Source of the DNA: Methylovulum sp.
GTDB lineage: Bacteria > Pseudomonadota > Gammaproteobacteria > Methylococcales > Methylomonadaceae
NCBI GenBank assembly: GCA_030653435.1
Contig: JAURZI010000020.1
Location: 1-56,691, forward strand
Length of the DNA stretch: 56,691 nt
Reading direction: 5' to 3'
The notes under the pieces were generated by a model. That model was not told the origin of the DNA, searched no databases, and was given only the letters and a program-made list of their open reading frames with translations. Below, one piece after another: positions 1 through 56,691 of the stretch. Each line of letters begins with the position of its first letter. The first letter of the stretch is position 1. The position numbers were made by a program, and so were the translations under genes.

Positions 1-2
1 AA

Positions 3-1835
3 GGCAGCGAAGCGTTCACGATCCGTATCGCCGCGATCGCCGACAGCAACTTCGAAGCCATCGCCGCAGACAGCAGCGCCGACCACGTCGACAGCACCCT
101 CATCGACGACGCCACGCCAGGCACCGAACCGGATGCCGACACCGCGCTGGTATCGATCACCGGCGCCCAGACCATCATCGAAGGCCATACATCCACCGCC
201 TACACGGTCAGCGTCGACCAGGCAGCCGGCAGCGTCACGACCCCGATCACCGTCACGCTAAGCTACAGCGGCATCGCCCAGGACGGCAGCGACTACACCG
301 GCGTCACCACCGTGACCATCCCGGCCGGCAGCAACAGCGCCAGCTTCACGCTGGCGACGCTGGACGACGTCAGCGCCGAAGGCAGCGAAGCCTTCACGAT
401 CCGTATCGCCGCGATCGTCGACAGCAACTTCGAAGCCATCGCCGCCGACAGCAGCGCCGACCAGGTCGACAATACGATTATAGATGTGGTTACATCTCCT
501 ATTGCCGTCAACGACCTAGCCACCGGTATCACCGGCCAAACCGTAACCATCGACGTGCTGGGCAACGACAGCGAACATGACACCGCACCGTCCAGCGTGC
601 ATATCGTCGGCACCGCGCAGCCAGGCGATAGCTTAAGCGTGGCTGGTGAGGGCGTCTGGACCGTGGACACCCTTACCGGCGCGATCACCTTTACGCCGGA
701 ACTCGGCAACACCGGCGACCCGACCCCGGTCAGCTACACCGTCATGGATAGTTCAGGCTTAATGTCCAATGTGGCAATAGTCAGTGTGGATATGGACAAC
801 TTGCCAGTCGCCACGGCTGACACGAATGCCGCCGTTGAAGGCGGCGATACGATCACCGGTAATGTCCTCGATAATGAAGCTTTATTAGGTGATGGGCCGA
901 CAACGGTTACTAGTGCTGACCAAAATGGTATTGTCATTTCTATAGGCTCCAGCTTTACCACCCTAGCAGGAGGCAAGCTAACGTTAAATGCTGATGGCAC
1001 TTATTTCTATACGCCGCCAATAGAAGGCAATGTTCCAACAAGTGGTGTGACAGAAATATTTAATTACTACATGGTTGATGTTGACGGTGATCTAAGCAGC
1101 GCCACATTAACCATTGTTGTCAACAACTCGAATATAACGCCAGGTTCATTGATTCAATTAAGTAATCCAAACATGATACCGGCGCTTAATTTGACAATTA
1201 ATGACGACGAAGACGATTGGCATGTCATTAATCAATTCCACAGTGATGAGGTGTTGCCATTCGACGAAATAATGATGTATGCGTCCTTACAAGATTACCA
1301 ATTATCTTTGGCGGGCTCTTTACCGAATCGGGTTGTATTGGAGCTTGAGCCTTTCTCATTTGATATTCCTTCATGGGCATTTCGGCATACTGACCCGAAT
1401 GAGCAACTTGAGTTTACAGCAACACGCGTTGATGGCTCGCCTTTGCCGGATTGGCTGCACTTTAATTCCAAAACCTTAAAGTTCAGTGGCAAACCGCCTA
1501 AAGGCGCTACGGACGAGCGTGTCATGGTAACGGCCCGCGATGAATATGGTAATGAAGTGCATACGACATTTACCGTTCATGTCAATACCGAAGATGAAAC
1601 GAATAGGTCTACGCCTATCAACGACCCTGAAAATAAGCCTGCCAATGAAAATAGCACGTCACCAGAAGCAACGGTGGAACCGGCTGAAATAACTGTGCAA
1701 TATGAACATGGCCCTAATGAAAATCATCAGGCAACCGTTGGCAAATTTGGTTTTAGTGAACAAATTTACGTAGCGGGTAAGTTAAGCAAACTGCAAGAAA
1801 GCCGAGCCCTGCTCGACAGCTTAAGGTATTTATAA
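3..1835 (+). CDS. C-terminal part of a giant Calx-beta/Ig-like repeat adhesin (5' end outside window)
   Basis: The frame is open from the left edge, so this is the 3' end of a much longer gene. The protein begins inside a Calx-beta-like repeat whose unit (key residues GSEAFTIRIAAI...DSNFEAIAADSSAD) recurs at nt 3 and nt 381, a 378-nt (126-aa) period. Cadherin/VCBS-like segments follow (about nt 500-1130), then a dystroglycan-type Ig domain (about nt 1240-1590, with LPDWLHFNSKTLKFSGKPP). A low-complexity Asn/Glu/Pro linker leads to a short basic tail ending LLDSLRYL. Such proteins are usually exported surface adhesins or biofilm matrix proteins; that role is inferred from architecture. A TolC-like gene starts 26 nt downstream and three adaptor-type genes follow, so this is probably the substrate of that export machinery. 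The repeats are GC-rich and the last kilobase is clearly AT-richer. Confidence 0.8.
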   Translation, partial: GSEAFTIRIAAIADSNFEAIAADSSADHVDSTLIDDATPGTEPDADTALVSITGAQTIIEGHTSTAYTVSVDQAAGSVTTPITVTLSYSGIAQDGSDYTGVTTVTIPAGSNSASFTLATLDDVSAEGSEAFTIRIAAIVDSNFEAIAADSSADQVDNTIIDVVTSPIAVNDLATGITGQTVTIDVLGNDSEHDTAPSSVHIVGTAQPGDSLSVAGEGVWTVDTLTGAITFTPELGNTGDPTPVSYTVMDSSGLMSNVAIVSVDMDNLPVATADTNAAVEGGDTITGNVLDNEALLGDGPTTVTSADQNGIVISIGSSFTTLAGGKLTLNADGTYFYTPPIEGNVPTSGVTEIFNYYMVDVDGDLSSATLTIVVNNSNITPGSLIQLSNPNMIPALNLTINDDEDDWHVINQFHSDEVLPFDEIMMYASLQDYQLSLAGSLPNRVVLELEPFSFDIPSWAFRHTDPNEQLEFTATRVDGSPLPDWLHFNSKTLKFSGKPPKGATDERVMVTARDEYGNEVHTTFTVHVNTEDETNRSTPINDPENKPANENSTSPEATVEPAEITVQYEHGPNENHQATVGKFGFSEQIYVAGKLSKLQESRALLDSLRYL

Positions 1836-1861
1836 TTTTTAATTAAAACGAGATATTAACG

Positions 1862-3418
1862 ATGCGATATTTAAAATCATTTGGCGCAATGGTCGCGGCG
1901 ACTGTTACGCTGTCGGGTTGTGCCATCAACCCGAAGCCCATTGAAGCCGATGCCCATTTGGTTAGCGTAATGAATGACCAAGCTGAGATTTACAGCAAGC
2001 AAGAACCCATTATTGCCCCATTGTCTTTTTATGATGTTCTGGCACGCGCATTGAAATATAACTTCGACCATCGTTTAACATTGATGGAAGCTGTGCTGCA
2101 AGATACGCAGCTTGATGTTGCGACCATGAATATGCTCCCGCGGTTGGCTATCAATGCCGGATATATCGGTCGTGACAACCAATTGGGGTCGTCAAGCGTT
2201 GACTATTTTGACAGAACTAAAAGCTCCCAATTAACCCGATATTCCACCTCACAAGATGCAGGGCGCGGTGTTGCCGATTTATCGTTTGCATGGAATGTAC
2301 TTGATTTTGGCGTGAGCTATTTTCAAGCGAAACAACAAGCCGACCGTATTTTGATTGCCCAGGAGCGTCGCCGTAAAGTGGTCAATAATTTATTAAAGGA
2401 AGTGTTGGCGGCATACTGGACCACACATCTGGCAGATCGTTTATTGCCCAAGATCACGCCCGTATTGGAACAAGCCAGAAGGGCGTATGCAACTAGCCAA
2501 AAAGTTGAAAAAGACAATTTGCAACCTGCTATTGATGTTCTGGAATATCAGCGCGGTTTATTACGCATCATAGATCAGTTGGAAAAGCTTAAAGCCGATA
2601 TGTCAGTTGCAAGACCAAAATTGATGGGGTTAATCAATGCGCCTATGCACACTAAACTCGTGCTGGAGGACATCAAAAATGAGAATCATGAACCCCCGTT
2701 GTTGAAAGCCACTACGGCTGAGTTAGAAAGTTTAGGTTTGTTTTATCGCCCTGAATTACGTGAAGAAATTTATCAGGAGCGCATTAGCCGAGATGAAGTT
2801 TGGAAAGAAATGCTCAAAGTGATGCCGGGCTTAACGATTCCATTGTCTGTAAATTGGGACAGCAATTCATTTTTGGTGCATGACATGTGGTTAGAGGCCG
2901 GTGCCCGGACTACGTTTAATTTAGTCAATCTACTCGCCGCCCCCAAAATATGGAAATCGGCAAAAACCCAAATTGAAGTGGTCAATATACGGCGCAAGGC
3001 ATTAAGTATTGCAACATTGGTACAGATAAACGTCGGACATTTACAGTATATGAAAGCCGTTGATAACTACAAAATGGCGAGTGAGTTAAATAAAGTAGAT
3101 GAAAGTATTTTTAAACTGATGAGCAACAACGAAGTGCATGGCGTTGGCTCCGAACTCGAATTAATTTATGCCGCCACGACATCGATAGCCTCGCAATTGG
3201 AAAAAGAACAAAGTCTGGCAGAGATTTACGCCGCATTGGGCAATATTTATGCTTCTATCGGTTTGGATCCGTTGGTCAGCAATGTGCAAGAGGGCACTAT
3301 CCGCGATATTTCGGTGCAATTAAAAAACAATCTGAGCCGCTGGTATAAAGGCGAATTTCCTAAGTTACCGGCTAGCCCGGCAAAACCGGCACTGGCTATT
3401 AATACCAGTGCCAAGTAG
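1862..3418 (+). CDS. TolC-family outer-membrane efflux lipoprotein
   Basis: A 518-aa protein with a lipoprotein signal peptide (lipobox LSGC, Cys at residue 20). It has the long amphipathic helical repeats of TolC/OEP channels (about residues 50-270 and 300-480, e.g. the stretch around LPRLAINAGYIGRDN and WNVLDFGVSYFQAK). The family forms the trimeric outer-membrane duct of type I secretion and tripartite efflux systems. It lies 26 nt after the adhesin and ahead of three adaptor-like genes, so it probably provides the outer-membrane exit for the adhesin. The C-terminal extension is Pro/Ala-rich. Family assignment is firm; substrate is inferred. Confidence 0.85.
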   Translation: MRYLKSFGAMVAATVTLSGCAINPKPIEADAHLVSVMNDQAEIYSKQEPIIAPLSFYDVLARALKYNFDHRLTLMEAVLQDTQLDVATMNMLPRLAINAGYIGRDNQLGSSSVDYFDRTKSSQLTRYSTSQDAGRGVADLSFAWNVLDFGVSYFQAKQQADRILIAQERRRKVVNNLLKEVLAAYWTTHLADRLLPKITPVLEQARRAYATSQKVEKDNLQPAIDVLEYQRGLLRIIDQLEKLKADMSVARPKLMGLINAPMHTKLVLEDIKNENHEPPLLKATTAELESLGLFYRPELREEIYQERISRDEVWKEMLKVMPGLTIPLSVNWDSNSFLVHDMWLEAGARTTFNLVNLLAAPKIWKSAKTQIEVVNIRRKALSIATLVQINVGHLQYMKAVDNYKMASELNKVDESIFKLMSNNEVHGVGSELELIYAATTSIASQLEKEQSLAEIYAALGNIYASIGLDPLVSNVQEGTIRDISVQLKNNLSRWYKGEFPKLPASPAKPALAINTSAK

Positions 3419-3444
3419 CTTTTCACACAGCAGCTTACACTGAC

Positions 3445-3638
3445 TCCCATCTGATCGAGACAACGTCTAAGTTTTGAAAACCGGCACCGCCTACCGTCAC
3501 ACGAAAGGCAGGGTGCGCCGCGCGCGCCTTTTCCGGTACTGAGCCGCCGATGGCCCGCACAGCGCGCGCTCTACGGTGGGAAAAGGCTGAATAATGACAC
3601 TGGCAAAAATTTCAACGCTTTTTGACTCAGATGGAAGT
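3445..3638. repeat. MITE-like palindromic element, full copy 1
   Basis: A roughly 194-bp element with imperfect terminal inverted repeats: ACTCCCATCTGA at the left, TCAGATGGAAGT at the right. An internal GC-rich palindromic core contains GCGCCGCGCGCGCC and CAGCGCGCGCTCTACGG. It closely matches the element at 24117-24310. It separates the TolC-like gene from the HlyD-like gene, so it interrupts what would otherwise be a compact operon. It has no coding capacity. Confidence 0.75.
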
Positions 3639-3693
3639 AACAAAACCACAGGCATAGGGGTGGGTCATCTTGGCCGCCAAGTAACTAAATAAT

Positions 3694-4443
3694 ATGATGA
3701 ATTATATATATGGCTTAATCATCGCGGGTTTGATAGGTAATCTGCCCGCAAGCGCAGCGACAGCCGAAACCGGTGTATCCGACTTGCATCTGCGCGCTCA
3801 AGTTAAAGCGCGACAAAGCACATTGATTGCTAGCGAAATGAACGCGCGTATCAGCATGCTCAAATTACGCGATGGCGAACACTTCTCTGAAGGACAGGTT
3901 TTAGTCAATTTCCATTGTGCATTGGAAAGGGCTCAATTAAACAAAACCCAGGCGACATTGGAAAAAACCGTTAAAACCTATGATGTCAAACAACGGCTGG
4001 AAGCCCTGCGTTCTATCGGTGCACTAGAGTTGGCCGTTGCCAAAGCGGAAGCCGCCGAAGCCAAAGCGGATGTGCAGGTTGCTCAAGCGGAATTAGACCG
4101 CTGTGTCATCAAGGCGCCTTTTTCCGGAAAAGTGACTGATGTTATCGCTAGGGCTTACCAAACAGTCAGGGCGGGCGACCCCTTGTTGGAAATCCTGGAT
4201 GACAAGAATTTAGAAATTGAATTTATGGCGCCCTCAAAAGCATTATTGCAACTCAGTATTGGCAAGCATTTTCGCGTAATTCTGGACGAAACGGGTAAAA
4301 CCTATGATGCAGAAATTATCCGTTTGGGGGGTAAAGTCGATCCCGTTAGCCAAACAATTAAAGTCTATGGGCGTATCGTTGACAAAACATCCGAGTTATT
4401 GCCCGGCATGAGCGGAGCGGTCGAACTCGCCATTACCCCATGA
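3694..4443 (+). CDS. HlyD/RND-type periplasmic adaptor (membrane fusion protein)
   Basis: A 249-aa protein with an N-terminal signal peptide (MMNYIYGLIIAGLIGNLPASA) and the usual adaptor order. A first lipoyl half (about residues 40-75, with SMLKLRDGEHFSEGQVLVNF) precedes a short coiled-coil hairpin rich in Ala/Glu/Lys (about 80-140). The second lipoyl half (IKAPFSGKVTDV) and a beta-barrel region ending in LPGMSGAVELAI follow. It is short for the family. Its stop overlaps the next start by 4 nt (ATGA), indicating translational coupling. The start could be either of two adjacent ATGs. It probably links the inner-membrane components encoded downstream to the TolC-like channel. Confidence 0.85.
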   Translation: MMNYIYGLIIAGLIGNLPASAATAETGVSDLHLRAQVKARQSTLIASEMNARISMLKLRDGEHFSEGQVLVNFHCALERAQLNKTQATLEKTVKTYDVKQRLEALRSIGALELAVAKAEAAEAKADVQVAQAELDRCVIKAPFSGKVTDVIARAYQTVRAGDPLLEILDDKNLEIEFMAPSKALLQLSIGKHFRVILDETGKTYDAEIIRLGGKVDPVSQTIKVYGRIVDKTSELLPGMSGAVELAITP

Positions 4444-5774
4444 GTGAACAACGTAATCAGCAATTATTAAGGCTGACTTTATTATTACAGCTCGAATACC
4501 GCGCCCGGCAAGCCTCGGCTGAGGAATTGCCCTATGTCATCGTTAATGAAACGGCCGATTTATTACCTTACCGGCAAGCACTGTTATGGCAGCGCGACTC
4601 CTCGCACACAACTGCGGTATCGGGGGTGTCGCATCCTGAAAAAAATGCGCCTTATACGTTATGGATAACGGCAGTGTTCAAGCATTTTTCGCAAAACGAA
4701 CGCGCTACGGCAACAACTTTAATTGATGCGGTTGATTTGCCTGCTGAGTTGGCTGCCGATTGGGAAGAATGGCTGCCAGCACATGGTTTATGGATTCCTT
4801 TGCCTACCCCGACCGGCAGCACTTACGTTTTGGCGCTATTTCGTGAAACACCCTGGCAAGAGCCCGAGCTGCATGTTTTGTCGTACTTATCGCAGGCTTA
4901 TGGTCATGCCCTTGCCTTATCGACAGCGGCAAAACCCCGACTTTCCTGGCGTGAACATATCAAAATACGGCGCTTGCAATTCGCGATAGCGGCGGTAGTG
5001 TTAGCCGCTATGGCGTTTCCGGTCCGGCAGTCCGTGTTAGCTGATGCCGAAGTAATCCCATTCCGGCCACATCTGGTACGAGCGCCACTTGATGGTGTCA
5101 TCGAGACGTTTTATGTTCAACCTAACGAGATAATAAAGGTCGGGCAAAAACTGTTTGCTTTGGATATGACGCAACTGCGTAGCCGTTTGAGCGTTGCCGA
5201 AGAAGCTCGCGATATTGCGAAAACAGAATATCTACAAACCACGCAACAAGCCATGCTTGACCAAGCCGCAAAAGCAAAACTGGCCGTGCTCAAAAGCAAA
5301 TGGGACCAGGAACTCGCCGAAGTCGATTATGTGCGAAGCTTATTGGAGCGTTGCGAAGTTACCGCCAGCAAATCAGGTGTGGCGGTATTTGATGACCCTA
5401 ATGATTGGCTGGGCCATCCTGTTACTCAGGGTGAGAAAATTCTCGCAGTGGCTGATCCGCAGACAGTGGAGTTGGAAGTGCGTTTGCCCATGGATGACTT
5501 GGTTAATCTGCAAGCAGGCAGTGAAGTGCTTTTTTTTCCTAATGTTGAGCCTCATCGACCGATGCCCGCAGTCTTGACGTATTTTAGCTATCGTGCCAGC
5601 CCGACGCCTGCCGATGTGATGGCGTATCGCCTGAAAGCTAAATTTACCGATGCCGCTCATTTGCCCCGCTTGGGCTATCAGGGCGTAGCTAAAGTGTATG
5701 GTATGCGGCGGCCATTTATCCTATGGTTGTTGCGAAAACCCATACGCACGGTACGTTTGTGGTTGGCATGGTAG
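4440..5774 (+). CDS. GAF-like N-terminal domain fused to an HlyD-family membrane adaptor
   Basis: A 444-aa protein. Residues 1 to about 165 look like a GAF-type sensory domain (DLLPYRQALLW near 40-50 and LWIPLPTPTGSTYVLALF near 117-134). A single membrane segment follows (about 178-197, around FAIAAVVLAAMAFPV). Then comes an HlyD/lipoyl adaptor half (VRAPLDGVIETFYVQPNEIIKVGQ) with a coiled-coil hairpin and a second lipoyl half (about 300-320). The N-terminal domain would face the cytoplasm and the adaptor the periplasm. Coupling a sensor-like domain to an adaptor is unusual compared with classical HlyD. It overlaps the next gene. Confidence 0.8.
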   Translation: MSEQRNQQLLRLTLLLQLEYRARQASAEELPYVIVNETADLLPYRQALLWQRDSSHTTAVSGVSHPEKNAPYTLWITAVFKHFSQNERATATTLIDAVDLPAELAADWEEWLPAHGLWIPLPTPTGSTYVLALFRETPWQEPELHVLSYLSQAYGHALALSTAAKPRLSWREHIKIRRLQFAIAAVVLAAMAFPVRQSVLADAEVIPFRPHLVRAPLDGVIETFYVQPNEIIKVGQKLFALDMTQLRSRLSVAEEARDIAKTEYLQTTQQAMLDQAAKAKLAVLKSKWDQELAEVDYVRSLLERCEVTASKSGVAVFDDPNDWLGHPVTQGEKILAVADPQTVELEVRLPMDDLVNLQAGSEVLFFPNVEPHRPMPAVLTYFSYRASPTPADVMAYRLKAKFTDAAHLPRLGYQGVAKVYGMRRPFILWLLRKPIRTVRLWLAW

Positions 5775-7897
5775 CTGTCAGTTTAGCCGGTGCAGAGAAA
5801 AAATGGCCTGCCTTGCGTGAAGATTTAAGCATTTATGCCGGGCCGCGTGCACGTGACGGCACACCAACCTGGACCCTGTACGATCCAGCGGTACATCGTT
5901 ATTTTCGATTAGGTTGGTTGGAATTTGAATGCCTGCAACATTGGTCATTAGGTGAGGCTGATGCCATAGCCGTAGCCATTAGCCATGACACGCCCATCGA
6001 GGTACAAGTGGCCGATGTTGAGGAAGTGGGTAAATTTTTGCTTAATTATCAATTGACCAAACCCCAAGGTTACGAAACTAGCGTGCTGTTCGCCCGAAAA
6101 CGTAAAGCCGCAAAGCCCCGTTTTTGGACATGGTTGTTGCATAATTATTTATTTTTACGCATTCCTTTAGTAAAACCGGATCGTCTGTTAAAAAATAACT
6201 TAGTGTGGGTACGTTACCTGTTTCATCCACGTTTCATTATATGTTTGTTATGCGCTGCGGTATTGGCGATATACCTGGTTGCCGAACAGTGGACGGCTTT
6301 TAGCCATAGTTTCCTCTACGCCTTCACTCCGGAAGGGGCGCTGGCGACGGCGGGCATGCTTTCGTTATCAAAAATTATCCATGAATTAGGCCATGCTTTT
6401 GCGGCCAGCCATTTTGGTTGCCGTGTGCCAACCATGGGCGTCGCCTTTATGCTGGGCTTTCCGATGTTATGGACAGATGTCACTGATGCCTGGCGGTTAC
6501 CGAACCGCCATCAGCGGTTAATTATTGATGCTGCCGGCATGCTGGCTGAACTGGCGCTCGCCGTCCTGGCGACATTGTTATGGACGATACTGCCTGACGG
6601 CGCATTAAGAACAGGCAGTTATTTATTGGCCAGTACGGCATGGCTGTTGACGCTGGCCATTAATCTCAACCCCTTTATGCGCTTCGATGGCTATTATCTC
6701 TTTTCAGATTGGCTGGATATAGCGAATTTGCAGGATCGCGCTTTCGCTCTGGCCCGTTGGCAATTAAGGGAAAATTTATTTGCGTTTCACTTGCCCCCCC
6801 CTGAATTATGGCATAGCGCACAGCGGCGTTTGCTGCTGGCCTATGCTTATGGCACATGGCTTTACCGATTAATGCTATTCACCGGCATCGCCTGGGCGGT
6901 TTATCATTTTTTCTTCAAAGCGCTCGGTTTGGGGCTGTTTGCTGTTGAAATCGGTTGGTTTATTATGCTCCCCATGATCAAAGAGATTGCCGTCTGGCGT
7001 GCAATTATCACCACCCGGCAAAGCACTGTACGTCCACGATTGACGTGGTTAATTCCGTTGCTGGCGTTAGCCTTGTTATTTATTCCCTGGCGCTCGCATG
7101 TATTGATTCCAGGATTGTTAAATGCAGAAGCGGAATTTACGCTTTACAGCTCGCAAGCAGCGCAAGTGCGGCGCATTTTGGTCCACGAAGGTGATACCGT
7201 TAAAACTGGACAAGTATTAATTGAATTAAATTCGCCCGATCTGGACTTTGACATCACTTCGGCTGAACACAAACTGGCCGAATTGACCGAACAATTGGCG
7301 TCGCAAAGTTTAGATAGCGATCTGGCATGGCATAATCCAATGGATCTGCAAGCCTTGCAGTCCGCGCGGGCAGAACTGAACGGTTTAAAAGAAGCGCAGC
7401 AAAAGCTGACCCTACGCGCCACTTTTCCGGGTTATATTCGGGACTTGTCGGATGTATTGCAAGAGGGCGAATGGCTTGCAAAAGATGAAGCATTAGGTGT
7501 CGTTGAAACAACCCGTGCCAACGCCGTCGCGTATACTGAAGAAGCGGACTTGGCGCTGTTACAAATGGGCTCGAAAGGGCGTTTCTATCCAGAAGGTGGC
7601 GATCTTCCGACCTTCCCCGTGCAAATTATCGCTATCGACCAAACAGGGACGCGACAATTAACCCGTGCCGAACTGGCTTCGATATACGGCGGTGAGATTG
7701 CCGTGCGTGAAGACGAACACCACCACTTAATTCCTACTCAAGCCATTTATCGGGTACTGCTGCAAGCTGAAACACCGCCATGGAAACAAGCCGTTAGTGT
7801 TAGGGGCCGTATCGCCTTGGAAACTCCACCGGAAAGTTTAATAAGGCGGGTCTTACGCTCCAGCATTGCCGTGCTGATCCGCGAAAGCGGATGGTGA
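5768..7897 (+). CDS. M50-family (site-2-protease-like) zinc metallopeptidase fused to an HlyD-type adaptor
   Basis: A polytopic protein of about 709 aa from this ATG, which overlaps the upstream stop (ATGGTAG). An in-frame ATG at 5723 would add 15 aa. The N-terminal 100 residues resemble a PqqD-like domain (WTLYDPAVHRYFRLGWLEFE). The membrane core contains the M50 zinc motif HELGH (nt 6380-6394) and the second M50 motif NPFMRFDGYYL (nt 6667-6699). Further transmembrane segments follow. The C-terminal 200 residues are an adaptor/lipoyl module (RRILVHEGDTVKTGQVLIEL ... LRATFPGYIRDLSD). The family is related to proteins annotated as putative peptide zinc metalloproteases. It takes the position an ABC transporter would have in a type I operon and could process or escort the adhesin; that role is inference. 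Confidence 0.85.
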   Translation: MVAVSLAGAEKKWPALREDLSIYAGPRARDGTPTWTLYDPAVHRYFRLGWLEFECLQHWSLGEADAIAVAISHDTPIEVQVADVEEVGKFLLNYQLTKPQGYETSVLFARKRKAAKPRFWTWLLHNYLFLRIPLVKPDRLLKNNLVWVRYLFHPRFIICLLCAAVLAIYLVAEQWTAFSHSFLYAFTPEGALATAGMLSLSKIIHELGHAFAASHFGCRVPTMGVAFMLGFPMLWTDVTDAWRLPNRHQRLIIDAAGMLAELALAVLATLLWTILPDGALRTGSYLLASTAWLLTLAINLNPFMRFDGYYLFSDWLDIANLQDRAFALARWQLRENLFAFHLPPPELWHSAQRRLLLAYAYGTWLYRLMLFTGIAWAVYHFFFKALGLGLFAVEIGWFIMLPMIKEIAVWRAIITTRQSTVRPRLTWLIPLLALALLFIPWRSHVLIPGLLNAEAEFTLYSSQAAQVRRILVHEGDTVKTGQVLIELNSPDLDFDITSAEHKLAELTEQLASQSLDSDLAWHNPMDLQALQSARAELNGLKEAQQKLTLRATFPGYIRDLSDVLQEGEWLAKDEALGVVETTRANAVAYTEEADLALLQMGSKGRFYPEGGDLPTFPVQIIAIDQTGTRQLTRAELASIYGGEIAVREDEHHHLIPTQAIYRVLLQAETPPWKQAVSVRGRIALETPPESLIRRVLRSSIAVLIRESGW

Positions 7898-7983
7898 TTG
7901 GGCTGCTCAATCGAACGATAACAACATCCCCAGCGCCGCTTTGCCATTGCGGAGCACACCCTTGGCAAAGTCGCTAGACGCTG

Positions 7984-10656
7984 TCACCGCAGCCATTCGT
8001 CAAGCAACGTGGCGACCAACGCTGTCCAGGTCTGGTGGGAAGCGCCCAAACCCTTGCCCGTTTCGGCATGGAAGTATTCATGGAACAGGATATGGTCTTT
8101 CCAGTGCGGATCGTGTTGAAAGCGGCCGTCGTTGCCATAAACGGGACGATGGCCTTGTGCATCGGGCACAAACAATCGTATCATGCGCCGGGCAAGTTCT
8201 TCGGCCAAGGCGCCTAAAGTCATCGAAACCGGGCCGTCATGATCGTCCAATACCACATCCATCTGAAAAGTCGGGCCCAACGCGCTATCCAGTTTGCGTA
8301 AAGCCTCAATCATCAAAAAGCCTGCCGGGAACCAGACCGGACCACGCCAGTTTGAATTGCCGCCCTTGAGCTTGGATTCCGCTTCGGCCGGTTCATAGCG
8401 CACTTCACTATCCCCGTATTTAAATGGTTGTCCGGCATGTATTTTGGACAGACTACGCATGCCAAATTGTGACAGGAATTCATGCCGGTCGAACACGCGG
8501 GATAATATGCGCTTAATTTGCGGTTGGTTAGGCACACTCAGTAAATAGACCGTTTGCTGTCCGCGGTTTATGGCATGGCAACTGGATTGGGTGACGTGGT
8601 TGCGGTTTTCCAGAAACCAGTTCAGATTTGCCGTAAACGTAGGGAACGGTTTTATCCACTCCGCCTCCAGGCGTTCCACGGCAAACAGCGGGATTAACCC
8701 GACCAGTGACCGGACCCGGAATTTATCGAAGCTATCATCAGGATGCCTTAACACGTCGTAAAAAAAACCGTCCGATTCGTCCCAAAGTTGGTAATCGCGC
8801 CCGCCCATCTGTTTCATCGCCGCCCCTATGTAGACATAATGTTGCAGAAACTTGGTTGCCAAGCCTTCATAGGTGTTGTTTTCCAGCGCCAGCTCCAGGG
8901 CAATCCGCATCATATTCAGACAGAACATCGCCATCCAGCCGGTGGCATCCGATTGCTCCAGGACATTGCCTTGCGGCAGTGCCAGGCTACGGTCGACCAC
9001 GGCGATATTGTCCAGGCCTAAAAAGCCGCCTTCGAAGACATTGTTGCCATGGTTGTCAACTTTGTTGGTCCACCATGTGAAATTAATCAGCAATTTATGG
9101 AAACAACCCTCAAGAAAGGCGCGGTCGGTTTTTTTATGCCGCCGTTTTTCCATATTGTAGACCCGCCAAACCGCCCAAGCATGGACGGGCGGGTTTAAAT
9201 CGGAGAAATCCCATTCGTAGGCCGGAATCTGCCCGTTGGGATGCTGGAATTGTTCAAACAGCATCAGCCACAACTGATTTTTGACAAAGGCCGGATCAAT
9301 CAATGCCATAGGCACCGAGGCTATCGCCAAATCCCAGGCGGCAAACCAGGGATATTCCCATTTATCCGGCATCAATAGCACGCGCATGGAATTGAGGTGT
9401 TCCCAATGCCGGTTGCGTCCCCATTTGCGTGAATCGGGCGGCGGTGCGCTGGGATCGTCGCCATGCAACCACTTGTGGACATCAAACAAGTAAACCTGTT
9501 TACTCCACAGTAAGCTGGCTAGCGCTTGCCTTTGTACGCGCTTTTCCTCTAACGTTGCTTTCGGCGGATGGACGCTGTCATAAAACGCATCCGCTTGCGC
9601 CTTACGTTGACTAAAAACGCTGTCAATATCGGCGAACGGCTGCTGCATGGCTACAGGGGTCAAACGCAACGTCAGTTGCACCGATTCGTTGGCAGGAATA
9701 TCAAAGTAATAATGCAAACAGGATTTAGTGCCGGTTTGTGCGGGATTGACGCAAGCTTCGCCGTGAATCAAATGACGGTGGAAGGCGTCTTTTACATAGG
9801 GCGACCGGGATACAGCATCGCCGCCATAAACCCGTTGGCTATGGGTCTCATTATTGGTGAATAACGGCGTACATGCGCCGTCCGCATAAAGATGGCGTTT
9901 GCCGAGATGGTAAGGGAACAATAAGCCGGACAGTTCTGCACTGTCGGCCAACAAGCAGGTATAGGGTACCGTTTTACCTGCATGGGCCAAGTTGATTACA
10001 GTTTCTATGCCACACGGTTCGCTCCATGCCCAGGTATTCCGAAACCACAGATGGGGCAGGATATGTAGCGGGGCGGTTTCAGGCCCGCGGTTGGATGCCT
10101 TGATGCGGATGCAAATATCCTCAGGCGATGCCTTAGCGTATACCACCTCGACATCAAAATAACGGTTATCATCAAAAATGCCGGTGTCGAGCAATTCGAA
10201 TTCGGCGCCGCCGCCTGCCCGCCGCCGGTTTTCCTGTAACAGCTCCTGATAAGGGTATTCGCGTTGTGGGTATTTGTAGAGATAACGCATATAGCTATGC
10301 GTCGGTGTGTTATCCAGATAAAAGTAATAGTCTTTGACGTCCTCGCCATGGTTGCCTTCCCACATATCCAGGCCAAAGGCGCGTTCTTTCAAGATCGGGT
10401 CGCGACCATTCCAGAGCGCCAACGCGAACGCCAATAGCTGATAACGGTCACAAATGCCTGCCAAACCATCCTCGCCCCAGCGGTAGGCCTTGCTCCGCGC
10501 CAAATCATGCGGCAAATATCGCCACGCATCGCCATTGGGGCTGTAATCTTCACGCACCGTCCCCCATGAACGTTCGCTGAGATAAGGTCCCCAACGCCAC
10601 CAGGGCGGTTGCTCACCGGTGTTTTCGGCTATCCGACTATGTTCGCTGTTCGCCAT
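7984..10656 (-). CDS. GH63/MGH1-like glycoside hydrolase (alpha-glucosidase-type)
   Basis: A protein of about 890 aa. The ATG at 10656 is preferred because an AAGGAG ribosome-binding site lies about 9 nt upstream; a GTG at 10680 would place that site inside the gene. No signal peptide is seen, so it is probably cytoplasmic. The sequence is rich in (alpha/alpha)6-barrel glycosidase features, including [16 protein letters not shown] and [21 protein letters not shown] mid-protein and [15 protein letters not shown] near the C-terminus. These are typical of the GH63 / mannosylglycerate-hydrolase-like group. The likely role is hydrolysis of an alpha-linked oligosaccharide, perhaps a compatible solute or glycogen fragment. 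Substrate is not readable from sequence. It converges with the export operon, leaving about 86 nt between stops. Confidence 0.85.
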
Positions 10657-10948
10657 TGCAGGAGTCTCCTTATCAGGCACCCAAGCGGCACAGGCTCAGG
10701 ACTGCCAATCGGCCGATTTGACCTGACCGTACCCGGCCTGTCAAGTCCGCATAGCGCAATGCCTTTCACAGGTTCGCGTCGCGTACATTGCACTCAACAC
10801 AGGGACGTGATTTTTAAACGAAACCTAAGCTCAGTTTCATAACCGAAAAGCTGATTGCCTAAAGTACCGTTGAGCCGTTACCGTAGTTTTTAACCATTCA
10901 ATGGGCGGTTAAGTTCGGTGCACCAATTATCCGGGTCAGGGCTGGACA
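10657..10948. other. Intergenic region upstream of the GH63 gene
   Basis: It carries the GH63 ribosome-binding site (AAGGAG, minus strand) at its left end and presumably that gene's promoter, although no clear -35/-10 pair stands out. The right part runs into the attC-like structure. I see no gene here. Confidence 0.5.
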
Positions 10949-11059
10949 GATAACGTTACGGGGCGCGCCGCTAACGAAAGCGAAGCCGCCGAACCTTGAT
11001 AAAAACCAAACTTCAAAACCGCAAACGGGCGGCGCGTCCCTTTGACTGGCTTGTTGGAC
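10949..11059 (-). repeat. attC-like integron recombination site downstream of the 11.1-12.2 kb lipoprotein gene
   Basis: Read on the minus strand it starts with GTCCAAC (11059-11053, fitting the RYYYAAC core) and ends with GTTATC (10954-10949). Inside, the arm GGGACGCGCCGC (about 11039-11028) pairs with GCGGCGCGCCCC (10971-10960) with one mismatch, giving the hairpin typical of attC sites. Length is about 111 bp, within the usual attC range. The motif GTTACGGGG(C/T)GCGCCG at its base recurs at 13453. No integrase gene is seen in the window. Confidence 0.5.
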
Positions 11060-11116
11060 TTGGCAATACTCGCTAAAGCCCATCAACACATACATAACGC
11101 AATTACAAACAGCAAA

Positions 11117-12244
11117 TTAGACACTACCATCGATCTTACACAAATCAATTGCCTGCAGGTAAAACTCATCATAATGGATAGTCGTGTGAGTATTTCTAGC
11201 AAAAGCGAGTTTGCACCCATCAGGAGACAAGACAAACTTTTTGATTTCTCCCTGAACGATTATTTTGAAGTCACCTTCCGGAGTTTGCTTATAAAGTCCA
11301 TTCTTATACCTTAAATTAGGATCGCCAATACCGCCAACCAAAAACAACCCTGCTTTCGTTGGAATTAAATCCAGTCCTACGGTGTTCAAGAAATCATCTT
11401 TTTGCCATTCAAATTTTATGATTGTTTCAAGTCTTCCATCGGGATAAAGCCACCAAAACTGACCATGTCCGTTTGGCGTTTCACGGGGTTTAAGAGGATT
11501 CTGACCCTGCAGCCCAAGCAAATAAGCATTCTTAAATTTTTCATAACGTAAAAGAAATACTTGATAATCTTGTTCAATCCATGGTTTGAATTCGCTGGTA
11601 TCAATATAAATTGATGGGCTGTCTAATTCAGGAAAGATGGCTATTGGATAAGTCGGATGCTCAAAGTGTTGTATCTGGAGGCTACCCTCCATGTAAATCA
11701 AGCCGGGTTCTGAACCTAATATCCAGCCATGGCCTTCAGCTAATTTGCGAGGGAGAGCTTTATAGCTGTTATAAGTTTTTTCACGGGGTTGCAGCTTACA
11801 ATCAAAATCATCAAAAGTATTGCCGTCACTGGGGGCCAAGTAAGTGACTTTCTCCTCTTGTCCATATGTGCCATAAAAATCAGTATGTTCATTTAAACAA
11901 ACGCCATCTTTGATTTGCGCTTTCGAATATCTAATATTGCCGTTTGAATAGCAAATATTACTAATTCGGGGGCTTCCGTACCACGAAACTTCATTATTTC
12001 GAATATCAAACTCTAGTATCTGGGTTTGAGGTTGTTTTCCATGCGAGGGGTGTTGGCAATAGTTACCGTTGCCTGCAACCGTTAAAATTCGATCATTATC
12101 TATCCAGAATATTCTGGTGTGAACTTGAGAAGTACGGATTTTGCTGTCAAGAGGCTTGATGTCACATGCCGACAGAAAAAATGTGACGATGCCTATCATA
12201 CCGAAACGAATGCAAAACGTTTTAATAAGGCTTAGATATTTCAT
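11117..12244 (-). CDS. Putative lipoprotein with beta-propeller-like repeats, function unknown
   Basis: A 375-aa protein with a type II signal peptide (lipobox LSAC, Cys about residue 27, followed by Asp, which in Enterobacteria would favour inner-membrane retention). The body has repeated beta-strand-like segments with WD/DPP-like phrases such as FWIDNDRILTVAG, GWILGSEPGLIYM and KKFVLSPDGCKLAFARN, suggesting a WD40/TolB-type propeller. I do not recognise the family. It is minus strand, the same direction as its cassette-like neighbours, and is followed by an attC-like site. It could be a captured cassette gene. Confidence 0.65.
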   Translation of the reverse strand: MKYLSLIKTFCIRFGMIGIVTFFLSACDIKPLDSKIRTSQVHTRIFWIDNDRILTVAGNGNYCQHPSHGKQPQTQILEFDIRNNEVSWYGSPRISNICYSNGNIRYSKAQIKDGVCLNEHTDFYGTYGQEEKVTYLAPSDGNTFDDFDCKLQPREKTYNSYKALPRKLAEGHGWILGSEPGLIYMEGSLQIQHFEHPTYPIAIFPELDSPSIYIDTSEFKPWIEQDYQVFLLRYEKFKNAYLLGLQGQNPLKPRETPNGHGQFWWLYPDGRLETIIKFEWQKDDFLNTVGLDLIPTKAGLFLVGGIGDPNLRYKNGLYKQTPEGDFKIIVQGEIKKFVLSPDGCKLAFARNTHTTIHYDEFYLQAIDLCKIDGSV

Positions 12245-12587
12245 TGATTTTTCCAGATTAGTTTAAATCGGGTATGACTAAAGGAAAGGTTGTTTTATAG
12301 AAAAGCGTACCCATCTGCCTTATAAATCAATCCAGCAAGCCTCCGATGGGAATTCCAAGGTTAAATAATGCCCATTCAGACACACCGACGGTATCGGACG
12401 ACTGTGTCCAACTTCCATATTCGAGTAGAATTGCCGGGGCAATAGCGATGGATAAACCTATTGAAATATGTCTGTTCATACCGCCCAATGTGTTTACAGC
12501 ACTTATAGGACTAAAGCGAAACCGCCAATTTTAATTGTAAAATTGAGGAGACAGGCATACTTGAATTTCTTTTGTATCCCTACCTTG
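12245..12587. other. Intergenic stretch with a degenerate attC-like repeat
   Basis: It contains the 12483-12527 attC-like repeat described separately. The rest shows no gene, clear promoter or terminator. Small open frames here lack ribosome-binding sites. Confidence 0.45.
12483..12527 (-). repeat. Degenerate attC-like repeat
   Basis: GCCCAAT (12483) is followed by AGGACTAAAGCGAAACCG. The same order of motifs occurs at 13446 (GCCCAAT, then AGGACTTAAACGAAACCG). On the minus strand the end reads ATTGGGC, close to the GTTRRRY core of attC. The hairpin arms are poorly preserved, so this is assigned mainly by homology to the 13.4-kb copy. Confidence 0.35.
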
Positions 12588-13409
12588 CTAGCTTTCAGGC
12601 ACAGACGGCGCGCTGTTTAAGGGTTGCTTTGGCGTTAAAGGCTGTTGTGCGATAAACGCTAATAAGTCTTCTGTGATGTCCAATACCACCTTGCTTTGGT
12701 TAAACAACACCAGTTCTGAACCACCACTAATAATCAATTGGTAGCCGTGCAATTGTCCATAAGTGTCGATTAATTGCGTGAAGGTGTTATTGGCACGCTC
12801 ACGAAACATCTGGTCATTTTGGCGCTTTTCTAGGAATAAATCGCTAAGCCGTGCTAGCTTGCCTTGTAAGTCTATCATTTGCTTATCTTCTTTTTTCGCT
12901 TTATCGATACAATCCCAATAATCTGGATTATTGTGACCTCTACGAATGTCTTCCAATTCGGATATGGTAATTGCGAATCCGCCTTGTTCACCTAAGTTTC
13001 TACCGCCTTTGAGATGTATTTCGTGGGGCTTATTCTTATCCTTGCTTTTCTCACCCCCGCATTTGTCCTTTATTTGCTGTGTTAAACGGTCAATTTGCTC
13101 GTCAATTAGCTTACGTTCTTTAACTGCTTCGTTGTAATGAGCATTTTGCGACTCAATCTCAGGATCGGCATTGGTTAAAGCGATTTTGATTGCTTCAGTC
13201 ACTTTATACTTATTCGCCACCGCCCATTTGATTTCAGGCGTGGGGACTGAAGTTTGCGGTGCAGAGCTGATCGAATTCGCAGTTTGGGTAGGTTGCGGAA
13301 GTTGCTGTTGGTCACAAGCGGTTAACAGGGTTAATAGGCAGAAAACTAGAGCTGCATGTACATAATAGAGCGCAAATGATTTTTCATCTGCTTGGGTGTA
13401 AACATTCAT
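12588..13409 (-). CDS. Putative coiled-coil lipoprotein, function unknown
   Basis: A 273-aa protein with a signal peptide and lipobox LTAC (Cys about residue 32, followed by Asp). After a Gln/Pro/Ser-rich linker there are charged helical segments (about residues 85-115, and 165-205 around DKQMIDLQGKLARLSDLFLEKR) that look like coiled coils. The C-terminal part resembles an OmpH/Skp-like helical arrangement in composition only. I do not recognise the family. It lies between two attC-like repeats in the minus-strand cassette-like cluster. Confidence 0.6.
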   Translation of the reverse strand: MNVYTQADEKSFALYYVHAALVFCLLTLLTACDQQQLPQPTQTANSISSAPQTSVPTPEIKWAVANKYKVTEAIKIALTNADPEIESQNAHYNEAVKERKLIDEQIDRLTQQIKDKCGGEKSKDKNKPHEIHLKGGRNLGEQGGFAITISELEDIRRGHNNPDYWDCIDKAKKEDKQMIDLQGKLARLSDLFLEKRQNDQMFRERANNTFTQLIDTYGQLHGYQLIISGGSELVLFNQSKVVLDITEDLLAFIAQQPLTPKQPLNSAPSVPES

Positions 13410-13445
13410 TTGCTTATCCTTATTGATTAGTATCGAAATTTATAC

Positions 13446-13665
13446 GCCCAATGTTACGGGGTGCGCCGTTCACAGGACTTAAACGAAACCGGCGAATCTT
13501 GAAAAAACAGAACGTTACGCCAATTGGCAACACGAACCAAGCCAAACTACCACCAACCCAAAGGGCTTGGTTTGTCCCATGTGCGGCTAACACTATAGAA
13601 GCCGAACCTTGTGCAGCTTGAAAAAACCTGCTGTGTTTACAAACAATACAAACCCCAAAAGCCTT
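13446..13665 (-). repeat. attC-like repeat region between the DUF2442/DUF4160 pair and the lipoprotein gene
   Basis: On the minus strand it ends with ACGGCGCACCCCGTAAC then ATTGGGC (13452-13446), matching the base of the 10.95-kb site. The motif pair GCCGAACCTTG / TTGAAAAAACC occurs near 13491 and 13600 and resembles GCCGAACCTTGATAAAAACC at 10990. The upstream arm is not clear, and the region may hold one degraded or two nested sites. There is no coding sequence. Confidence 0.4.
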
Positions 13666-13929
13666 TTAACAACTCATAACCTGTGAAACCAAAGGAAATC
13701 GCTCTGGATGGCGGATTGAATCAACATGCAGGTCAATCTCCAGTTCAGGCCAATATAGATGGTGCGGCTGTGGGCGATCAACTTGAAACAACTGTTCCAC
13801 TGATGCCTTACGGAACCAAGGGAACTCCGAAAACGAGACAAATAGTTCATCTTCTTCATCGAGAAGAAGCCAGAAGCCATGTTTTGAAAGCCCTAATACC
13901 TCAACTTGGGAAATGTTTGTACCAAGCAT
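13666..13929 (-). CDS. DUF2442-family small protein
   Basis: An 87-aa protein with the DUF2442 pattern (VEVLGLSKHGFWLLLDEEDELFVSF then FPWFRKASVEQLFQV and a histidine-containing segment). DUF2442 genes commonly follow DUF4160 genes, and the pairs have been discussed as toxin-antitoxin-like modules; function is unproven. It overlaps the upstream DUF4160 gene by 29 nt, so the two are translationally coupled. Confidence 0.75.
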   Translation of the reverse strand: MLGTNISQVEVLGLSKHGFWLLLDEEDELFVSFSEFPWFRKASVEQLFQVDRPQPHHLYWPELEIDLHVDSIRHPERFPLVSQVMSC

Positions 13930-14140
13930 CCTGAATCTCCCGTTCGTGTGACCTAACCAAATCTTCTGCTTCTTTTAGTTCTTGCGAAGATAACCCGAAG
14001 TTTTGCGCGAGCTCGATAGTGGGTTTAAGCCAAAACTTTGCTTCACCATCAGAGTGATAGACATGAATGTGCATTCGCGATTCTTCACGAGAAAAGAAAT
14101 AGAACCGATAACCTCGTTCACGAAATACTGTTGGACTCAT
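13901..14140 (-). CDS. DUF4160-family small protein
   Basis: A 79-aa protein with the DUF4160 hallmark: a start close to SPTVFRERGYRFYFFSREESRMHIHVYHSDGEAKFWL, then a helical C-terminus. The ATG lies only a few bases after a GTTAGGC core (minus strand, 14151-14145). This is the spacing seen in integron cassettes, where the first codon sits just inside the recombination point. It is coupled to the DUF2442 gene. The pair is a candidate mobile two-gene module. Confidence 0.75.
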   Translation of the reverse strand: MSPTVFRERGYRFYFFSREESRMHIHVYHSDGEAKFWLKPTIELAQNFGLSSQELKEAEDLVRSHEREIQDAWYKHFPS

Positions 14141-14144
14141 AATT

Positions 14145-14151
14145 GCCTAAC
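14145..14151 (-). repeat. Cassette-boundary core site GTTAGGC
   Basis: GTTAGGC on the minus strand fits the integron simple-site/R' core GTTRRRY. It sits 4 nt before the DUF4160 start codon, so it would be the 5' boundary of the first cassette. The matching arm further upstream (14152-14262) is not well preserved. Confidence 0.4.
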
Positions 14152-14262
14152 TCGTCTGTTTGCAGTAAGTGTGGTGTGTCAAGCATAGTATCTCCAAGGA
14201 CGAGGTCAGTATGCTGCGGTTAATGGGGTTTGGCTATCTTGCCGCAAACCCCCTTAAGCCGC

Positions 14263-14748
14263 TCAGTGCGATGAATGCGCTGCCGGCGGTGCTTTTGTTA
14301 TATCGGTCCTACGCAACACATAGCGGTCAGCAAGTTCGCCGGAAATACGGTTGCCGTCGTTATCGAGCTGAATGAGCGTATTTTCGCCGACGATATATTG
14401 CCGCACCGTCGAGCTATTGCGCGGCGTCAAAACAATCGTATCGCTTTGTCCGCCCCAAGTAAATTTGCCTTTTTCCACAAATTCCCTGGGTGACTTGCCA
14501 ACGTTTTGGGTAATCAAGATATAGCTGTTATTTTTGTTTAAAGCGAGCGTTGTTTTAACGCCATTGCAATCAGGGCAGGGGACAAAACCGTAATAAATAC
14601 CCGGCCAATCCAGGCTCTCTTGTTCATGATGTACAGCTTTATCGGCTGTCCCGGCGGTTTCAGCAAAAACGGCGGGGTGACCCGAAAAAATTGCGATGAA
14701 AACAGAAATAGCCAGTAGTTGTTTAAAGGGTAGTCTACATGCCCGCAT
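14263..14748 (-). CDS. Periplasmic NlpE-N-like copper/envelope stress protein
   Basis: A 161-aa protein with a cleavable signal peptide (ending AVFA) and an NlpE N-terminal domain: WPGIYYGFVPCPDCNGVKTTL, with the CxxC pair, then LALNKNNSYIL and a Gly/Trp beta strand (KGKFTWGGQSDTIVL). E. coli NlpE is an outer-membrane lipoprotein that senses surface contact and copper. This one has no lipobox cysteine, so it is probably soluble in the periplasm, and it lacks the C-terminal NlpE domain. It is monocistronic with about 130 nt to the next gene upstream. Confidence 0.75.
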   Translation of the reverse strand: MRACRLPFKQLLAISVFIAIFSGHPAVFAETAGTADKAVHHEQESLDWPGIYYGFVPCPDCNGVKTTLALNKNNSYILITQNVGKSPREFVEKGKFTWGGQSDTIVLTPRNSSTVRQYIVGENTLIQLDNDGNRISGELADRYVLRRTDITKAPPAAHSSH

Positions 14749-14881
14749 AATTGCTCCTAATAAAAACGATTATAAAACCACTGGGTACGCATAGCCGCAG
14801 AAGCTATCGCGTACCGCTAGTGTTCATTATTCTGTCTATGACGCTGTGCGTATCCTAACTAAAAAGCCACAGGCTGCCCGT

Positions 14882-15277
14882 TCAGGGCTGCGCCTCCTGC
14901 TTTGGGCTTTCGGTCTTGAACAGTTCGGCGACAAGCTCAAGGTGGGGCTTTGTTTGCGGTGTCACTGGGATTTTCCAGGCCGTCCCCACGACACGGGCCA
15001 GTGCATTAGCCAACCAGGGACGGTTCGATTGAGCTTTTTCAATAATAAATTGATAGGACTCCCCTTCGCCAACAACAGCAAAATCTTCAAGCCAAACTTC
15101 AATCGCTTCCGCTTCACCGAAAAGCTTTATTTGCACGTATGATTTCCGTGCATCAAGGTCAAAATTAAAATCCGCCAATTCTGCAATGCCCTTAAGCTGT
15201 GTATTTGCCACCCATAAAATCAATACCTTGGGCGTACATTTTATTGCCATTTTTATTAAGCTGGTTTTATAACTCAT
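14882..15277 (-). CDS. Hypothetical protein
   Basis: A 131-aa protein starting at an ATG preceded by GAGGG. A hydrophobic stretch (KVLILWVANTQLKGIAELADF) leads into alternating beta-like segments (SYVQIKLFGEAEAIEVWLEDFAVV) and a helical tail. I do not recognise the family. The absence of a signal peptide suggests a cytoplasmic protein. It sits alone between the NlpE-like gene and the divergently transcribed macroglobulin gene. Confidence 0.6.
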   Translation of the reverse strand: MSYKTSLIKMAIKCTPKVLILWVANTQLKGIAELADFNFDLDARKSYVQIKLFGEAEAIEVWLEDFAVVGEGESYQFIIEKAQSNRPWLANALARVVGTAWKIPVTPQTKPHLELVAELFKTESPKQEAQP

Positions 15278-15596
15278 TTTTAGCCCTCATTCAGTTACCG
15301 AGTATGGTCTATCATCTTAACCATTCTTTGCCGGATTGTGCCACAACTATTATTGAACTCTATGGCCGCCTTGCCAATACCATTGGGCATCGATGTGGCT
15401 ACACTAAACCGGACACACCCTTAAAATATCAATACATCTTCCCGCTGCGGTTCATGTCGAGCCTTTATTTCTGATCATTCCTTTCCGTTTCGTTATACTT
15501 CACCTTGTTATAAAGCATTATCCTTGGCACTGTGGGGCTAGGGATGGCCGGTTATTTCCTCTTTCAAGCTGTTTTGCAGCCTAACGGTGGTTTTTT
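15278..15596. other. Divergent intergenic region upstream of the macroglobulin gene
   Basis: It must carry promoters for the plus-strand macroglobulin-pbpC pair and the minus-strand hypothetical gene. Possible -10 boxes are TATACT (near 15495) and TATAAA (near 15511), but no convincing -35 partner is visible. A C-rich/T-rich tract precedes the macroglobulin ATG. No gene is seen. Confidence 0.35.
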
Positions 15597-18500
15597 ATGC
15601 GCTTTATTCGTCAAATACTAACCTGTGTTGTCGCCCATTGGATATTTTGGCTGGCCGTCGATGCCCATGCCGTATACGATTCAGCGGGCATCTCTGAATT
15701 TAAGGCGCTTCAGGTCATAAAGATCACGCCAGATGGCGAGGATGTACCGGCCGGTAAACAAATTGTTATCCAGTTTGACCGCCCCGTCGTTCCTGTCGGG
15801 AAGATGGAGCGTCCGGCTTCAGAAATTCCTGTCATCATCACCCCGGCTCTTGCCTGTGAATGGCGATGGCTTAACACCTCGGCATTGGCATGCAATCTAC
15901 CCGAGAAGGCGCCACTCAAAGAAGCAACGCATTACACGCTGGAAATCGAACCCGGCATTAAGGCGGAAGATGGCGCGACGATTCCTGACAGCTTCCATCA
16001 TGACTTTATCACCCAGCGCCCTGATGTGAACTACCATGAATTCCGGGAATGGAAATCGCCGGGTTATCCCGTTATACGGCTGGTATTGAATCAACCCGTC
16101 GATAAGGAATCGGTCGCACAGCATGTGTTTTGGAGCGTCGGTGACCAGGCTGAGCGTGTTGCCGTGAACGTTAAAGCCGACTCGGCGGATCATGAGCCAC
16201 CTCAATGGATGCCCATACCGGGGGAAAGCGCCCTACTACTGTTTAACAAACAACCCGCACAAAAAAGCGATGATGACCTTCATAAAGTACAAGGAAAGGA
16301 AGCGCGCAGGATTTGGCTGGTTGAACCGGTGCAAGAACTGCCGTTAGATACCCATATTATGCTTAAAACAGAGCCAGGTTTAAGGTCTGCACTGGGGACT
16401 GAGGCAAGTGTCACCGCCAATCCTGTGGCGGAACTCGACACCTATCCCGAATTTAGGTTTCTCGGCATTAAATGCACAACTAACAGTGGTGAAGAGTTGC
16501 GGGTTGAAGCCGGTCAAGCGCCTGGTGGAAAATGTGATCCGATGCAGCCGGTGGACCTTTCCTTCAGCACACCGGTAGAGCGCGACAATCTGGGTGATAG
16601 GTTGATATTTAACCCGCCTGTGGGTGGTTGGAAGAAAGCATCAGAAGACGCAACGACAACAGCTCAAGCACCGGAAAACACGGATGACGGCGCTGAAGTC
16701 GGCACTCTATTCAGCCAAGCGCATAGCAAGGGCGCCATTTATGACGTATGGATTCCCGGCGGTCTGAAGGTCGCGCAAGACTACACCGTACAGTCGCACC
16801 AACAAGCGGCGATGACTTTTTTTGAGCGGCTTTGGCACTGGCTACTATCATGGTTTAAGCCCGTTGCCCCTGTTGCTGAAGTACAGGATATCTTTGGCCG
16901 CAAGCTCAACCAGCCTATTTCAGCGAGTTTTACGACCGCACACCGAAATCCCAATTTCGTTATGGATTACACCGATGCCGTGCTGGAGAAGGGTGTGGAA
17001 AGCGAAGTGCCCTTTTACGTCAATAACCTGAATAACTACAGCTTCAACTACCGGGGCATAAGCGCCAAAGGTGCCGACAAACAACAGATTTTCCGTAAAA
17101 CGATTCCCCGTGTGCAAGATGTGCAATTCGCCGTTCCCTTCGGTGTGCGCGAAATGCTTGATGGACAAACCGGAGCGGTATTCGGCTCTTTGCAAACCGA
17201 ACCGGTTGTAAAAACATATTCTCCTATCCTGTTTGCACAAGTCACCCCCTATCAGGTACATCTCAAACTGGGTCATTTCAACAGTCTGGTTTGGGTCACT
17301 GACATGGCAACCGGCCAACCTGTGGCGGGTGCCAAGGTCAGCTTATACCAGGATGCCTTTACCACGCTGCATACCGTGACCGGCATAACGGCGGGGGCAA
17401 GTACAGATGACTCAGGATTAGCGCTATTGCCCGGAACGGATACGCTAGACCCCGAACTTTCTATCACGACACGTTACCGGGATGAAGATCAGCGCTATTT
17501 CCTGCGTGTGGAAAAAAACGATGACATGGCGCTGCTGCCCATAGCGCAATCTTTTACCATTGATGCTTATCGTGCTTCGGGAAGTGAAGCGGTATATCCC
17601 TACAACCAAATGCGTTATGGTCATACGCGCGCTTGGGGTACGACCGCCCAGGGCATTTACCGTGCCGGTGACACCATTCAATATAAAATCTATGTCCGTA
17701 ATCAGGATAACAACGGTTTTATGCCACCGCCCGTTGGCGTTTATCGGCTGCAGGTGATCGACCCCATGGGCAAAGCCGTGCATGACCGTAAAAATATTAG
17801 TTTATCGGCGTTTGGCGGCACCGGCGGGGAATTTACCGTGCCCAAAGCAGGCGCAGTCGGTTGGTATCAATTCAAACTCACAGGCGACTTTGCTAAAAAA
17901 CCTGAAAACGATCATGAAGAAGCTGTTGAGAAAAAGCCCGATAGTGACAATGATGAAGACAGCGCCAGCAAAAAAACCTGGCTGCCCATGCGCGTTCTGG
18001 TCAGCGATTTTACGCCATCCCCTTTTCGGGTGAGCAATCAGTTGAACGGCGATTTATTTCATGCCGGTGAGTCGGTGAATGTGGCAACCCGTGCCGAACT
18101 CCATTCGGGTGGCGCATATACCGATGCTGCAGCGCGTATTACTGCACTACTGGAAAGTACGCCATTCATAGCCAAACATCCTTTAGCCAAAAATTTCCAA
18201 TTTGATAGCTACCAAAACGAAACCCCTACACAGCAAATTTTTCAGAAAATCGACAAAGTAAACGACAAGGGTGAAAACAACCTTATTTTTACCACGGGAA
18301 CGCCCAAGGTGGTCTACGGCAAACTATTGGTGGAAAGTGCCGTTGCCGATGATCGGGGCAAGTATATCAGCGGTCAAGCACGTGCCGATTATCTGGGGGT
18401 AGACCGCCTGGTGGGCCTTTATCCCAACGAATGGCTTTATCAGGTCGGCAAATCGGGCAGCTTGCAATATATCGTTGTTGATGACCGTGGCAACCCTGCC

Positions 18501-21500
18501 AAAGGCACAGCGGTGGAGATTGCGCTGGAACACCAAACAACCCAGGCGGCGCGGGTTAAGGGTGCCGGCAATGCCTATCTGACGCAATATCATAATGAAT
18601 GGGAAGCGGCGGGGCATTGTCAGGGGCTATCGGAAGATGCCCCGCTGAGCTGCACCTTTACGCCCGATAAAGCGGGGGTTTATCGGGCTGTCGCAAAAAT
18701 TAAGGATACCCAAGGCAAGGAACACTCCACGACATTAAGCACCTATGCCGTGGGCAATGATTTTGTCGTATGGAACAATGACAACGATAGCGGCCTGACT
18801 ATCGTTCCTGAAAGCACAGCCTATAAAATTGGCGATACGGCGCGTTATCTGGTGAAAAACCCTTATCCGAACGCCAAGGCGCTGATCACCATCGAGCGCT
18901 ACGGCGTTATCGATCATTTCGTGCAAACCTTCACTAGCTCTACGCCAGTGGTCGAATTCAAAATCAAGCCGGACTATTTGCCGGGGTTCTACCTTTCCGT
19001 AGTCATTGTGTCGCCGCGCGTGGCTCGGCCATCGGAACCAGGTCAGGTTGACTTAGGCAAGCCTACCTATCGTATGGGCTATGTGACGGTACCGGTAAAA
19101 GATCCGTATAAAGAAATGCGGGTTACCGCCAAAACCGACCGGGAAGTTTACAAGCCCCGCGACAAAGTAACCGTCAAGCTCCATGCCGAGCCGCGTATTA
19201 AGGACAAGGTTGAGCCTATCGAATTGGCGATAGCGGTGCTTGATGAATCGGTGTTCGACCTCATTGCCGGGGGCCAAGGCTATTACGATCCCTACCAAGG
19301 CTTCTACACCTTGGACAGCCTAGACCTTAGCAATTACAGCCTGCTGACCCGGCTGGTGGGCCGGCAACGGTTTGAGAAAAAAGGCGCAAATCCCGGTGGT
19401 GATGGCGGTGCTAATTTGAGCATGCGTTCGTTGTTCAAATTCATCAGTTATTGGAACGCGGAACTTAAAACCGACAACAACGGCGATGCGACAATAAGCT
19501 TCGATGCGCCGGATAATTTGACGGGCTGGCGTATTCTGGCCATTGCCGCAACGCCGACCGACCGTTTCGGCTTGGGTGATGCTGACTTTAAAGTCAACCG
19601 TCCAACCGAAGTGCGCCCGATGATGCCTAATCAAGTCATGGAAGGCGATCACTTTGATGCCGGTTTTAGCGTCATGAACCGTACCGATAAACCGCGCACG
19701 CTGGAGGTGAGCATGCACGCCGAAGGTCAACTTGATGCGGCTAAAACGCCTGCCGATCTGACTAAGACCGTTACCGTTGAGGCTTACAAGCGCATCACGG
19801 TGTCTATGCCCATCCAAACCACGGCAGTGGCGCAAACGCGCGATACGACAGCAGGAAGCTTACGTTTTACGATCACTGCGGGGGACATGCTTGACAGCGA
19901 TGGCCTGGTGCATAGTCTGCCGGTCAATAAACGCCGGAGCCTCAATGTCGCCGCGAATTACGGTACCACGACCGAGGATAAGATTGACGAGCCTATCCAG
20001 TTTCCCAAAGACATGCTGCCGGATATTGGCAGTGTCGGCGTTATTGCTGCGCCGACGGTTATTGGCAATGTCGCAGGCGCATTTAAGTACATGCGCGATT
20101 ACCCCTACATCTGCTGGGAGCAAAAGCTCAGCAAAGGCGTCATGGCCGCACATTACATCAACCTAAAAGCCTATTTGCCCGATTCGTTGCCATGGGAAGG
20201 TAGCGAATCCCTGCCACAAACAACGCTGGAGCAAGCGGCAGGTTTTCAAGCCGCAAACGGGGGCATGACCTATTTCGTAGCCCAGGATCGCTATGTAGAC
20301 CCTTATCTAAGCGCCTATACGGCGATTGCCTTTAACTGGCTGCGTAAAAGCGGCTACACGATTCCTGAGCAGGTGGAAAACAAACTGCATACTTATTTAA
20401 GTAACCTGCTTAAAAACGATGCCGTGCCCGATTTCTATTCTGAAGGCATGACCTCTACCGTCCGCGCCGTGGCTTTGGCGGCATTGGCAGAACGCGGGAA
20501 GGCCGATTTGTCCGATATGGAACGCTACCGGCCGCATGTCAAGAAAATGTCCCTGTTTGGCAAGAGCCACTTCTTACAGGCGGCCTTAGCGGTTAAGGGC
20601 GGCGAAAAATATGCGCCGGATGTGGCAAAGATGATACTTGCCGGAGCCAATGAAACCAGCGGCAAATTTGTATTCAGCGAAACCTGGGATGACAGCTATA
20701 CGCGCATCTTGGCGTCGCCACTGCGTGAAAACTGTGCTGTGCTGAATGCCTTTACGGCCTATGGCGAACGGGAAAGCGGCAAGCATCTGGTTGGCGATAT
20801 CCCATTTAAACTGGTACGGGCCATTACCCAGAGCCGCAAGAACCGCGATCATTGGGAAAATACCCAGGAGAATATGTTCTGTATGAATGCGCTGATTGGT
20901 TTCGCACGGCTTTATGAAAAGGATAAACCGGATATGACGGTGACAGCCGCCATGGACGGCGTCAACTTCGGCAAAGCGGTTTTCAAGGATGTCCGCGATC
21001 CGGCGGTACAGTTGGAACGGCCTATCAAAACCGGTGATGCGGGCCGTAAATCCTTGGTGCAAATCGGGCGCGTAGGCCAGGGGCGGCTTTACTACGCGAC
21101 ACGCCTGGCTTACGCGCTGCCCACGGCACTGGACAACGCCGCCAATGCCGGCATTGAAGTGCACCGCGAATACAGCGTTGAGCGGGCGGGAAAATGGGAG
21201 CTGCTAGGCTCTCCGGCACTCATTAAGCGTGGTGAGTTAATACGCGTCGACCTCTATGTTTCGACCCCTGCGGCGCGTAATTTTGTCGTGGTGGACGATG
21301 CGGTGTCCGGCGGCTTGGAGCCCGTGAATCGCGATCTTGCGACAGCCTCTGAAGTCGATGCTAAAAAAGGCGATTTCACGGCGGCGGGCGGGGCTTTTTG
21401 GTTTAAGTATTCCGATTGGATCGATTTCGGCACCAGCTTTTGGAGTTTCTACCATCAGGAAATACGGCATGATTCCGTGCGTTTTTATGCTGATTACCTG

Positions 21501-21659
21501 CCGGCCGGAAATTATCATCTGTCCTATACCGCACAAGCTATCGCTACGGGCACATTCAGCGCATTACCGGCACAGGCCCAGGAAATGTACGATCCTGACG
21601 TCTATGGCAAGACAGAAGGCATAAATTTTAAGGTTGGCGAGTCAAACGCTACCCACTGA
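15597..21659 (+). CDS. yfhM: Bacterial alpha-2-macroglobulin with thioester (YfhM/ECAM-like)
   Basis: A 2020-aa protein with a signal peptide (cleavage near DAHA). It consists of successive macroglobulin beta domains, a bait-like segment in the middle, and an alpha/alpha thioester domain holding CWEQ at about residues 1506-1509, matching the CxEQ thioester signature. A terminal receptor-like domain follows. The family traps proteases in the periplasm and covalently captures them, protecting the envelope when the wall is breached. It is notably longer than the E. coli protein (about 1650 aa), with an acidic low-complexity insert near residues 765-785 (PDSDNDEDSASKK). It is directly upstream of pbpC, the conserved arrangement that links protease trapping to peptidoglycan repair. 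Confidence 0.9.
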   Translation: MRFIRQILTCVVAHWIFWLAVDAHAVYDSAGISEFKALQVIKITPDGEDVPAGKQIVIQFDRPVVPVGKMERPASEIPVIITPALACEWRWLNTSALACNLPEKAPLKEATHYTLEIEPGIKAEDGATIPDSFHHDFITQRPDVNYHEFREWKSPGYPVIRLVLNQPVDKESVAQHVFWSVGDQAERVAVNVKADSADHEPPQWMPIPGESALLLFNKQPAQKSDDDLHKVQGKEARRIWLVEPVQELPLDTHIMLKTEPGLRSALGTEASVTANPVAELDTYPEFRFLGIKCTTNSGEELRVEAGQAPGGKCDPMQPVDLSFSTPVERDNLGDRLIFNPPVGGWKKASEDATTTAQAPENTDDGAEVGTLFSQAHSKGAIYDVWIPGGLKVAQDYTVQSHQQAAMTFFERLWHWLLSWFKPVAPVAEVQDIFGRKLNQPISASFTTAHRNPNFVMDYTDAVLEKGVESEVPFYVNNLNNYSFNYRGISAKGADKQQIFRKTIPRVQDVQFAVPFGVREMLDGQTGAVFGSLQTEPVVKTYSPILFAQVTPYQVHLKLGHFNSLVWVTDMATGQPVAGAKVSLYQDAFTTLHTVTGITAGASTDDSGLALLPGTDTLDPELSITTRYRDEDQRYFLRVEKNDDMALLPIAQSFTIDAYRASGSEAVYPYNQMRYGHTRAWGTTAQGIYRAGDTIQYKIYVRNQDNNGFMPPPVGVYRLQVIDPMGKAVHDRKNISLSAFGGTGGEFTVPKAGAVGWYQFKLTGDFAKKPENDHEEAVEKKPDSDNDEDSASKKTWLPMRVLVSDFTPSPFRVSNQLNGDLFHAGESVNVATRAELHSGGAYTDAAARITALLESTPFIAKHPLAKNFQFDSYQNETPTQQIFQKIDKVNDKGENNLIFTTGTPKVVYGKLLVESAVADDRGKYISGQARADYLGVDRLVGLYPNEWLYQVGKSGSLQYIVVDDRGNPAKGTAVEIALEHQTTQAARVKGAGNAYLTQYHNEWEAAGHCQGLSEDAPLSCTFTPDKAGVYRAVAKIKDTQGKEHSTTLSTYAVGNDFVVWNNDNDSGLTIVPESTAYKIGDTARYLVKNPYPNAKALITIERYGVIDHFVQTFTSSTPVVEFKIKPDYLPGFYLSVVIVSPRVARPSEPGQVDLGKPTYRMGYVTVPVKDPYKEMRVTAKTDREVYKPRDKVTVKLHAEPRIKDKVEPIELAIAVLDESVFDLIAGGQGYYDPYQGFYTLDSLDLSNYSLLTRLVGRQRFEKKGANPGGDGGANLSMRSLFKFISYWNAELKTDNNGDATISFDAPDNLTGWRILAIAATPTDRFGLGDADFKVNRPTEVRPMMPNQVMEGDHFDAGFSVMNRTDKPRTLEVSMHAEGQLDAAKTPADLTKTVTVEAYKRITVSMPIQTTAVAQTRDTTAGSLRFTITAGDMLDSDGLVHSLPVNKRRSLNVAANYGTTTEDKIDEPIQFPKDMLPDIGSVGVIAAPTVIGNVAGAFKYMRDYPYICWEQKLSKGVMAAHYINLKAYLPDSLPWEGSESLPQTTLEQAAGFQAANGGMTYFVAQDRYVDPYLSAYTAIAFNWLRKSGYTIPEQVENKLHTYLSNLLKNDAVPDFYSEGMTSTVRAVALAALAERGKADLSDMERYRPHVKKMSLFGKSHFLQAALAVKGGEKYAPDVAKMILAGANETSGKFVFSETWDDSYTRILASPLRENCAVLNAFTAYGERESGKHLVGDIPFKLVRAITQSRKNRDHWENTQENMFCMNALIGFARLYEKDKPDMTVTAAMDGVNFGKAVFKDVRDPAVQLERPIKTGDAGRKSLVQIGRVGQGRLYYATRLAYALPTALDNAANAGIEVHREYSVERAGKWELLGSPALIKRGELIRVDLYVSTPAARNFVVVDDAVSGGLEPVNRDLATASEVDAKKGDFTAAGGAFWFKYSDWIDFGTSFWSFYHQEIRHDSVRFYADYLPAGNYHLSYTAQAIATGTFSALPAQAQEMYDPDVYGKTEGINFKVGESNATH

Positions 21660-21669
21660 AGTCTTTGTT

Positions 21670-23868
21670 ATGGCAACTAGACACGATGTAAAGAGAGCCC
21701 TGTACGTGGTCCTTACGCTGCTTGCGCTAATCGTGCTGAAAACAGCGTGGGATGTTGAAACACCCAGCTTATCGTTGCGTACCTCCAATTCCGGTACGCA
21801 GCGTTTTCAGGTCCTGGATCGCCAAGGAAGACCGCTAGGCATTTCTTACCAGAACCGTTTCAACACCATGGCTATCTTACCGTTGCATGCCATACCCGAA
21901 TGCTTAAGACTAGCATTCGTTACCTCCGAAGACAGGCGTTTTTTTGAACATCACGGGGTAAACTGGGCAGCGCGGGTGAATGCTTTATGGCAAAACCTCC
22001 GTGCCGGTAAGGCCGTGCGTGGGGCCAGCACGATTACCGAGCAAGTTGTTCGTATCATCCATCCTCGCCCACGGACGTTTTGGTCACGCTGGCTTGAAGG
22101 CTTCGAGGCGGCATTACTGGAGAGGCATGTCAGCAAAGGCGAACTGCTTGAGTTTTACTTTAATCAAGTGCCTTATGCCGCTAATCGTCGTGGGGTCGCA
22201 CAAGCGGCACGCTATTATTTCAACCGCGATCTGGGCACATTAACCCATAAAGAGATGCTGGCGTTGGCCGTCTTGCCTCGCGCCCCGTCAGCACTCGACC
22301 CCTATAAAAATCCTGATGCCATTGAACCTGCCATGGCAAGATTAGCGCAGGCTATGGTTGATCGTGGCGAATTATCCGTTCAGGAGCGGCAACAACTGGC
22401 AGAGCAAAAAATAGTCCTTGAGCCGCCTCAACCACCTTTAAACGCCAGCCATTTCATCAACTATATCCGTGAAACCATTCCCTATCATGTGAGTGATAAC
22501 GGTGTGCTACTGACCACTCTGGATGGCGGTTTGCAGCATAAGGCGCAAGGTTTGCTCGATGAGCGCATCAAAGCATTAACGCGAAAACAAGTGCGTAATG
22601 GCGCAGTTATGGTCGTGGATCATCGCACAGGCGAAATTCTGGTTTGGGCGGTCGGCGGGGCAGGTAATGACTTCACCAACAACGCAACCCCAGGCGGAGC
22701 TATTGATGCCGTGCGGATGCCGCGCCAACCGGGTTCGTCACTAAAACCGTTCTTGTATGCGCTGGCGCTTGACGCTGGGTGGTCGCCGGCAACAGAGTTA
22801 AATGATGTTCCTATGGCTGAGGCCATAGGCTCAGGTCTGCATGCTTTCCACAATTACAGTCATTTGTTTTACGGCAAAATTTCCTTGCGGGAAGCGCTCG
22901 GCAACTCGCTCAATATTCCGGCATTGCAAACGATTGCTTTTGTCACGCCAACACGCTATCTGGATACGCTACATGCGCTGGGCTTTACCAGCCTGATGCA
23001 GCCCGTTGAGTTTTATAAGGAAGGCCTTGCGCTGGGCAATGGCGAAGTGACGCTATTCGAAATGGTGCAAGCCTATAGCGTCTTGGCAAATCGCGGCCTA
23101 TTCCGGCCTCTCACACCGTTGCCACGCCCACACTTCATGCGTGAAAACAACCGTGTCTATTCGCAGGAAGCCGCCTCGCTGATTGCCGATATCCTCTCCG
23201 ACCCGTTTGCCCGCAGACGTGAATTCGGTGCAGAGAGTGTGCTTAACCTTCCCGTTCAAACCGCAGTAAAAACGGGGACATCGACCGATTATCACGATGC
23301 CTGGGTGCTGGGTTTTAATTCGCACTACACGGTAGGTGTGTGGTTCGGCAATTTGGACCGAACGCCGATGGACGGGATTACCGGATCTACCGGCCCTGCG
23401 TTGGTACTACACAGCCTATTTGCGGAGCTTGCCGGACGGGAAAAACTTAAGCCGCTGTATTTAAGCCCTAAATTAGTGCGGCAAGACATATGCACTGATT
23501 ATGACCAAGCTGTCGGAAAAAATAACTGTTTTACGCGCACGGAATATTTCATCATCGGCAGCGAACCGCATCCTGAACAATATGCACAGCTCTCAAACCA
23601 CCTTGAGCTGCTCAGACCAACCCAAGGCCTGCAAATTGCCTACGACCCACGGATTCCTGCCAATGTGCAAGCCTTCGAATTTGTTACAGATGGTCTAACG
23701 GCAGGCCGCAAAGTTGAGTGGCTACTCAATGGCAAGCCCATCGCCACAACACAAACCGGTCATTTCTTGTGGCCTATTAAACCAGGACATTATTCCCTAC
23801 AAGCAAAAGAAATAGGTGATAAGGAAAAAACGCTTGCTTCCGATGCCGTTCTTTTTAGTGTGAAGTAA
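21670..23868 (+). CDS. pbpC: Penicillin-binding protein 1C
   Basis: A protein of about 732 aa. The ATG at 21670 is preferred over an in-frame TTG at 21634, because the latter would overlap the upstream gene. One N-terminal membrane anchor (ALYVVLTLLALIVL) is followed by a GT51 transglycosylase domain (EDRRFFEHHGVNW, GASTITEQVVRI). The transpeptidase domain has the SxxK box (SSLK in PGSSLKPF), SxN (SLN in GNSLNIP) and KTG (VKTGTS). The C-terminal BiPBP_C-type domain (DGLTAGRKVEWLLNGKPIATT) completes the PBP1C architecture. It lies 10 nt after the alpha-2-macroglobulin gene and is probably co-transcribed with it. Confidence 0.93.
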   Translation: MATRHDVKRALYVVLTLLALIVLKTAWDVETPSLSLRTSNSGTQRFQVLDRQGRPLGISYQNRFNTMAILPLHAIPECLRLAFVTSEDRRFFEHHGVNWAARVNALWQNLRAGKAVRGASTITEQVVRIIHPRPRTFWSRWLEGFEAALLERHVSKGELLEFYFNQVPYAANRRGVAQAARYYFNRDLGTLTHKEMLALAVLPRAPSALDPYKNPDAIEPAMARLAQAMVDRGELSVQERQQLAEQKIVLEPPQPPLNASHFINYIRETIPYHVSDNGVLLTTLDGGLQHKAQGLLDERIKALTRKQVRNGAVMVVDHRTGEILVWAVGGAGNDFTNNATPGGAIDAVRMPRQPGSSLKPFLYALALDAGWSPATELNDVPMAEAIGSGLHAFHNYSHLFYGKISLREALGNSLNIPALQTIAFVTPTRYLDTLHALGFTSLMQPVEFYKEGLALGNGEVTLFEMVQAYSVLANRGLFRPLTPLPRPHFMRENNRVYSQEAASLIADILSDPFARRREFGAESVLNLPVQTAVKTGTSTDYHDAWVLGFNSHYTVGVWFGNLDRTPMDGITGSTGPALVLHSLFAELAGREKLKPLYLSPKLVRQDICTDYDQAVGKNNCFTRTEYFIIGSEPHPEQYAQLSNHLELLRPTQGLQIAYDPRIPANVQAFEFVTDGLTAGRKVEWLLNGKPIATTQTGHFLWPIKPGHYSLQAKEIGDKEKTLASDAVLFSVK

Positions 23869-24116
23869 TCCCGGAAATTTTATGTTCCGTGAATCCAAAC
23901 CATAAGTGTATCCCCCGTCATTTCTTAACAACGACGAGTAAGTAATCGCCCAAAAGTCACGTAACAAAAATAACCGGCTAAACTATCCATTGCTAAACGA
24001 CTACGATGCTTCAAAATGCTTTATCTAACAAAAATCAGCCGAAGACAGGCTGAAACTGGAAGATATGCACCGGCACCATTCCAGCCATGCTCCTCGAAAA
24101 CGGGCACACGCCAGTC
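23869..24116. other. Gene-free stretch between pbpC and the MITE
   Basis: I find no ORF with a ribosome-binding site and no strong terminator. The sequence reads like eroded DNA. Confidence 0.4.
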
Positions 24117-24310
24117 TACTCCCATCTGATCGAGAAAACGTCTAAATTTTGAAAACGGCAACGTCTACCGTCACACGAAACGTAGGGCGCGCCGCGCGCG
24201 CCTTTTCCGGTACCGAGCCGCCGATGGCGCGCACAGCGCGCCCTACGGTGGAAAGGCTGAATAATGACCTCTGGCAAAAACTTCAACGCTTTTTGACTCA
24301 GATGGGAGTA
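24117..24310. repeat. MITE-like palindromic element, full copy 2 (TA-flanked)
   Basis: About 194 bp, bounded by TACTCCCATCTGA on the left and TCAGATGGGAGTA on the right. The ends are perfect inverted repeats for 13 bases including the TA. The interior has GTAGGGCGCGCCGCGCGCGCC and GCGCACAGCGCGCCCTACGG, forming a large palindrome. TA at both ends matches the target preference of IS630/Tc1 elements. IS630-like transposase debris lies immediately to the right. Confidence 0.8.
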
Positions 24311-24338
24311 ATGAATGATGCGGGTGGGGTGCTCCGGT

Positions 24339-24547
24339 GCTTTATTGGATCAACCCCGCAGTGGTCGTCCGAACAAACAGTCAAAAGACATCAAGCAAGC
24401 GGTCATTGGGCTGATTCATGAAGTTCCCCGATCATTCAACACAGGGTTGGCGCAACGCTCTGAAAAATAGGGCATTACCGTGAGTTTTCCAACGCTTAAG
24501 CGACTGTGCAAACAAGCCAAACTGTGCTGGAAATTTTTTATCCCTCA
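24339..24547 (+). pseudogene. IS630-like transposase N-terminal fragment
   Basis: One frame reads ALLDQPRSGRPNKQS..VIGLIHEVPRSF, then a stop. It then continues in the same frame with VSFPTLKRLCKQAKLCWKF. This matches the helix-turn-helix / DQPRSGRP linker region of IS630-family transposases. No DDE domain follows, so it is a truncated remnant. It is adjacent to a TA-flanked MITE. Confidence 0.6.
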
Positions 24548-24611
24548 AGCAAAACCTGTTTGATATTCTCGCCAATATCGGCAAGTCTTACTTCATCGAA
24601 TTTGCTTGAGG
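24543..24611. repeat. Inverted repeat CCTCAAGCAAA / TTTGCTTGAGG
   Basis: An 11-bp perfect inverted repeat with a loop of about 47 nt, starting at the end of the IS630-like fragment. It may be a deletion scar or the ends of a small element. No gene is associated with it. Confidence 0.4.
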
Positions 24612-24848
24612 AAATGGTAAAAGAATTTTGGGTGGCTACTTATTGTGGTTGCCTCATTCGTCACGGTTTTATGATCGGCAAGGAATATTTGAACCCACAC
24701 AACAGCCTTCCGTAACCACTATTCAATCTCCGCCCAGAGACTGTTCAATGCCGCTTAGGCAATTTTTAACAATTAACAGTACCTTGCATTAACAAAAACA
24801 ACAGCACAAGCTAGCCAACAAAAAGGCGAAGGACAAGCCCGGTCAGGA

Positions 24849-25250
24849 TCATTTAATTTTTACCAACTCTTTGCCGTCAGTAGAAAAACGGCAAATCCCC
24901 GTAGCAAAGTTATCACAATCCTTGGACTGTTCAACCTTAGCACTGTTCTGGCCTAGATGGATTTTTAACTCACAGTACGTGGCTTCGCTTTCGGAATGTT
25001 TTTTCATTATCCATTCATTTTCAGCCACATTTTTAGCTTCGCCACTAATATCGGCAGTGCAAGCATGAGCATCTTTCTCATTAGCATTCGGCTCAAAATC
25101 CACATCCATGCTGACGATAGTCTCATCATTGATCTGGGTGATTTTTAAATGCTGGACATGGTTGCCATCACGCAGCATATAGTGGTCGGTAGCGGCAAAC
25201 GCACTGCCAGAAATCAGCAACGTAGCGGCCAGGAACAATTTTTTCTTCAT
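24849..25250 (-). CDS. Small exported protein, function unknown
   Basis: A 133-aa protein with a clear signal peptide (MKKKLFLAATLLISGSAFA) and a ribosome-binding site (GAGGT) before the ATG. The mature protein is charged and has four cysteines (CTADISGEA, TYCELKI, SKDCDNF, GICRFSTDG) that could form two disulfides, so it is probably periplasmic. I do not recognise the family. It sits alone in a region of mobile-element debris. Confidence 0.6.
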   Translation of the reverse strand: MKKKLFLAATLLISGSAFAATDHYMLRDGNHVQHLKITQINDETIVSMDVDFEPNANEKDAHACTADISGEAKNVAENEWIMKKHSESEATYCELKIHLGQNSAKVEQSKDCDNFATGICRFSTDGKELVKIK

Positions 25251-26233
25251 GGTATTACCTCTTGTTGGGGGTTTTAGTTTATTAGCATAGCTAGCAACAG
25301 CACAAAACCTGATTATTCATTATTAACTGTTTGACCATCACTGTTATCATTTTACCTTACTGTAGGCATTTGCCAAAAAGCGATTCGGTAAACAATATTA
25401 TCATCATCGTACACAGATAAGCTTGACCAAACCATTAAAAGGTTCGACAAGATTCAAGCGTTTGGTTGGCTTTACTGGCCAAGCCGCTATCGTGGTAAAT
25501 CAAAATTGCCTCGAAACGGGGCGCTACGCCAAATTTACCCCCTTATTGAAGAAACCGTGGCTTACATAGGCTATATGTCCTTAACCTTAGAGACTGTGAA
25601 AGTATCTAAAATCGAGCAAGCCAGTAAAGCGATTTTTAACCCCCATTTTCTAAAAACGCACTGAATGTTGCTTTAGCAAACTACTTTTTTAGCACTTACG
25701 CATTAAGGTACTCCCCCCCATGGTTAAGACCAAAATCTCACGATATTTAAGATAGAGGCCGGTTTGCAATTTATTGCTGAGGCACTGGTACCCAATAATC
25801 AACCAGCAAAGACAAGGTCAGCTTGTTTCGCACCCTCAAGGGATGCGATGATGTTTATCAAAGCGCCAGGCTAATGGGAGCCCGATATTTGCGAAATGCC
25901 GCGTGTTAACAGGGCGAATGGCGGCTGATATGGCTTCGGTAAAAATACGCACTTAAAAATAGTTGGTCTGGTACAATTCTGCGTAATAACCGGTAGATGA
26001 AGGCTGGTTTTTGGTTATCAGTTTTGTTAGAAATCGTCTTTATAACTCAACGTTGACGCGGGTATACCGACACTTTTACCGTTTCAGTATCCGCAATGGC
26101 ATGATGCAGTAGTCCGTTATTCAGCAAGGCTATGCACAAATGAAGCGATTATCGGCAGCGATAAGCCTGCTGAGCAGGATTGTTGAATTTTAATAATTCC
26201 CCCGTAGTGGGAATAGACCAGCAAGGTATTTTG
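25251..26233. other. Long gene-poor stretch upstream of aroK
   Basis: Nearly 1 kb without a convincing gene apart from the 25391-25664 open frame listed separately. In many gammaproteobacteria pilMNOPQ precedes aroK; no pilQ sequence is recognisable here, so the usual neighbourhood is broken. The composition is heterogeneous, as expected for repeated insertion and decay. Confidence 0.45.
25391..25664 (+). pseudogene. Unidentified ORF remnant without a start codon
   Basis: An open frame with no plausible start. It encodes protein-like sequence (FDKIQAFGWLYWPSRYRGK, then ALRQIYPLIEETVAYIGY, ending FLKTH). It reads as the 3' end of a decayed gene, possibly of mobile-element origin. No family is recognised. 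Confidence 0.25.
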
Positions 26234-26758
26234 ATGACAAGATCAGAGAATATATATTTAGTTGGCCTGATGGGTGCAGGAAAAACAACGATAGGGCGGC
26301 AACTGGCAAGGGCGCTTAAATTGCCTTTTTATGATAGTGACAAAGCCATAGAAGAACGGACGGGCGTAGATATTCCAACCATTTTCGAATTTGAAGGTGA
26401 AGAGGGCTTCAGGGATCGCGAACAGAAAATGATACAACAATTGACCCAGATGAGCGGTATTGTGCTGGCAACTGGCGGTGGTGCCATTTTGCGTGAAGAA
26501 AATCGTAAGATATTGAGAGATAATGGTTTTATTGTGTATCTGCAATGTTCGGTGGAAAGGATACTGGAGCGTACGCGCAGGGACACACAACGGCCATTGC
26601 TGAAAACCGAAAATCCCAAAGAGCGCATAGAAAGCCTGTTTGCACAACGTGAGCCGCTTTACCTGTCTTGCGCGGACTTTAAAATTGATACCGGCGTCCT
26701 GCAAAGTAAAGATGTTGTGGATCATATCCTGGAAGAATACCGCGTTTTAAACCGTTAA
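26234..26758 (+). CDS. aroK: Shikimate kinase I
   Basis: A 174-aa protein. The ATG at 26234 gives the usual family length; an in-frame TTG at 26180 would add an unconserved 18 aa. The P-loop [11 protein letters not shown] is at about residues 12-22. The shikimate-binding DSD follows, then [13 protein letters not shown] and RPLL in the lid. It phosphorylates shikimate to shikimate-3-phosphate in the aromatic amino-acid pathway. aroB follows 5 nt later, the conserved gammaproteobacterial order. Confidence 0.95.
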
Positions 26759-26763
26759 CCGCA

Positions 26764-27846
26764 ATGAAAAATCTACTTGTAGCGCTGGGTGACCGTAGTT
26801 ATCCGATATATATAGGCTCCGGTTTGTTGGGTCAGCCTGAACTGTTTAAAAAGCACATCAAATCCAAACAAGTCGTCGTGGTAAGCAATACTACAGTCGC
26901 GCCGCTGTATATGGCGGCTGTTTTAAAAAACCTACAGGATTACACGGTTGAGCAGGTGATATTGCCAGATGGCGAGCAGCACAAAACGCTGGATGTTCTA
27001 ACGCAAATTTTTGATAAATTGCTGGTCTGCAAGTTTAGTCGTAACGCGACATTGATTGCCCTGGGCGGCGGCGTTATCGGCGATATGGGCGGCTTTGCCG
27101 CAGCATGTTACCAGCGCGGCATCGCATTCCTGCAAATACCTACAACCCTGCTGGCGCAGGTAGACTCATCAGTTGGCGGAAAAACCGGCGTCAACCACCC
27201 CTTGGGTAAAAATATGATCGGCGCCTTTTATCAGCCGCAATGTGTCATCGCTGATGCCGATGTTTTGGATACCTTGGATGACCGGCAATTATCGGCGGGT
27301 TTGGCGGAAGTCATTAAATACGGTTTGATCAGGGATGCCGGTTTCTTTAACTGGCTGGAACAGAATATGGACTTATTACTGGCTAGGGATAAATCAGCCT
27401 TGGCTTACGCCATTGAACAGTCCTGTAAAAATAAAGCCGACATTGTTGCCGAAGACGAAACAGAAACCGGCATACGCGCAACCTTAAACCTAGGCCATAC
27501 CTTTGGACATGCGATTGAAACCGGCATGGGTTATGGGGAATATCTGCATGGTGAAGCCGTCGCGATAGGCACTTGCCTTGCTGCCGACCTTTCCAGAAGC
27601 CTAGGGTGGCTGACGGATGCAGATGTGGGGCGCATTATTGCGTTGTTCAAAAAAAGCGCCTTACCCGTAGTCCCGCCCCGAGAACTCAAAGCGGAGAGGT
27701 TTTTAGAACTGATGGCGGTCGATAAAAAAAATATCGACGGCACTATCCGTTTAATCCTATTAAAACAAATAGGTTTGGCAACATTGCCAGTTGGTGTTAA
27801 TCAAGAACTATTAGAGCTGACGCTTACCCGCTATGGTAGAACATGA
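26764..27846 (+). CDS. aroB: 3-dehydroquinate synthase
   Basis: A 360-aa protein with the NAD-binding/cyclase hallmarks: [49 protein letters not shown] and the zinc-site histidines in [11 protein letters not shown] and [10 protein letters not shown]. It converts DAHP to 3-dehydroquinate, the second shikimate-pathway step. It is 5 nt after aroK, and its 3' end overlaps damX by 14 nt. Confidence 0.96.
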
Positions 27847-29254
27847 TACGTTTACCTATTCGATGAAGAAGTTGGGTAGTGGGCAAAGCCATGCGATTGA
27901 CCATTCATTGATTACACAGGAACGAAAACAGAAGCTGGAATTATTGATCCATCTGATTTCCAATTTGACGCAAACGCTGGTTATTTGCGGTCCGCAAGGT
28001 ATCGGTAAAACGACATTGTTGCATGTGCTCCATGAGCGAAAAATTGATTCATGGCTTTATTGTCTGGTGCAAGGTAGTGCTGATTTAAGTTTCGAGGCGA
28101 TACAGGAACGGGTGAACCTTGCTGTTAAACCCGACAAACAGAGTGGCAAAAGTCAGGATTTCAGCCAATCTGCCAATAACAATAAAAAAATAGTCTTGTT
28201 GATTGATAATGCAGGCGCTTTGGTGCCTGGGCTAATAACGGCAATCATCCAATATGCCTGGACTAACCCTTTGCTAAGGGTGGTTTTTGTCTTAACGCAC
28301 GATGAATTGCACGTTAAAAACAGCACCGACCAAATTGTCGATGATTGCCATTTTGTTGAAATTCCGCCGTTATCAGAAAAGCAATGTGGTGATTTTTTAC
28401 AGCAGTTGTCAACTAAGCCGTGGGCGCGCTTGTCGTTGAATACCATTAATGACAGTATGATACGGAACGTTTATCGGCACACCCATGGTATTCCAGGTAG
28501 GATTATTGCTGAGCTCCCCGGTTTGGCGAAGGGGCAAAAAAGCATCAATTCATTATGGTTGTTGTCGGCGGCAGTTGCCGGTTTGGTGGTTATTGCGCTG
28601 GGCATCCAATGGTACAGCGCGGATAAAAAAAACAAAGCTGTCGAAGATGGTCCGGTTGTACTTGAGCAAGAGGTCGGCACGGCCCAGACTCAGCAGTCAC
28701 AATGGCCTGAAACACCGGCAAGCTCACCGGTGTCGGCTAGTGACAATATTTTGGACCAATATACGGTCAAGGATGTTGCCAAACAAGCCGAGCCTGTAGC
28801 CGCTGTTGTTGCAGAGCAGAAGCTTGAATCGGTCGTCGCGGGCGCGGGTGACAAACAACAGGCTACAGAAAGTGACGTGACGGTTGTTGATGCAGGGCTA
28901 CAAGCTGTGGCGCCCACAGCTGTTGACGCCGATGCTTCTCCCGTAGAGCAGGATACAGTTATCGCAGACGCACAAAGTGATGGCGTGGAATGGCTGAAGG
29001 CGCAACCGCCCGGTAATTTTACTTTGCAAGTCATGGTGTTATCAAAAGAGCAGTCGATTAGGGATTTTCGGAAAAAACACCCGTCATTAGCGCCAGAGCT
29101 AATCTATACCAAGACAGCCATTGGTGGTAAAGAAAAATTCCTGTTGTTTTATGGATCATTTAACAGTTCTGCATCTGCTTATAAAGCCAAACAGGCGTTA
29201 CCATCGGAATTCAGACATTCATTGGTAAAAAAAATAAGCGCTATTAAAAAATAA
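27833..29254 (+). CDS. damX: DamX-like SPOR-domain cell-division protein with N-terminal AAA ATPase
   Basis: A 473-aa protein. The N-terminal ExeA/AAA-like ATPase has Walker [13 protein letters not shown] (about residues 53-63) and Walker [12 protein letters not shown] transmembrane segment lies at about residues 243-262. A long Ala/Val/Glu-rich periplasmic linker leads to a C-terminal SPOR domain ([18 protein letters not shown] ... [15 protein letters not shown]) that binds denuded glycan strands at the septum. E. coli DamX lacks a functional ATPase, whereas here the Walker motifs look intact. Its position after aroB supports the name. Confidence 0.85.
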
Positions 29255-29278
29255 GTGCCACTCACTCTTATCGACACA

Positions 29279-30343
29279 ATGACCCCATTAAAAAACGACA
29301 TCTTTATAAAAGCGCTGCTTAAACAACCGATAGACCGGACTCCCGTGTGGATGATGAGGCAGGCGGGCAGATATTTGCCTGAATACCGGCAAATCAGGGA
29401 GCAGGCAGGCAGTTTCTTAAATCTGTGTACCAATCCTGAATTGGCCTGTGAAGTGACTTTGCAGCCTTTACGCCGGTTTGATTTTGATGCGGCAATTTTG
29501 TTTTCAGACATCCTGACCATACCCGATGCGATGGGCTTGGGGCTTTATTTTACTGAAGGTGAAGGTCCAAAATTTAAAAAAACCGTGCGTACCGCAGCCG
29601 ATGTCAAGCAATTACCTATACCCGATCCCCATGAAGACCTGCGTTATGTGGTTGACGCGGTCAGCTTGATCAGGAAAAACTTACAAGGCAGTGTGCCGCT
29701 CATCGGCTTTTCCGGCAGTCCCTGGACGCTGGCGACGTATATGGTAGAGGGCGGCGGCAGTAAGAGCTTTCAAAAAGTGAAAGGCTTGATGTATGAACAG
29801 CCAGCGGTCATGCACCTTATGCTGGACAAGCTGGCGCAATCGGTGGCGGCGTATTTGAATGCCCAAATTGAAGCGGGCGCGCAAGCGGTGATGTTGTTTG
29901 ACACCTGGGGTGGCATGTTAAGCAGCGAGGACTATATTGAATTTTCGCTCCATTATGCCAAGCAAGTGAGGGCGTTGCTAAAAACGGACGGCGATGGGCA
30001 GCGCATCCCCACCATACTGTTTACCAAGGGTGGTGGTTTGTGGCTGGAAACGATGGCCGAGGCCGGTTATGACGCCTTGGGACTGGATTGGCAGACCGAC
30101 ATTGGGCAAGCCCGCGCCCGCGTCGGTGATCGGGTGGCCTTGCAAGGCAATATGGATCCGGTTTCGCTTTATGCTCAACCCGCTATTATTGTCGAAAAAG
30201 TAAAAACAGTTCTGGCTAAGTACGGCCCAGGTTCAGGCCATGTGTTTAACTTAGGGCACGGTATTTTGCCGGATATTAATCCTGATCATGTGAAGGCGAT
30301 GGTCGATGCCGTGCATCAATACAGTCCCGCTTATCATCTATAG
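29279..30343 (+). CDS. hemE: Uroporphyrinogen decarboxylase
   Basis: A 354-aa protein. The ATG at 29279 matches the family start ([17 protein letters not shown]); a GTG at 29255 is also in frame. Signature residues include [16 protein letters not shown], the catalytic Asp region [34 protein letters not shown] and [16 protein letters not shown]. It decarboxylates uroporphyrinogen III to coproporphyrinogen III in heme synthesis. It follows damX closely and is probably part of the same transcription unit. Confidence 0.96.
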
Positions 30344-30361
30344 TATCCATAAGGATTCCCA

Positions 30362-30814
30362 ATGAAAATAATTCATGGTTTTTTGCTAACCTATATATTA
30401 GTGTCCAATGTCGTAGCGATAGCTGACGAAGCGGCTGAAATCGTTGTATATAGAAGCCCTACATGCAGTTGCTGTGAAAAATGGCTGGAGCATTTGCAAC
30501 AGAATCATTTTGTCATCAAAGATATTGTGACTAACAACATAGATGCCATCAAAACCAAACATGGCGTCACGCCGGAACTGGCATCCTGCCACACGGCGCT
30601 CATCGGAGGTTATGTTGTCGAAGGGCATGTCCCTGCCGGGGATATTAGGGCATTATTGAAAACCAAACCTGAAATGACCGGCATAGCGGTGCCCGGTATG
30701 CCGGTCGGTACACCGGGCATGGAGATGGGCGAAAGAAAAGATGCTTATGATGTCGTGAGTTTTGACAAGCAAGGTCATACCCGGTTGTTTAGCAGCCACA
30801 AAGACACAGATTGA
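30362..30814 (+). CDS. DUF411-family periplasmic metal-binding protein
   Basis: A 150-aa protein with a signal peptide and the DUF411 pattern: VYRSPTCSCCEKWLEHL (CxCC metal site), then KHGVTPELASCHTALIGGYVVEGHVPAGDI and a Met-rich tail (VPGMPVGTPGMEMG) typical of copper-handling proteins. It has a ribosome-binding site (AAGGA) upstream and starts 18 nt after hemE. The likely role is periplasmic copper binding or delivery. Confidence 0.85.
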   Translation: MKIIHGFLLTYILVSNVVAIADEAAEIVVYRSPTCSCCEKWLEHLQQNHFVIKDIVTNNIDAIKTKHGVTPELASCHTALIGGYVVEGHVPAGDIRALLKTKPEMTGIAVPGMPVGTPGMEMGERKDAYDVVSFDKQGHTRLFSSHKDTD

Positions 30815-31027
30815 ATGGCGCCCATAGCGTGCGGAACTTACGCTACAGCGACATAAAACGTCGCAGGGGATTAATCCGAGCCCGTTAGCAACGTCTAAAC
30901 TACCATGCCAGTCCGCTGCGGACATATTGTCCGAAAGCTTACAACAGCACCTATCGCCAAGGCTAGGGTCTAGTGTTTGTCCACAACTGATTGGCGATAA
31001 GCGGGCCTGAGTATCCGTGTTGCTTTT

Positions 31028-31459
31028 TTAAATATATTTGCTGACCCAACTCATAATTTCTCCGGCATTCATGATGCCAGATTGGCGGGCGACTTCACGC
31101 TCGGCTTTAAACAGGATCAACGTAGGAATGCTGCGGATATGATAAAGACCGGGTATGCCTATTTCCTGTTCCGTATTTACTTTTGCTAAGCGCACCCAGG
31201 GCTCTAGGCGGGCTGCCGCCTGGCTGTAAGCCGTTTCCATTGTTTGGCAGGATTCATGCCCTGGCGCCCAAAAAAAGACGACGATTGGAATGTCGGTGTT
31301 TTCGAGGTGAAACTGAAAGTTTCTCGAACTGAATTTTGAAGGATGCCCCGTGAACATGGCCTGTTTGCAGCTATCGCAACTGGGGCGTTGTGCCAAACGT
31401 TCTGAGGGCATTCGGTTAATGTCATTACATCGTGGACAAACAATATGCAGTGGACTCAT
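31028..31459 (-). CDS. Thioredoxin-2-like protein with altered active site (HESC)
   Basis: A 143-aa protein with the thioredoxin 2 layout: N-terminal zinc ribbon (CPRC at 8-11, CDSC at 28-31), then the thioredoxin fold (VFFWAPGHESC around residue 64-71, cis-Pro in RSIPTLILF). The canonical WCGPC is replaced by GHESC. The nucleophilic Cys position is therefore His68 and only Cys71 remains, so normal dithiol reductase chemistry is unlikely. It may act as a monothiol, metal-binding or chaperone-like protein. It is a single gene, divergent from lepA. Confidence 0.85.
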   Translation of the reverse strand: MSPLHIVCPRCNDINRMPSERLAQRPSCDSCKQAMFTGHPSKFSSRNFQFHLENTDIPIVVFFWAPGHESCQTMETAYSQAAARLEPWVRLAKVNTEQEIGIPGLYHIRSIPTLILFKAEREVARQSGIMNAGEIMSWVSKYI

Positions 31460-31802
31460 GGTGATTATTTTGTTGGGCTGGGTTACCTAGGCTATGGTCA
31501 GCATTCCCGTGGCTTGCAATGGCTGCCAAGCCGGGGATGCTCACCGTCGATACAGTTTACCTAAAATTCGTGACATTGTGATCAGCTATTATAAAAACGC
31601 CAACAGGCAGCCGGATCGTCCCCGCGTTGTTAAGGCGCGGGCTATGGATCGGCAAGCCGCATGGATAACGATGGCTTGCTTAAAGTGAAGTTTAGCACCG
31701 GTTAAATCTGTTACAATGTCCGACATATCAAGCAATGCAGATCGTATCACAGCGATTCTGCATATCTAATGCCTTAAACTTTCATTACCAGTAGAATCAT
31801 CA
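31460..31802. other. Divergent intergenic region with lepA promoter
   Basis: About 340 nt between the thioredoxin-like gene (minus) and lepA (plus). A small plus-strand open frame here lacks a ribosome-binding site and is not called. The lepA-proximal part holds the -10-like box described separately. Confidence 0.4.
31712..31717 (+). promoter_or_regulatory. Candidate sigma70 -10 box for lepA
   Basis: TACAAT lies 86 nt upstream of the lepA GTG. The -35 region at about 17 bp spacing (AGTTTA) is weak, so the assignment rests mainly on the -10 and the position. Confidence 0.3.
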
Positions 31803-33602
31803 GTGGATTTAAAACATATTAGAAATTTCTCCATTATCGCGCATATCGATCATGGCAAATCAACCTTGGCAGACCGTTTTATCCAAATTTGCGGTGGCTT
31901 GACAGAACGCGAAATGTCGGCACAGGTCCTCGATTCTATGGATATTGAACGGGAACGTGGTATTACCATTAAAGCCCAAAGCGTCACCCTGGATTTTAAG
32001 GCTAAGGACGGCGAAACCTATCAGTTGAATTTTATCGACACACCCGGGCATGTAGACTTTTCCTACGAGGTGTCGAGATCCTTGGCCGCCTGCGAAGGCG
32101 CATTGCTGGTGGTTGACGCCGCGCAAGGCGTGGAGGCGCAAAGTGTCGCCAATTGTTATACGGCTATAGAGCAGGGGCTGGAAGTAGTGCCGGTGCTGAA
32201 CAAGATAGACTTGCCTTCGGCTGAGCCGGAACGGGTGCTGTCTGAAATAGAGGAAGTCATCGGCATTCCGGCCGATGAGGCCTTGATGATTAGTGCAAAA
32301 ACCGGCTTAGGTGTCCATGATGTGCTGGAGCAGCTGGTGATTAAGGTGCCGCCGCCGCAAGGCAATATTGATGGGCCTTTGCAGGCATTGATTATTGATT
32401 CCTGGTTCGACAGTTATCTGGGGGTGGTGTCGTTGGTCAGGATTATGCACGGCAGCATACGCAAAAAGCAGAAAATCACGATCATGTCGACAGGCAAATC
32501 TTTTCTTGCGGAAAAAGTGGGTGTTTTTACGCCTAAACGCCTGGAAAGAGATGTGTTAAACACTGGCGAGGTAGGGTTTCTGGTTGCGGGCATCAAAGAT
32601 ATTTTTGGCGCGCCGGTCGGCGATACGGTTACCTGGACAGACAAACCGGCGGCTGAGCAACTCACTGGATTTCAGCGCGTGCAACCTAGGGTTTTTGCCG
32701 GGCTTTATCCGGTCAGTTCCGATGATTATGAGGATTTGCGCGAAGCATTGAACAAATTAAATCTCAATGATGCGGCCTTGCAGTTTGAGCCTGAATCATC
32801 GCAGGCCTTGGGTTTCGGTTTCCGTTGCGGATTTTTAGGCATGTTGCACATGGAGATTGTGCAAGAGCGCTTGGAGCGCGAATATGATGTCGATTTGATC
32901 ACTACGGCGCCGACAGTGATCTATGAAGTCATCACGCATAACGGTGATGTGCTGATGGTCGATAACCCGGCGAAACTACCGGATATAGGGGCAATCAAGG
33001 AAATACGCGAACCCATTATCCGCGCCAATATTCTCGTGCCGGAAAACTACCTGGGTGGCGTGATCAATTTGTGCATAGAAAAGCGCGGGGTGCAGAAAGA
33101 TATGCAGTTTGCCGGACGCCAAGTGTCATTGCATTATGAAATGCCGCTGAGCGAGGTGGTGCTGGATTTCTTTGACCGCCTTAAATCGGTCAGCCGCGGC
33201 TTTGCTTCATTCGATTATGAATTCCTGCGCTTTCAGGAAGCCGATCTGGTCAAGCTCGATGTTCTTATTAACAACGATAAAGTGGATGCCTTGTCGACTA
33301 TTGTCCATAAGGATATGAGCCAGAACCGCGGTCGCGATCTGGTGGAAAAAATGAAGGACTTGATTCCCCGGCAAATGTACGAGGTTGCGATACAGGCGGC
33401 GATAGGCGCCAAGGTCATCGCGCGTTCCACCGTGAAAGCGATGCGTAAAAATGTGACGGCAAAATGTTACGGCGGCGACATCAGCCGAAAGAAAAAATTG
33501 CTGGAAAAGCAAAAGGCGGGGAAGAAGCGTATGAAACAGGTGGGCAATATCGAAATACCCCAAGAAGCCTTTCTGGCCGTCCTACAGCTTAATAAGGAAT
33601 AA
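31803..33602 (+). CDS. lepA: Elongation factor 4 (LepA)
   Basis: A 599-aa protein starting at GTG. It is a translational GTPase with G1 [14 protein letters not shown]2/G3 [10 protein letters not shown] and DTPGHVDF, and G4 NKIDLP. The EF4-specific C-terminal domain ([25 protein letters not shown]) follows. It acts on stalled or mistranslocated ribosomes. It heads the conserved lepA-lepB-rnc-era-recO-pdxJ order. Confidence 0.97.
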
Positions 33603-33640
33603 CCCGCTTTCCCCACTTCTTAACTACACTTCTTAAATTT

Positions 33641-34417
33641 ATGGATTTTGATTTTTCTTTTTTTCTGTTGGTAGCCACCGTTATTACCGGTGTTATCTGG
33701 GGTGGTTATCTGTTGATGCTCAAGTCGGCGGGTGCCGTGTTTGATGAGGAAAACGAACCTTGGCTGGTTGAATATGCCCGTTCTTTTTTTCCTATCGTAT
33801 TGATTGTCCTGTTGTTACGTTCATTTTTAGCCGAACCTTTCCGTATCCCTTCCGGCTCTATGATGCCGACGCTACTGGTAGGTGATTTTATTCTGGTCAA
33901 TAAATTTACTTACGGTATACGCTTGCCCGTCATTAATAAAAAAATACTGGCGCTAAACGAACCCAAGCGTGGCGATATTGTGGTCTTTCGCTACCCTAAA
34001 GACCCGTCGGTCGATTATATTAAGCGCGTCATCGGCTTACCCGGAGACCGTATTGTTTATGACCATAAAAAACTGTACGTCAATGATAAACCGGTCGGGC
34101 AGATTTCATTAGGGCGCTACGAAGGCTTCGGGCAAGGTCAGGATATGACCGGCGCTGAACATCTGGTGGAAAATTTAACCGGTGTGGAGCACAGCATCCT
34201 GGTCAGGAACGATGCGCTTTCTGCTGAAGGTGTTTATGTGGTGCCGCCGGGCAATTATTTTATGATGGGCGATAACCGCGATAACAGCAACGATAGCCGC
34301 TATTGGGGCACAGTCCCTGAGGAAAATTTGGTCGGAAAAGCCTTTTTTATCTGGATGAGCTGGGATTGGCAACATCAAGGCGTAGGTTTCGGCCGCATCG
34401 GCACTGTGCTTGAATAA
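33641..34417 (+). CDS. lepB: Signal peptidase I
   Basis: A 258-aa protein with two N-terminal membrane segments (about residues 4-26 and 46-64). The S26 catalytic boxes are present: Ser in PSGSMMPTLLVGDF, Lys in YIKRVIGLPGD, and the terminal GDNRDNSNDSR. It removes signal peptides from exported proteins. It is 38 nt downstream of lepA. Confidence 0.95.
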   Translation: MDFDFSFFLLVATVITGVIWGGYLLMLKSAGAVFDEENEPWLVEYARSFFPIVLIVLLLRSFLAEPFRIPSGSMMPTLLVGDFILVNKFTYGIRLPVINKKILALNEPKRGDIVVFRYPKDPSVDYIKRVIGLPGDRIVYDHKKLYVNDKPVGQISLGRYEGFGQGQDMTGAEHLVENLTGVEHSILVRNDALSAEGVYVVPPGNYFMMGDNRDNSNDSRYWGTVPEENLVGKAFFIWMSWDWQHQGVGFGRIGTVLE

Positions 34418-34452
34418 GCTAAACTGAATTAACATTAATTTCTGGAGCGGAT

Positions 34453-34830
34453 ATGAACGCATCATTTAGACGTCAACAAGGTTTAACTCTTCTTTCCCTG
34501 CTTTTCGGTCTTGGGTTGCTCGCTTTTTTTGTGTTGCTAATCCTTAAAATAGGCCCGATCTATCTGGATCACAGCAAAGTCATCAATGCGCTTGCAGCCC
34601 TGGAAAAAACCACGGATGTTGAAACAATGACCGAACCGGAAATTCGGGGTATTTTGGACAAGCGTTTCAATATGAACTATGTCAGCGATGTGACTCGTGA
34701 TGATATTAAGATTACTCAAAGCGGCAATTATCTGAAAGTTGTTATCGCCTACGATGTCATCAAGCCAATTTTCGGTAACCTCAGCGTACTGGTTGAGTTT
34801 AATGACGAAATAGAGGTTGGCGTAGAGTGA
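34453..34830 (+). CDS. DUF4845 small membrane protein
   Basis: A 125-aa protein with one N-terminal hydrophobic segment (GLTLLSLLFGLGLLAFFVLLILKI) and a DUF4845-like periplasmic domain (IGPIYLDHSKVINAL, KRFNMNYVSDV). The start of the protein (RQQGLTLLSLLFG) resembles a pseudopilin/prepilin-like leader. The family sits between lepB and rnc in pseudomonads and relatives; function is unknown. GTGA overlap with rnc suggests coupling. Confidence 0.85.
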   Translation: MNASFRRQQGLTLLSLLFGLGLLAFFVLLILKIGPIYLDHSKVINALAALEKTTDVETMTEPEIRGILDKRFNMNYVSDVTRDDIKITQSGNYLKVVIAYDVIKPIFGNLSVLVEFNDEIEVGVE

Positions 34831-35510
34831 TAAAAAAGCCGGCATTATTGTGCAAAAGGCTAGGGTTGACATTTAATAACCCGGGGCTTTTTACCATGGC
34901 TTTGACACACCGCAGCGCTAGCTCCAATAATAATGAGCGCCTGGAGTTTCTGGGCGATTCCATCCTGGGTTTTGTGATCGCGCAAAAACTGTACGACACT
35001 TTCCCCGACGCCAGCGAGGGTGCATTGAGCCGGTTGAGAGCAAGCCTGGTCAACGAAGGGACATTGGCGGAATTGGCCAGGAAATACCAGCTTGGCGATG
35101 CCCTGGTGCTGGGTTCAGGCGAATTGAAGAGCGGCGGGTTTCGCCGCGACTCCATTCTTTCGGACGCACTGGAGGCGATTATGGGGGCTTTGTTTAAAGA
35201 CCAGGGCATCGTCGCTTGCCAGCAATGGGTAGAATTTTTATTTGCCGAAAAACTGCAAAGCCTGTCACTCGATAATTGGCAAAAAGATCCCAAAACGCAA
35301 TTGCAGGAACTCATGCAATCAAAAAAAATGGAACTGCCTGACTACACGTTAATCACGATGTCCGGTCCTTCGCATGAACAAACCTTTAAAGTGAGTTGTA
35401 GCGTGCCCTTGATAGCCGAGGTTTGCATAGGGACAGGCATTTCCAGAAAAAAAGCCGAACAGGCCGCCGCCGAGCAAATGCTCGAATTACTTAATAAGGA
35501 TAATCAATGA
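34827..35510 (+). CDS. rnc: Ribonuclease III
   Basis: A 227-aa protein with a GTG start overlapping the previous stop. The RNase III signature NNERLEFLGDSILGFVIA carries the catalytic Glu/Asp. The second metal-binding segment is SDALEAIMGALFKDQG, and there is a C-terminal dsRNA-binding domain (DPKTQLQELMQSK ... GTGISRKKAEQAAAEQMLE). It processes rRNA and dsRNA. Confidence 0.96.
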   Translation: MIKKPALLCKRLGLTFNNPGLFTMALTHRSASSNNNERLEFLGDSILGFVIAQKLYDTFPDASEGALSRLRASLVNEGTLAELARKYQLGDALVLGSGELKSGGFRRDSILSDALEAIMGALFKDQGIVACQQWVEFLFAEKLQSLSLDNWQKDPKTQLQELMQSKKMELPDYTLITMSGPSHEQTFKVSCSVPLIAEVCIGTGISRKKAEQAAAEQMLELLNKDNQ

Positions 35511-36388
35511 ATTGTGGTTTCGTAGCCTTGATAGGCCGACCTAATGTGGGTAAATCAACGCTGATGAACCATTTGCTGAAACAGAAAATCAGCATCACTT
35601 CACGCAAACCCCAAACAACACGGCATCGTATTCTGGGCATCAACACCACGGAAGCCGGGCAGGCCATTTATATGGATACACCCGGCATGCACAACAATGA
35701 GACGCGCGCCTTGAACCGGCATTTAAATCGCACCGCAGACAGCACCTTGCTGGGTGTGGATGTGATTGTCTGGCTGATTGACGGCTTGTCCTGGCATGAA
35801 TACGATGAAGTCATTTTTAAAAAACTGGAGCAGGCTGGGTTGCCTGTCATTCTAGCCGTCAATAAGGTGGATAAGGTCAAGGAAAAAGACGCTATCCTGA
35901 CGTTTTTTAATGCGGCGCAGCACCGTTATCCATTTGAGCATCTGGTACCCATTTCGGCGCTGAAAGGGACTAATCTGGATCAGCTTGAAAGCCTGATTAT
36001 GGCAATGCTGCCGGAAAACGGGCTGATTTATCCCGAAGACCAGGTGACTGACCGCCCTGAACGTTTTTTAGCGGCAGAATTGGTCAGGGAAAAATTGACC
36101 CGACGCTTAGGCGCCGAGTTGCCTTATGAATTGACGGTAGAAATCGAACGTTACGAAGAGCTGCCGGGTATCACCAAAATTTACGCAATCATTTGGGTGG
36201 AACGGCTCTCACAAAAAAATATTGTTATCGGAAAAGAAGGTGAGATGCTGAAAAAAGTCGGTACGGACGCCAGAATCGACATAGAAAAATTGATAGCCCA
36301 GAAAGTGTATTTACAGCTTTGGGTCAAGGTTAAAAAAGGCTGGTCAGATAACGAACGGGCTTTGCAAAGCTTGGGGTTTAATGACTGA
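35507..36388 (+). CDS. era: GTPase Era
   Basis: A 293-aa GTPase: G1 GRPNVGKSTLMN, G3 DTPGMH, G4 NKVDK. The C-terminal KH domain contains the conserved EGEMLKKVGTDAR motif that binds the 3' end of 16S rRNA. The start codon overlaps the rnc stop (ATGA), so it is translationally coupled. It acts in 30S maturation. Confidence 0.96.
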   Translation: MNCGFVALIGRPNVGKSTLMNHLLKQKISITSRKPQTTRHRILGINTTEAGQAIYMDTPGMHNNETRALNRHLNRTADSTLLGVDVIVWLIDGLSWHEYDEVIFKKLEQAGLPVILAVNKVDKVKEKDAILTFFNAAQHRYPFEHLVPISALKGTNLDQLESLIMAMLPENGLIYPEDQVTDRPERFLAAELVREKLTRRLGAELPYELTVEIERYEELPGITKIYAIIWVERLSQKNIVIGKEGEMLKKVGTDARIDIEKLIAQKVYLQLWVKVKKGWSDNERALQSLGFND

Positions 36389-37097
36389 AACAGCGGTTTA
36401 TTTACAACCGGCTTTTATTTTACAGCAGCAACCCTACCGTGAAAGCAGTCTGATTATCGACGTCCTGACCCGCGATTACGGCAGAATATCGCTAATAGCC
36501 AAGGGCGTAAGAAAACCAAAATCAAAAACCGCCAATTTATTGCAGGCGTTTGTCCCATTGAATATTTCATACGTCGGCAAGGCGGAGTTAAAAATCCTGG
36601 CCGATGTTGAAAACATACCGCCACTGCCAAAATTGACAGGCCTCGCTTTGTATTGCGGCTTTTATATCAATGAGTTGACCGGTTATTTTTTGCACCAGCA
36701 TGACCCCCATCCTGAGGTGTATGCCGACTACCGGCACTGCTTGTACGGCCTTGATCAAAACGTGACGGCATCCCGTATAGAGGCTGCGTTGCGTATTTTT
36801 GAATACGGGCTACTGGAGCATGTCGGCTATGGTTTGCAACTGGAATACGATGCCTGCAATGAACAGCCGATAGATCCGGCAAAAAAATATGTTTTTAATT
36901 CAGGGCAGGGCTTGGTTGAGGCCGCGCATGGACTGTATTCGGGAACGACATTACACGCCATTAAACGAAAAGAATTCACCGATCCGCAAGTGCTCAGCGA
37001 AGCCAAACGCTTGATGAGAACTATCATAGACAGCCAGATGCAAGGCAGGCCGCTTAAAAGCCGTATCGTTATCAACCAAATTATCAATAAATTATGA
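36381..37097 (+). CDS. recO: DNA repair protein RecO
   Basis: A 238-aa protein with the N-terminal OB fold ([30 protein letters not shown]) and a helical C-terminal domain without obvious zinc cysteines, as in gammaproteobacterial RecO. It mediates RecA loading in the RecFOR pathway. It overlaps era by 8 nt and pdxJ by 4 nt (ATGA). Confidence 0.93.
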
Positions 37098-37840
37098 CCG
37101 TCAACAAACAAGCTATTTTGCTGGGCGTCAACATCGATCATGTTGCCACTTTAAGGCAAGCACGAGGCACCCGTTATCCCGACCCCGTACAAGCAGCGCT
37201 GGTTGCCGAACAGGCCGGTGCCGACGGCATTACCGCACATTTGCGCGAAGATCGTCGGCATATTCAAGACCGGGATATTTTATTATTGAAAGACTTGATA
37301 CATACCCGTCTTAATTTGGAAATGGCGGTGACCGAAGAAATGATCGATATTGCTGTTAAAGTCCAGCCATTTGCCTGTTGTCTGGTACCGGAAAAACGCG
37401 CGGAATTGACCACTGAAGGTGGGCTTGATGTCGCAGGAAATCAGGAGCGTTTGCAATGGGCATGTGCCAGGCTGGCTGAGGCCGGTATTACCGTGTCATT
37501 GTTTATTGACCCTGATGAAGTCCAGATTGATGCGGCAGTTAAAGCCCGTGCACCGGTGATAGAGCTGCATACCGGCGCTTATGCCGAAGTTGGCGAGCCA
37601 CAGCGTCAAGCGCAAGAACTCCAGCGCATACGCCACGCCGCACACTATGCACATAGCGCCGGGTTGCAGGTGAATGCCGGGCACGGTTTAAATTTTTACA
37701 ATGTTGCGGCCATTTGCCGGATACCGGAAATAGTCGAGTTGAATATCGGGCATTCGATTATTGCCCAGGCGCTGTTTTCAGGATTGGCGCCGACCATCAC
37801 CCGTTTAAAGCAGCTGATGCAACAATCTAGGGACAGTTGA
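37094..37840 (+). CDS. pdxJ: Pyridoxine 5'-phosphate synthase
   Basis: A 248-aa TIM-barrel protein: [47 protein letters not shown] and [12 protein letters not shown], ending with [17 protein letters not shown]. It makes PNP in vitamin B6 synthesis. It is the last gene of the lepA-to-pdxJ run and is followed by a MITE end and a strong bidirectional terminator. Confidence 0.96.
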
Positions 37841-37846
37841 CGGTTT

Positions 37847-37876
37847 ATCTCCCATCTGATCGAAAAACGTCTAACT
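37847..37876. repeat. MITE end fragment (copy 3)
   Basis: ATCTCCCATCTGATCGAAAAACGTCTAA matches the left end of the full elements (TCCCATCTGATCGAGAAAACGTCTAA at 24120). Only about 30 bp of the left end survives, 7 nt after the pdxJ stop. Confidence 0.65.
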
Positions 37877-37920
37877 TACAGCTTTATTCTCATGAAGGCC
37901 AGTTTAAGACAGGCATAAAA

Positions 37921-37952
37921 AAACCGCCCCCGGTTTCCCGAGGGCGGTTTTT
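37921..37952. terminator. Bidirectional rho-independent terminator (pdxJ / hicA)
   Basis: AACCGCCC pairs with GGGCGGTT around a C/G-rich loop. A run of T follows on the plus strand and a long A-run precedes it (T-run on the minus strand). It serves pdxJ on the plus strand and hicBA on the minus strand. Confidence 0.85.
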
Positions 37953-37960
37953 AATAATCA

Positions 37961-37984
37961 GGTCAGATCAATTTACTCTGACCC
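37961..37984. repeat. Inverted repeat GGTCAGA...TCTGACC
   Basis: GGTCAGA and TCTGACC flank an AT-rich loop just past the hicA stop. On the minus strand it reads GGGGTCAGAGTAAATTGA. From memory such motifs occur scattered near small accessory genes; this could be a REP-type remnant. That memory is not checked here. Confidence 0.35.
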
Positions 37985-37986
37985 CA

Positions 37987-38208
37987 TTAATACATGTTTA
38001 AAAATTCATCCACGCTTAAACCAGCATTTCGGATTAATGCCCGTAAAGTACCAACAGAAAGCTCTTTATGCTGAGGGATTGAAAGGTTCACACGCATCCT
38101 GGATTTTACCATCACAACATGGCTACCTACTTGGCCAATTTGTTGCCAGCCGAATTTATGGAAAACCTTTACTGCGTCTTTGCCGGAAATATTACCTAAC
38201 TTTCCCAT
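37987..38208 (-). CDS. hicA: HicA-type mRNA interferase toxin
   Basis: A 73-aa protein with the dsRBD-like HicA fold: ISGKDAVKVFHKFGWQQIGQVGSHVVMVKS, with the conserved catalytic His in GSH, then LSIPQHKELSVGTLRALIRNAGLSVDEF. It is a type II toxin that cleaves mRNA. It is 3 nt downstream of hicB on the minus strand, so the antitoxin comes first. Confidence 0.9.
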   Translation of the reverse strand: MGKLGNISGKDAVKVFHKFGWQQIGQVGSHVVMVKSRMRVNLSIPQHKELSVGTLRALIRNAGLSVDEFLNMY

Positions 38209-38211
38209 AGA

Positions 38212-38427
38212 CTAAACCGCAACCATAATAGGCGGCTGGTTTTTGTGGACTGTAATAGATGACATGGCTTTTTGGTCTTCCGCCCATAGCCAGGCAATAA
38301 TAGCCTCTTTAATATTTTCTAAGGCTTCTCGCTCATCCGCTCCTTGGGAAACGCAACCAGGAAGGGCGGGACACTCCACAACTATCCAGCCATCCTCAGC
38401 TTGTTCTAGCGTAACATGGAAATTCAT
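38212..38427 (-). CDS. hicB: HicB-type antitoxin
   Basis: A 71-aa protein: FHVTLEQAEDGWIVVECPALPGCVSQGADEREALENIKEAI is the HicB partial RNase H-like fold. It has a short C-terminus and no evident ribbon-helix-helix domain, so DNA autoregulation is uncertain. A ribosome-binding site (GGAGAA) precedes the ATG. Confidence 0.9.
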   Translation of the reverse strand: MNFHVTLEQAEDGWIVVECPALPGCVSQGADEREALENIKEAIIAWLWAEDQKAMSSITVHKNQPPIMVAV

Positions 38428-38518
38428 ACTTATTTCTCCAATAAAATGGGATGTTTTTAAAAAACGAACGGCTAAACTCGGTGAACAAATTCGTGTGTAA
38501 TTTTTTTGCAGACACGTT

Positions 38519-38767
38519 TTAGGCTGGAGAGAATGCCTTGAGAATTAAGGTTAAAATACCGCCTAGCACCAAACCGACCAACCATTTGATAACCAGTAAT
38601 TCGCGCTCCAGACGGTTAATGTCTAATTTTGTCGCTAATTGCGAATCCATTGCTTCAGAAAATGCAGTCACTAATACCCCAGCCTCTGCTTTAGCCTGTG
38701 CTTCAGGAACACCACCAGCCTTGAGTTTTTCAACAAACTTTATGGTATCAAAGGTAATTGTTGCCAT
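38519..38767 (-). CDS. DUF1640-like coiled-coil membrane protein
   Basis: An 82-aa protein from the ATG with a good ribosome-binding site (GGAGAC); the longer upstream frame is not used. It matches the DUF1640/CCDC90 pattern: FDTIKFVEKLKAGGVPEAQAKAEAGVLVTAFSEA, a short coiled coil (LDINRLERELLVIKW) and a C-terminal membrane segment (LVGLVLGGILTLILKAF). Bacterial members are often near toxin-antitoxin or mobile genes; function is unknown. Confidence 0.75.
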   Translation of the reverse strand: MATITFDTIKFVEKLKAGGVPEAQAKAEAGVLVTAFSEAMDSQLATKLDINRLERELLVIKWLVGLVLGGILTLILKAFSPA

Positions 38768-38804
38768 AATAGTCTCCAATAAATTTAAGACATCAGTGTA
38801 GTAC

Positions 38805-38841
38805 AAACAAAAAAACCGCCCCCGGTTTCCCGAGGGCGGTT
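38805..38841 (-). terminator. Rho-independent terminator for the RTX-like gene
   Basis: It has the same hairpin as at 37921 (AACCGCCC / GGGCGGTT). The A-run lies on the left, i.e. a T-run after the hairpin on the minus strand; no T-run exists on the plus strand. It lies about 86 nt past the stop of the RTX-like gene. Confidence 0.8.
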
Positions 38842-38926
38842 CATGCAAGCAACCCGCAATGTTCACCGTAAAAGGGTGGGCACGAACAGCGTGTGCCCAC
38901 ACTACCCGGCTACCTGGCTTACAGCT

Positions 38927-40369
38927 TTAAGTCCAAGAAAAATCAGCAGTAGTCAAGTTAGCTAAGCTGACGCCTGTCAACATAATTGACATGTCTGTCG
39001 TAGCATCACCATTAACATCGATTTCCAAAAGTCCAATTGAAGTACCGGTATCATAAAACCGAGCCTGTGAATTTCCGGCTCCGGCCCACTCGGCAACAGC
39101 AGTAGTACTCGTGTCTGTTGCACGATCTTGGGTAAGCATGGCAAACGTCCCCGACAGCCCAGTAAATTTCAGGGTGTCCACGATTCCAACACCTGAAGCA
39201 GCACCAGTACCGGCCTCAAAATTGGTTATCGTATCGCGCGTAGCCGATGATGTACCCGAATCGGTTTTCAAAGCATAGCTGAAAGTATCCGCTCCTGTAG
39301 CACCCGTAAGAGTATCGGCGCCGCCGTTACCTCTAATGGTGGTACCGGTCGAAGCCGCCGCTAATGCGATAATGTCGCTCGAACTGGAGCCTATTATTTG
39401 GTCAGCGCCACCGCCCGAAGTAATGGATACATTCGATGCCGCAGTTAGCGTTACGGTATCAGCAGTCGAACCTAACGTCAGCGTGTCGGCGTTGGTCGTA
39501 CCATTACTGTTGTATTTCAGGTTGACCGCGGCGCTAGAGAGCGTGAGGGTGTCAGACGCGGTGGTGCCGGTAATCGTATCGATGCCGGTGCCGCCACCCG
39601 TCGCATAAATCAGCCCCGTAGTGCCAGAGCCCAATTTAATGCTGTCAGCGCCAGTAGAACCGGTGATGGTATCGGTACCGCCGCCATTATTGTAGGTAAA
39701 GGAAGAAGCCGCAGAAAGGGTAATTTTGTCTACTCCACCATCGCCGGTAAGTGTATCGGTGCCACCACCGCTTTTATACATCCAAAAAGCATCGACAGGC
39801 GTAGTTTCAGCAAGCCCATCGCTTAGGGTAATAATGTCGTTGCCAGATGAACCGATTAATATGTCGGTAGCAGCCGTTGTGCTATCGGATACAAGTATGA
39901 TTTTAGACGCGGCAGTCAGGGTTATAGTGTCGCTCACAAGCGTTGCAGGACCCACAGGAGTCGCTATGGTGAGGGTGTCGGCTGCTGTAATGCTGCCACT
40001 GCTGAATTTGATGTTAACACTTTTAACAGTGCCCGTGTTGCTCAGGGTAATGCTTTCTGATGCAGCGGCTCCAAACAACGTGTCGACCGTAGCGGCCAAC
40101 GTATTTTTGGTATCAAAAGCAATGGTCGCTACTGCAGCAATAGCAACGCTCTCGCCAAATGTGCTCAATGTTTGGGCGGCCGTCAATGCGCCAAGCAATT
40201 TGATGCTGTCTCCCAGAGTGGAGCCGGTGATGTTGTTAACCCCGGCGACAGAAAGGGTTCCTGCGGTAAGCAGGGTTATAGCGGTCGTGCCTGAACCAGC
40301 GAACGAAGTCGCGTCTATACGGTAAGTACCGCCACCTGAAGCAGGATCTGTAAACTTAAACTTTGACAT
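38927..40369 (-). CDS. RTX-like repeat protein, probably secreted by a type I route
   Basis: A 480-aa protein, extremely Ser/Thr/Gly/Ala-rich and almost free of charge except Asp, without cysteine and without an N-terminal signal peptide. Imperfect RTX-type units recur (GGGTDTLTGDGGVDKITL, GGGTDTITGSTGADSIKL, NGGADTLTGATGADTF). The C-terminal 100 residues (TITNFEAGTGAAS ... LEIDVNGDATTDMSIMLTGV) resemble the beta-roll end and secretion region of serralysin-type proteins. The N-terminal half lacks clean nonapeptides and may be an S-layer-like or adhesin module. A ribosome-binding site (AAGG) precedes the ATG. The pilin gene is 97 nt upstream on the same strand. No ABC/HlyD set is adjacent. Confidence 0.75.
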   Translation of the reverse strand: MSKFKFTDPASGGGTYRIDATSFAGSGTTAITLLTAGTLSVAGVNNITGSTLGDSIKLLGALTAAQTLSTFGESVAIAAVATIAFDTKNTLAATVDTLFGAAASESITLSNTGTVKSVNIKFSSGSITAADTLTIATPVGPATLVSDTITLTAASKIILVSDSTTAATDILIGSSGNDIITLSDGLAETTPVDAFWMYKSGGGTDTLTGDGGVDKITLSAASSFTYNNGGGTDTITGSTGADSIKLGSGTTGLIYATGGGTGIDTITGTTASDTLTLSSAAVNLKYNSNGTTNADTLTLGSTADTVTLTAASNVSITSGGGADQIIGSSSSDIIALAAASTGTTIRGNGGADTLTGATGADTFSYALKTDSGTSSATRDTITNFEAGTGAASGVGIVDTLKFTGLSGTFAMLTQDRATDTSTTAVAEWAGAGNSQARFYDTGTSIGLLEIDVNGDATTDMSIMLTGVSLANLTTADFSWT

Positions 40370-40466
40370 AATAATTTACCTTTAATTTTAAAGTGAGGAT
40401 GGGGTGCGGCAAACGCTTACGGTATCAACAGGGATACCGCAGCATATTCTATATCAGATTTAATTT

Positions 40467-40997
40467 TTAACGGCATTCAGCTGGTGCATATTTAGCTGGC
40501 AACGTACCGGCAGACCCAACCGTCAGGCCACGATTACCTGCTGTAGCAGCAGTATCAGATGAGCAAGCCCAATCAACCGCGCCTGTTGCACCCGCAACAA
40601 TAAGCTGATTATTCACATTCGGGGTAAATACTATCGTCTTGCTTTGGGCATCGGTCGGCAAACCACCTGCCGCTGCCGTAGTCACCGTAATGTCATAGGG
40701 TGAGCCAACAGTAATTTGTATATCACTTACAAACTTGGATGTTTTCTCAGATTGCTGCTTGGCGTTATAGCCAGTTATAAATGCGTCTACTCCATCCACG
40801 CTATCCGATTGAAAGGCTTCACTAAGCCCTGCTTTAACCGCATCGCCCGCAACGATGGCTTCAGTAATTTTCGCACGTACCGTGTAATCCTGATAAGCCG
40901 GAATAGCAATGGCCGCTAATATACCGATGATCGCAACAACGATCATTAACTCGATTAAGGTAAAACCTTGTTGTACTTTTTGCATTTGATTTTTCAT
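40467..40997 (-). CDS. Type IV major pilin-like protein (PilA family)
   Basis: A 176-aa protein from the ATG with an AGGAAA ribosome-binding site; the upstream in-frame extension is not used. The prepilin leader [11 protein letters not shown] is followed by [37 protein letters not shown], with Glu5 of the mature protein. The variable beta region has a C-terminal cysteine pair (WACSSDT ... APAECR) forming the D-loop. It polymerises into type IV pili after PilD cleavage and N-methylation. No other pil gene is in the window. Confidence 0.9.
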
Positions 40998-41045
40998 GGA
41001 ATGTTTCCTATTTTTTTGATGGGATTTAACTTCACGAACTCTAAA

Positions 41046-41060
41046 GCAGGATATGTGCCA
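41046..41060 (-). promoter_or_regulatory. Sigma54 (RpoN) promoter for the pilin gene
   Basis: On the minus strand TGGCAC-N5-CTGC matches the -24/-12 consensus TGGCAC-N5-TTGC except for one base. It is about 50 nt upstream of the pilin ATG. Type IV pilin genes are classically RpoN/PilR-dependent, which supports it. The rest of the 40998-41413 region, upstream of both the pilin and the coiled-coil gene, shows no other gene. Confidence 0.7.
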
Positions 41061-41413
41061 TGGCGTTATACCCGGTACGGTATTTTCAGTGTTCGTTAAG
41101 CGTTTGTAGCCTCGCCACATCAGCGATAACAAGATGCGGGGTTTGTTTTCCCGGTGTTGTTGCTTGCCGTAGCTTCTGTTTTTCGGCTGGAGCAGGACTG
41201 TGTTATAAACCCGCCAAGCTTGCTGTACTTGCTGAAACAGCCGTCCAGGCACTTTACGTTAGCTCAGGTAATAACTCATTTTGTCGGAATGTGACAAAAA
41301 GGGTCAATACATCCGCCTGTTTTTCGCCCATGCCGCCCATCCAAATCCCCGGTCATTATGCTATAGTTGTCAGCATATACTTACAGCGTTGTTATGCGGC
41401 ATGAGGTTAGGCT

Positions 41414-41890
41414 ATGGCGTTGGCTCAAGAAGATTTAGATCAAATTCAATTATTAATCAAAAAAATCATCTCGGAAAGCCCCGAGGTGATGAACGCCAAT
41501 GTGCGCTATGAGCTGGATTTACGCGAACGGACTATTCGCGTCGAAGAGGCGCTTAAGCATCAGCGTGAGTTGATGATGGATGGCTTTAAGCACATGGAGC
41601 AGCGTTTTGAGCAGGTCGACAAGCGTTTTGAACAGGTTGATAAGCGTTTTGAGCAAATGCACCTGGATATGAACAAGCGCTTTGAGCAAGTGGATAAACG
41701 CTTTGAGCAAATCGACAAACGTTTTGAACACGTCGATAAGCGCCTTGAACAGATTGATAAGCGTCTGGATCTGCAACACCAGGAAGTCATGGGTTTGCAC
41801 CATGAAATCAAGCTGCTGATGCGCTGGAGCTTCGGCACCTTAGTGGCCATCGGCGGCTTGATTGTTGCCGTGTTACGCTTGGCGCCTTGA
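41414..41890 (+). CDS. Heptad-repeat coiled-coil membrane protein
   Basis: A 158-aa protein. The core is a regular heptad array (RFEQVDK, RFEQMHL, RFEQIDK, RFEHVDK, RLEQIDK; about residues 62-118) encoded by 21-nt DNA repeats. A C-terminal membrane segment follows (WSFGTLVAIGGLIVAVLRL). The array predicts a long parallel coiled coil anchored by its C-terminus. Similar DUF1640/coiled-coil proteins are widespread in Methylococcales-type genomes (from memory). Function unknown. A truncated duplicate of its 5' end lies at 41969-42013. Confidence 0.75.
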   Translation: MALAQEDLDQIQLLIKKIISESPEVMNANVRYELDLRERTIRVEEALKHQRELMMDGFKHMEQRFEQVDKRFEQVDKRFEQMHLDMNKRFEQVDKRFEQIDKRFEHVDKRLEQIDKRLDLQHQEVMGLHHEIKLLMRWSFGTLVAIGGLIVAVLRLAP

Positions 41891-41968
41891 CGGTTAGACA
41901 GGGGCAACAAGACCCGACCAGACGGTCAGGCCTGGTTTTGCGTTTCATAGGACTCCGCACTTTACATC

Positions 41969-42013
41969 CATGAGGATAGGCTTTGGCTCAAGAAGATTTA
42001 GATCAAATTCAAT
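41969..42013 (+). pseudogene. Truncated duplicate of the coiled-coil gene start
   Basis: CATGAGGATAGGCTTTGGCTCAAGAAG and following bases repeat 41402-41453 with a small deletion, and stop abruptly where the MITE fragment begins at 42016. Confidence 0.6.
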
Positions 42014-42015
42014 GA

Positions 42016-42110
42016 TTACTCCCATCTGAGCCAAAAAGCGTTGAAGTTTTTGCCAGAGGTCATTATTCAGCCTTTTTCCACCGTAGGGCGCATGGCGCGC
42101 CCTACAAGGC
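42016..42110. repeat. MITE fragment (copy 4, inverted relative to copies 1-2)
   Basis: It starts TTACTCCCATCTGAGCCAAAAAGCG, the reverse complement of the right end of copy 2. The palindromic core GTAGGGCGCATGGCGCGCCCTAC follows, and the other end is missing. It lies between the truncated duplicate and the giant gene. Confidence 0.65.
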
Positions 42111-42186
42111 TGTTTGATAAGTGGTTAGCGGCGGTGGAGCTGCAGTGTCCTTGTCAAATCGCTCTTATCGTTTATAGGTATCTCTC

Positions 42187-45100
42187 GTGAATAACAAAAG
42201 CTTTCCTCTGCGTATTGTCGGACAATTCAATAAGGACAATACCACTTGGCGTGGCCGTCGCGGCATCGGCGCCGTTGTTGCCAGGGGTATGTATCGTTTC
42301 GGGTGCAACGCCTGCGAGGAGATGCAGGTCAGCGTTGTTGACGATGCCGACCGCAGGGTCGCCATTACCGCACAAGTTTGCCAAAGCTCGCTGCAACTGA
42401 TGTTTTCCCGCTTCACGATCGACCCGGCATTCGGCGGCCTATTGAAAAAGTTGGCCGAATGCGAGCTGGCTGTTGTTTTTATCGAAGGTCATGAGCGTCT
42501 GCTGGAGTTGGATAGCGACGCCAATATCCTTACGGTTGCCTGCGATCTGGCTATCCCGCTCGGTTATTCCGCTTGTCTGGATTTCGCTCAGAAAACAGCA
42601 GATCAGCAAGCCTTCGAACACTTGCTGGCGCTAGGACACTACTATCTATTGCTGTGTTGGCAGGGCTGGACTGAGCGTCAGGCCTTAGCCAAAGTTGTCG
42701 AAGGCTATGCCTCGTTGTTAAAAACCGAACGAGCCTGTTTGCATAGCCTATTGGAAGGCAACCTACTGGATAGCGGCAATTTGTTTTCGATGTTTCTGAA
42801 ACGGGCGGCATTTGACCGCACCGGCGGTATCGAAATCAGTCGGCAACAGGTCTGGCTGGATCAACAGATGACTTGGTTGTTCGGACAAGATCGTATCGAT
42901 CTGCCTTATCCGCGTCAGGCTGCATTGGATATTCTGCAAGGCGAAGCCGATGTGGACGGACAACGTACACAGCTTTATCAGTTGCTGCGCGGCTATGATA
43001 GGTCTTTGGAGAGCGGTAATATCGAACGCATTGCCACCGAAGTTCGCGCAGCCCGCCAACAACTGATTTTCGGGCGCATGAGCCGCGCCTTCCACAATCA
43101 GGCGACCTTGTTTGCCAATGCGGTGCTGTTGCAACCTGGCGCGGCTTGGCGACAACTGGCCGCTGAGCTGTCCTCGCAGACGGTGGGTGTGCCTGAGTTG
43201 CATGCCAGTGCCGGGGCTTTGGCGCTGTTGCTGGCCAGCTCCGGGGAAATCCCGCTGACAACGTTGGAAGGCGCTTGCGAGCGCTTTGAAGATGCGGTCC
43301 TCGACGAACAGAAAAAGGCTTTATCGGACGCGCTTGTCGACTCCCGTTCACGGGTGGAAAACTATAACGACCCGCTGGTCGGCCAATACGAAGTTGCTGC
43401 CCCGCATGCAGACATCATGGTACGGGCAGGGCAGGGCTTGCGTTTGGTTGACCGCATACGCGAGGAATTTCTGGGCGCGGCTAAACGTCATGCCGCTTAT
43501 GTTGTCATCAGCCAGCGGCCTTCGCCTACCGGCTCTCATCTACTCATTAAAATCAACGAGTTCCAGGATCCGTATTCAGGCAAGGCAGAAAACTTGCGTA
43601 AGCTGGTCAGGTTAGCCGGAGACCGTATCTACAGCAGCCCGGACTACGGCTGGCTGGCAGTCGCCGACCACTGGATAGAAGCCATCCCGCTGTTCATCAA
43701 GGAAGAAGTCCTGGTGCAAGACGGGCAGGAAAGCACCCGCACGGTCATCGACATTTCCGGCATGGAAGTCTCTTTCCGCGAGGAAATGGCGGACCTATGG
43801 GCCGTTAATCTGCGCCAGGTTCTGGATAGCGAGTTGCATTGCTTGGCCAGGGAATATGTGGCTGGCGAAAAACTTACCGGTTTCGACGAAGTATCCGATG
43901 CAGATGATATCGCCGCCGTGGCTGTGTTGCTGGGCGACAGATATCGCAGGGAGATTAACCAAGTCCAAAAATTGATTGAAGCCGAAGAGCTTGCACCTTT
44001 CGATGCCATGCGGCAAATCCTGCTGGGCGACCCGATATTGCGGCAGCTTGCTGAACACCAGCAAGGCACCGGCTCCTGGCCGGCATCGGTCAGGCAGCTC
44101 ATCCAAGTTATAAACTTCGACACGGAAGTTTTCCGGCTCAAGCCCCACGCTCTGAAGCCGCGCCGTGCATTGCCAACGCTGCATGTCCTGACGACCCAAT
44201 CTGCCGGCATGACCGAAGGTTATATCCGTACTTGGCTGGAAGAGTCGATGGCCTTGTTCAATATCGCCGAAGACCTAGGTCTGCACGACAAAATAACGGA
44301 GCGCGAGGCGTTTTTCATATCCCGTATCCTCGCCTTGGGCGAGAAATTGATCCGCGAGCTGGGCGTCTGGATAGAGGTCGAGGAATTGTGCGCCAATGAG
44401 CAGATTCCGCAAACCGCCGCCATACTGAGGCTTATCAACAGGAACCGTTTGTTACAGCAGGAATTATCCTGCCTGGGTGCGTTGCTGGAGTTCGAGGAGA
44501 TACAGCAAGGCAGGAAAAAGGCCGAAGATTGCGGCGAGCCTAAAGTCGTTGAGGACTATCTGACCCTGCATGCCGAAGCGTTGCAGGAGGCTGCGCTGAT
44601 CGAGGTGATTGCGCGCAACCGCACAACCTTGATTAGCCGGATGGGCGGGGGCGGTTCCGATGAAGCACTGCGGCGCACCGTACTGGACGATGAATATTAC
44701 CGTCAAGACTTAGAGGCCTACACGCGCTTGGTAGCCCGCCGCCGGGTGCTGGAAGGCTTGAATGCCGGGCATCCGCAACAGCAGCTTAACGAGTGCTGCG
44801 AAACCTATCTGCGTCGCTTCCAGCAATTACGTAAAACGACGGCTAGAAAAGAGATTATTGCCGAACACGGCTTGAATCACCTGACGCTGAGTCCGCAGTA
44901 TTATTTTCAGGCCAGCGGCGGCGGTAAGCGTTACCATTTGATTTACACGCCCAGTCGCGTGGATTTGGGGCAACGCGAGCGCGAATCGGTGGAAACCTGG
45001 TCGCAATGGGTGGGCGGCGCCGACCGGGCGGCCGCACAAACGGGACGGCAGATTTATAGCCTGATTAACAAAGACGTCCGGTGTTTTGACAGCTTGACCG

Positions 45101-48100
45101 AACCCGAAATATTGAAAACCGGTGAAAATGCCTCGATGGCGTCGCATTTCGGTTTTTCGAATGCCTTGAGCATGATGGTCACGGCGTCCGCACACGGCGA
45201 TTTCGAGGCCATGGCGGATTTGATGAACCGGCGTCGCGACCGCCTGATTCACCCGGCCGGCGAAGGTTACGGCGGCTATTGCGTCCCCAAGGATGGGCTG
45301 TTCCTTGAATTCGTGCTGACTTTGAATTGCGCGGAAAAACTAAGCCAGATGGGTTTGCCCGCAGCTTATCATAGTGCCGTCGTCGCGTTGGCTAATGCTT
45401 TGCTCGACCGCAAGCCGGAGTTTGGCGGCCAACTGGAGTGGGAAGCCTGGGCCGCGAGCCAATTGCAAGGTCAAGATGGTCTGAAACCCTATTTCACGGT
45501 CAGCAGCGGCCTGCCGGTGTTCCAGATTACCCGTATCGCGCATGTTCTGGAGCATCTGGGCAAACCGCAATTACGTGACCCGTATCGGGTTGCCGCCAGC
45601 CTGGCCGCAGGTTGGGGATTGCACAAGATGGTGACCGGCGGCGAGCAAGTCAACCGTTTCATGCCGTTTTTCAAATCCTGGTTGATCCGTCAGGGTGTCT
45701 GTGAAGCGGCCCGCCGTCATGCCGATTTGCCTATCCGCGTCGAAAATTGCGTCGTGGTGCTGACTGCCGAATATAAACCCGACACCCAGGACGCCCGTTT
45801 TGCCACCGGCCTGCGTAAGTTTGAGATTCTTGCGGGTACAGGCAGCCATCTGCTTAATGCGCTGGATCTGGATGGCCGGATTATTGCCGTGTTGATGAAT
45901 GAAGGTTTCGAAGGCTTGCAACAACGCGGTTGGGATGGCCGGATTAGGGACATGCTGGCTATCAGCGCGGATGACAGCAAGGCAGACGGACAGTTGCGCG
46001 GTTTGTTCCCTGCATCCAGGCTGCCCGCCGAAATCCGCATGGTTTCGCCGACCGGATTATCCACCCAGGACTTGCTCAATTACACCAGCGACACCCAACT
46101 TGAAGCCATTGCCGACGAAACACACAGGGAGCTGTTGGCATTGGGGCTGACGGCCAAGGAAATCGAAGCCAATTTACGAACCTGGGGCGCCAGACTTGGT
46201 CATTGGGCTAGTCGCCAACCGCCCAGCACGGGGCTGCTGGAGCGCATGGGCGGACGCATCCATGTGCTGGCGTTAGCGGTGCTAGGCCCCGAACGCCGCT
46301 ATGAATACGCCGTCCAGGGCGCGGACGTGATCGACACCGGGATTCCTCATCGCAGCCTACGCGATCTTCTGGCTGACCCCGCCCGACTGTGTAGGTTGAT
46401 GCTCGAAGGCAACCCGAACAGCGCGCTGGTCATCGTCGATGGTGCTGCCGGGGCGCGGCATCGTGCGATGAACCGTGGCGATGTCATGCGTTGGTTTGCC
46501 GCAGCTGAACAGTTGGGCCGGGAGTCCGTTTATCTGAGCGTGGGCATGGGGCAACAAACCATCGAAGCCTGGCGGTCGGATATGCGGCGCAGGCGGAGGC
46601 GGGCCGAGCGGTTGTTGCAGAGCTTAACCGGCGATGACCCAGGGTTAGCCCACCAGGTTTACGGACGAATTATCGACGAGATACGCCAGGACCAGGAAAT
46701 CCAGTCGGCCTTGAGCGAAACCGATAAACTGGACCGTTTTGGTCGGGGCTGCGAAAGCGACCGGGTGCTGGTCGATGCCTTGGGGCGCATCGGCAGCGGT
46801 GTCGCGTTGAAAGATCTGGGCTTTGTCGACTTCCTGGCTTTGGGCGGCCTGTACTTGTTGATGGGTGCAACAGAGGAAGACGTCCGTGCCGCGATGGCAT
46901 CTTTTGCTACGGCCATCACCCGTTTGGGAGGCTACAGCAGCCGCACTGATGAACGGGTGCTTGGGCTGTTGTTGCCTACGCATCAGCGGATGAGCGTAGC
47001 GGAGTTCCGTGAGGAAAAAGGCGTCGAAAGTTCCAACAAGGCGATGGAAGAAAGGGCGACAGTTGCGCTGGAAACGCGCCGCCAGTTAGCTGCCCGTGTC
47101 GCCCAGGCCCGTGCGCTGAACCAGCGGCAAACCGGTTTCGCTGCGGTACTGGACGATACCGGCGACTTCATCAGCCTGTACCGCAAAGCCATTGCGGTAC
47201 TCGGTAACGGTGGGCAGCCTGTGACCGAGGAACATTTCGGTGCTTTCCTTAAATATACCCATAATGCGTTGACGGCGCTGGCCAGGGATTTCCAAAGCGT
47301 AGTACATCCAGAGGAAACACAAGGCATGCTTGCACGCCTGGAGCAACTGTTTTCAGGCCGACAACTCGACGAGCAAATCTACCACCGTATCGCCGGCGGC
47401 TACGAGGACATCGGCGACTTCGGCCGTTTGGCCCAACAAATCAGTGAGCAAGCCCAACAAGGGAAAATAGACGCTGTCGCCAAAGAACAGGGACTGCGTT
47501 GCGTCGCCCAAGGGGCCGAACTGTTCTATATCCTGTTGGCGGTCGAAACGACGATAGCGTACACCCATCAAGAGCCGTCCACGTTTGATGCCATGTCGCT
47601 ATGGCGGGCCCTGTCCGGTTTTTTCGCCAAGACGCTCAACGACCACAGTTATGAATATCGTCCCTGGGTTTATAGCCGAGGCACCGGTTACGCCGATTAT
47701 CAAGGCGAACGGCTATACCGTTTCGCAGTGGAACGCCACCAGTGGCTGTACGGCTATCTGCGCCATGTGGTTACCCATTATACCGATCTCAGGGAGCTGA
47801 CCGGCCCGGAGCAGGATATGCTGCTGGGCAATTATCTGGATGGCATGGAAATAGAAGCAATAGGCGCGGGTGCCGATGGACAGGTGGAAAAGATCTGGCG
47901 TGCTTACGGTCAATTGCGTGAATTGGCGTTTATCCGTAACGACGGCTTCGCAATCCCGGTGGTTTTCGCCGAATTCGATCCTGATCTCATCCATGATCGG
48001 GCACGGGTCAACCATGTCATCGCCGTTCCCGTCGGGCGCACCCATTTTTCGCGCGTGCTCTGCGAAGGCCCCAGTTTGGCACGGCAATTGGAGCAGGAAG

Positions 48101-49596
48101 GTCGGCGCGGCGGAAATCTCATTATTACGCGGAACATCGGCATCATGGCAAAACCGGACGGTCAGCGTCCAGTAGCCCTTATCACCAGCGGGCATTTTTA
48201 TCTGGATGCAGCAAGCTACGCAGAGGCTTTGGTAAGATATAAAGGCTGCTCCCGACCGGAAGCCGCGCGTTTGTCGGCCAGCGTGGCCCCTAAAGGCATA
48301 CGGGTGGCCGCGCACTTTACCCGTCCGGTGCTCGCCGCGCTGGTTTATCCTTTTCATGGCGATCCTGTGTACGACCAGGGGAAACTTGAAGCCTGCGGTC
48401 TGCCCTATACGGTACAGTCGCTGTTCCATACCTGGACGACCTATGATAAAGCCAAGTACCGGGATATTTTTCGCGGCAGCGGCGTGGATATGCCCGATGA
48501 AATCGACTGGCTGACCGATGACACCGCGCGCAGCCAGGAAAAAGCAGTGGTCAAAAACTGGATAAGTAACGGGCTGCCCGAAAGCGCTTATCCGGGTCTG
48601 CGCGCGTTTGCCCAATGTCATCCTTTGGTCATGATTAAGGATGCCGCCGAATCCGGCGGCCGCAATGCGGGCGCTTTTCTGTTGGTGCGGCCGGACGGCA
48701 GTCTGGATTCGGAACAAATGGAGTCGGCTGTTGACTTTATCTATCAAATTTCGCTGAAACACCATGTTTGTATCCAGGAAGTGATCCTGAGTTCGCCAGA
48801 ACACTGGGCCACCGAGGCGTTCATGCAGGCCTTTGTGCATCGGCAAATCGTCGAATGGGGCAGCGCCGTGAACCGTCAACGCCAGCCTTACACCCCCATC
48901 TTCGGCTCGCACCGTATCATCCTGTCCACGGACAAGCCGGGCGGGACGACTGGCTCAACAGAGTGGCATATCTCCCACTGGATCACGCTTAACAGCAAGC
49001 AACTGATCACCAATGTGGGCAGAGGCGGGACGCTCGAACAGTTGTTGCCGGAAACCATACGACCCGAACATCGGGACGCTATCCTTGGCAAACTGGCCGA
49101 AGCCGGTAGGCGCGTCATGGAAGCTATGGCTCGCTACGAGGCGCATAGCGCATCCTTATATACCGCTGAAACCGGCCGAACCGTGGGCGCCGATCTGATG
49201 GGCGTTTCCTACGGCATGCCCCGCTACTTGATGCTGGATTTCCTGATCGCCCCGGTGTTCGGGCAGGACGGTGTGTTGGTCGAAATTGAACCGATTTTCG
49301 ATGATAACGGCTGCCGTATAGGTTCGCGCTTTATACTGCAACACGGCAGCCGCCGTTTTCCGGGCAATATAGTCGATTGGCACATAGTGTTGATAGAGCC
49401 GAATATCGGTGTGGGTTTATGGGATCGCGTGGCTTTGCGCGAGGAATACCACGAGCTTGAGCGGGCTCGTAGCGCAGGTGTCAGCCCCGACTGGGAGCGC
49501 ATCGGCGAAAACGCCAGGGTCGTACTCAGCGATTTAAACCGCGCCGGAGAGGATTACCTTAACGCGCTTAATGCTGACCATGTCTTGCTTTCCTGA
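42187..49596 (+). CDS. Giant (2469-aa) protein with C-terminal ATP-grasp-like domain; function unknown
   Basis: A GTG start with no strong ribosome-binding site. No signal peptide or membrane segments are seen, so it is probably cytoplasmic. Most of the protein is helical and of unknown family. Near residues 1025-1036 it has GEGYGGYCVPKD, resembling the catalytic GxGFGGSCxPKD signature of UDP-sugar dehydrogenases, but the surrounding sequence does not obviously match that family. The C-terminal 400 residues look like an ATP-grasp fold: DKAKYRDIFRGSGVDMPDEIDWL, HPLVMIKDAAESGGRNAG (about 2145-2162), VEIEPIFDDNG (about 2365-2375) and a metal-site-like IEPN (about 2403). The next gene overlaps its 3' end by 26 nt and is also ATP-grasp-like, and a sugar kinase follows. 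A large enzyme or scaffold in a small-molecule pathway is the best inference. Confidence 0.85.
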   Translation: MNNKSFPLRIVGQFNKDNTTWRGRRGIGAVVARGMYRFGCNACEEMQVSVVDDADRRVAITAQVCQSSLQLMFSRFTIDPAFGGLLKKLAECELAVVFIEGHERLLELDSDANILTVACDLAIPLGYSACLDFAQKTADQQAFEHLLALGHYYLLLCWQGWTERQALAKVVEGYASLLKTERACLHSLLEGNLLDSGNLFSMFLKRAAFDRTGGIEISRQQVWLDQQMTWLFGQDRIDLPYPRQAALDILQGEADVDGQRTQLYQLLRGYDRSLESGNIERIATEVRAARQQLIFGRMSRAFHNQATLFANAVLLQPGAAWRQLAAELSSQTVGVPELHASAGALALLLASSGEIPLTTLEGACERFEDAVLDEQKKALSDALVDSRSRVENYNDPLVGQYEVAAPHADIMVRAGQGLRLVDRIREEFLGAAKRHAAYVVISQRPSPTGSHLLIKINEFQDPYSGKAENLRKLVRLAGDRIYSSPDYGWLAVADHWIEAIPLFIKEEVLVQDGQESTRTVIDISGMEVSFREEMADLWAVNLRQVLDSELHCLAREYVAGEKLTGFDEVSDADDIAAVAVLLGDRYRREINQVQKLIEAEELAPFDAMRQILLGDPILRQLAEHQQGTGSWPASVRQLIQVINFDTEVFRLKPHALKPRRALPTLHVLTTQSAGMTEGYIRTWLEESMALFNIAEDLGLHDKITEREAFFISRILALGEKLIRELGVWIEVEELCANEQIPQTAAILRLINRNRLLQQELSCLGALLEFEEIQQGRKKAEDCGEPKVVEDYLTLHAEALQEAALIEVIARNRTTLISRMGGGGSDEALRRTVLDDEYYRQDLEAYTRLVARRRVLEGLNAGHPQQQLNECCETYLRRFQQLRKTTARKEIIAEHGLNHLTLSPQYYFQASGGGKRYHLIYTPSRVDLGQRERESVETWSQWVGGADRAAAQTGRQIYSLINKDVRCFDSLTEPEILKTGENASMASHFGFSNALSMMVTASAHGDFEAMADLMNRRRDRLIHPAGEGYGGYCVPKDGLFLEFVLTLNCAEKLSQMGLPAAYHSAVVALANALLDRKPEFGGQLEWEAWAASQLQGQDGLKPYFTVSSGLPVFQITRIAHVLEHLGKPQLRDPYRVAASLAAGWGLHKMVTGGEQVNRFMPFFKSWLIRQGVCEAARRHADLPIRVENCVVVLTAEYKPDTQDARFATGLRKFEILAGTGSHLLNALDLDGRIIAVLMNEGFEGLQQRGWDGRIRDMLAISADDSKADGQLRGLFPASRLPAEIRMVSPTGLSTQDLLNYTSDTQLEAIADETHRELLALGLTAKEIEANLRTWGARLGHWASRQPPSTGLLERMGGRIHVLALAVLGPERRYEYAVQGADVIDTGIPHRSLRDLLADPARLCRLMLEGNPNSALVIVDGAAGARHRAMNRGDVMRWFAAAEQLGRESVYLSVGMGQQTIEAWRSDMRRRRRRAERLLQSLTGDDPGLAHQVYGRIIDEIRQDQEIQSALSETDKLDRFGRGCESDRVLVDALGRIGSGVALKDLGFVDFLALGGLYLLMGATEEDVRAAMASFATAITRLGGYSSRTDERVLGLLLPTHQRMSVAEFREEKGVESSNKAMEERATVALETRRQLAARVAQARALNQRQTGFAAVLDDTGDFISLYRKAIAVLGNGGQPVTEEHFGAFLKYTHNALTALARDFQSVVHPEETQGMLARLEQLFSGRQLDEQIYHRIAGGYEDIGDFGRLAQQISEQAQQGKIDAVAKEQGLRCVAQGAELFYILLAVETTIAYTHQEPSTFDAMSLWRALSGFFAKTLNDHSYEYRPWVYSRGTGYADYQGERLYRFAVERHQWLYGYLRHVVTHYTDLRELTGPEQDMLLGNYLDGMEIEAIGAGADGQVEKIWRAYGQLRELAFIRNDGFAIPVVFAEFDPDLIHDRARVNHVIAVPVGRTHFSRVLCEGPSLARQLEQEGRRGGNLIITRNIGIMAKPDGQRPVALITSGHFYLDAASYAEALVRYKGCSRPEAARLSASVAPKGIRVAAHFTRPVLAALVYPFHGDPVYDQGKLEACGLPYTVQSLFHTWTTYDKAKYRDIFRGSGVDMPDEIDWLTDDTARSQEKAVVKNWISNGLPESAYPGLRAFAQCHPLVMIKDAAESGGRNAGAFLLVRPDGSLDSEQMESAVDFIYQISLKHHVCIQEVILSSPEHWATEAFMQAFVHRQIVEWGSAVNRQRQPYTPIFGSHRIILSTDKPGGTTGSTEWHISHWITLNSKQLITNVGRGGTLEQLLPETIRPEHRDAILGKLAEAGRRVMEAMARYEAHSASLYTAETGRTVGADLMGVSYGMPRYLMLDFLIAPVFGQDGVLVEIEPIFDDNGCRIGSRFILQHGSRRFPGNIVDWHIVLIEPNIGVGLWDRVALREEYHELERARSAGVSPDWERIGENARVVLSDLNRAGEDYLNALNADHVLLS

Positions 49597-51088
49597 TACC
49601 GATCAGAGCCAAAGAGCCTGCCGCCGGACCTGGAATGCGCTAGGCATGAGAGACAATTCACCTTTAAGCGTCGATGAAGCCTGTGTTTTCGTCAAATATC
49701 TGTTGCTGGAAGGACTGGAAAACGGTGAAATCCGCTATTGGCGTGTGCGTTGGCAAACCGATGCCGGTATGGCACTGCGTCGGCGACTGGAAGCGCTGCT
49801 AACCACCCTGCTTGGCTCTAACGGACTTACGGCTAAGCCGTGGATTGAATGGAAATCCCTAGTCAGGCCTTGGCTTGCTTCTGCAAGCTACCGGCGACGC
49901 CTCATTGATCTGGCGCTGGAAGCCGTGCTCAGCGAACCCTTAGCCCCAGAACTCTGCATTAGATTAGCCGCTTCATCACGGCATGAACTCTCGTCAGCGC
50001 TGCCCGGGGAGTGGAACCATGTCGTGGTGTTTGCCTCCCCCGTATTCTTCACCCATGAATTCTACCCGCTGGCCGTCGATGCCTGTGTGCATGATTCCGA
50101 ACACTTTGGCAATCCACGAACCAATGTGCTGGCTGCACATATCGACTGGCTTGCTGACAATGGACAACTAAAACGTATCCTTTACCTGGATTTCAGTTTG
50201 GGGCGGTTCATCGAAACGGAGCTGGACATCCCCATGCGGTCGGACAGCGTCCAGTTCCTCTGTATGGGTAGCCAGGAGCGGGAATCCCATGCGCTGATGG
50301 CGCAGCGTTTTGAATGCGTACAAGTCAACCCGGCCTCGGTATCCAGGCTGGCTGATGACAAAGCCGCTACGCTGGCCGCTTGGTCGGCCTTGGGATTGGA
50401 CGTGCCCGTTTATCAAGAAATTGTCCCCGGAGATTTGGCGACGGCGTATTGCTTTCTGGACAACTTTGCAGAAATCGTCGTTAAACCCAATCAGGCCACC
50501 GAAGGGGAGCATGTGGCTTTCTTCCGGCGCGACCAAGCGCATGCCAGGCAGGAATTGGCGCGCCATCTTGAATGTTGCTGGGCGCAGGGGGCCGCCATCG
50601 CCCAGCAACGCCGCGACGGCGTCAGCTTTCGGAATCCGGTTTCCGGTGCCGGCCACAGCTTGGCGTTACGCCTGAATCTTGCCTTCGATGGCGCGCGCCA
50701 TTGTTTGGAATCCGGTTATGCACAATTGGGGCTGGACGGGCGGCATCCCGCCGCATGTGGACGCGGAGGCCATATCGTCGCTGTCGATGTGGCGCTGTCC
50801 GGCCTGGTTTGCGGGGGTAAGCCGATCCGTCTTGATTCGGGGGACTGGAACAGGATACGTGCACAGGCCGAGTGTGCTGCCGGCCTGTTCGACGGTTTGC
50901 TGTTGATGGGTTTGGACGTGCTGCTCGACCAAGACCTACACGGCAACATAACACCCGTGTTTCTGGAAGCCAACCCGCGACCGGCGGGCTTAAGCCATTC
51001 CAGGTTCTTGACGGACGATCCCCTTACGCCAGCCCAGATTGGCGTCAGCCTCAAATTATGGGACGGCATATACCCAGTTGCATCATGA
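49571..51088 (+). CDS. ATP-grasp-fold ligase-like protein
   Basis: A 505-aa protein starting inside the 3' end of the giant gene (an alternative ATG is at 49580). The N-terminal 250 residues are unrecognised. The C-terminal half carries ATP-grasp features: DKAATLAAWSALGLDVPVYQE (about 262-282), the ATP-binding lysine region EIVVKPNQATEGEHV (about 302-316) and the metal-binding FLEANPRPAGLSH (about 464-476), with Glu and Asn as in carboxylate-amine ligases. ATP-grasp ligases activate a carboxylate as acyl phosphate and join it to an amine or thiol. Substrate unknown. Overlap with the giant gene implies coupled expression and likely a shared pathway. Confidence 0.8.
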   Translation: MLTMSCFPDTDQSQRACRRTWNALGMRDNSPLSVDEACVFVKYLLLEGLENGEIRYWRVRWQTDAGMALRRRLEALLTTLLGSNGLTAKPWIEWKSLVRPWLASASYRRRLIDLALEAVLSEPLAPELCIRLAASSRHELSSALPGEWNHVVVFASPVFFTHEFYPLAVDACVHDSEHFGNPRTNVLAAHIDWLADNGQLKRILYLDFSLGRFIETELDIPMRSDSVQFLCMGSQERESHALMAQRFECVQVNPASVSRLADDKAATLAAWSALGLDVPVYQEIVPGDLATAYCFLDNFAEIVVKPNQATEGEHVAFFRRDQAHARQELARHLECCWAQGAAIAQQRRDGVSFRNPVSGAGHSLALRLNLAFDGARHCLESGYAQLGLDGRHPAACGRGGHIVAVDVALSGLVCGGKPIRLDSGDWNRIRAQAECAAGLFDGLLLMGLDVLLDQDLHGNITPVFLEANPRPAGLSHSRFLTDDPLTPAQIGVSLKLWDGIYPVAS

Positions 51089-51205
51089 TTCATCCCGACA
51101 TGGTTAGAATAGCGGTCATCCGGGTCGCCTTCCGGGTACGATCCAAAGAATTTTTCTCAAAACCGATGTGATTTTCTGCTGCAAATGACTAAATGCCTAT
51201 TGGGT

Positions 51206-51285
51206 GTAGGGCGTGCCGCGCGCGCCACACGAAGGGAGTTTTAGCATTGATGTTATTCCACAAGGGCGCGCGCGGCACGCCCTAC
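51206..51285. repeat. GC-rich inverted repeat sharing the MITE core
   Basis: GTAGGGCGTGCCGCGCGCGCC (51206-51226) pairs with GGGCGCGCGCGGCACGCCCTAC (51264-51285) around a loop of about 37 nt. The sequence GTAGGGCG...GCCGCGCGCGCC is the same core found inside MITE copies 1, 2 and 4, so this may be a further relative without the ends. It lies between the ATP-grasp gene and the kinase gene. Confidence 0.65.
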
Positions 51286-51363
51286 GGCGTTGAGTTTAAG
51301 CCGCAGTTTTAATCAACCGAGTTAAGCAGCAACACGGTTCAATATTCGACAAAGGAGCTCATC

Positions 51364-52380
51364 ATGTCTATCGTAAGCCGTGCATATCCGCGTGCAGCAC
51401 TGGTCGGCAATCCCTCTGATGGCTACTTCGGTAAGACTATCGCGTTGGTGTTCGGCAATTTTCGGGCAGAGCTCAGTCTTTGGGAATCGCCTATGCTGGA
51501 AATTTTGCCTTGCGACATTGATAAACCGGTGTTCGCCTCGATGGCGCAGCTGGTCGAGCATATTCACAACCACGGTTACTATGGCGGCATTCGCCTGCTC
51601 AAGGCAGCCATCAAGTGTTTTTTTGAATATTGCACAGCGGCAGCAATTCCGCTAGATCATCGAAACTTCACGCTCCGTTACGACACGACTATTCCGCAGC
51701 GTCTGGGCCTGGCCGGTTCCAGCGCGATTATCACCGCGTGTATGCGGGGGCTTATGCAGTTTTATGGCGTCGCCATCCCGAAACCGCAGTTGGCGAACCT
51801 CATCCTCTCCGTTGAAAAGGATGAGTTACAGATCGGTGCAGGGCTTCAGGATCGCGTGGCGCAGGTATACCAGGGGCTGGTTTACATGGACTTCGACAGG
51901 GCCATCATGGGTAAGCAAGGCTACGGCAACTATGTGCCCCTTGACATAGGGTTATTGCCGAAGCTTTACATAGCCTACCGCACCGATTTGGCTGAGGGTT
52001 CGGAAACCACCCACAATGACCTTAGTGAACGCTACCAGTGCGGTGATGTTGACGTGCATGAGGCCATGGCGCAGTGTGCGGGTTTGGCGGTGCAGGTGAA
52101 GGCGTTGCTCGAAGCAGGCAACGGGACTGAAATCGCCGGATTGATTAACCGCAATTTCGATTTGAGAAAAACTGTTTTACGAATCAGCCCTGGCAACCTG
52201 CACATGGTTGAGGCTGCCAGGAGCGTGGGCGCAAGCGCAAACTTTACCGGTTCGGGCGGGGCTATAATCGGAACCTATACGGATGATGCGATGTACGAAT
52301 GCTTGGCAACGACGCTATCGACTATCGGCGTCAACATCATCAAACCTGAAATCGTCCCTATGTGTGGTGATGAGTGTTAG
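51364..52380 (+). CDS. GHMP-family sugar kinase, glucuronokinase-like
   Basis: A 338-aa protein with a strong ribosome-binding site (AAGGAG, 51352-51357). The N-terminus YPRAALVGNPSDGYFGKTIALVFGNF closely resembles the start of plant glucuronokinases. The GHMP ATP loop is PQRLGLAGSSAI (about 111-122) and the C-terminal motif is GASANFTGSGGAIIG (about 290-304). The family phosphorylates sugars at O-1 or related positions. It is about 275 nt after the ATP-grasp gene and on the same strand, so it probably belongs to the same functional unit. Sugar substrate is not proven. Confidence 0.8.
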   Translation: MSIVSRAYPRAALVGNPSDGYFGKTIALVFGNFRAELSLWESPMLEILPCDIDKPVFASMAQLVEHIHNHGYYGGIRLLKAAIKCFFEYCTAAAIPLDHRNFTLRYDTTIPQRLGLAGSSAIITACMRGLMQFYGVAIPKPQLANLILSVEKDELQIGAGLQDRVAQVYQGLVYMDFDRAIMGKQGYGNYVPLDIGLLPKLYIAYRTDLAEGSETTHNDLSERYQCGDVDVHEAMAQCAGLAVQVKALLEAGNGTEIAGLINRNFDLRKTVLRISPGNLHMVEAARSVGASANFTGSGGAIIGTYTDDAMYECLATTLSTIGVNIIKPEIVPMCGDEC

Positions 52381-52416
52381 CGCGGCTTTTCAGTTTAATG
52401 CACTTGTAGTTTGACG

Positions 52417-53820
52417 CTACCCGCCAGTCTTGGCGTTAACTTCACCCACCCGTTTATAGAACTGCCAGCTTATCTTGCGGCGCGGTAATAGATATTCAAT
52501 TTCTTCTTCAGGGCGTTCCCTTAGGTTGAGTGGCCGTTCTATTTTGATGGATGATTCTTGGGCCAAGTCGATAATCATGGCTTGGCTTCTTGGGACATCG
52601 CGTTCATAAATCAATACCTTGGGTCTCAAGGGGTTATCGGCCATCGCCGATGCGACGACTACGCCTACACGCTTGTCTGACAGCAGGATGATAGAACCGG
52701 GCGGATAAACGCCCATTGCCCGGATAAAAAGCTGCAATAGCCTTTTGTCGCATTTGCCGTTTTCTTTGGACCACATCATTGCCAGCGCTTCGGAAGGCAG
52801 TATCGATCGAAGATGATCAACGGGGTTAGTGAGGTTATCGAAACGATTGGCAATGGCAACGATACGGGCGGCAAACGATATGTCGTCACCACGGAGCTGG
52901 TCAGGAAAGCCTTTGCCATCGATACGTTCGTGGTGGTGAAGGATGATGTCCAGCATGGCCGGGGAAAGCGTCCCCATTTGTAACGCATTATGGTAACCCA
53001 CCCGGCAATGGCTTTTATACACAGCCTCTTCGAATTCATTACGTTGGGTGTTTCGCAGCACCGACGAATGGAAGGTCAATTTGCCAATATCATGGAGTAA
53101 TGCGCCTATCCCAATAGTGTGCAAGGCTTCTTCGGGCAACCCCGCCTGCCTGCCTAATAATTGGGCTAATGTCATAACTGATAAGGCATGGGCGGCTTGC
53201 CCTTCATGCTGGCCTTTTTCGGTAATCAGTGTGATAGCGCTATCGGGATCTGAAAGTAATACAGTTATGGATTTCTCGCTAACATCGGAAATCTGCATGA
53301 TGCTTTTTTTAGGTTCTGAGCCTAACAATTTGAAAGCATTATTGATTGATCTTGATGCCTCAAGGTAATGGCTGTGCGCTTTGTCCAGCCGTCTACGCAT
53401 AGTCGCTATAAGCTTGGTGCGTTCCACATTTTCGGTGCTAATCTCCGCGATTAATGAAGCCAGGGATGCCTGTCCTTCATTATCAGCCGGTTCATCAGCT
53501 GGGGCGGTTGTTGAAAAAACCTGCTGGCTAGGCAAAGGCGGCACTTTGCTGCGTTTAACATCGCAAAATATTTGGGGTAGATTCATGGACGCAATCTGCC
53601 GCACTTGTTCATCGTCGGCGATAATAAAAGAGTTGAAAAAAAAACCATGCGTCAGCCACGACCCTGGAATCCTGATCCGTACGCCGGGGCGCAGTTGGGA
53701 GGCATCAATAGCTATTTCGTCTTTTCGCAAACTTTTTATCCGATTGGGTTTAGGGCGGCCTAGCAAAACTGTGATGAGGCCAACAAAGCTAGCTTTGAGT
53801 ATATTGAAGTTTTTTACCAC
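52417..53820 (-). CDS. HD-GYP-domain protein (probable c-di-GMP phosphodiesterase) with DUF3391 N-terminus
   Basis: A 467-aa protein. A DUF3391-type N-terminal domain (AIDASQLRPGVRIRIPGSWLTHGFF) is followed by a charged helical linker and the HD-GYP domain: HD in GALLHDIGKL (about 243-244), HHHERIDGKGFP (about 295-306), and RIVAIANRFDNL. The GYP motif reads GFP here. The family hydrolyses c-di-GMP. The GTG start at 53820 is uncertain, because no ATG precedes the conserved region. It is monocistronic and convergent with the kinase gene. Confidence 0.85.
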   Translation of the reverse strand: MVKNFNILKASFVGLITVLLGRPKPNRIKSLRKDEIAIDASQLRPGVRIRIPGSWLTHGFFFNSFIIADDEQVRQIASMNLPQIFCDVKRSKVPPLPSQQVFSTTAPADEPADNEGQASLASLIAEISTENVERTKLIATMRRRLDKAHSHYLEASRSINNAFKLLGSEPKKSIMQISDVSEKSITVLLSDPDSAITLITEKGQHEGQAAHALSVMTLAQLLGRQAGLPEEALHTIGIGALLHDIGKLTFHSSVLRNTQRNEFEEAVYKSHCRVGYHNALQMGTLSPAMLDIILHHHERIDGKGFPDQLRGDDISFAARIVAIANRFDNLTNPVDHLRSILPSEALAMMWSKENGKCDKRLLQLFIRAMGVYPPGSIILLSDKRVGVVVASAMADNPLRPKVLIYERDVPRSQAMIIDLAQESSIKIERPLNLRERPEEEIEYLLPRRKISWQFYKRVGEVNAKTGG

Positions 53821-53973
53821 CGTAAACGCCTATAATTACCAAAGAGCAACTCAAAGACGAAATGAATACGGTGGAAGACCCACAAATTTACTGGATACCC
53901 TGTTATTTCAGAAACAATGCGCCTGCCCGTGGCGGGATTGGCTGATATGGAAAGCTGTGCACAAGCTCAACTT

Positions 53974-55290
53974 CTAGAGTTCCCCCTTAGGATAAACCTG
54001 GACAAAGACTATACGTGAGCCGTGCATTTTTTTGACCAGCACATCAAACTGATTAAATACAATGGTCTGGTTCTCCACTGGAATATCGCGGAGCTTGGAC
54101 ATGATGAGGCCGCCCACTGAGACGGTATCCTCCAAATCCAGCTCTTCGTTCTCGATATCAATGCCCAAAATCCGTTCCAACGAGAATATCGGCAAGCTGC
54201 CTTTGCCGATCAAGCTGCCGTCGCCAAGCCGGTTCCAATCATTATTGTTTTGGCGGAATTCGTCACGTATCTCACCTACCATGGCGCTGAGTAAATTGTC
54301 CAGGGTGATGAATCCTTCCGGTTTTTGCCCTTTTTGACCGATGATTGTAAAGTGCGGCGCCCCTGTGCGGAAATGGCGTAATAACACCAGTGATGGCGTG
54401 CTCGGCGATATGTATTGGATGGGCCGTAAGTATGAGGTTAAATCGGCAATGACGCCACCTGCTTGTTGGGCAAGAAACAAGTCTTTCAGGTGGATCATGC
54501 CTAGCACATTAATATTGTTCGTGTCGAAATACGGGTAACGGCTGAATCGTGATTGGCAGATGATTTTTAAATTGGCTTCCAGGCTGTTGGCATGATGCAA
54601 GGATACCATCTCGTGACTGGGTCGCATCAGGTCAGACACTTCCAAATCACTAAAATCGAGCGTTTGCGCCAGAATATTCCATTCATCGCGGGTAAACCGT
54701 TCAACCAGACTATTGCTACGCAAAATCAGTTTGAGTTCGTCAGCTGAATAACCGGCTTCCTTATTATGGGTACCGCCCAGGCCGAATAGATAAAGGACTA
54801 GGTTGGCGCTGGTATTGAGCAGCCATATTGCAGGGAACATCAACCAATAAAAGCCGAATAGCGGCACGGCAGTCCATAAGCCGATACTTTCAGGATTACG
54901 GATTGCCATCGACTTAGGCGCGAGTTCGCCAACAACGATATGCAAGAATGAGATAACTGAAAAAGCGAAGGCGAAAGAAATGCCATGTATCAGTTCCGCC
55001 GAGGTCACCCCTAGCCTCTCGAACGCCGGTTCCAGTAGGCTGGCAAACGCGGGTTCACCGACCCAGCCCAAGCCCAGTGAAGCAAGTGTGATACCCAACT
55101 GGCAGGCCGATAAATAAGCATCCAGTTTTACATGGACTTTCGCCAGAATACGCCCGCGTAAGCCCCTTGTTTTGGCAATTTCGCGGATGCGTGTCTGTCG
55201 TAACTTGACTAGGCCGAATTCTGCTGCGACAAAAAAGCCGTTAAGGGCGACCAACAACAAAGCGACTATGATTAAAAGCAGGTTATCCAT
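53974..55290 (-). CDS. CNNM/CorC-family membrane protein with CBS domains (TlyC/YtfL-like)
   Basis: A 438-aa protein with an N-terminal CNNM/DUF21 transmembrane domain (LLLIIVALLLVALNGFFVAAEFGLVKLRQTRIRE). Two CBS domains follow around residues 205-340 (LMRPSHEMVSLHHANSLEANL, VLGMIHLKDLFLAQ). A C-terminal CorC_HlyC transporter-associated domain contains GDGSLIGKGSLPIFSLERIL and DTVSVGGLIMSKL. Members are linked to magnesium/cobalt transport or efflux. It is transcribed from the minus strand as a single gene. Confidence 0.9.
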   Translation of the reverse strand: MDNLLLIIVALLLVALNGFFVAAEFGLVKLRQTRIREIAKTRGLRGRILAKVHVKLDAYLSACQLGITLASLGLGWVGEPAFASLLEPAFERLGVTSAELIHGISFAFAFSVISFLHIVVGELAPKSMAIRNPESIGLWTAVPLFGFYWLMFPAIWLLNTSANLVLYLFGLGGTHNKEAGYSADELKLILRSNSLVERFTRDEWNILAQTLDFSDLEVSDLMRPSHEMVSLHHANSLEANLKIICQSRFSRYPYFDTNNINVLGMIHLKDLFLAQQAGGVIADLTSYLRPIQYISPSTPSLVLLRHFRTGAPHFTIIGQKGQKPEGFITLDNLLSAMVGEIRDEFRQNNNDWNRLGDGSLIGKGSLPIFSLERILGIDIENEELDLEDTVSVGGLIMSKLRDIPVENQTIVFNQFDVLVKKMHGSRIVFVQVYPKGEL

Positions 55291-55503
55291 ATGGAGTGAT
55301 TTGACAGTTTATAAGCGTCATGCTCTAAATGCTACGCCAAATCATCGGCATAACTGTAGGTTTTATTTAAATTAAATTTATATAATCTGTTGATGGTATG
55401 TGTATGTTTAATTTTGTCTTATGCGGTCTGCTGAACCAGGATGACCATCTGTTCCATGATGTTTTTGAATACAGACGATAAACGGGAAGCCAAAGCGGGG
55501 TGT

Positions 55504-55845
55504 TTAAATCTTTTTAACGAATTCCGATTTAAGCTTCATTGCACCAATACCATCGATTTTGCAGTCGATATCATGGTCGCCGTCGACCAGACGGATGTTT
55601 TTTACTTTAGTGCCCACTTTGACGACTAATGATGAACCTTTGACTTTGAGGTCTTTGATGACAGTGACGCTGTCGCCGTCTTGCAGCAGGTTGCCGTTTG
55701 CATCCTTAATGGTACGGCCATCGGTGCTGTCTTCAGTTGCCCCGGTTTTTGCCCATTCGTGCGCGCATTCAGGGCAGATATACGAGTCGCCGTCTTCGTA
55801 AGTGAATTCAGAGCCGCATGCCGGGCACTGGGGAAGGTTGCTCAT
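55504..55845 (-). CDS. phnA: PhnA family protein (zinc-ribbon)
   Basis: A 113-aa protein from the internal ATG, which fits PhnA length. The N-terminal zinc ribbon is [25 protein letters not shown], followed by the YjdM/PhnA C-terminal domain ([44 protein letters not shown]). Despite its name, the E. coli protein is not a phosphonoacetate hydrolase. Exact function unknown. Confidence 0.93.
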
Positions 55846-55949
55846 TGCTTTTACCTTTGAGGGTAGTCTCAACCCTGTGGGATACAAGGTGTCTTGAGGC
55901 GGCATAATGCCAGATTGAGACGTTTATTGTCCACTTAACTTGGGAGGGA

Positions 55950-56295
55950 CAGTGCTAAGCTTGGTTTCAAGGTGGGGCTTATCTGCCCGCCAATCTTTGT
56001 CTGCCGCTACGTTGGGCGTATCCCAAGCCAAAAATACGGGACTAGAAAAGAAAAAATCACTTTGGCTGCACATCATTGCAATCCGGAAACGACCGCACAA
56101 ATCGAACAATCGAATGACAGCTATATTGTTCAAGTGAAGGAAAACAGCCTATTTTATTGGCCCAATGCAAAGAAGTGGCTCAGAATGAATCACTGATGAT
56201 TGCTGAAAATCAGATTGTCGATTCGGGACATGGTGCGCTGGTAGGGCGCGAAGAATTTTCAAGAAATTGTGAAGAGTTTGTTGATTTACTTTAGG
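55950..56295 (+). pseudogene. Degenerate ISAs1/H-repeat-like transposase fragment
   Basis: Across a frame change, the reading contains segments resembling the DDE region of ISAs1-type transposases: LSLVSRWGLSARQSL, then HHCNPETTAQI...DSYIVQVKEN and IVDSGHGALVGREEF. No complete ORF or terminal repeats are visible. Assignment is by motif resemblance only. Confidence 0.4.
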
Positions 56296-56482
56296 TACTC
56301 ATTTCGACGCTTAGGCAAGTTAATTTTTTATGAGAAAGCCGTGATATAACGGGAGAGTAGTTGCCATTGATGCAATGGATTGCCAAAAAAAGATAACCCC
56401 CACAAAAGGCCGGTCCTTTGGATCGTTGGCGGGTGCGGCTGTCAGTCTTTAAAACCGGCAGCCGTTTTGTCCGAACTGGTTA

Positions 56483-56691
56483 CTAACCTAATGACAGCAT
56501 GTCGGTATTGGCGTTAAACATGACCTTATTGACACCGCTTAGAACAATTTGGGTAGTCCCTACAAATCAATGCAGGTTGATTTTTATCAAGGAGTTACCG
56601 AAATAGGCATCACGAATAAGAACCGCCAAGTTAATGCCGCTTGAGTCAATCCCATTGCCATGGACGGTGTTCGATGCGTCCATTTTTTTTG
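56483..56691 (-). pseudogene. Frameshifted 3' end of a gene running in from the right edge
   Basis: Minus-strand reading gives MDASNTVHGNGIDSSGINLAVLIRDAYF, a stop, then in another frame GTTQIVLSGVNKVMFNANTDMLSLG and a stop. It looks like the C-terminus of a large secreted Ca-binding-type protein broken by a frameshift. The upstream part is outside the window. Confidence 0.35.

Follow-up and report, generated by a model that had tools for sequence, protein, structure and literature searches.

Which biosynthetic role might be assigned to a protein of 2,469 residues whose gene is followed, on the same strand, by genes for an ATP-grasp-like protein and a GHMP kinase? The question is raised by a 56,691-nucleotide stretch of DNA from Methylovulum sp. 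(contig JAURZI010000020.1; hereafter the window). A preliminary description of these genes had suggested a sugar-directed, ATP-using biosynthetic system, and checking of the open reading frames reproduced its coordinates and strand for all three (Table 1). As set out below, the giant protein and its partner point to a pathway that builds a modified sugar.

Table 1. Features of the locus, numbered from the first nucleotide of the window
Feature	Coordinates	Strand	Basis
Giant protein gene	42187..49596	+	ORF, GTG start, 2469 aa; near-full-length conservation in 23/26 named loci
Partner ATP-grasp-like gene	49580..51088	+	First-called start 49571 (505 aa as called); 49580 preferred
GHMP kinase gene	51364..52380	+	338 aa; PF00288 above cut-off; partner-linked in relatives
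Central domain of NDP-sugar dehydrogenase, giant residues 913-1046	44923..45324	+	TIGR03026; PF00984; hhalign; K977, N981, C1032, D1036
Cys1032 codon, equivalent of dehydrogenase catalytic Cys	45280..45282	+	29/29 giants
UDP-binding part of dehydrogenase, giant residues 1150-1230	45634..45876	+	N1156, K1197, R1204; second match stretch
Candidate last block of dehydrogenase C-domain (QGAD), giant residues 1371-1395	46297..46371	+	Second C-domain profile place
ATP-grasp-like domain, giant residues 2034-2420	48286..49446	+	Conserved residues; weak biotin carboxylase fold matches

The giant is encoded at 26 loci in named genomes, 23 of which match nearly the whole query, with identities of 50-75% in the best segment; more distant members, near 34% identity, were also found. 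Members range from about 2,350 to 2,690 residues, and near-full-length forms occur in two distant bacterial lineages. In profile searches, including Pfam searches of 20 members, most of the protein remained without a match to any characterised family, so the possibility that it belongs to such a family was not borne out. Pfam, NCBIfam, and PADLOC contain no dedicated model for it, and no solved relative was found by sequence outside one domain. Profile searches revealed a dehydrogenase core that the preliminary description had missed. Foldseek returned nothing at E ≤ 0.001 for the structure models. These were of middling quality (pLDDT 71.1 and 74.5, with residues about 971-1040 of the core at 31-40), and they show a largely helical protein, much of it outside any assigned domain. 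An origin in viruses or plasmids was rejected since relatives were absent from viral contigs (searched with two peptide patterns) and from plasmids. An anti-phage defense system was also rejected for want of a PADLOC model match, the search having given a single weak BrxE match to the giant (14 bits, E 0.008) and none to the partner or kinase. Alignment A2 (20 rows) omits L023, L024, L025, L035, L037, L038, and L042 as truncated, interrupted, partial, or redundant; A3 or A4 contains intact stretches from six of these seven loci, the exception being L038. Counts over 27 giants exclude the partial L119 and L120, and the L043 row of alignment A6 carries an unlike tail.

From sequence comparison, the giant contains the core of a nucleotide-sugar dehydrogenase, namely its sugar-nucleotide half. 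TIGR03026 matched with 57.1 bits (E 1.3e-15, below its cut-off of 189.8), PF00984 matched in all 20 members searched, and hhalign, with a dehydrogenase alignment of 22 rows (two of them repeats), placed the central domain at residues 942-1067 with a probability of 96%. The UDP-binding profile match is collinear with this core and weak on its own. The two best places for the C-domain profile, 1187-1219 (E 0.008) and 1371-1382 (E 0.056), are the next in order along the chain; in the latter, G1378 and D1380 are kept in 27/27 giants. The invariant residues reported for NDP-sugar dehydrogenases include Pro140, Glu201, Lys204, Asn208, Gly257, Gly258, and Cys260 (PMC4794789), and 12 of the invariants taken from this source fall in the aligned part of the giant. 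Equivalents of P140, E201, K204, N208, G257, G258, C260, N287, and K320 are present in 29/29 giants, and those of N219 and D264 in 25/29, with Leu and Glu replacing them in the four giants that diverge most. Invariant Glu141 is replaced by Ser923 in 29/29 giants, which counts against the pathway proposed below. In the UDP-binding part, N1156 and K1197, which answer to Asn287 and Lys320, and R1204 are likewise found in every one of the 29, and Cys1032 is the only cysteine of the window giant kept in 27/27. Two inserts, of about 100 and about 120 residues, interrupt the recognized core, and spacing is kept inside the central domain. Compared with the group-specific residues of Table 3 in PMC4794789, Arg924 resembles UDP-ManNAc dehydrogenases, whereas Tyr1031 and Lys1035 resemble UDP-glucose dehydrogenases; because these signals point in different directions, a call based on them was dropped and no substrate is assigned.

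The NAD+-binding half was not recognizable in the giant by block scoring, profiles, or a motif scan. The profile of the dehydrogenase N terminus could not be placed sensibly, and no counterparts of the NAD+-domain invariants Gly7, Gly9, Gly12, and Thr83 were found by profile or motif scan. Outside the active-site loop, no GxGxxG motif is conserved among 27 giants; one at residue 1893 of the window giant was rejected, being present in only 8/27. The site could therefore serve in an oxidation, given a NAD+ domain that has diverged strongly, or be used non-oxidatively.

ATP-grasp chemistry had been proposed for both the C terminus of the giant and the second gene. At the C terminus of the giant, K2151 is present in all 28 giants reaching that position, and N2276, D2351, E2404, and N2406 in all 27 reaching theirs, a Lys/Asp/Glu/Asn pattern that we take to be the ATP/Mg site of ATP-grasp enzymes. 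This pattern supports an ATP-grasp-like domain, but no profile cut-off was passed: none of 20 members matched a Pfam ATP-grasp family in this region, which counts against the proposed pathway, and the top Foldseek matches, biotin carboxylases, were weak (E 0.16 and 0.20). The partner in the window matched ATP-grasp profiles weakly and below cut-off (17.3 bits against 31.4 for PF14397), but its relative in L034 passes PF14397 (34.0 bits, cut-off 31.4). A common origin for the two ATP-grasp proteins was considered and set aside, profiles having given no alignment. The giant tree contains a single methanotroph clade and the partner tree does not.

The two genes overlap, as previously noted, but the length of 26 nt given for the overlap arose because the partner start was taken at the first ATG (49571). 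An exact 17-nt overlap is available from an in-frame partner start in 10/10 methanotroph loci inspected, out of 13 showing the partner gene (the remaining three are L025, L030, and L040), and a partner start at 49580 in the window, which matches this overlap, is probably the correct one. As called, the genes do not overlap in L030 and L040, and in two Latescibacterota-type loci they overlap by 4 nt. Regulatory genes precede the giant gene at several Latescibacterota-type loci; none was seen beside it in methanotroph loci, and such genes were excluded as members of the module for that reason.

Co-occurrence was examined in 315 genomes, a tool-drawn sample of Methylococcales and the Latescibacterota-type lineage. 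Giant and partner were both present in 33, one was found alone in 2, and 280 had neither, with three weak partner matches (26-33 bits) classed as other ATP-grasp proteins. The pairing of giant and partner is near-strict. Nine of the 33 genomes carry them on separate contigs, and for 7 of the nine, the examined flanks show that the two are not neighbors. All three genes also occur in Methylovulum miyakonense HT12. The co-occurrence expected of all three genes thus holds for giant and partner (33/35 genomes with either) but does not extend to an obligate kinase, whose window-type family was found in 7 of 14 Methylococcales genomes with the giant and so is missing from the other 7. Among the seven matches, G110 has a fragment interrupted by two stops, G074 has its match divided between two contigs, and G100 has it on a different contig from the giant; the same family also occurs in G011, which has no giant.

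The identity of the third gene as a GHMP kinase on the same strand was upheld by PF00288 (46.1 bits, cut-off 22.3), and among solved structures, heptose-phosphate and mevalonate kinases come closest. Of 19 Latescibacterota-type genomes that encode giant and partner, 17 have a GHMP kinase gene directly 3' of the partner; 14 of these kinases are FKP-kinase-like by profile and 3 are galactokinase-like. Four Latescibacterota-type kinases that were scanned match the kinase end of FKP. There are three GHMP families in all, two in Latescibacterota-type genomes and the third in Methylococcales. In G283 and G284, the partner has no kinase after it, and an FKP-like kinase occurs in nine Latescibacterota-type genomes without the giant. 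Two weak matches, in G283 and G274, are not counted as FKP-like kinases. A GalU-like gene is found 3' of the partner in L022, L030, L031, and L043 (326.3 bits in L043, just below the cut-off of 326.8), and at two loci, L043 and L150, it lies ahead of the gene for the GHMP kinase. The flanks examined in L026, L037, and L040 contain neither a window-type kinase nor a GalU-like gene.

Each part of this module has relatives among known systems. The giant shares with NDP-sugar dehydrogenases (UDP-glucose and UDP-ManNAc; TIGR03026, PF00984) the central domain, the UDP-binding motifs, and the catalytic Cys, Lys, Asn, and Asp (Glu in 4/29 giants), but differs in its loss of Glu141 to Ser, its inserts, the lack of a recognizable NAD+ domain, and the embedding of the core in 2469 residues with an ATP-grasp-like end. 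With ATP-grasp ligases (sugar-transfer-associated PF14397, the RimK family, and the biotin carboxylase fold), giant and partner share the presumed residue pattern, whereas the window proteins fall below every family cut-off or are unmatched. Nikkomycin- and polyoxin-type ATP-grasp enzymes couple a uronic acid with an amino acid, and the proposed pathway is likened to them by description, not sequence, for a putative ATP-driven ligation on a uronic acid. The zebrafish glucuronokinase/pyrophosphorylase is described as carrying a bacterial-type nucleotidyltransferase domain ahead of its kinase (PMC3938481). In that enzyme and FKP, both bifunctional sugar-1-kinase/pyrophosphorylases, a GHMP sugar kinase is paired with a nucleotidyltransferase as here, whereas in the present loci the two are separate genes tied to two ATP-grasp proteins; the likeness to glucuronokinase is one of description.

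The sugar-directed interpretation finds its best support in the dehydrogenase core and the GalU-like genes beside some relatives, and no description matching the module was found in the titles or abstract openings of open-licence literature. We give roughly even chances to an undescribed pathway in which an NDP-sugar, once formed, is bound at a thiol site and the resulting product undergoes ATP-driven ligation. In such a pathway, a free sugar would be phosphorylated by the GHMP kinase, probably at C1 judging by the kinase families, and a GalU-type nucleotidyltransferase, its gene next to that of the kinase or elsewhere depending on the relative, would form the NDP-sugar. The giant would bind this product at the site that corresponds to the sugar-nucleotide portion of NDP-sugar dehydrogenases, where the conserved residues suggest that Cys1032 may attack or hold C6. 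The ATP-grasp domain of the giant and the partner may then activate a carboxylate, supplied by an amino acid or by a uronate made at this site, and couple it with an amine or other nucleophile to give a sugar or uronate conjugate; we infer that the ATP-grasp parts form this bond.

Alternatively, the giant may be a complete, very diverged NDP-sugar dehydrogenase, with an insert-broken NAD+ domain at residues 430-700 and an NDP-uronate product that the ATP-grasp parts then ligate. A possible strand order was seen there by eye, Thr669-Thr670 (29/29 giants) can be placed at the position of Ser117-Thr118, again by eye and without profile support, and the recognized core is itself broken by inserts. 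However, joined candidate blocks from this region did not beat 200 random draws (74.9 against a random median of 75.2) and the region was rejected; together with the lack of a profile match or conserved GxGxxG and the loss of Glu141, this makes a complete dehydrogenase possible but rather unlikely.

The unrecognizable cofactor half and lost Glu141, in a largely helical and unassigned protein, would suit a non-catalytic sensor or scaffold, in which a bound NDP-sugar is a signal controlling ATP-grasp ligation and not a substrate. Retention of the catalytic Cys, Lys, and Asn in 29/29 giants, down to about 34% identity, and the repeated linkage to sugar kinases argue against this, and we consider such a role quite improbable. 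Were the product of the amino-acid or peptide type, made by ATP-grasp chemistry, the kinase and GalU-like genes would be neighbors from another pathway, consistent with a kinase that is dispensable in half of the Methylococcales genomes with the giant and also occurs without it. This seems very unlikely given that kinases of different GHMP families directly follow the partner in most Latescibacterota-type genomes that have giant and partner, that this adjacency holds even where giant and partner lie apart, and that the giant itself contains an NDP-sugar-type site.

Returning to the pathway with a thiol site, its more specific form would be a new class of nucleotide-sugar enzyme, in which a dehydrogenase-derived thiol site, either NAD+-free or equipped with a rebuilt cofactor site, holds a covalent adduct at C6 and passes the NDP-sugar to the ATP-grasp ligases of the same protein and its partner instead of releasing it by hydrolysis, the methanotrophs having acquired the system from the Latescibacterota lineage. 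We regard this form as unlikely; if true, activation and ligation would merge into one assembly-line step. One chain here combines two predicted chemistries, nucleotide-sugar oxidation and ATP-grasp ligation, and knowing the product would put a name to a pathway of methanotrophs and of the Latescibacterota-type phylum, which metagenome assemblies represent in this sample.

The three genes that the preliminary description had assembled into a possible new system, encoding a giant protein, an ATP-grasp-like partner, and a glucuronokinase-like GHMP kinase, were all confirmed as open reading frames (ORFs) of the window. The giant is present in 4 of 20 Methylovulum genomes. A scan of named genomes found 26 giant loci, 23 of which match the query over nearly full length (identity 50-75% over the best segment). 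Some belong to Methylococcaceae, others to records whose titles give Latescibacterota, Handelsmanbacteria, or Gemmatimonadetes, among other names; no relatives were found among viral contigs or plasmids. One phylum of the genome set contains eight of the non-methanotroph loci and is called Latescibacterota-type here, a label inferred from the record titles of three of them. Its giants extend down to ~34% identity, and the full-length versions in the loci read span 2,346 to 2,687 aa. The in-frame partner start tabulated below, the probable one, creates a 17-nt overlap with the giant gene, and the same overlap was obtained in the 10 methanotroph loci checked (13 show the partner; locus L025 was left out). 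As called, the genes do not overlap in loci L030 and L040; the overlap is 4 nt at two Latescibacterota-type loci. In the window, 275 nt lie between the partner stop and the kinase start.

Coordinates of the features described, in the window and at other loci
Feature	Locus	Position	Strand	Remark
Giant gene	Window	42187-49596	+	2469 aa
Partner gene	Window	49580-51088		ATP-grasp-like
Kinase gene	Window	51364-52380		GHMP
Alpha-2-macroglobulin and penicillin-binding-protein genes	Window	15597-23868		Overlapping; 2020-aa alpha-2-macroglobulin
Protein with RTX/serralysin C-terminal-like repeats	Window	38927-40369	-	480 aa
Type IV pilin ORF	Window	40467-41252		Methylation motif begins at residue 92
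Interrupted giant gene	L037	10001-17458		Single TAG; ORFs of 1041 and 1432 aa
Interrupted giant gene	L048	1477-8934		Single TAG; ORFs of 1041 and 1432 aa
Kinase of genome G011	L149	5223-6248		78% identity, window family
Gene after FKP-like kinase	L122	4373-4921		YacP-like NYN protein

The TAG in the interrupted giant gene listed for L037 and L048, left uncorrected, reflects either a read error or recent loss. Upstream of the giant in seven loci (L024, L027, L029, L033, L034, L041, and L044), genes for a PAS sensor kinase and for a sigma-54 response regulator, joined at some of the loci by one for an HDOD protein, were assigned by profile scan for the L034 proteins and by clustering for the rest; they may control the giant or represent mere synteny. 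Elsewhere in the window, the alpha-2-macroglobulin and penicillin-binding-protein genes form a common pair, and the pilin, with its methylation motif at the tabulated residue, probably has an internal true start.

The sole Pfam/NCBIfam match in the giant is to the nucleotide-sugar dehydrogenase central domain (about residues 913-1042), seen in all 20 family members scanned, and profile-profile comparison with a dehydrogenase profile (22 Methylococcales rows, two of them repeats) agreed over this domain (probability 96%). Across the whole giant, the dehydrogenase C-terminal profile fits best at 1187-1219 (E 0.008) and next best at 1371-1382 (E 0.056), two matches that are in the correct order and each weak alone; the latter includes Gly1378 and Asp1380, kept in 27/27 giants. 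In the giant, the catalytic-site Cys and the Lys320 equivalent are 165 residues apart, compared with 61 in an ordinary dehydrogenase, and this Lys and the GAD block are 181 apart, compared with 58; the core is therefore split by inserts. Two ordinary dehydrogenase-family members are encoded elsewhere in the Methylovulum genome, which therefore has candidates besides the giant for the dehydrogenase reaction.

PMC4794789 gives 18 residues as invariant in the dehydrogenase family, 12 of which fall in the aligned part of the giant. On that list, nine are kept in 29/29 giants (equivalents of Pro140, Glu201, Lys204, Asn208, Gly257, Gly258, Cys260, Asn287, and Lys320) and the Asn219 and Asp264 equivalents in 25/29, while the Glu141 equivalent is Ser in all 29. 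No equivalents of Gly7, Gly9, Gly12, or Thr83 were found in the giants, and a candidate for Ser117-Thr118 (Thr669-Thr670) was picked by eye. In human UDP-glucose dehydrogenase, according to PMC3184952, Cys276 carries the thiohemiacetal and thioester, Lys220 stabilizes intermediates, and Asp280 activates water; Cys276 is equivalent in position to Cys1032, the sole Cys of the window giant kept in 27/27 giants. Block scoring against random, profile comparison, and a conserved-motif check all failed to detect an NAD+ domain. Together with the kept residues, these failures indicate that the giant, as read from its sequence, retains the sugar-nucleotide half of the dehydrogenase site without a recognizable cofactor half.

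The giant C terminus (about 2034-2420) matched no Pfam ATP-grasp family; its model gave weak Foldseek fold matches to biotin carboxylases, and Lys2151, Asn2276, Asp2351, Glu2404, and Asn2406, which we take to be an ATP-grasp residue pattern, are kept in all giants reaching these positions. The partner has weak ATP-grasp profile matches, and one relative exceeds the Pfam cut-offs. The giant models were middling (pLDDT 74.5 and 71.1) and poor over core residues 971-1040 (31-40). No Foldseek match with them reached E 0.001; nucleotide-sugar dehydrogenases were among the weak matches of the N-terminal half. The remainder of the giant is predicted to be largely helical, without domain assignment.

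Of the proposed three-gene association, the giant-partner pair held. Among 251 Methylococcales genomes, 14 contain the giant and the same 14 the partner (at least 487 bits), three further genomes giving partner-profile matches of 26-33 bits only. Among 64 Latescibacterota-type genomes, each gene was found in 20, with 19 in common (as detected, G268 has the giant alone and G269 the partner alone). Combined, 33 of 315 genomes have both, 2 have one, and 280 have neither. Fisher tests gave 3e-23 and 4e-14 on related, nonindependent genomes. A better argument for pairing is that both genes are retained despite separation: they lie on separate contigs in 9/33 genomes (G256-G260, G270-G272, and G319), and in seven of these (all except G270 and G319) the flanking sequence places them away from each other. 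In the giant tree, rooted by assumption on the most divergent giants, methanotrophs form one clade within the other lineage (support 1.0), which suggests that their giants derive from one transfer. The partner tree has no single methanotroph clade, the nodes concerned being weak; giant and partner distances correlate at 0.73 (24 pairs).

The kinase did not share this consistency, the window family occurring in 8/251 Methylococcales genomes and in 7 of the 14 with the giant. The window, L020, L021, and L028 have it directly 3' of the partner. In L043 it comes after a GalU-like gene, as does a fragment of it in L022. Flanks of L030 and L031 have the GalU-like gene without this kinase, those of L026, L037, and L040 showed neither, and those of L025 and L045 were too short to score. 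In 17 of the 19 Latescibacterota-type genomes with both genes (not G283 or G284), a GHMP kinase gene directly follows the partner. Fourteen of these kinases form one family by profile; in the four members scanned, the match is to the kinase part of the FKP model, with scores far under its whole-protein cut-off. The other three, found with the most distant giants, are galactokinase-like and also under cut-off. Both families differ from that of the window kinase, which is a third. FKP-like kinases in nine genomes without the giant, and the window family in giant-less G011, count against a tight kinase link. The G011 gene is on a short contig, and neither giant nor partner was detected in that genome. 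Next after the FKP-like kinase in L095, L096, L097, and L122 is a gene encoding about 180 aa.

The building blocks of the system are of known kinds. Searches of libraries (Pfam, NCBIfam, and PADLOC among them) and of open-licence literature gave no description of their combination or of most of the giant, in agreement with the earlier statement that no named pathway matched. The system is likely to act on a sugar nucleotide and to carry out an ATP-driven ligation. A specific order, in which the GHMP kinase would be followed by a GalU-type nucleotidyltransferase, the giant's thiol site, and ATP-grasp ligation, stands at roughly even odds. The findings speak neither for nor against a uronic acid as the entry sugar; a uronate may instead arise at the thiol site.
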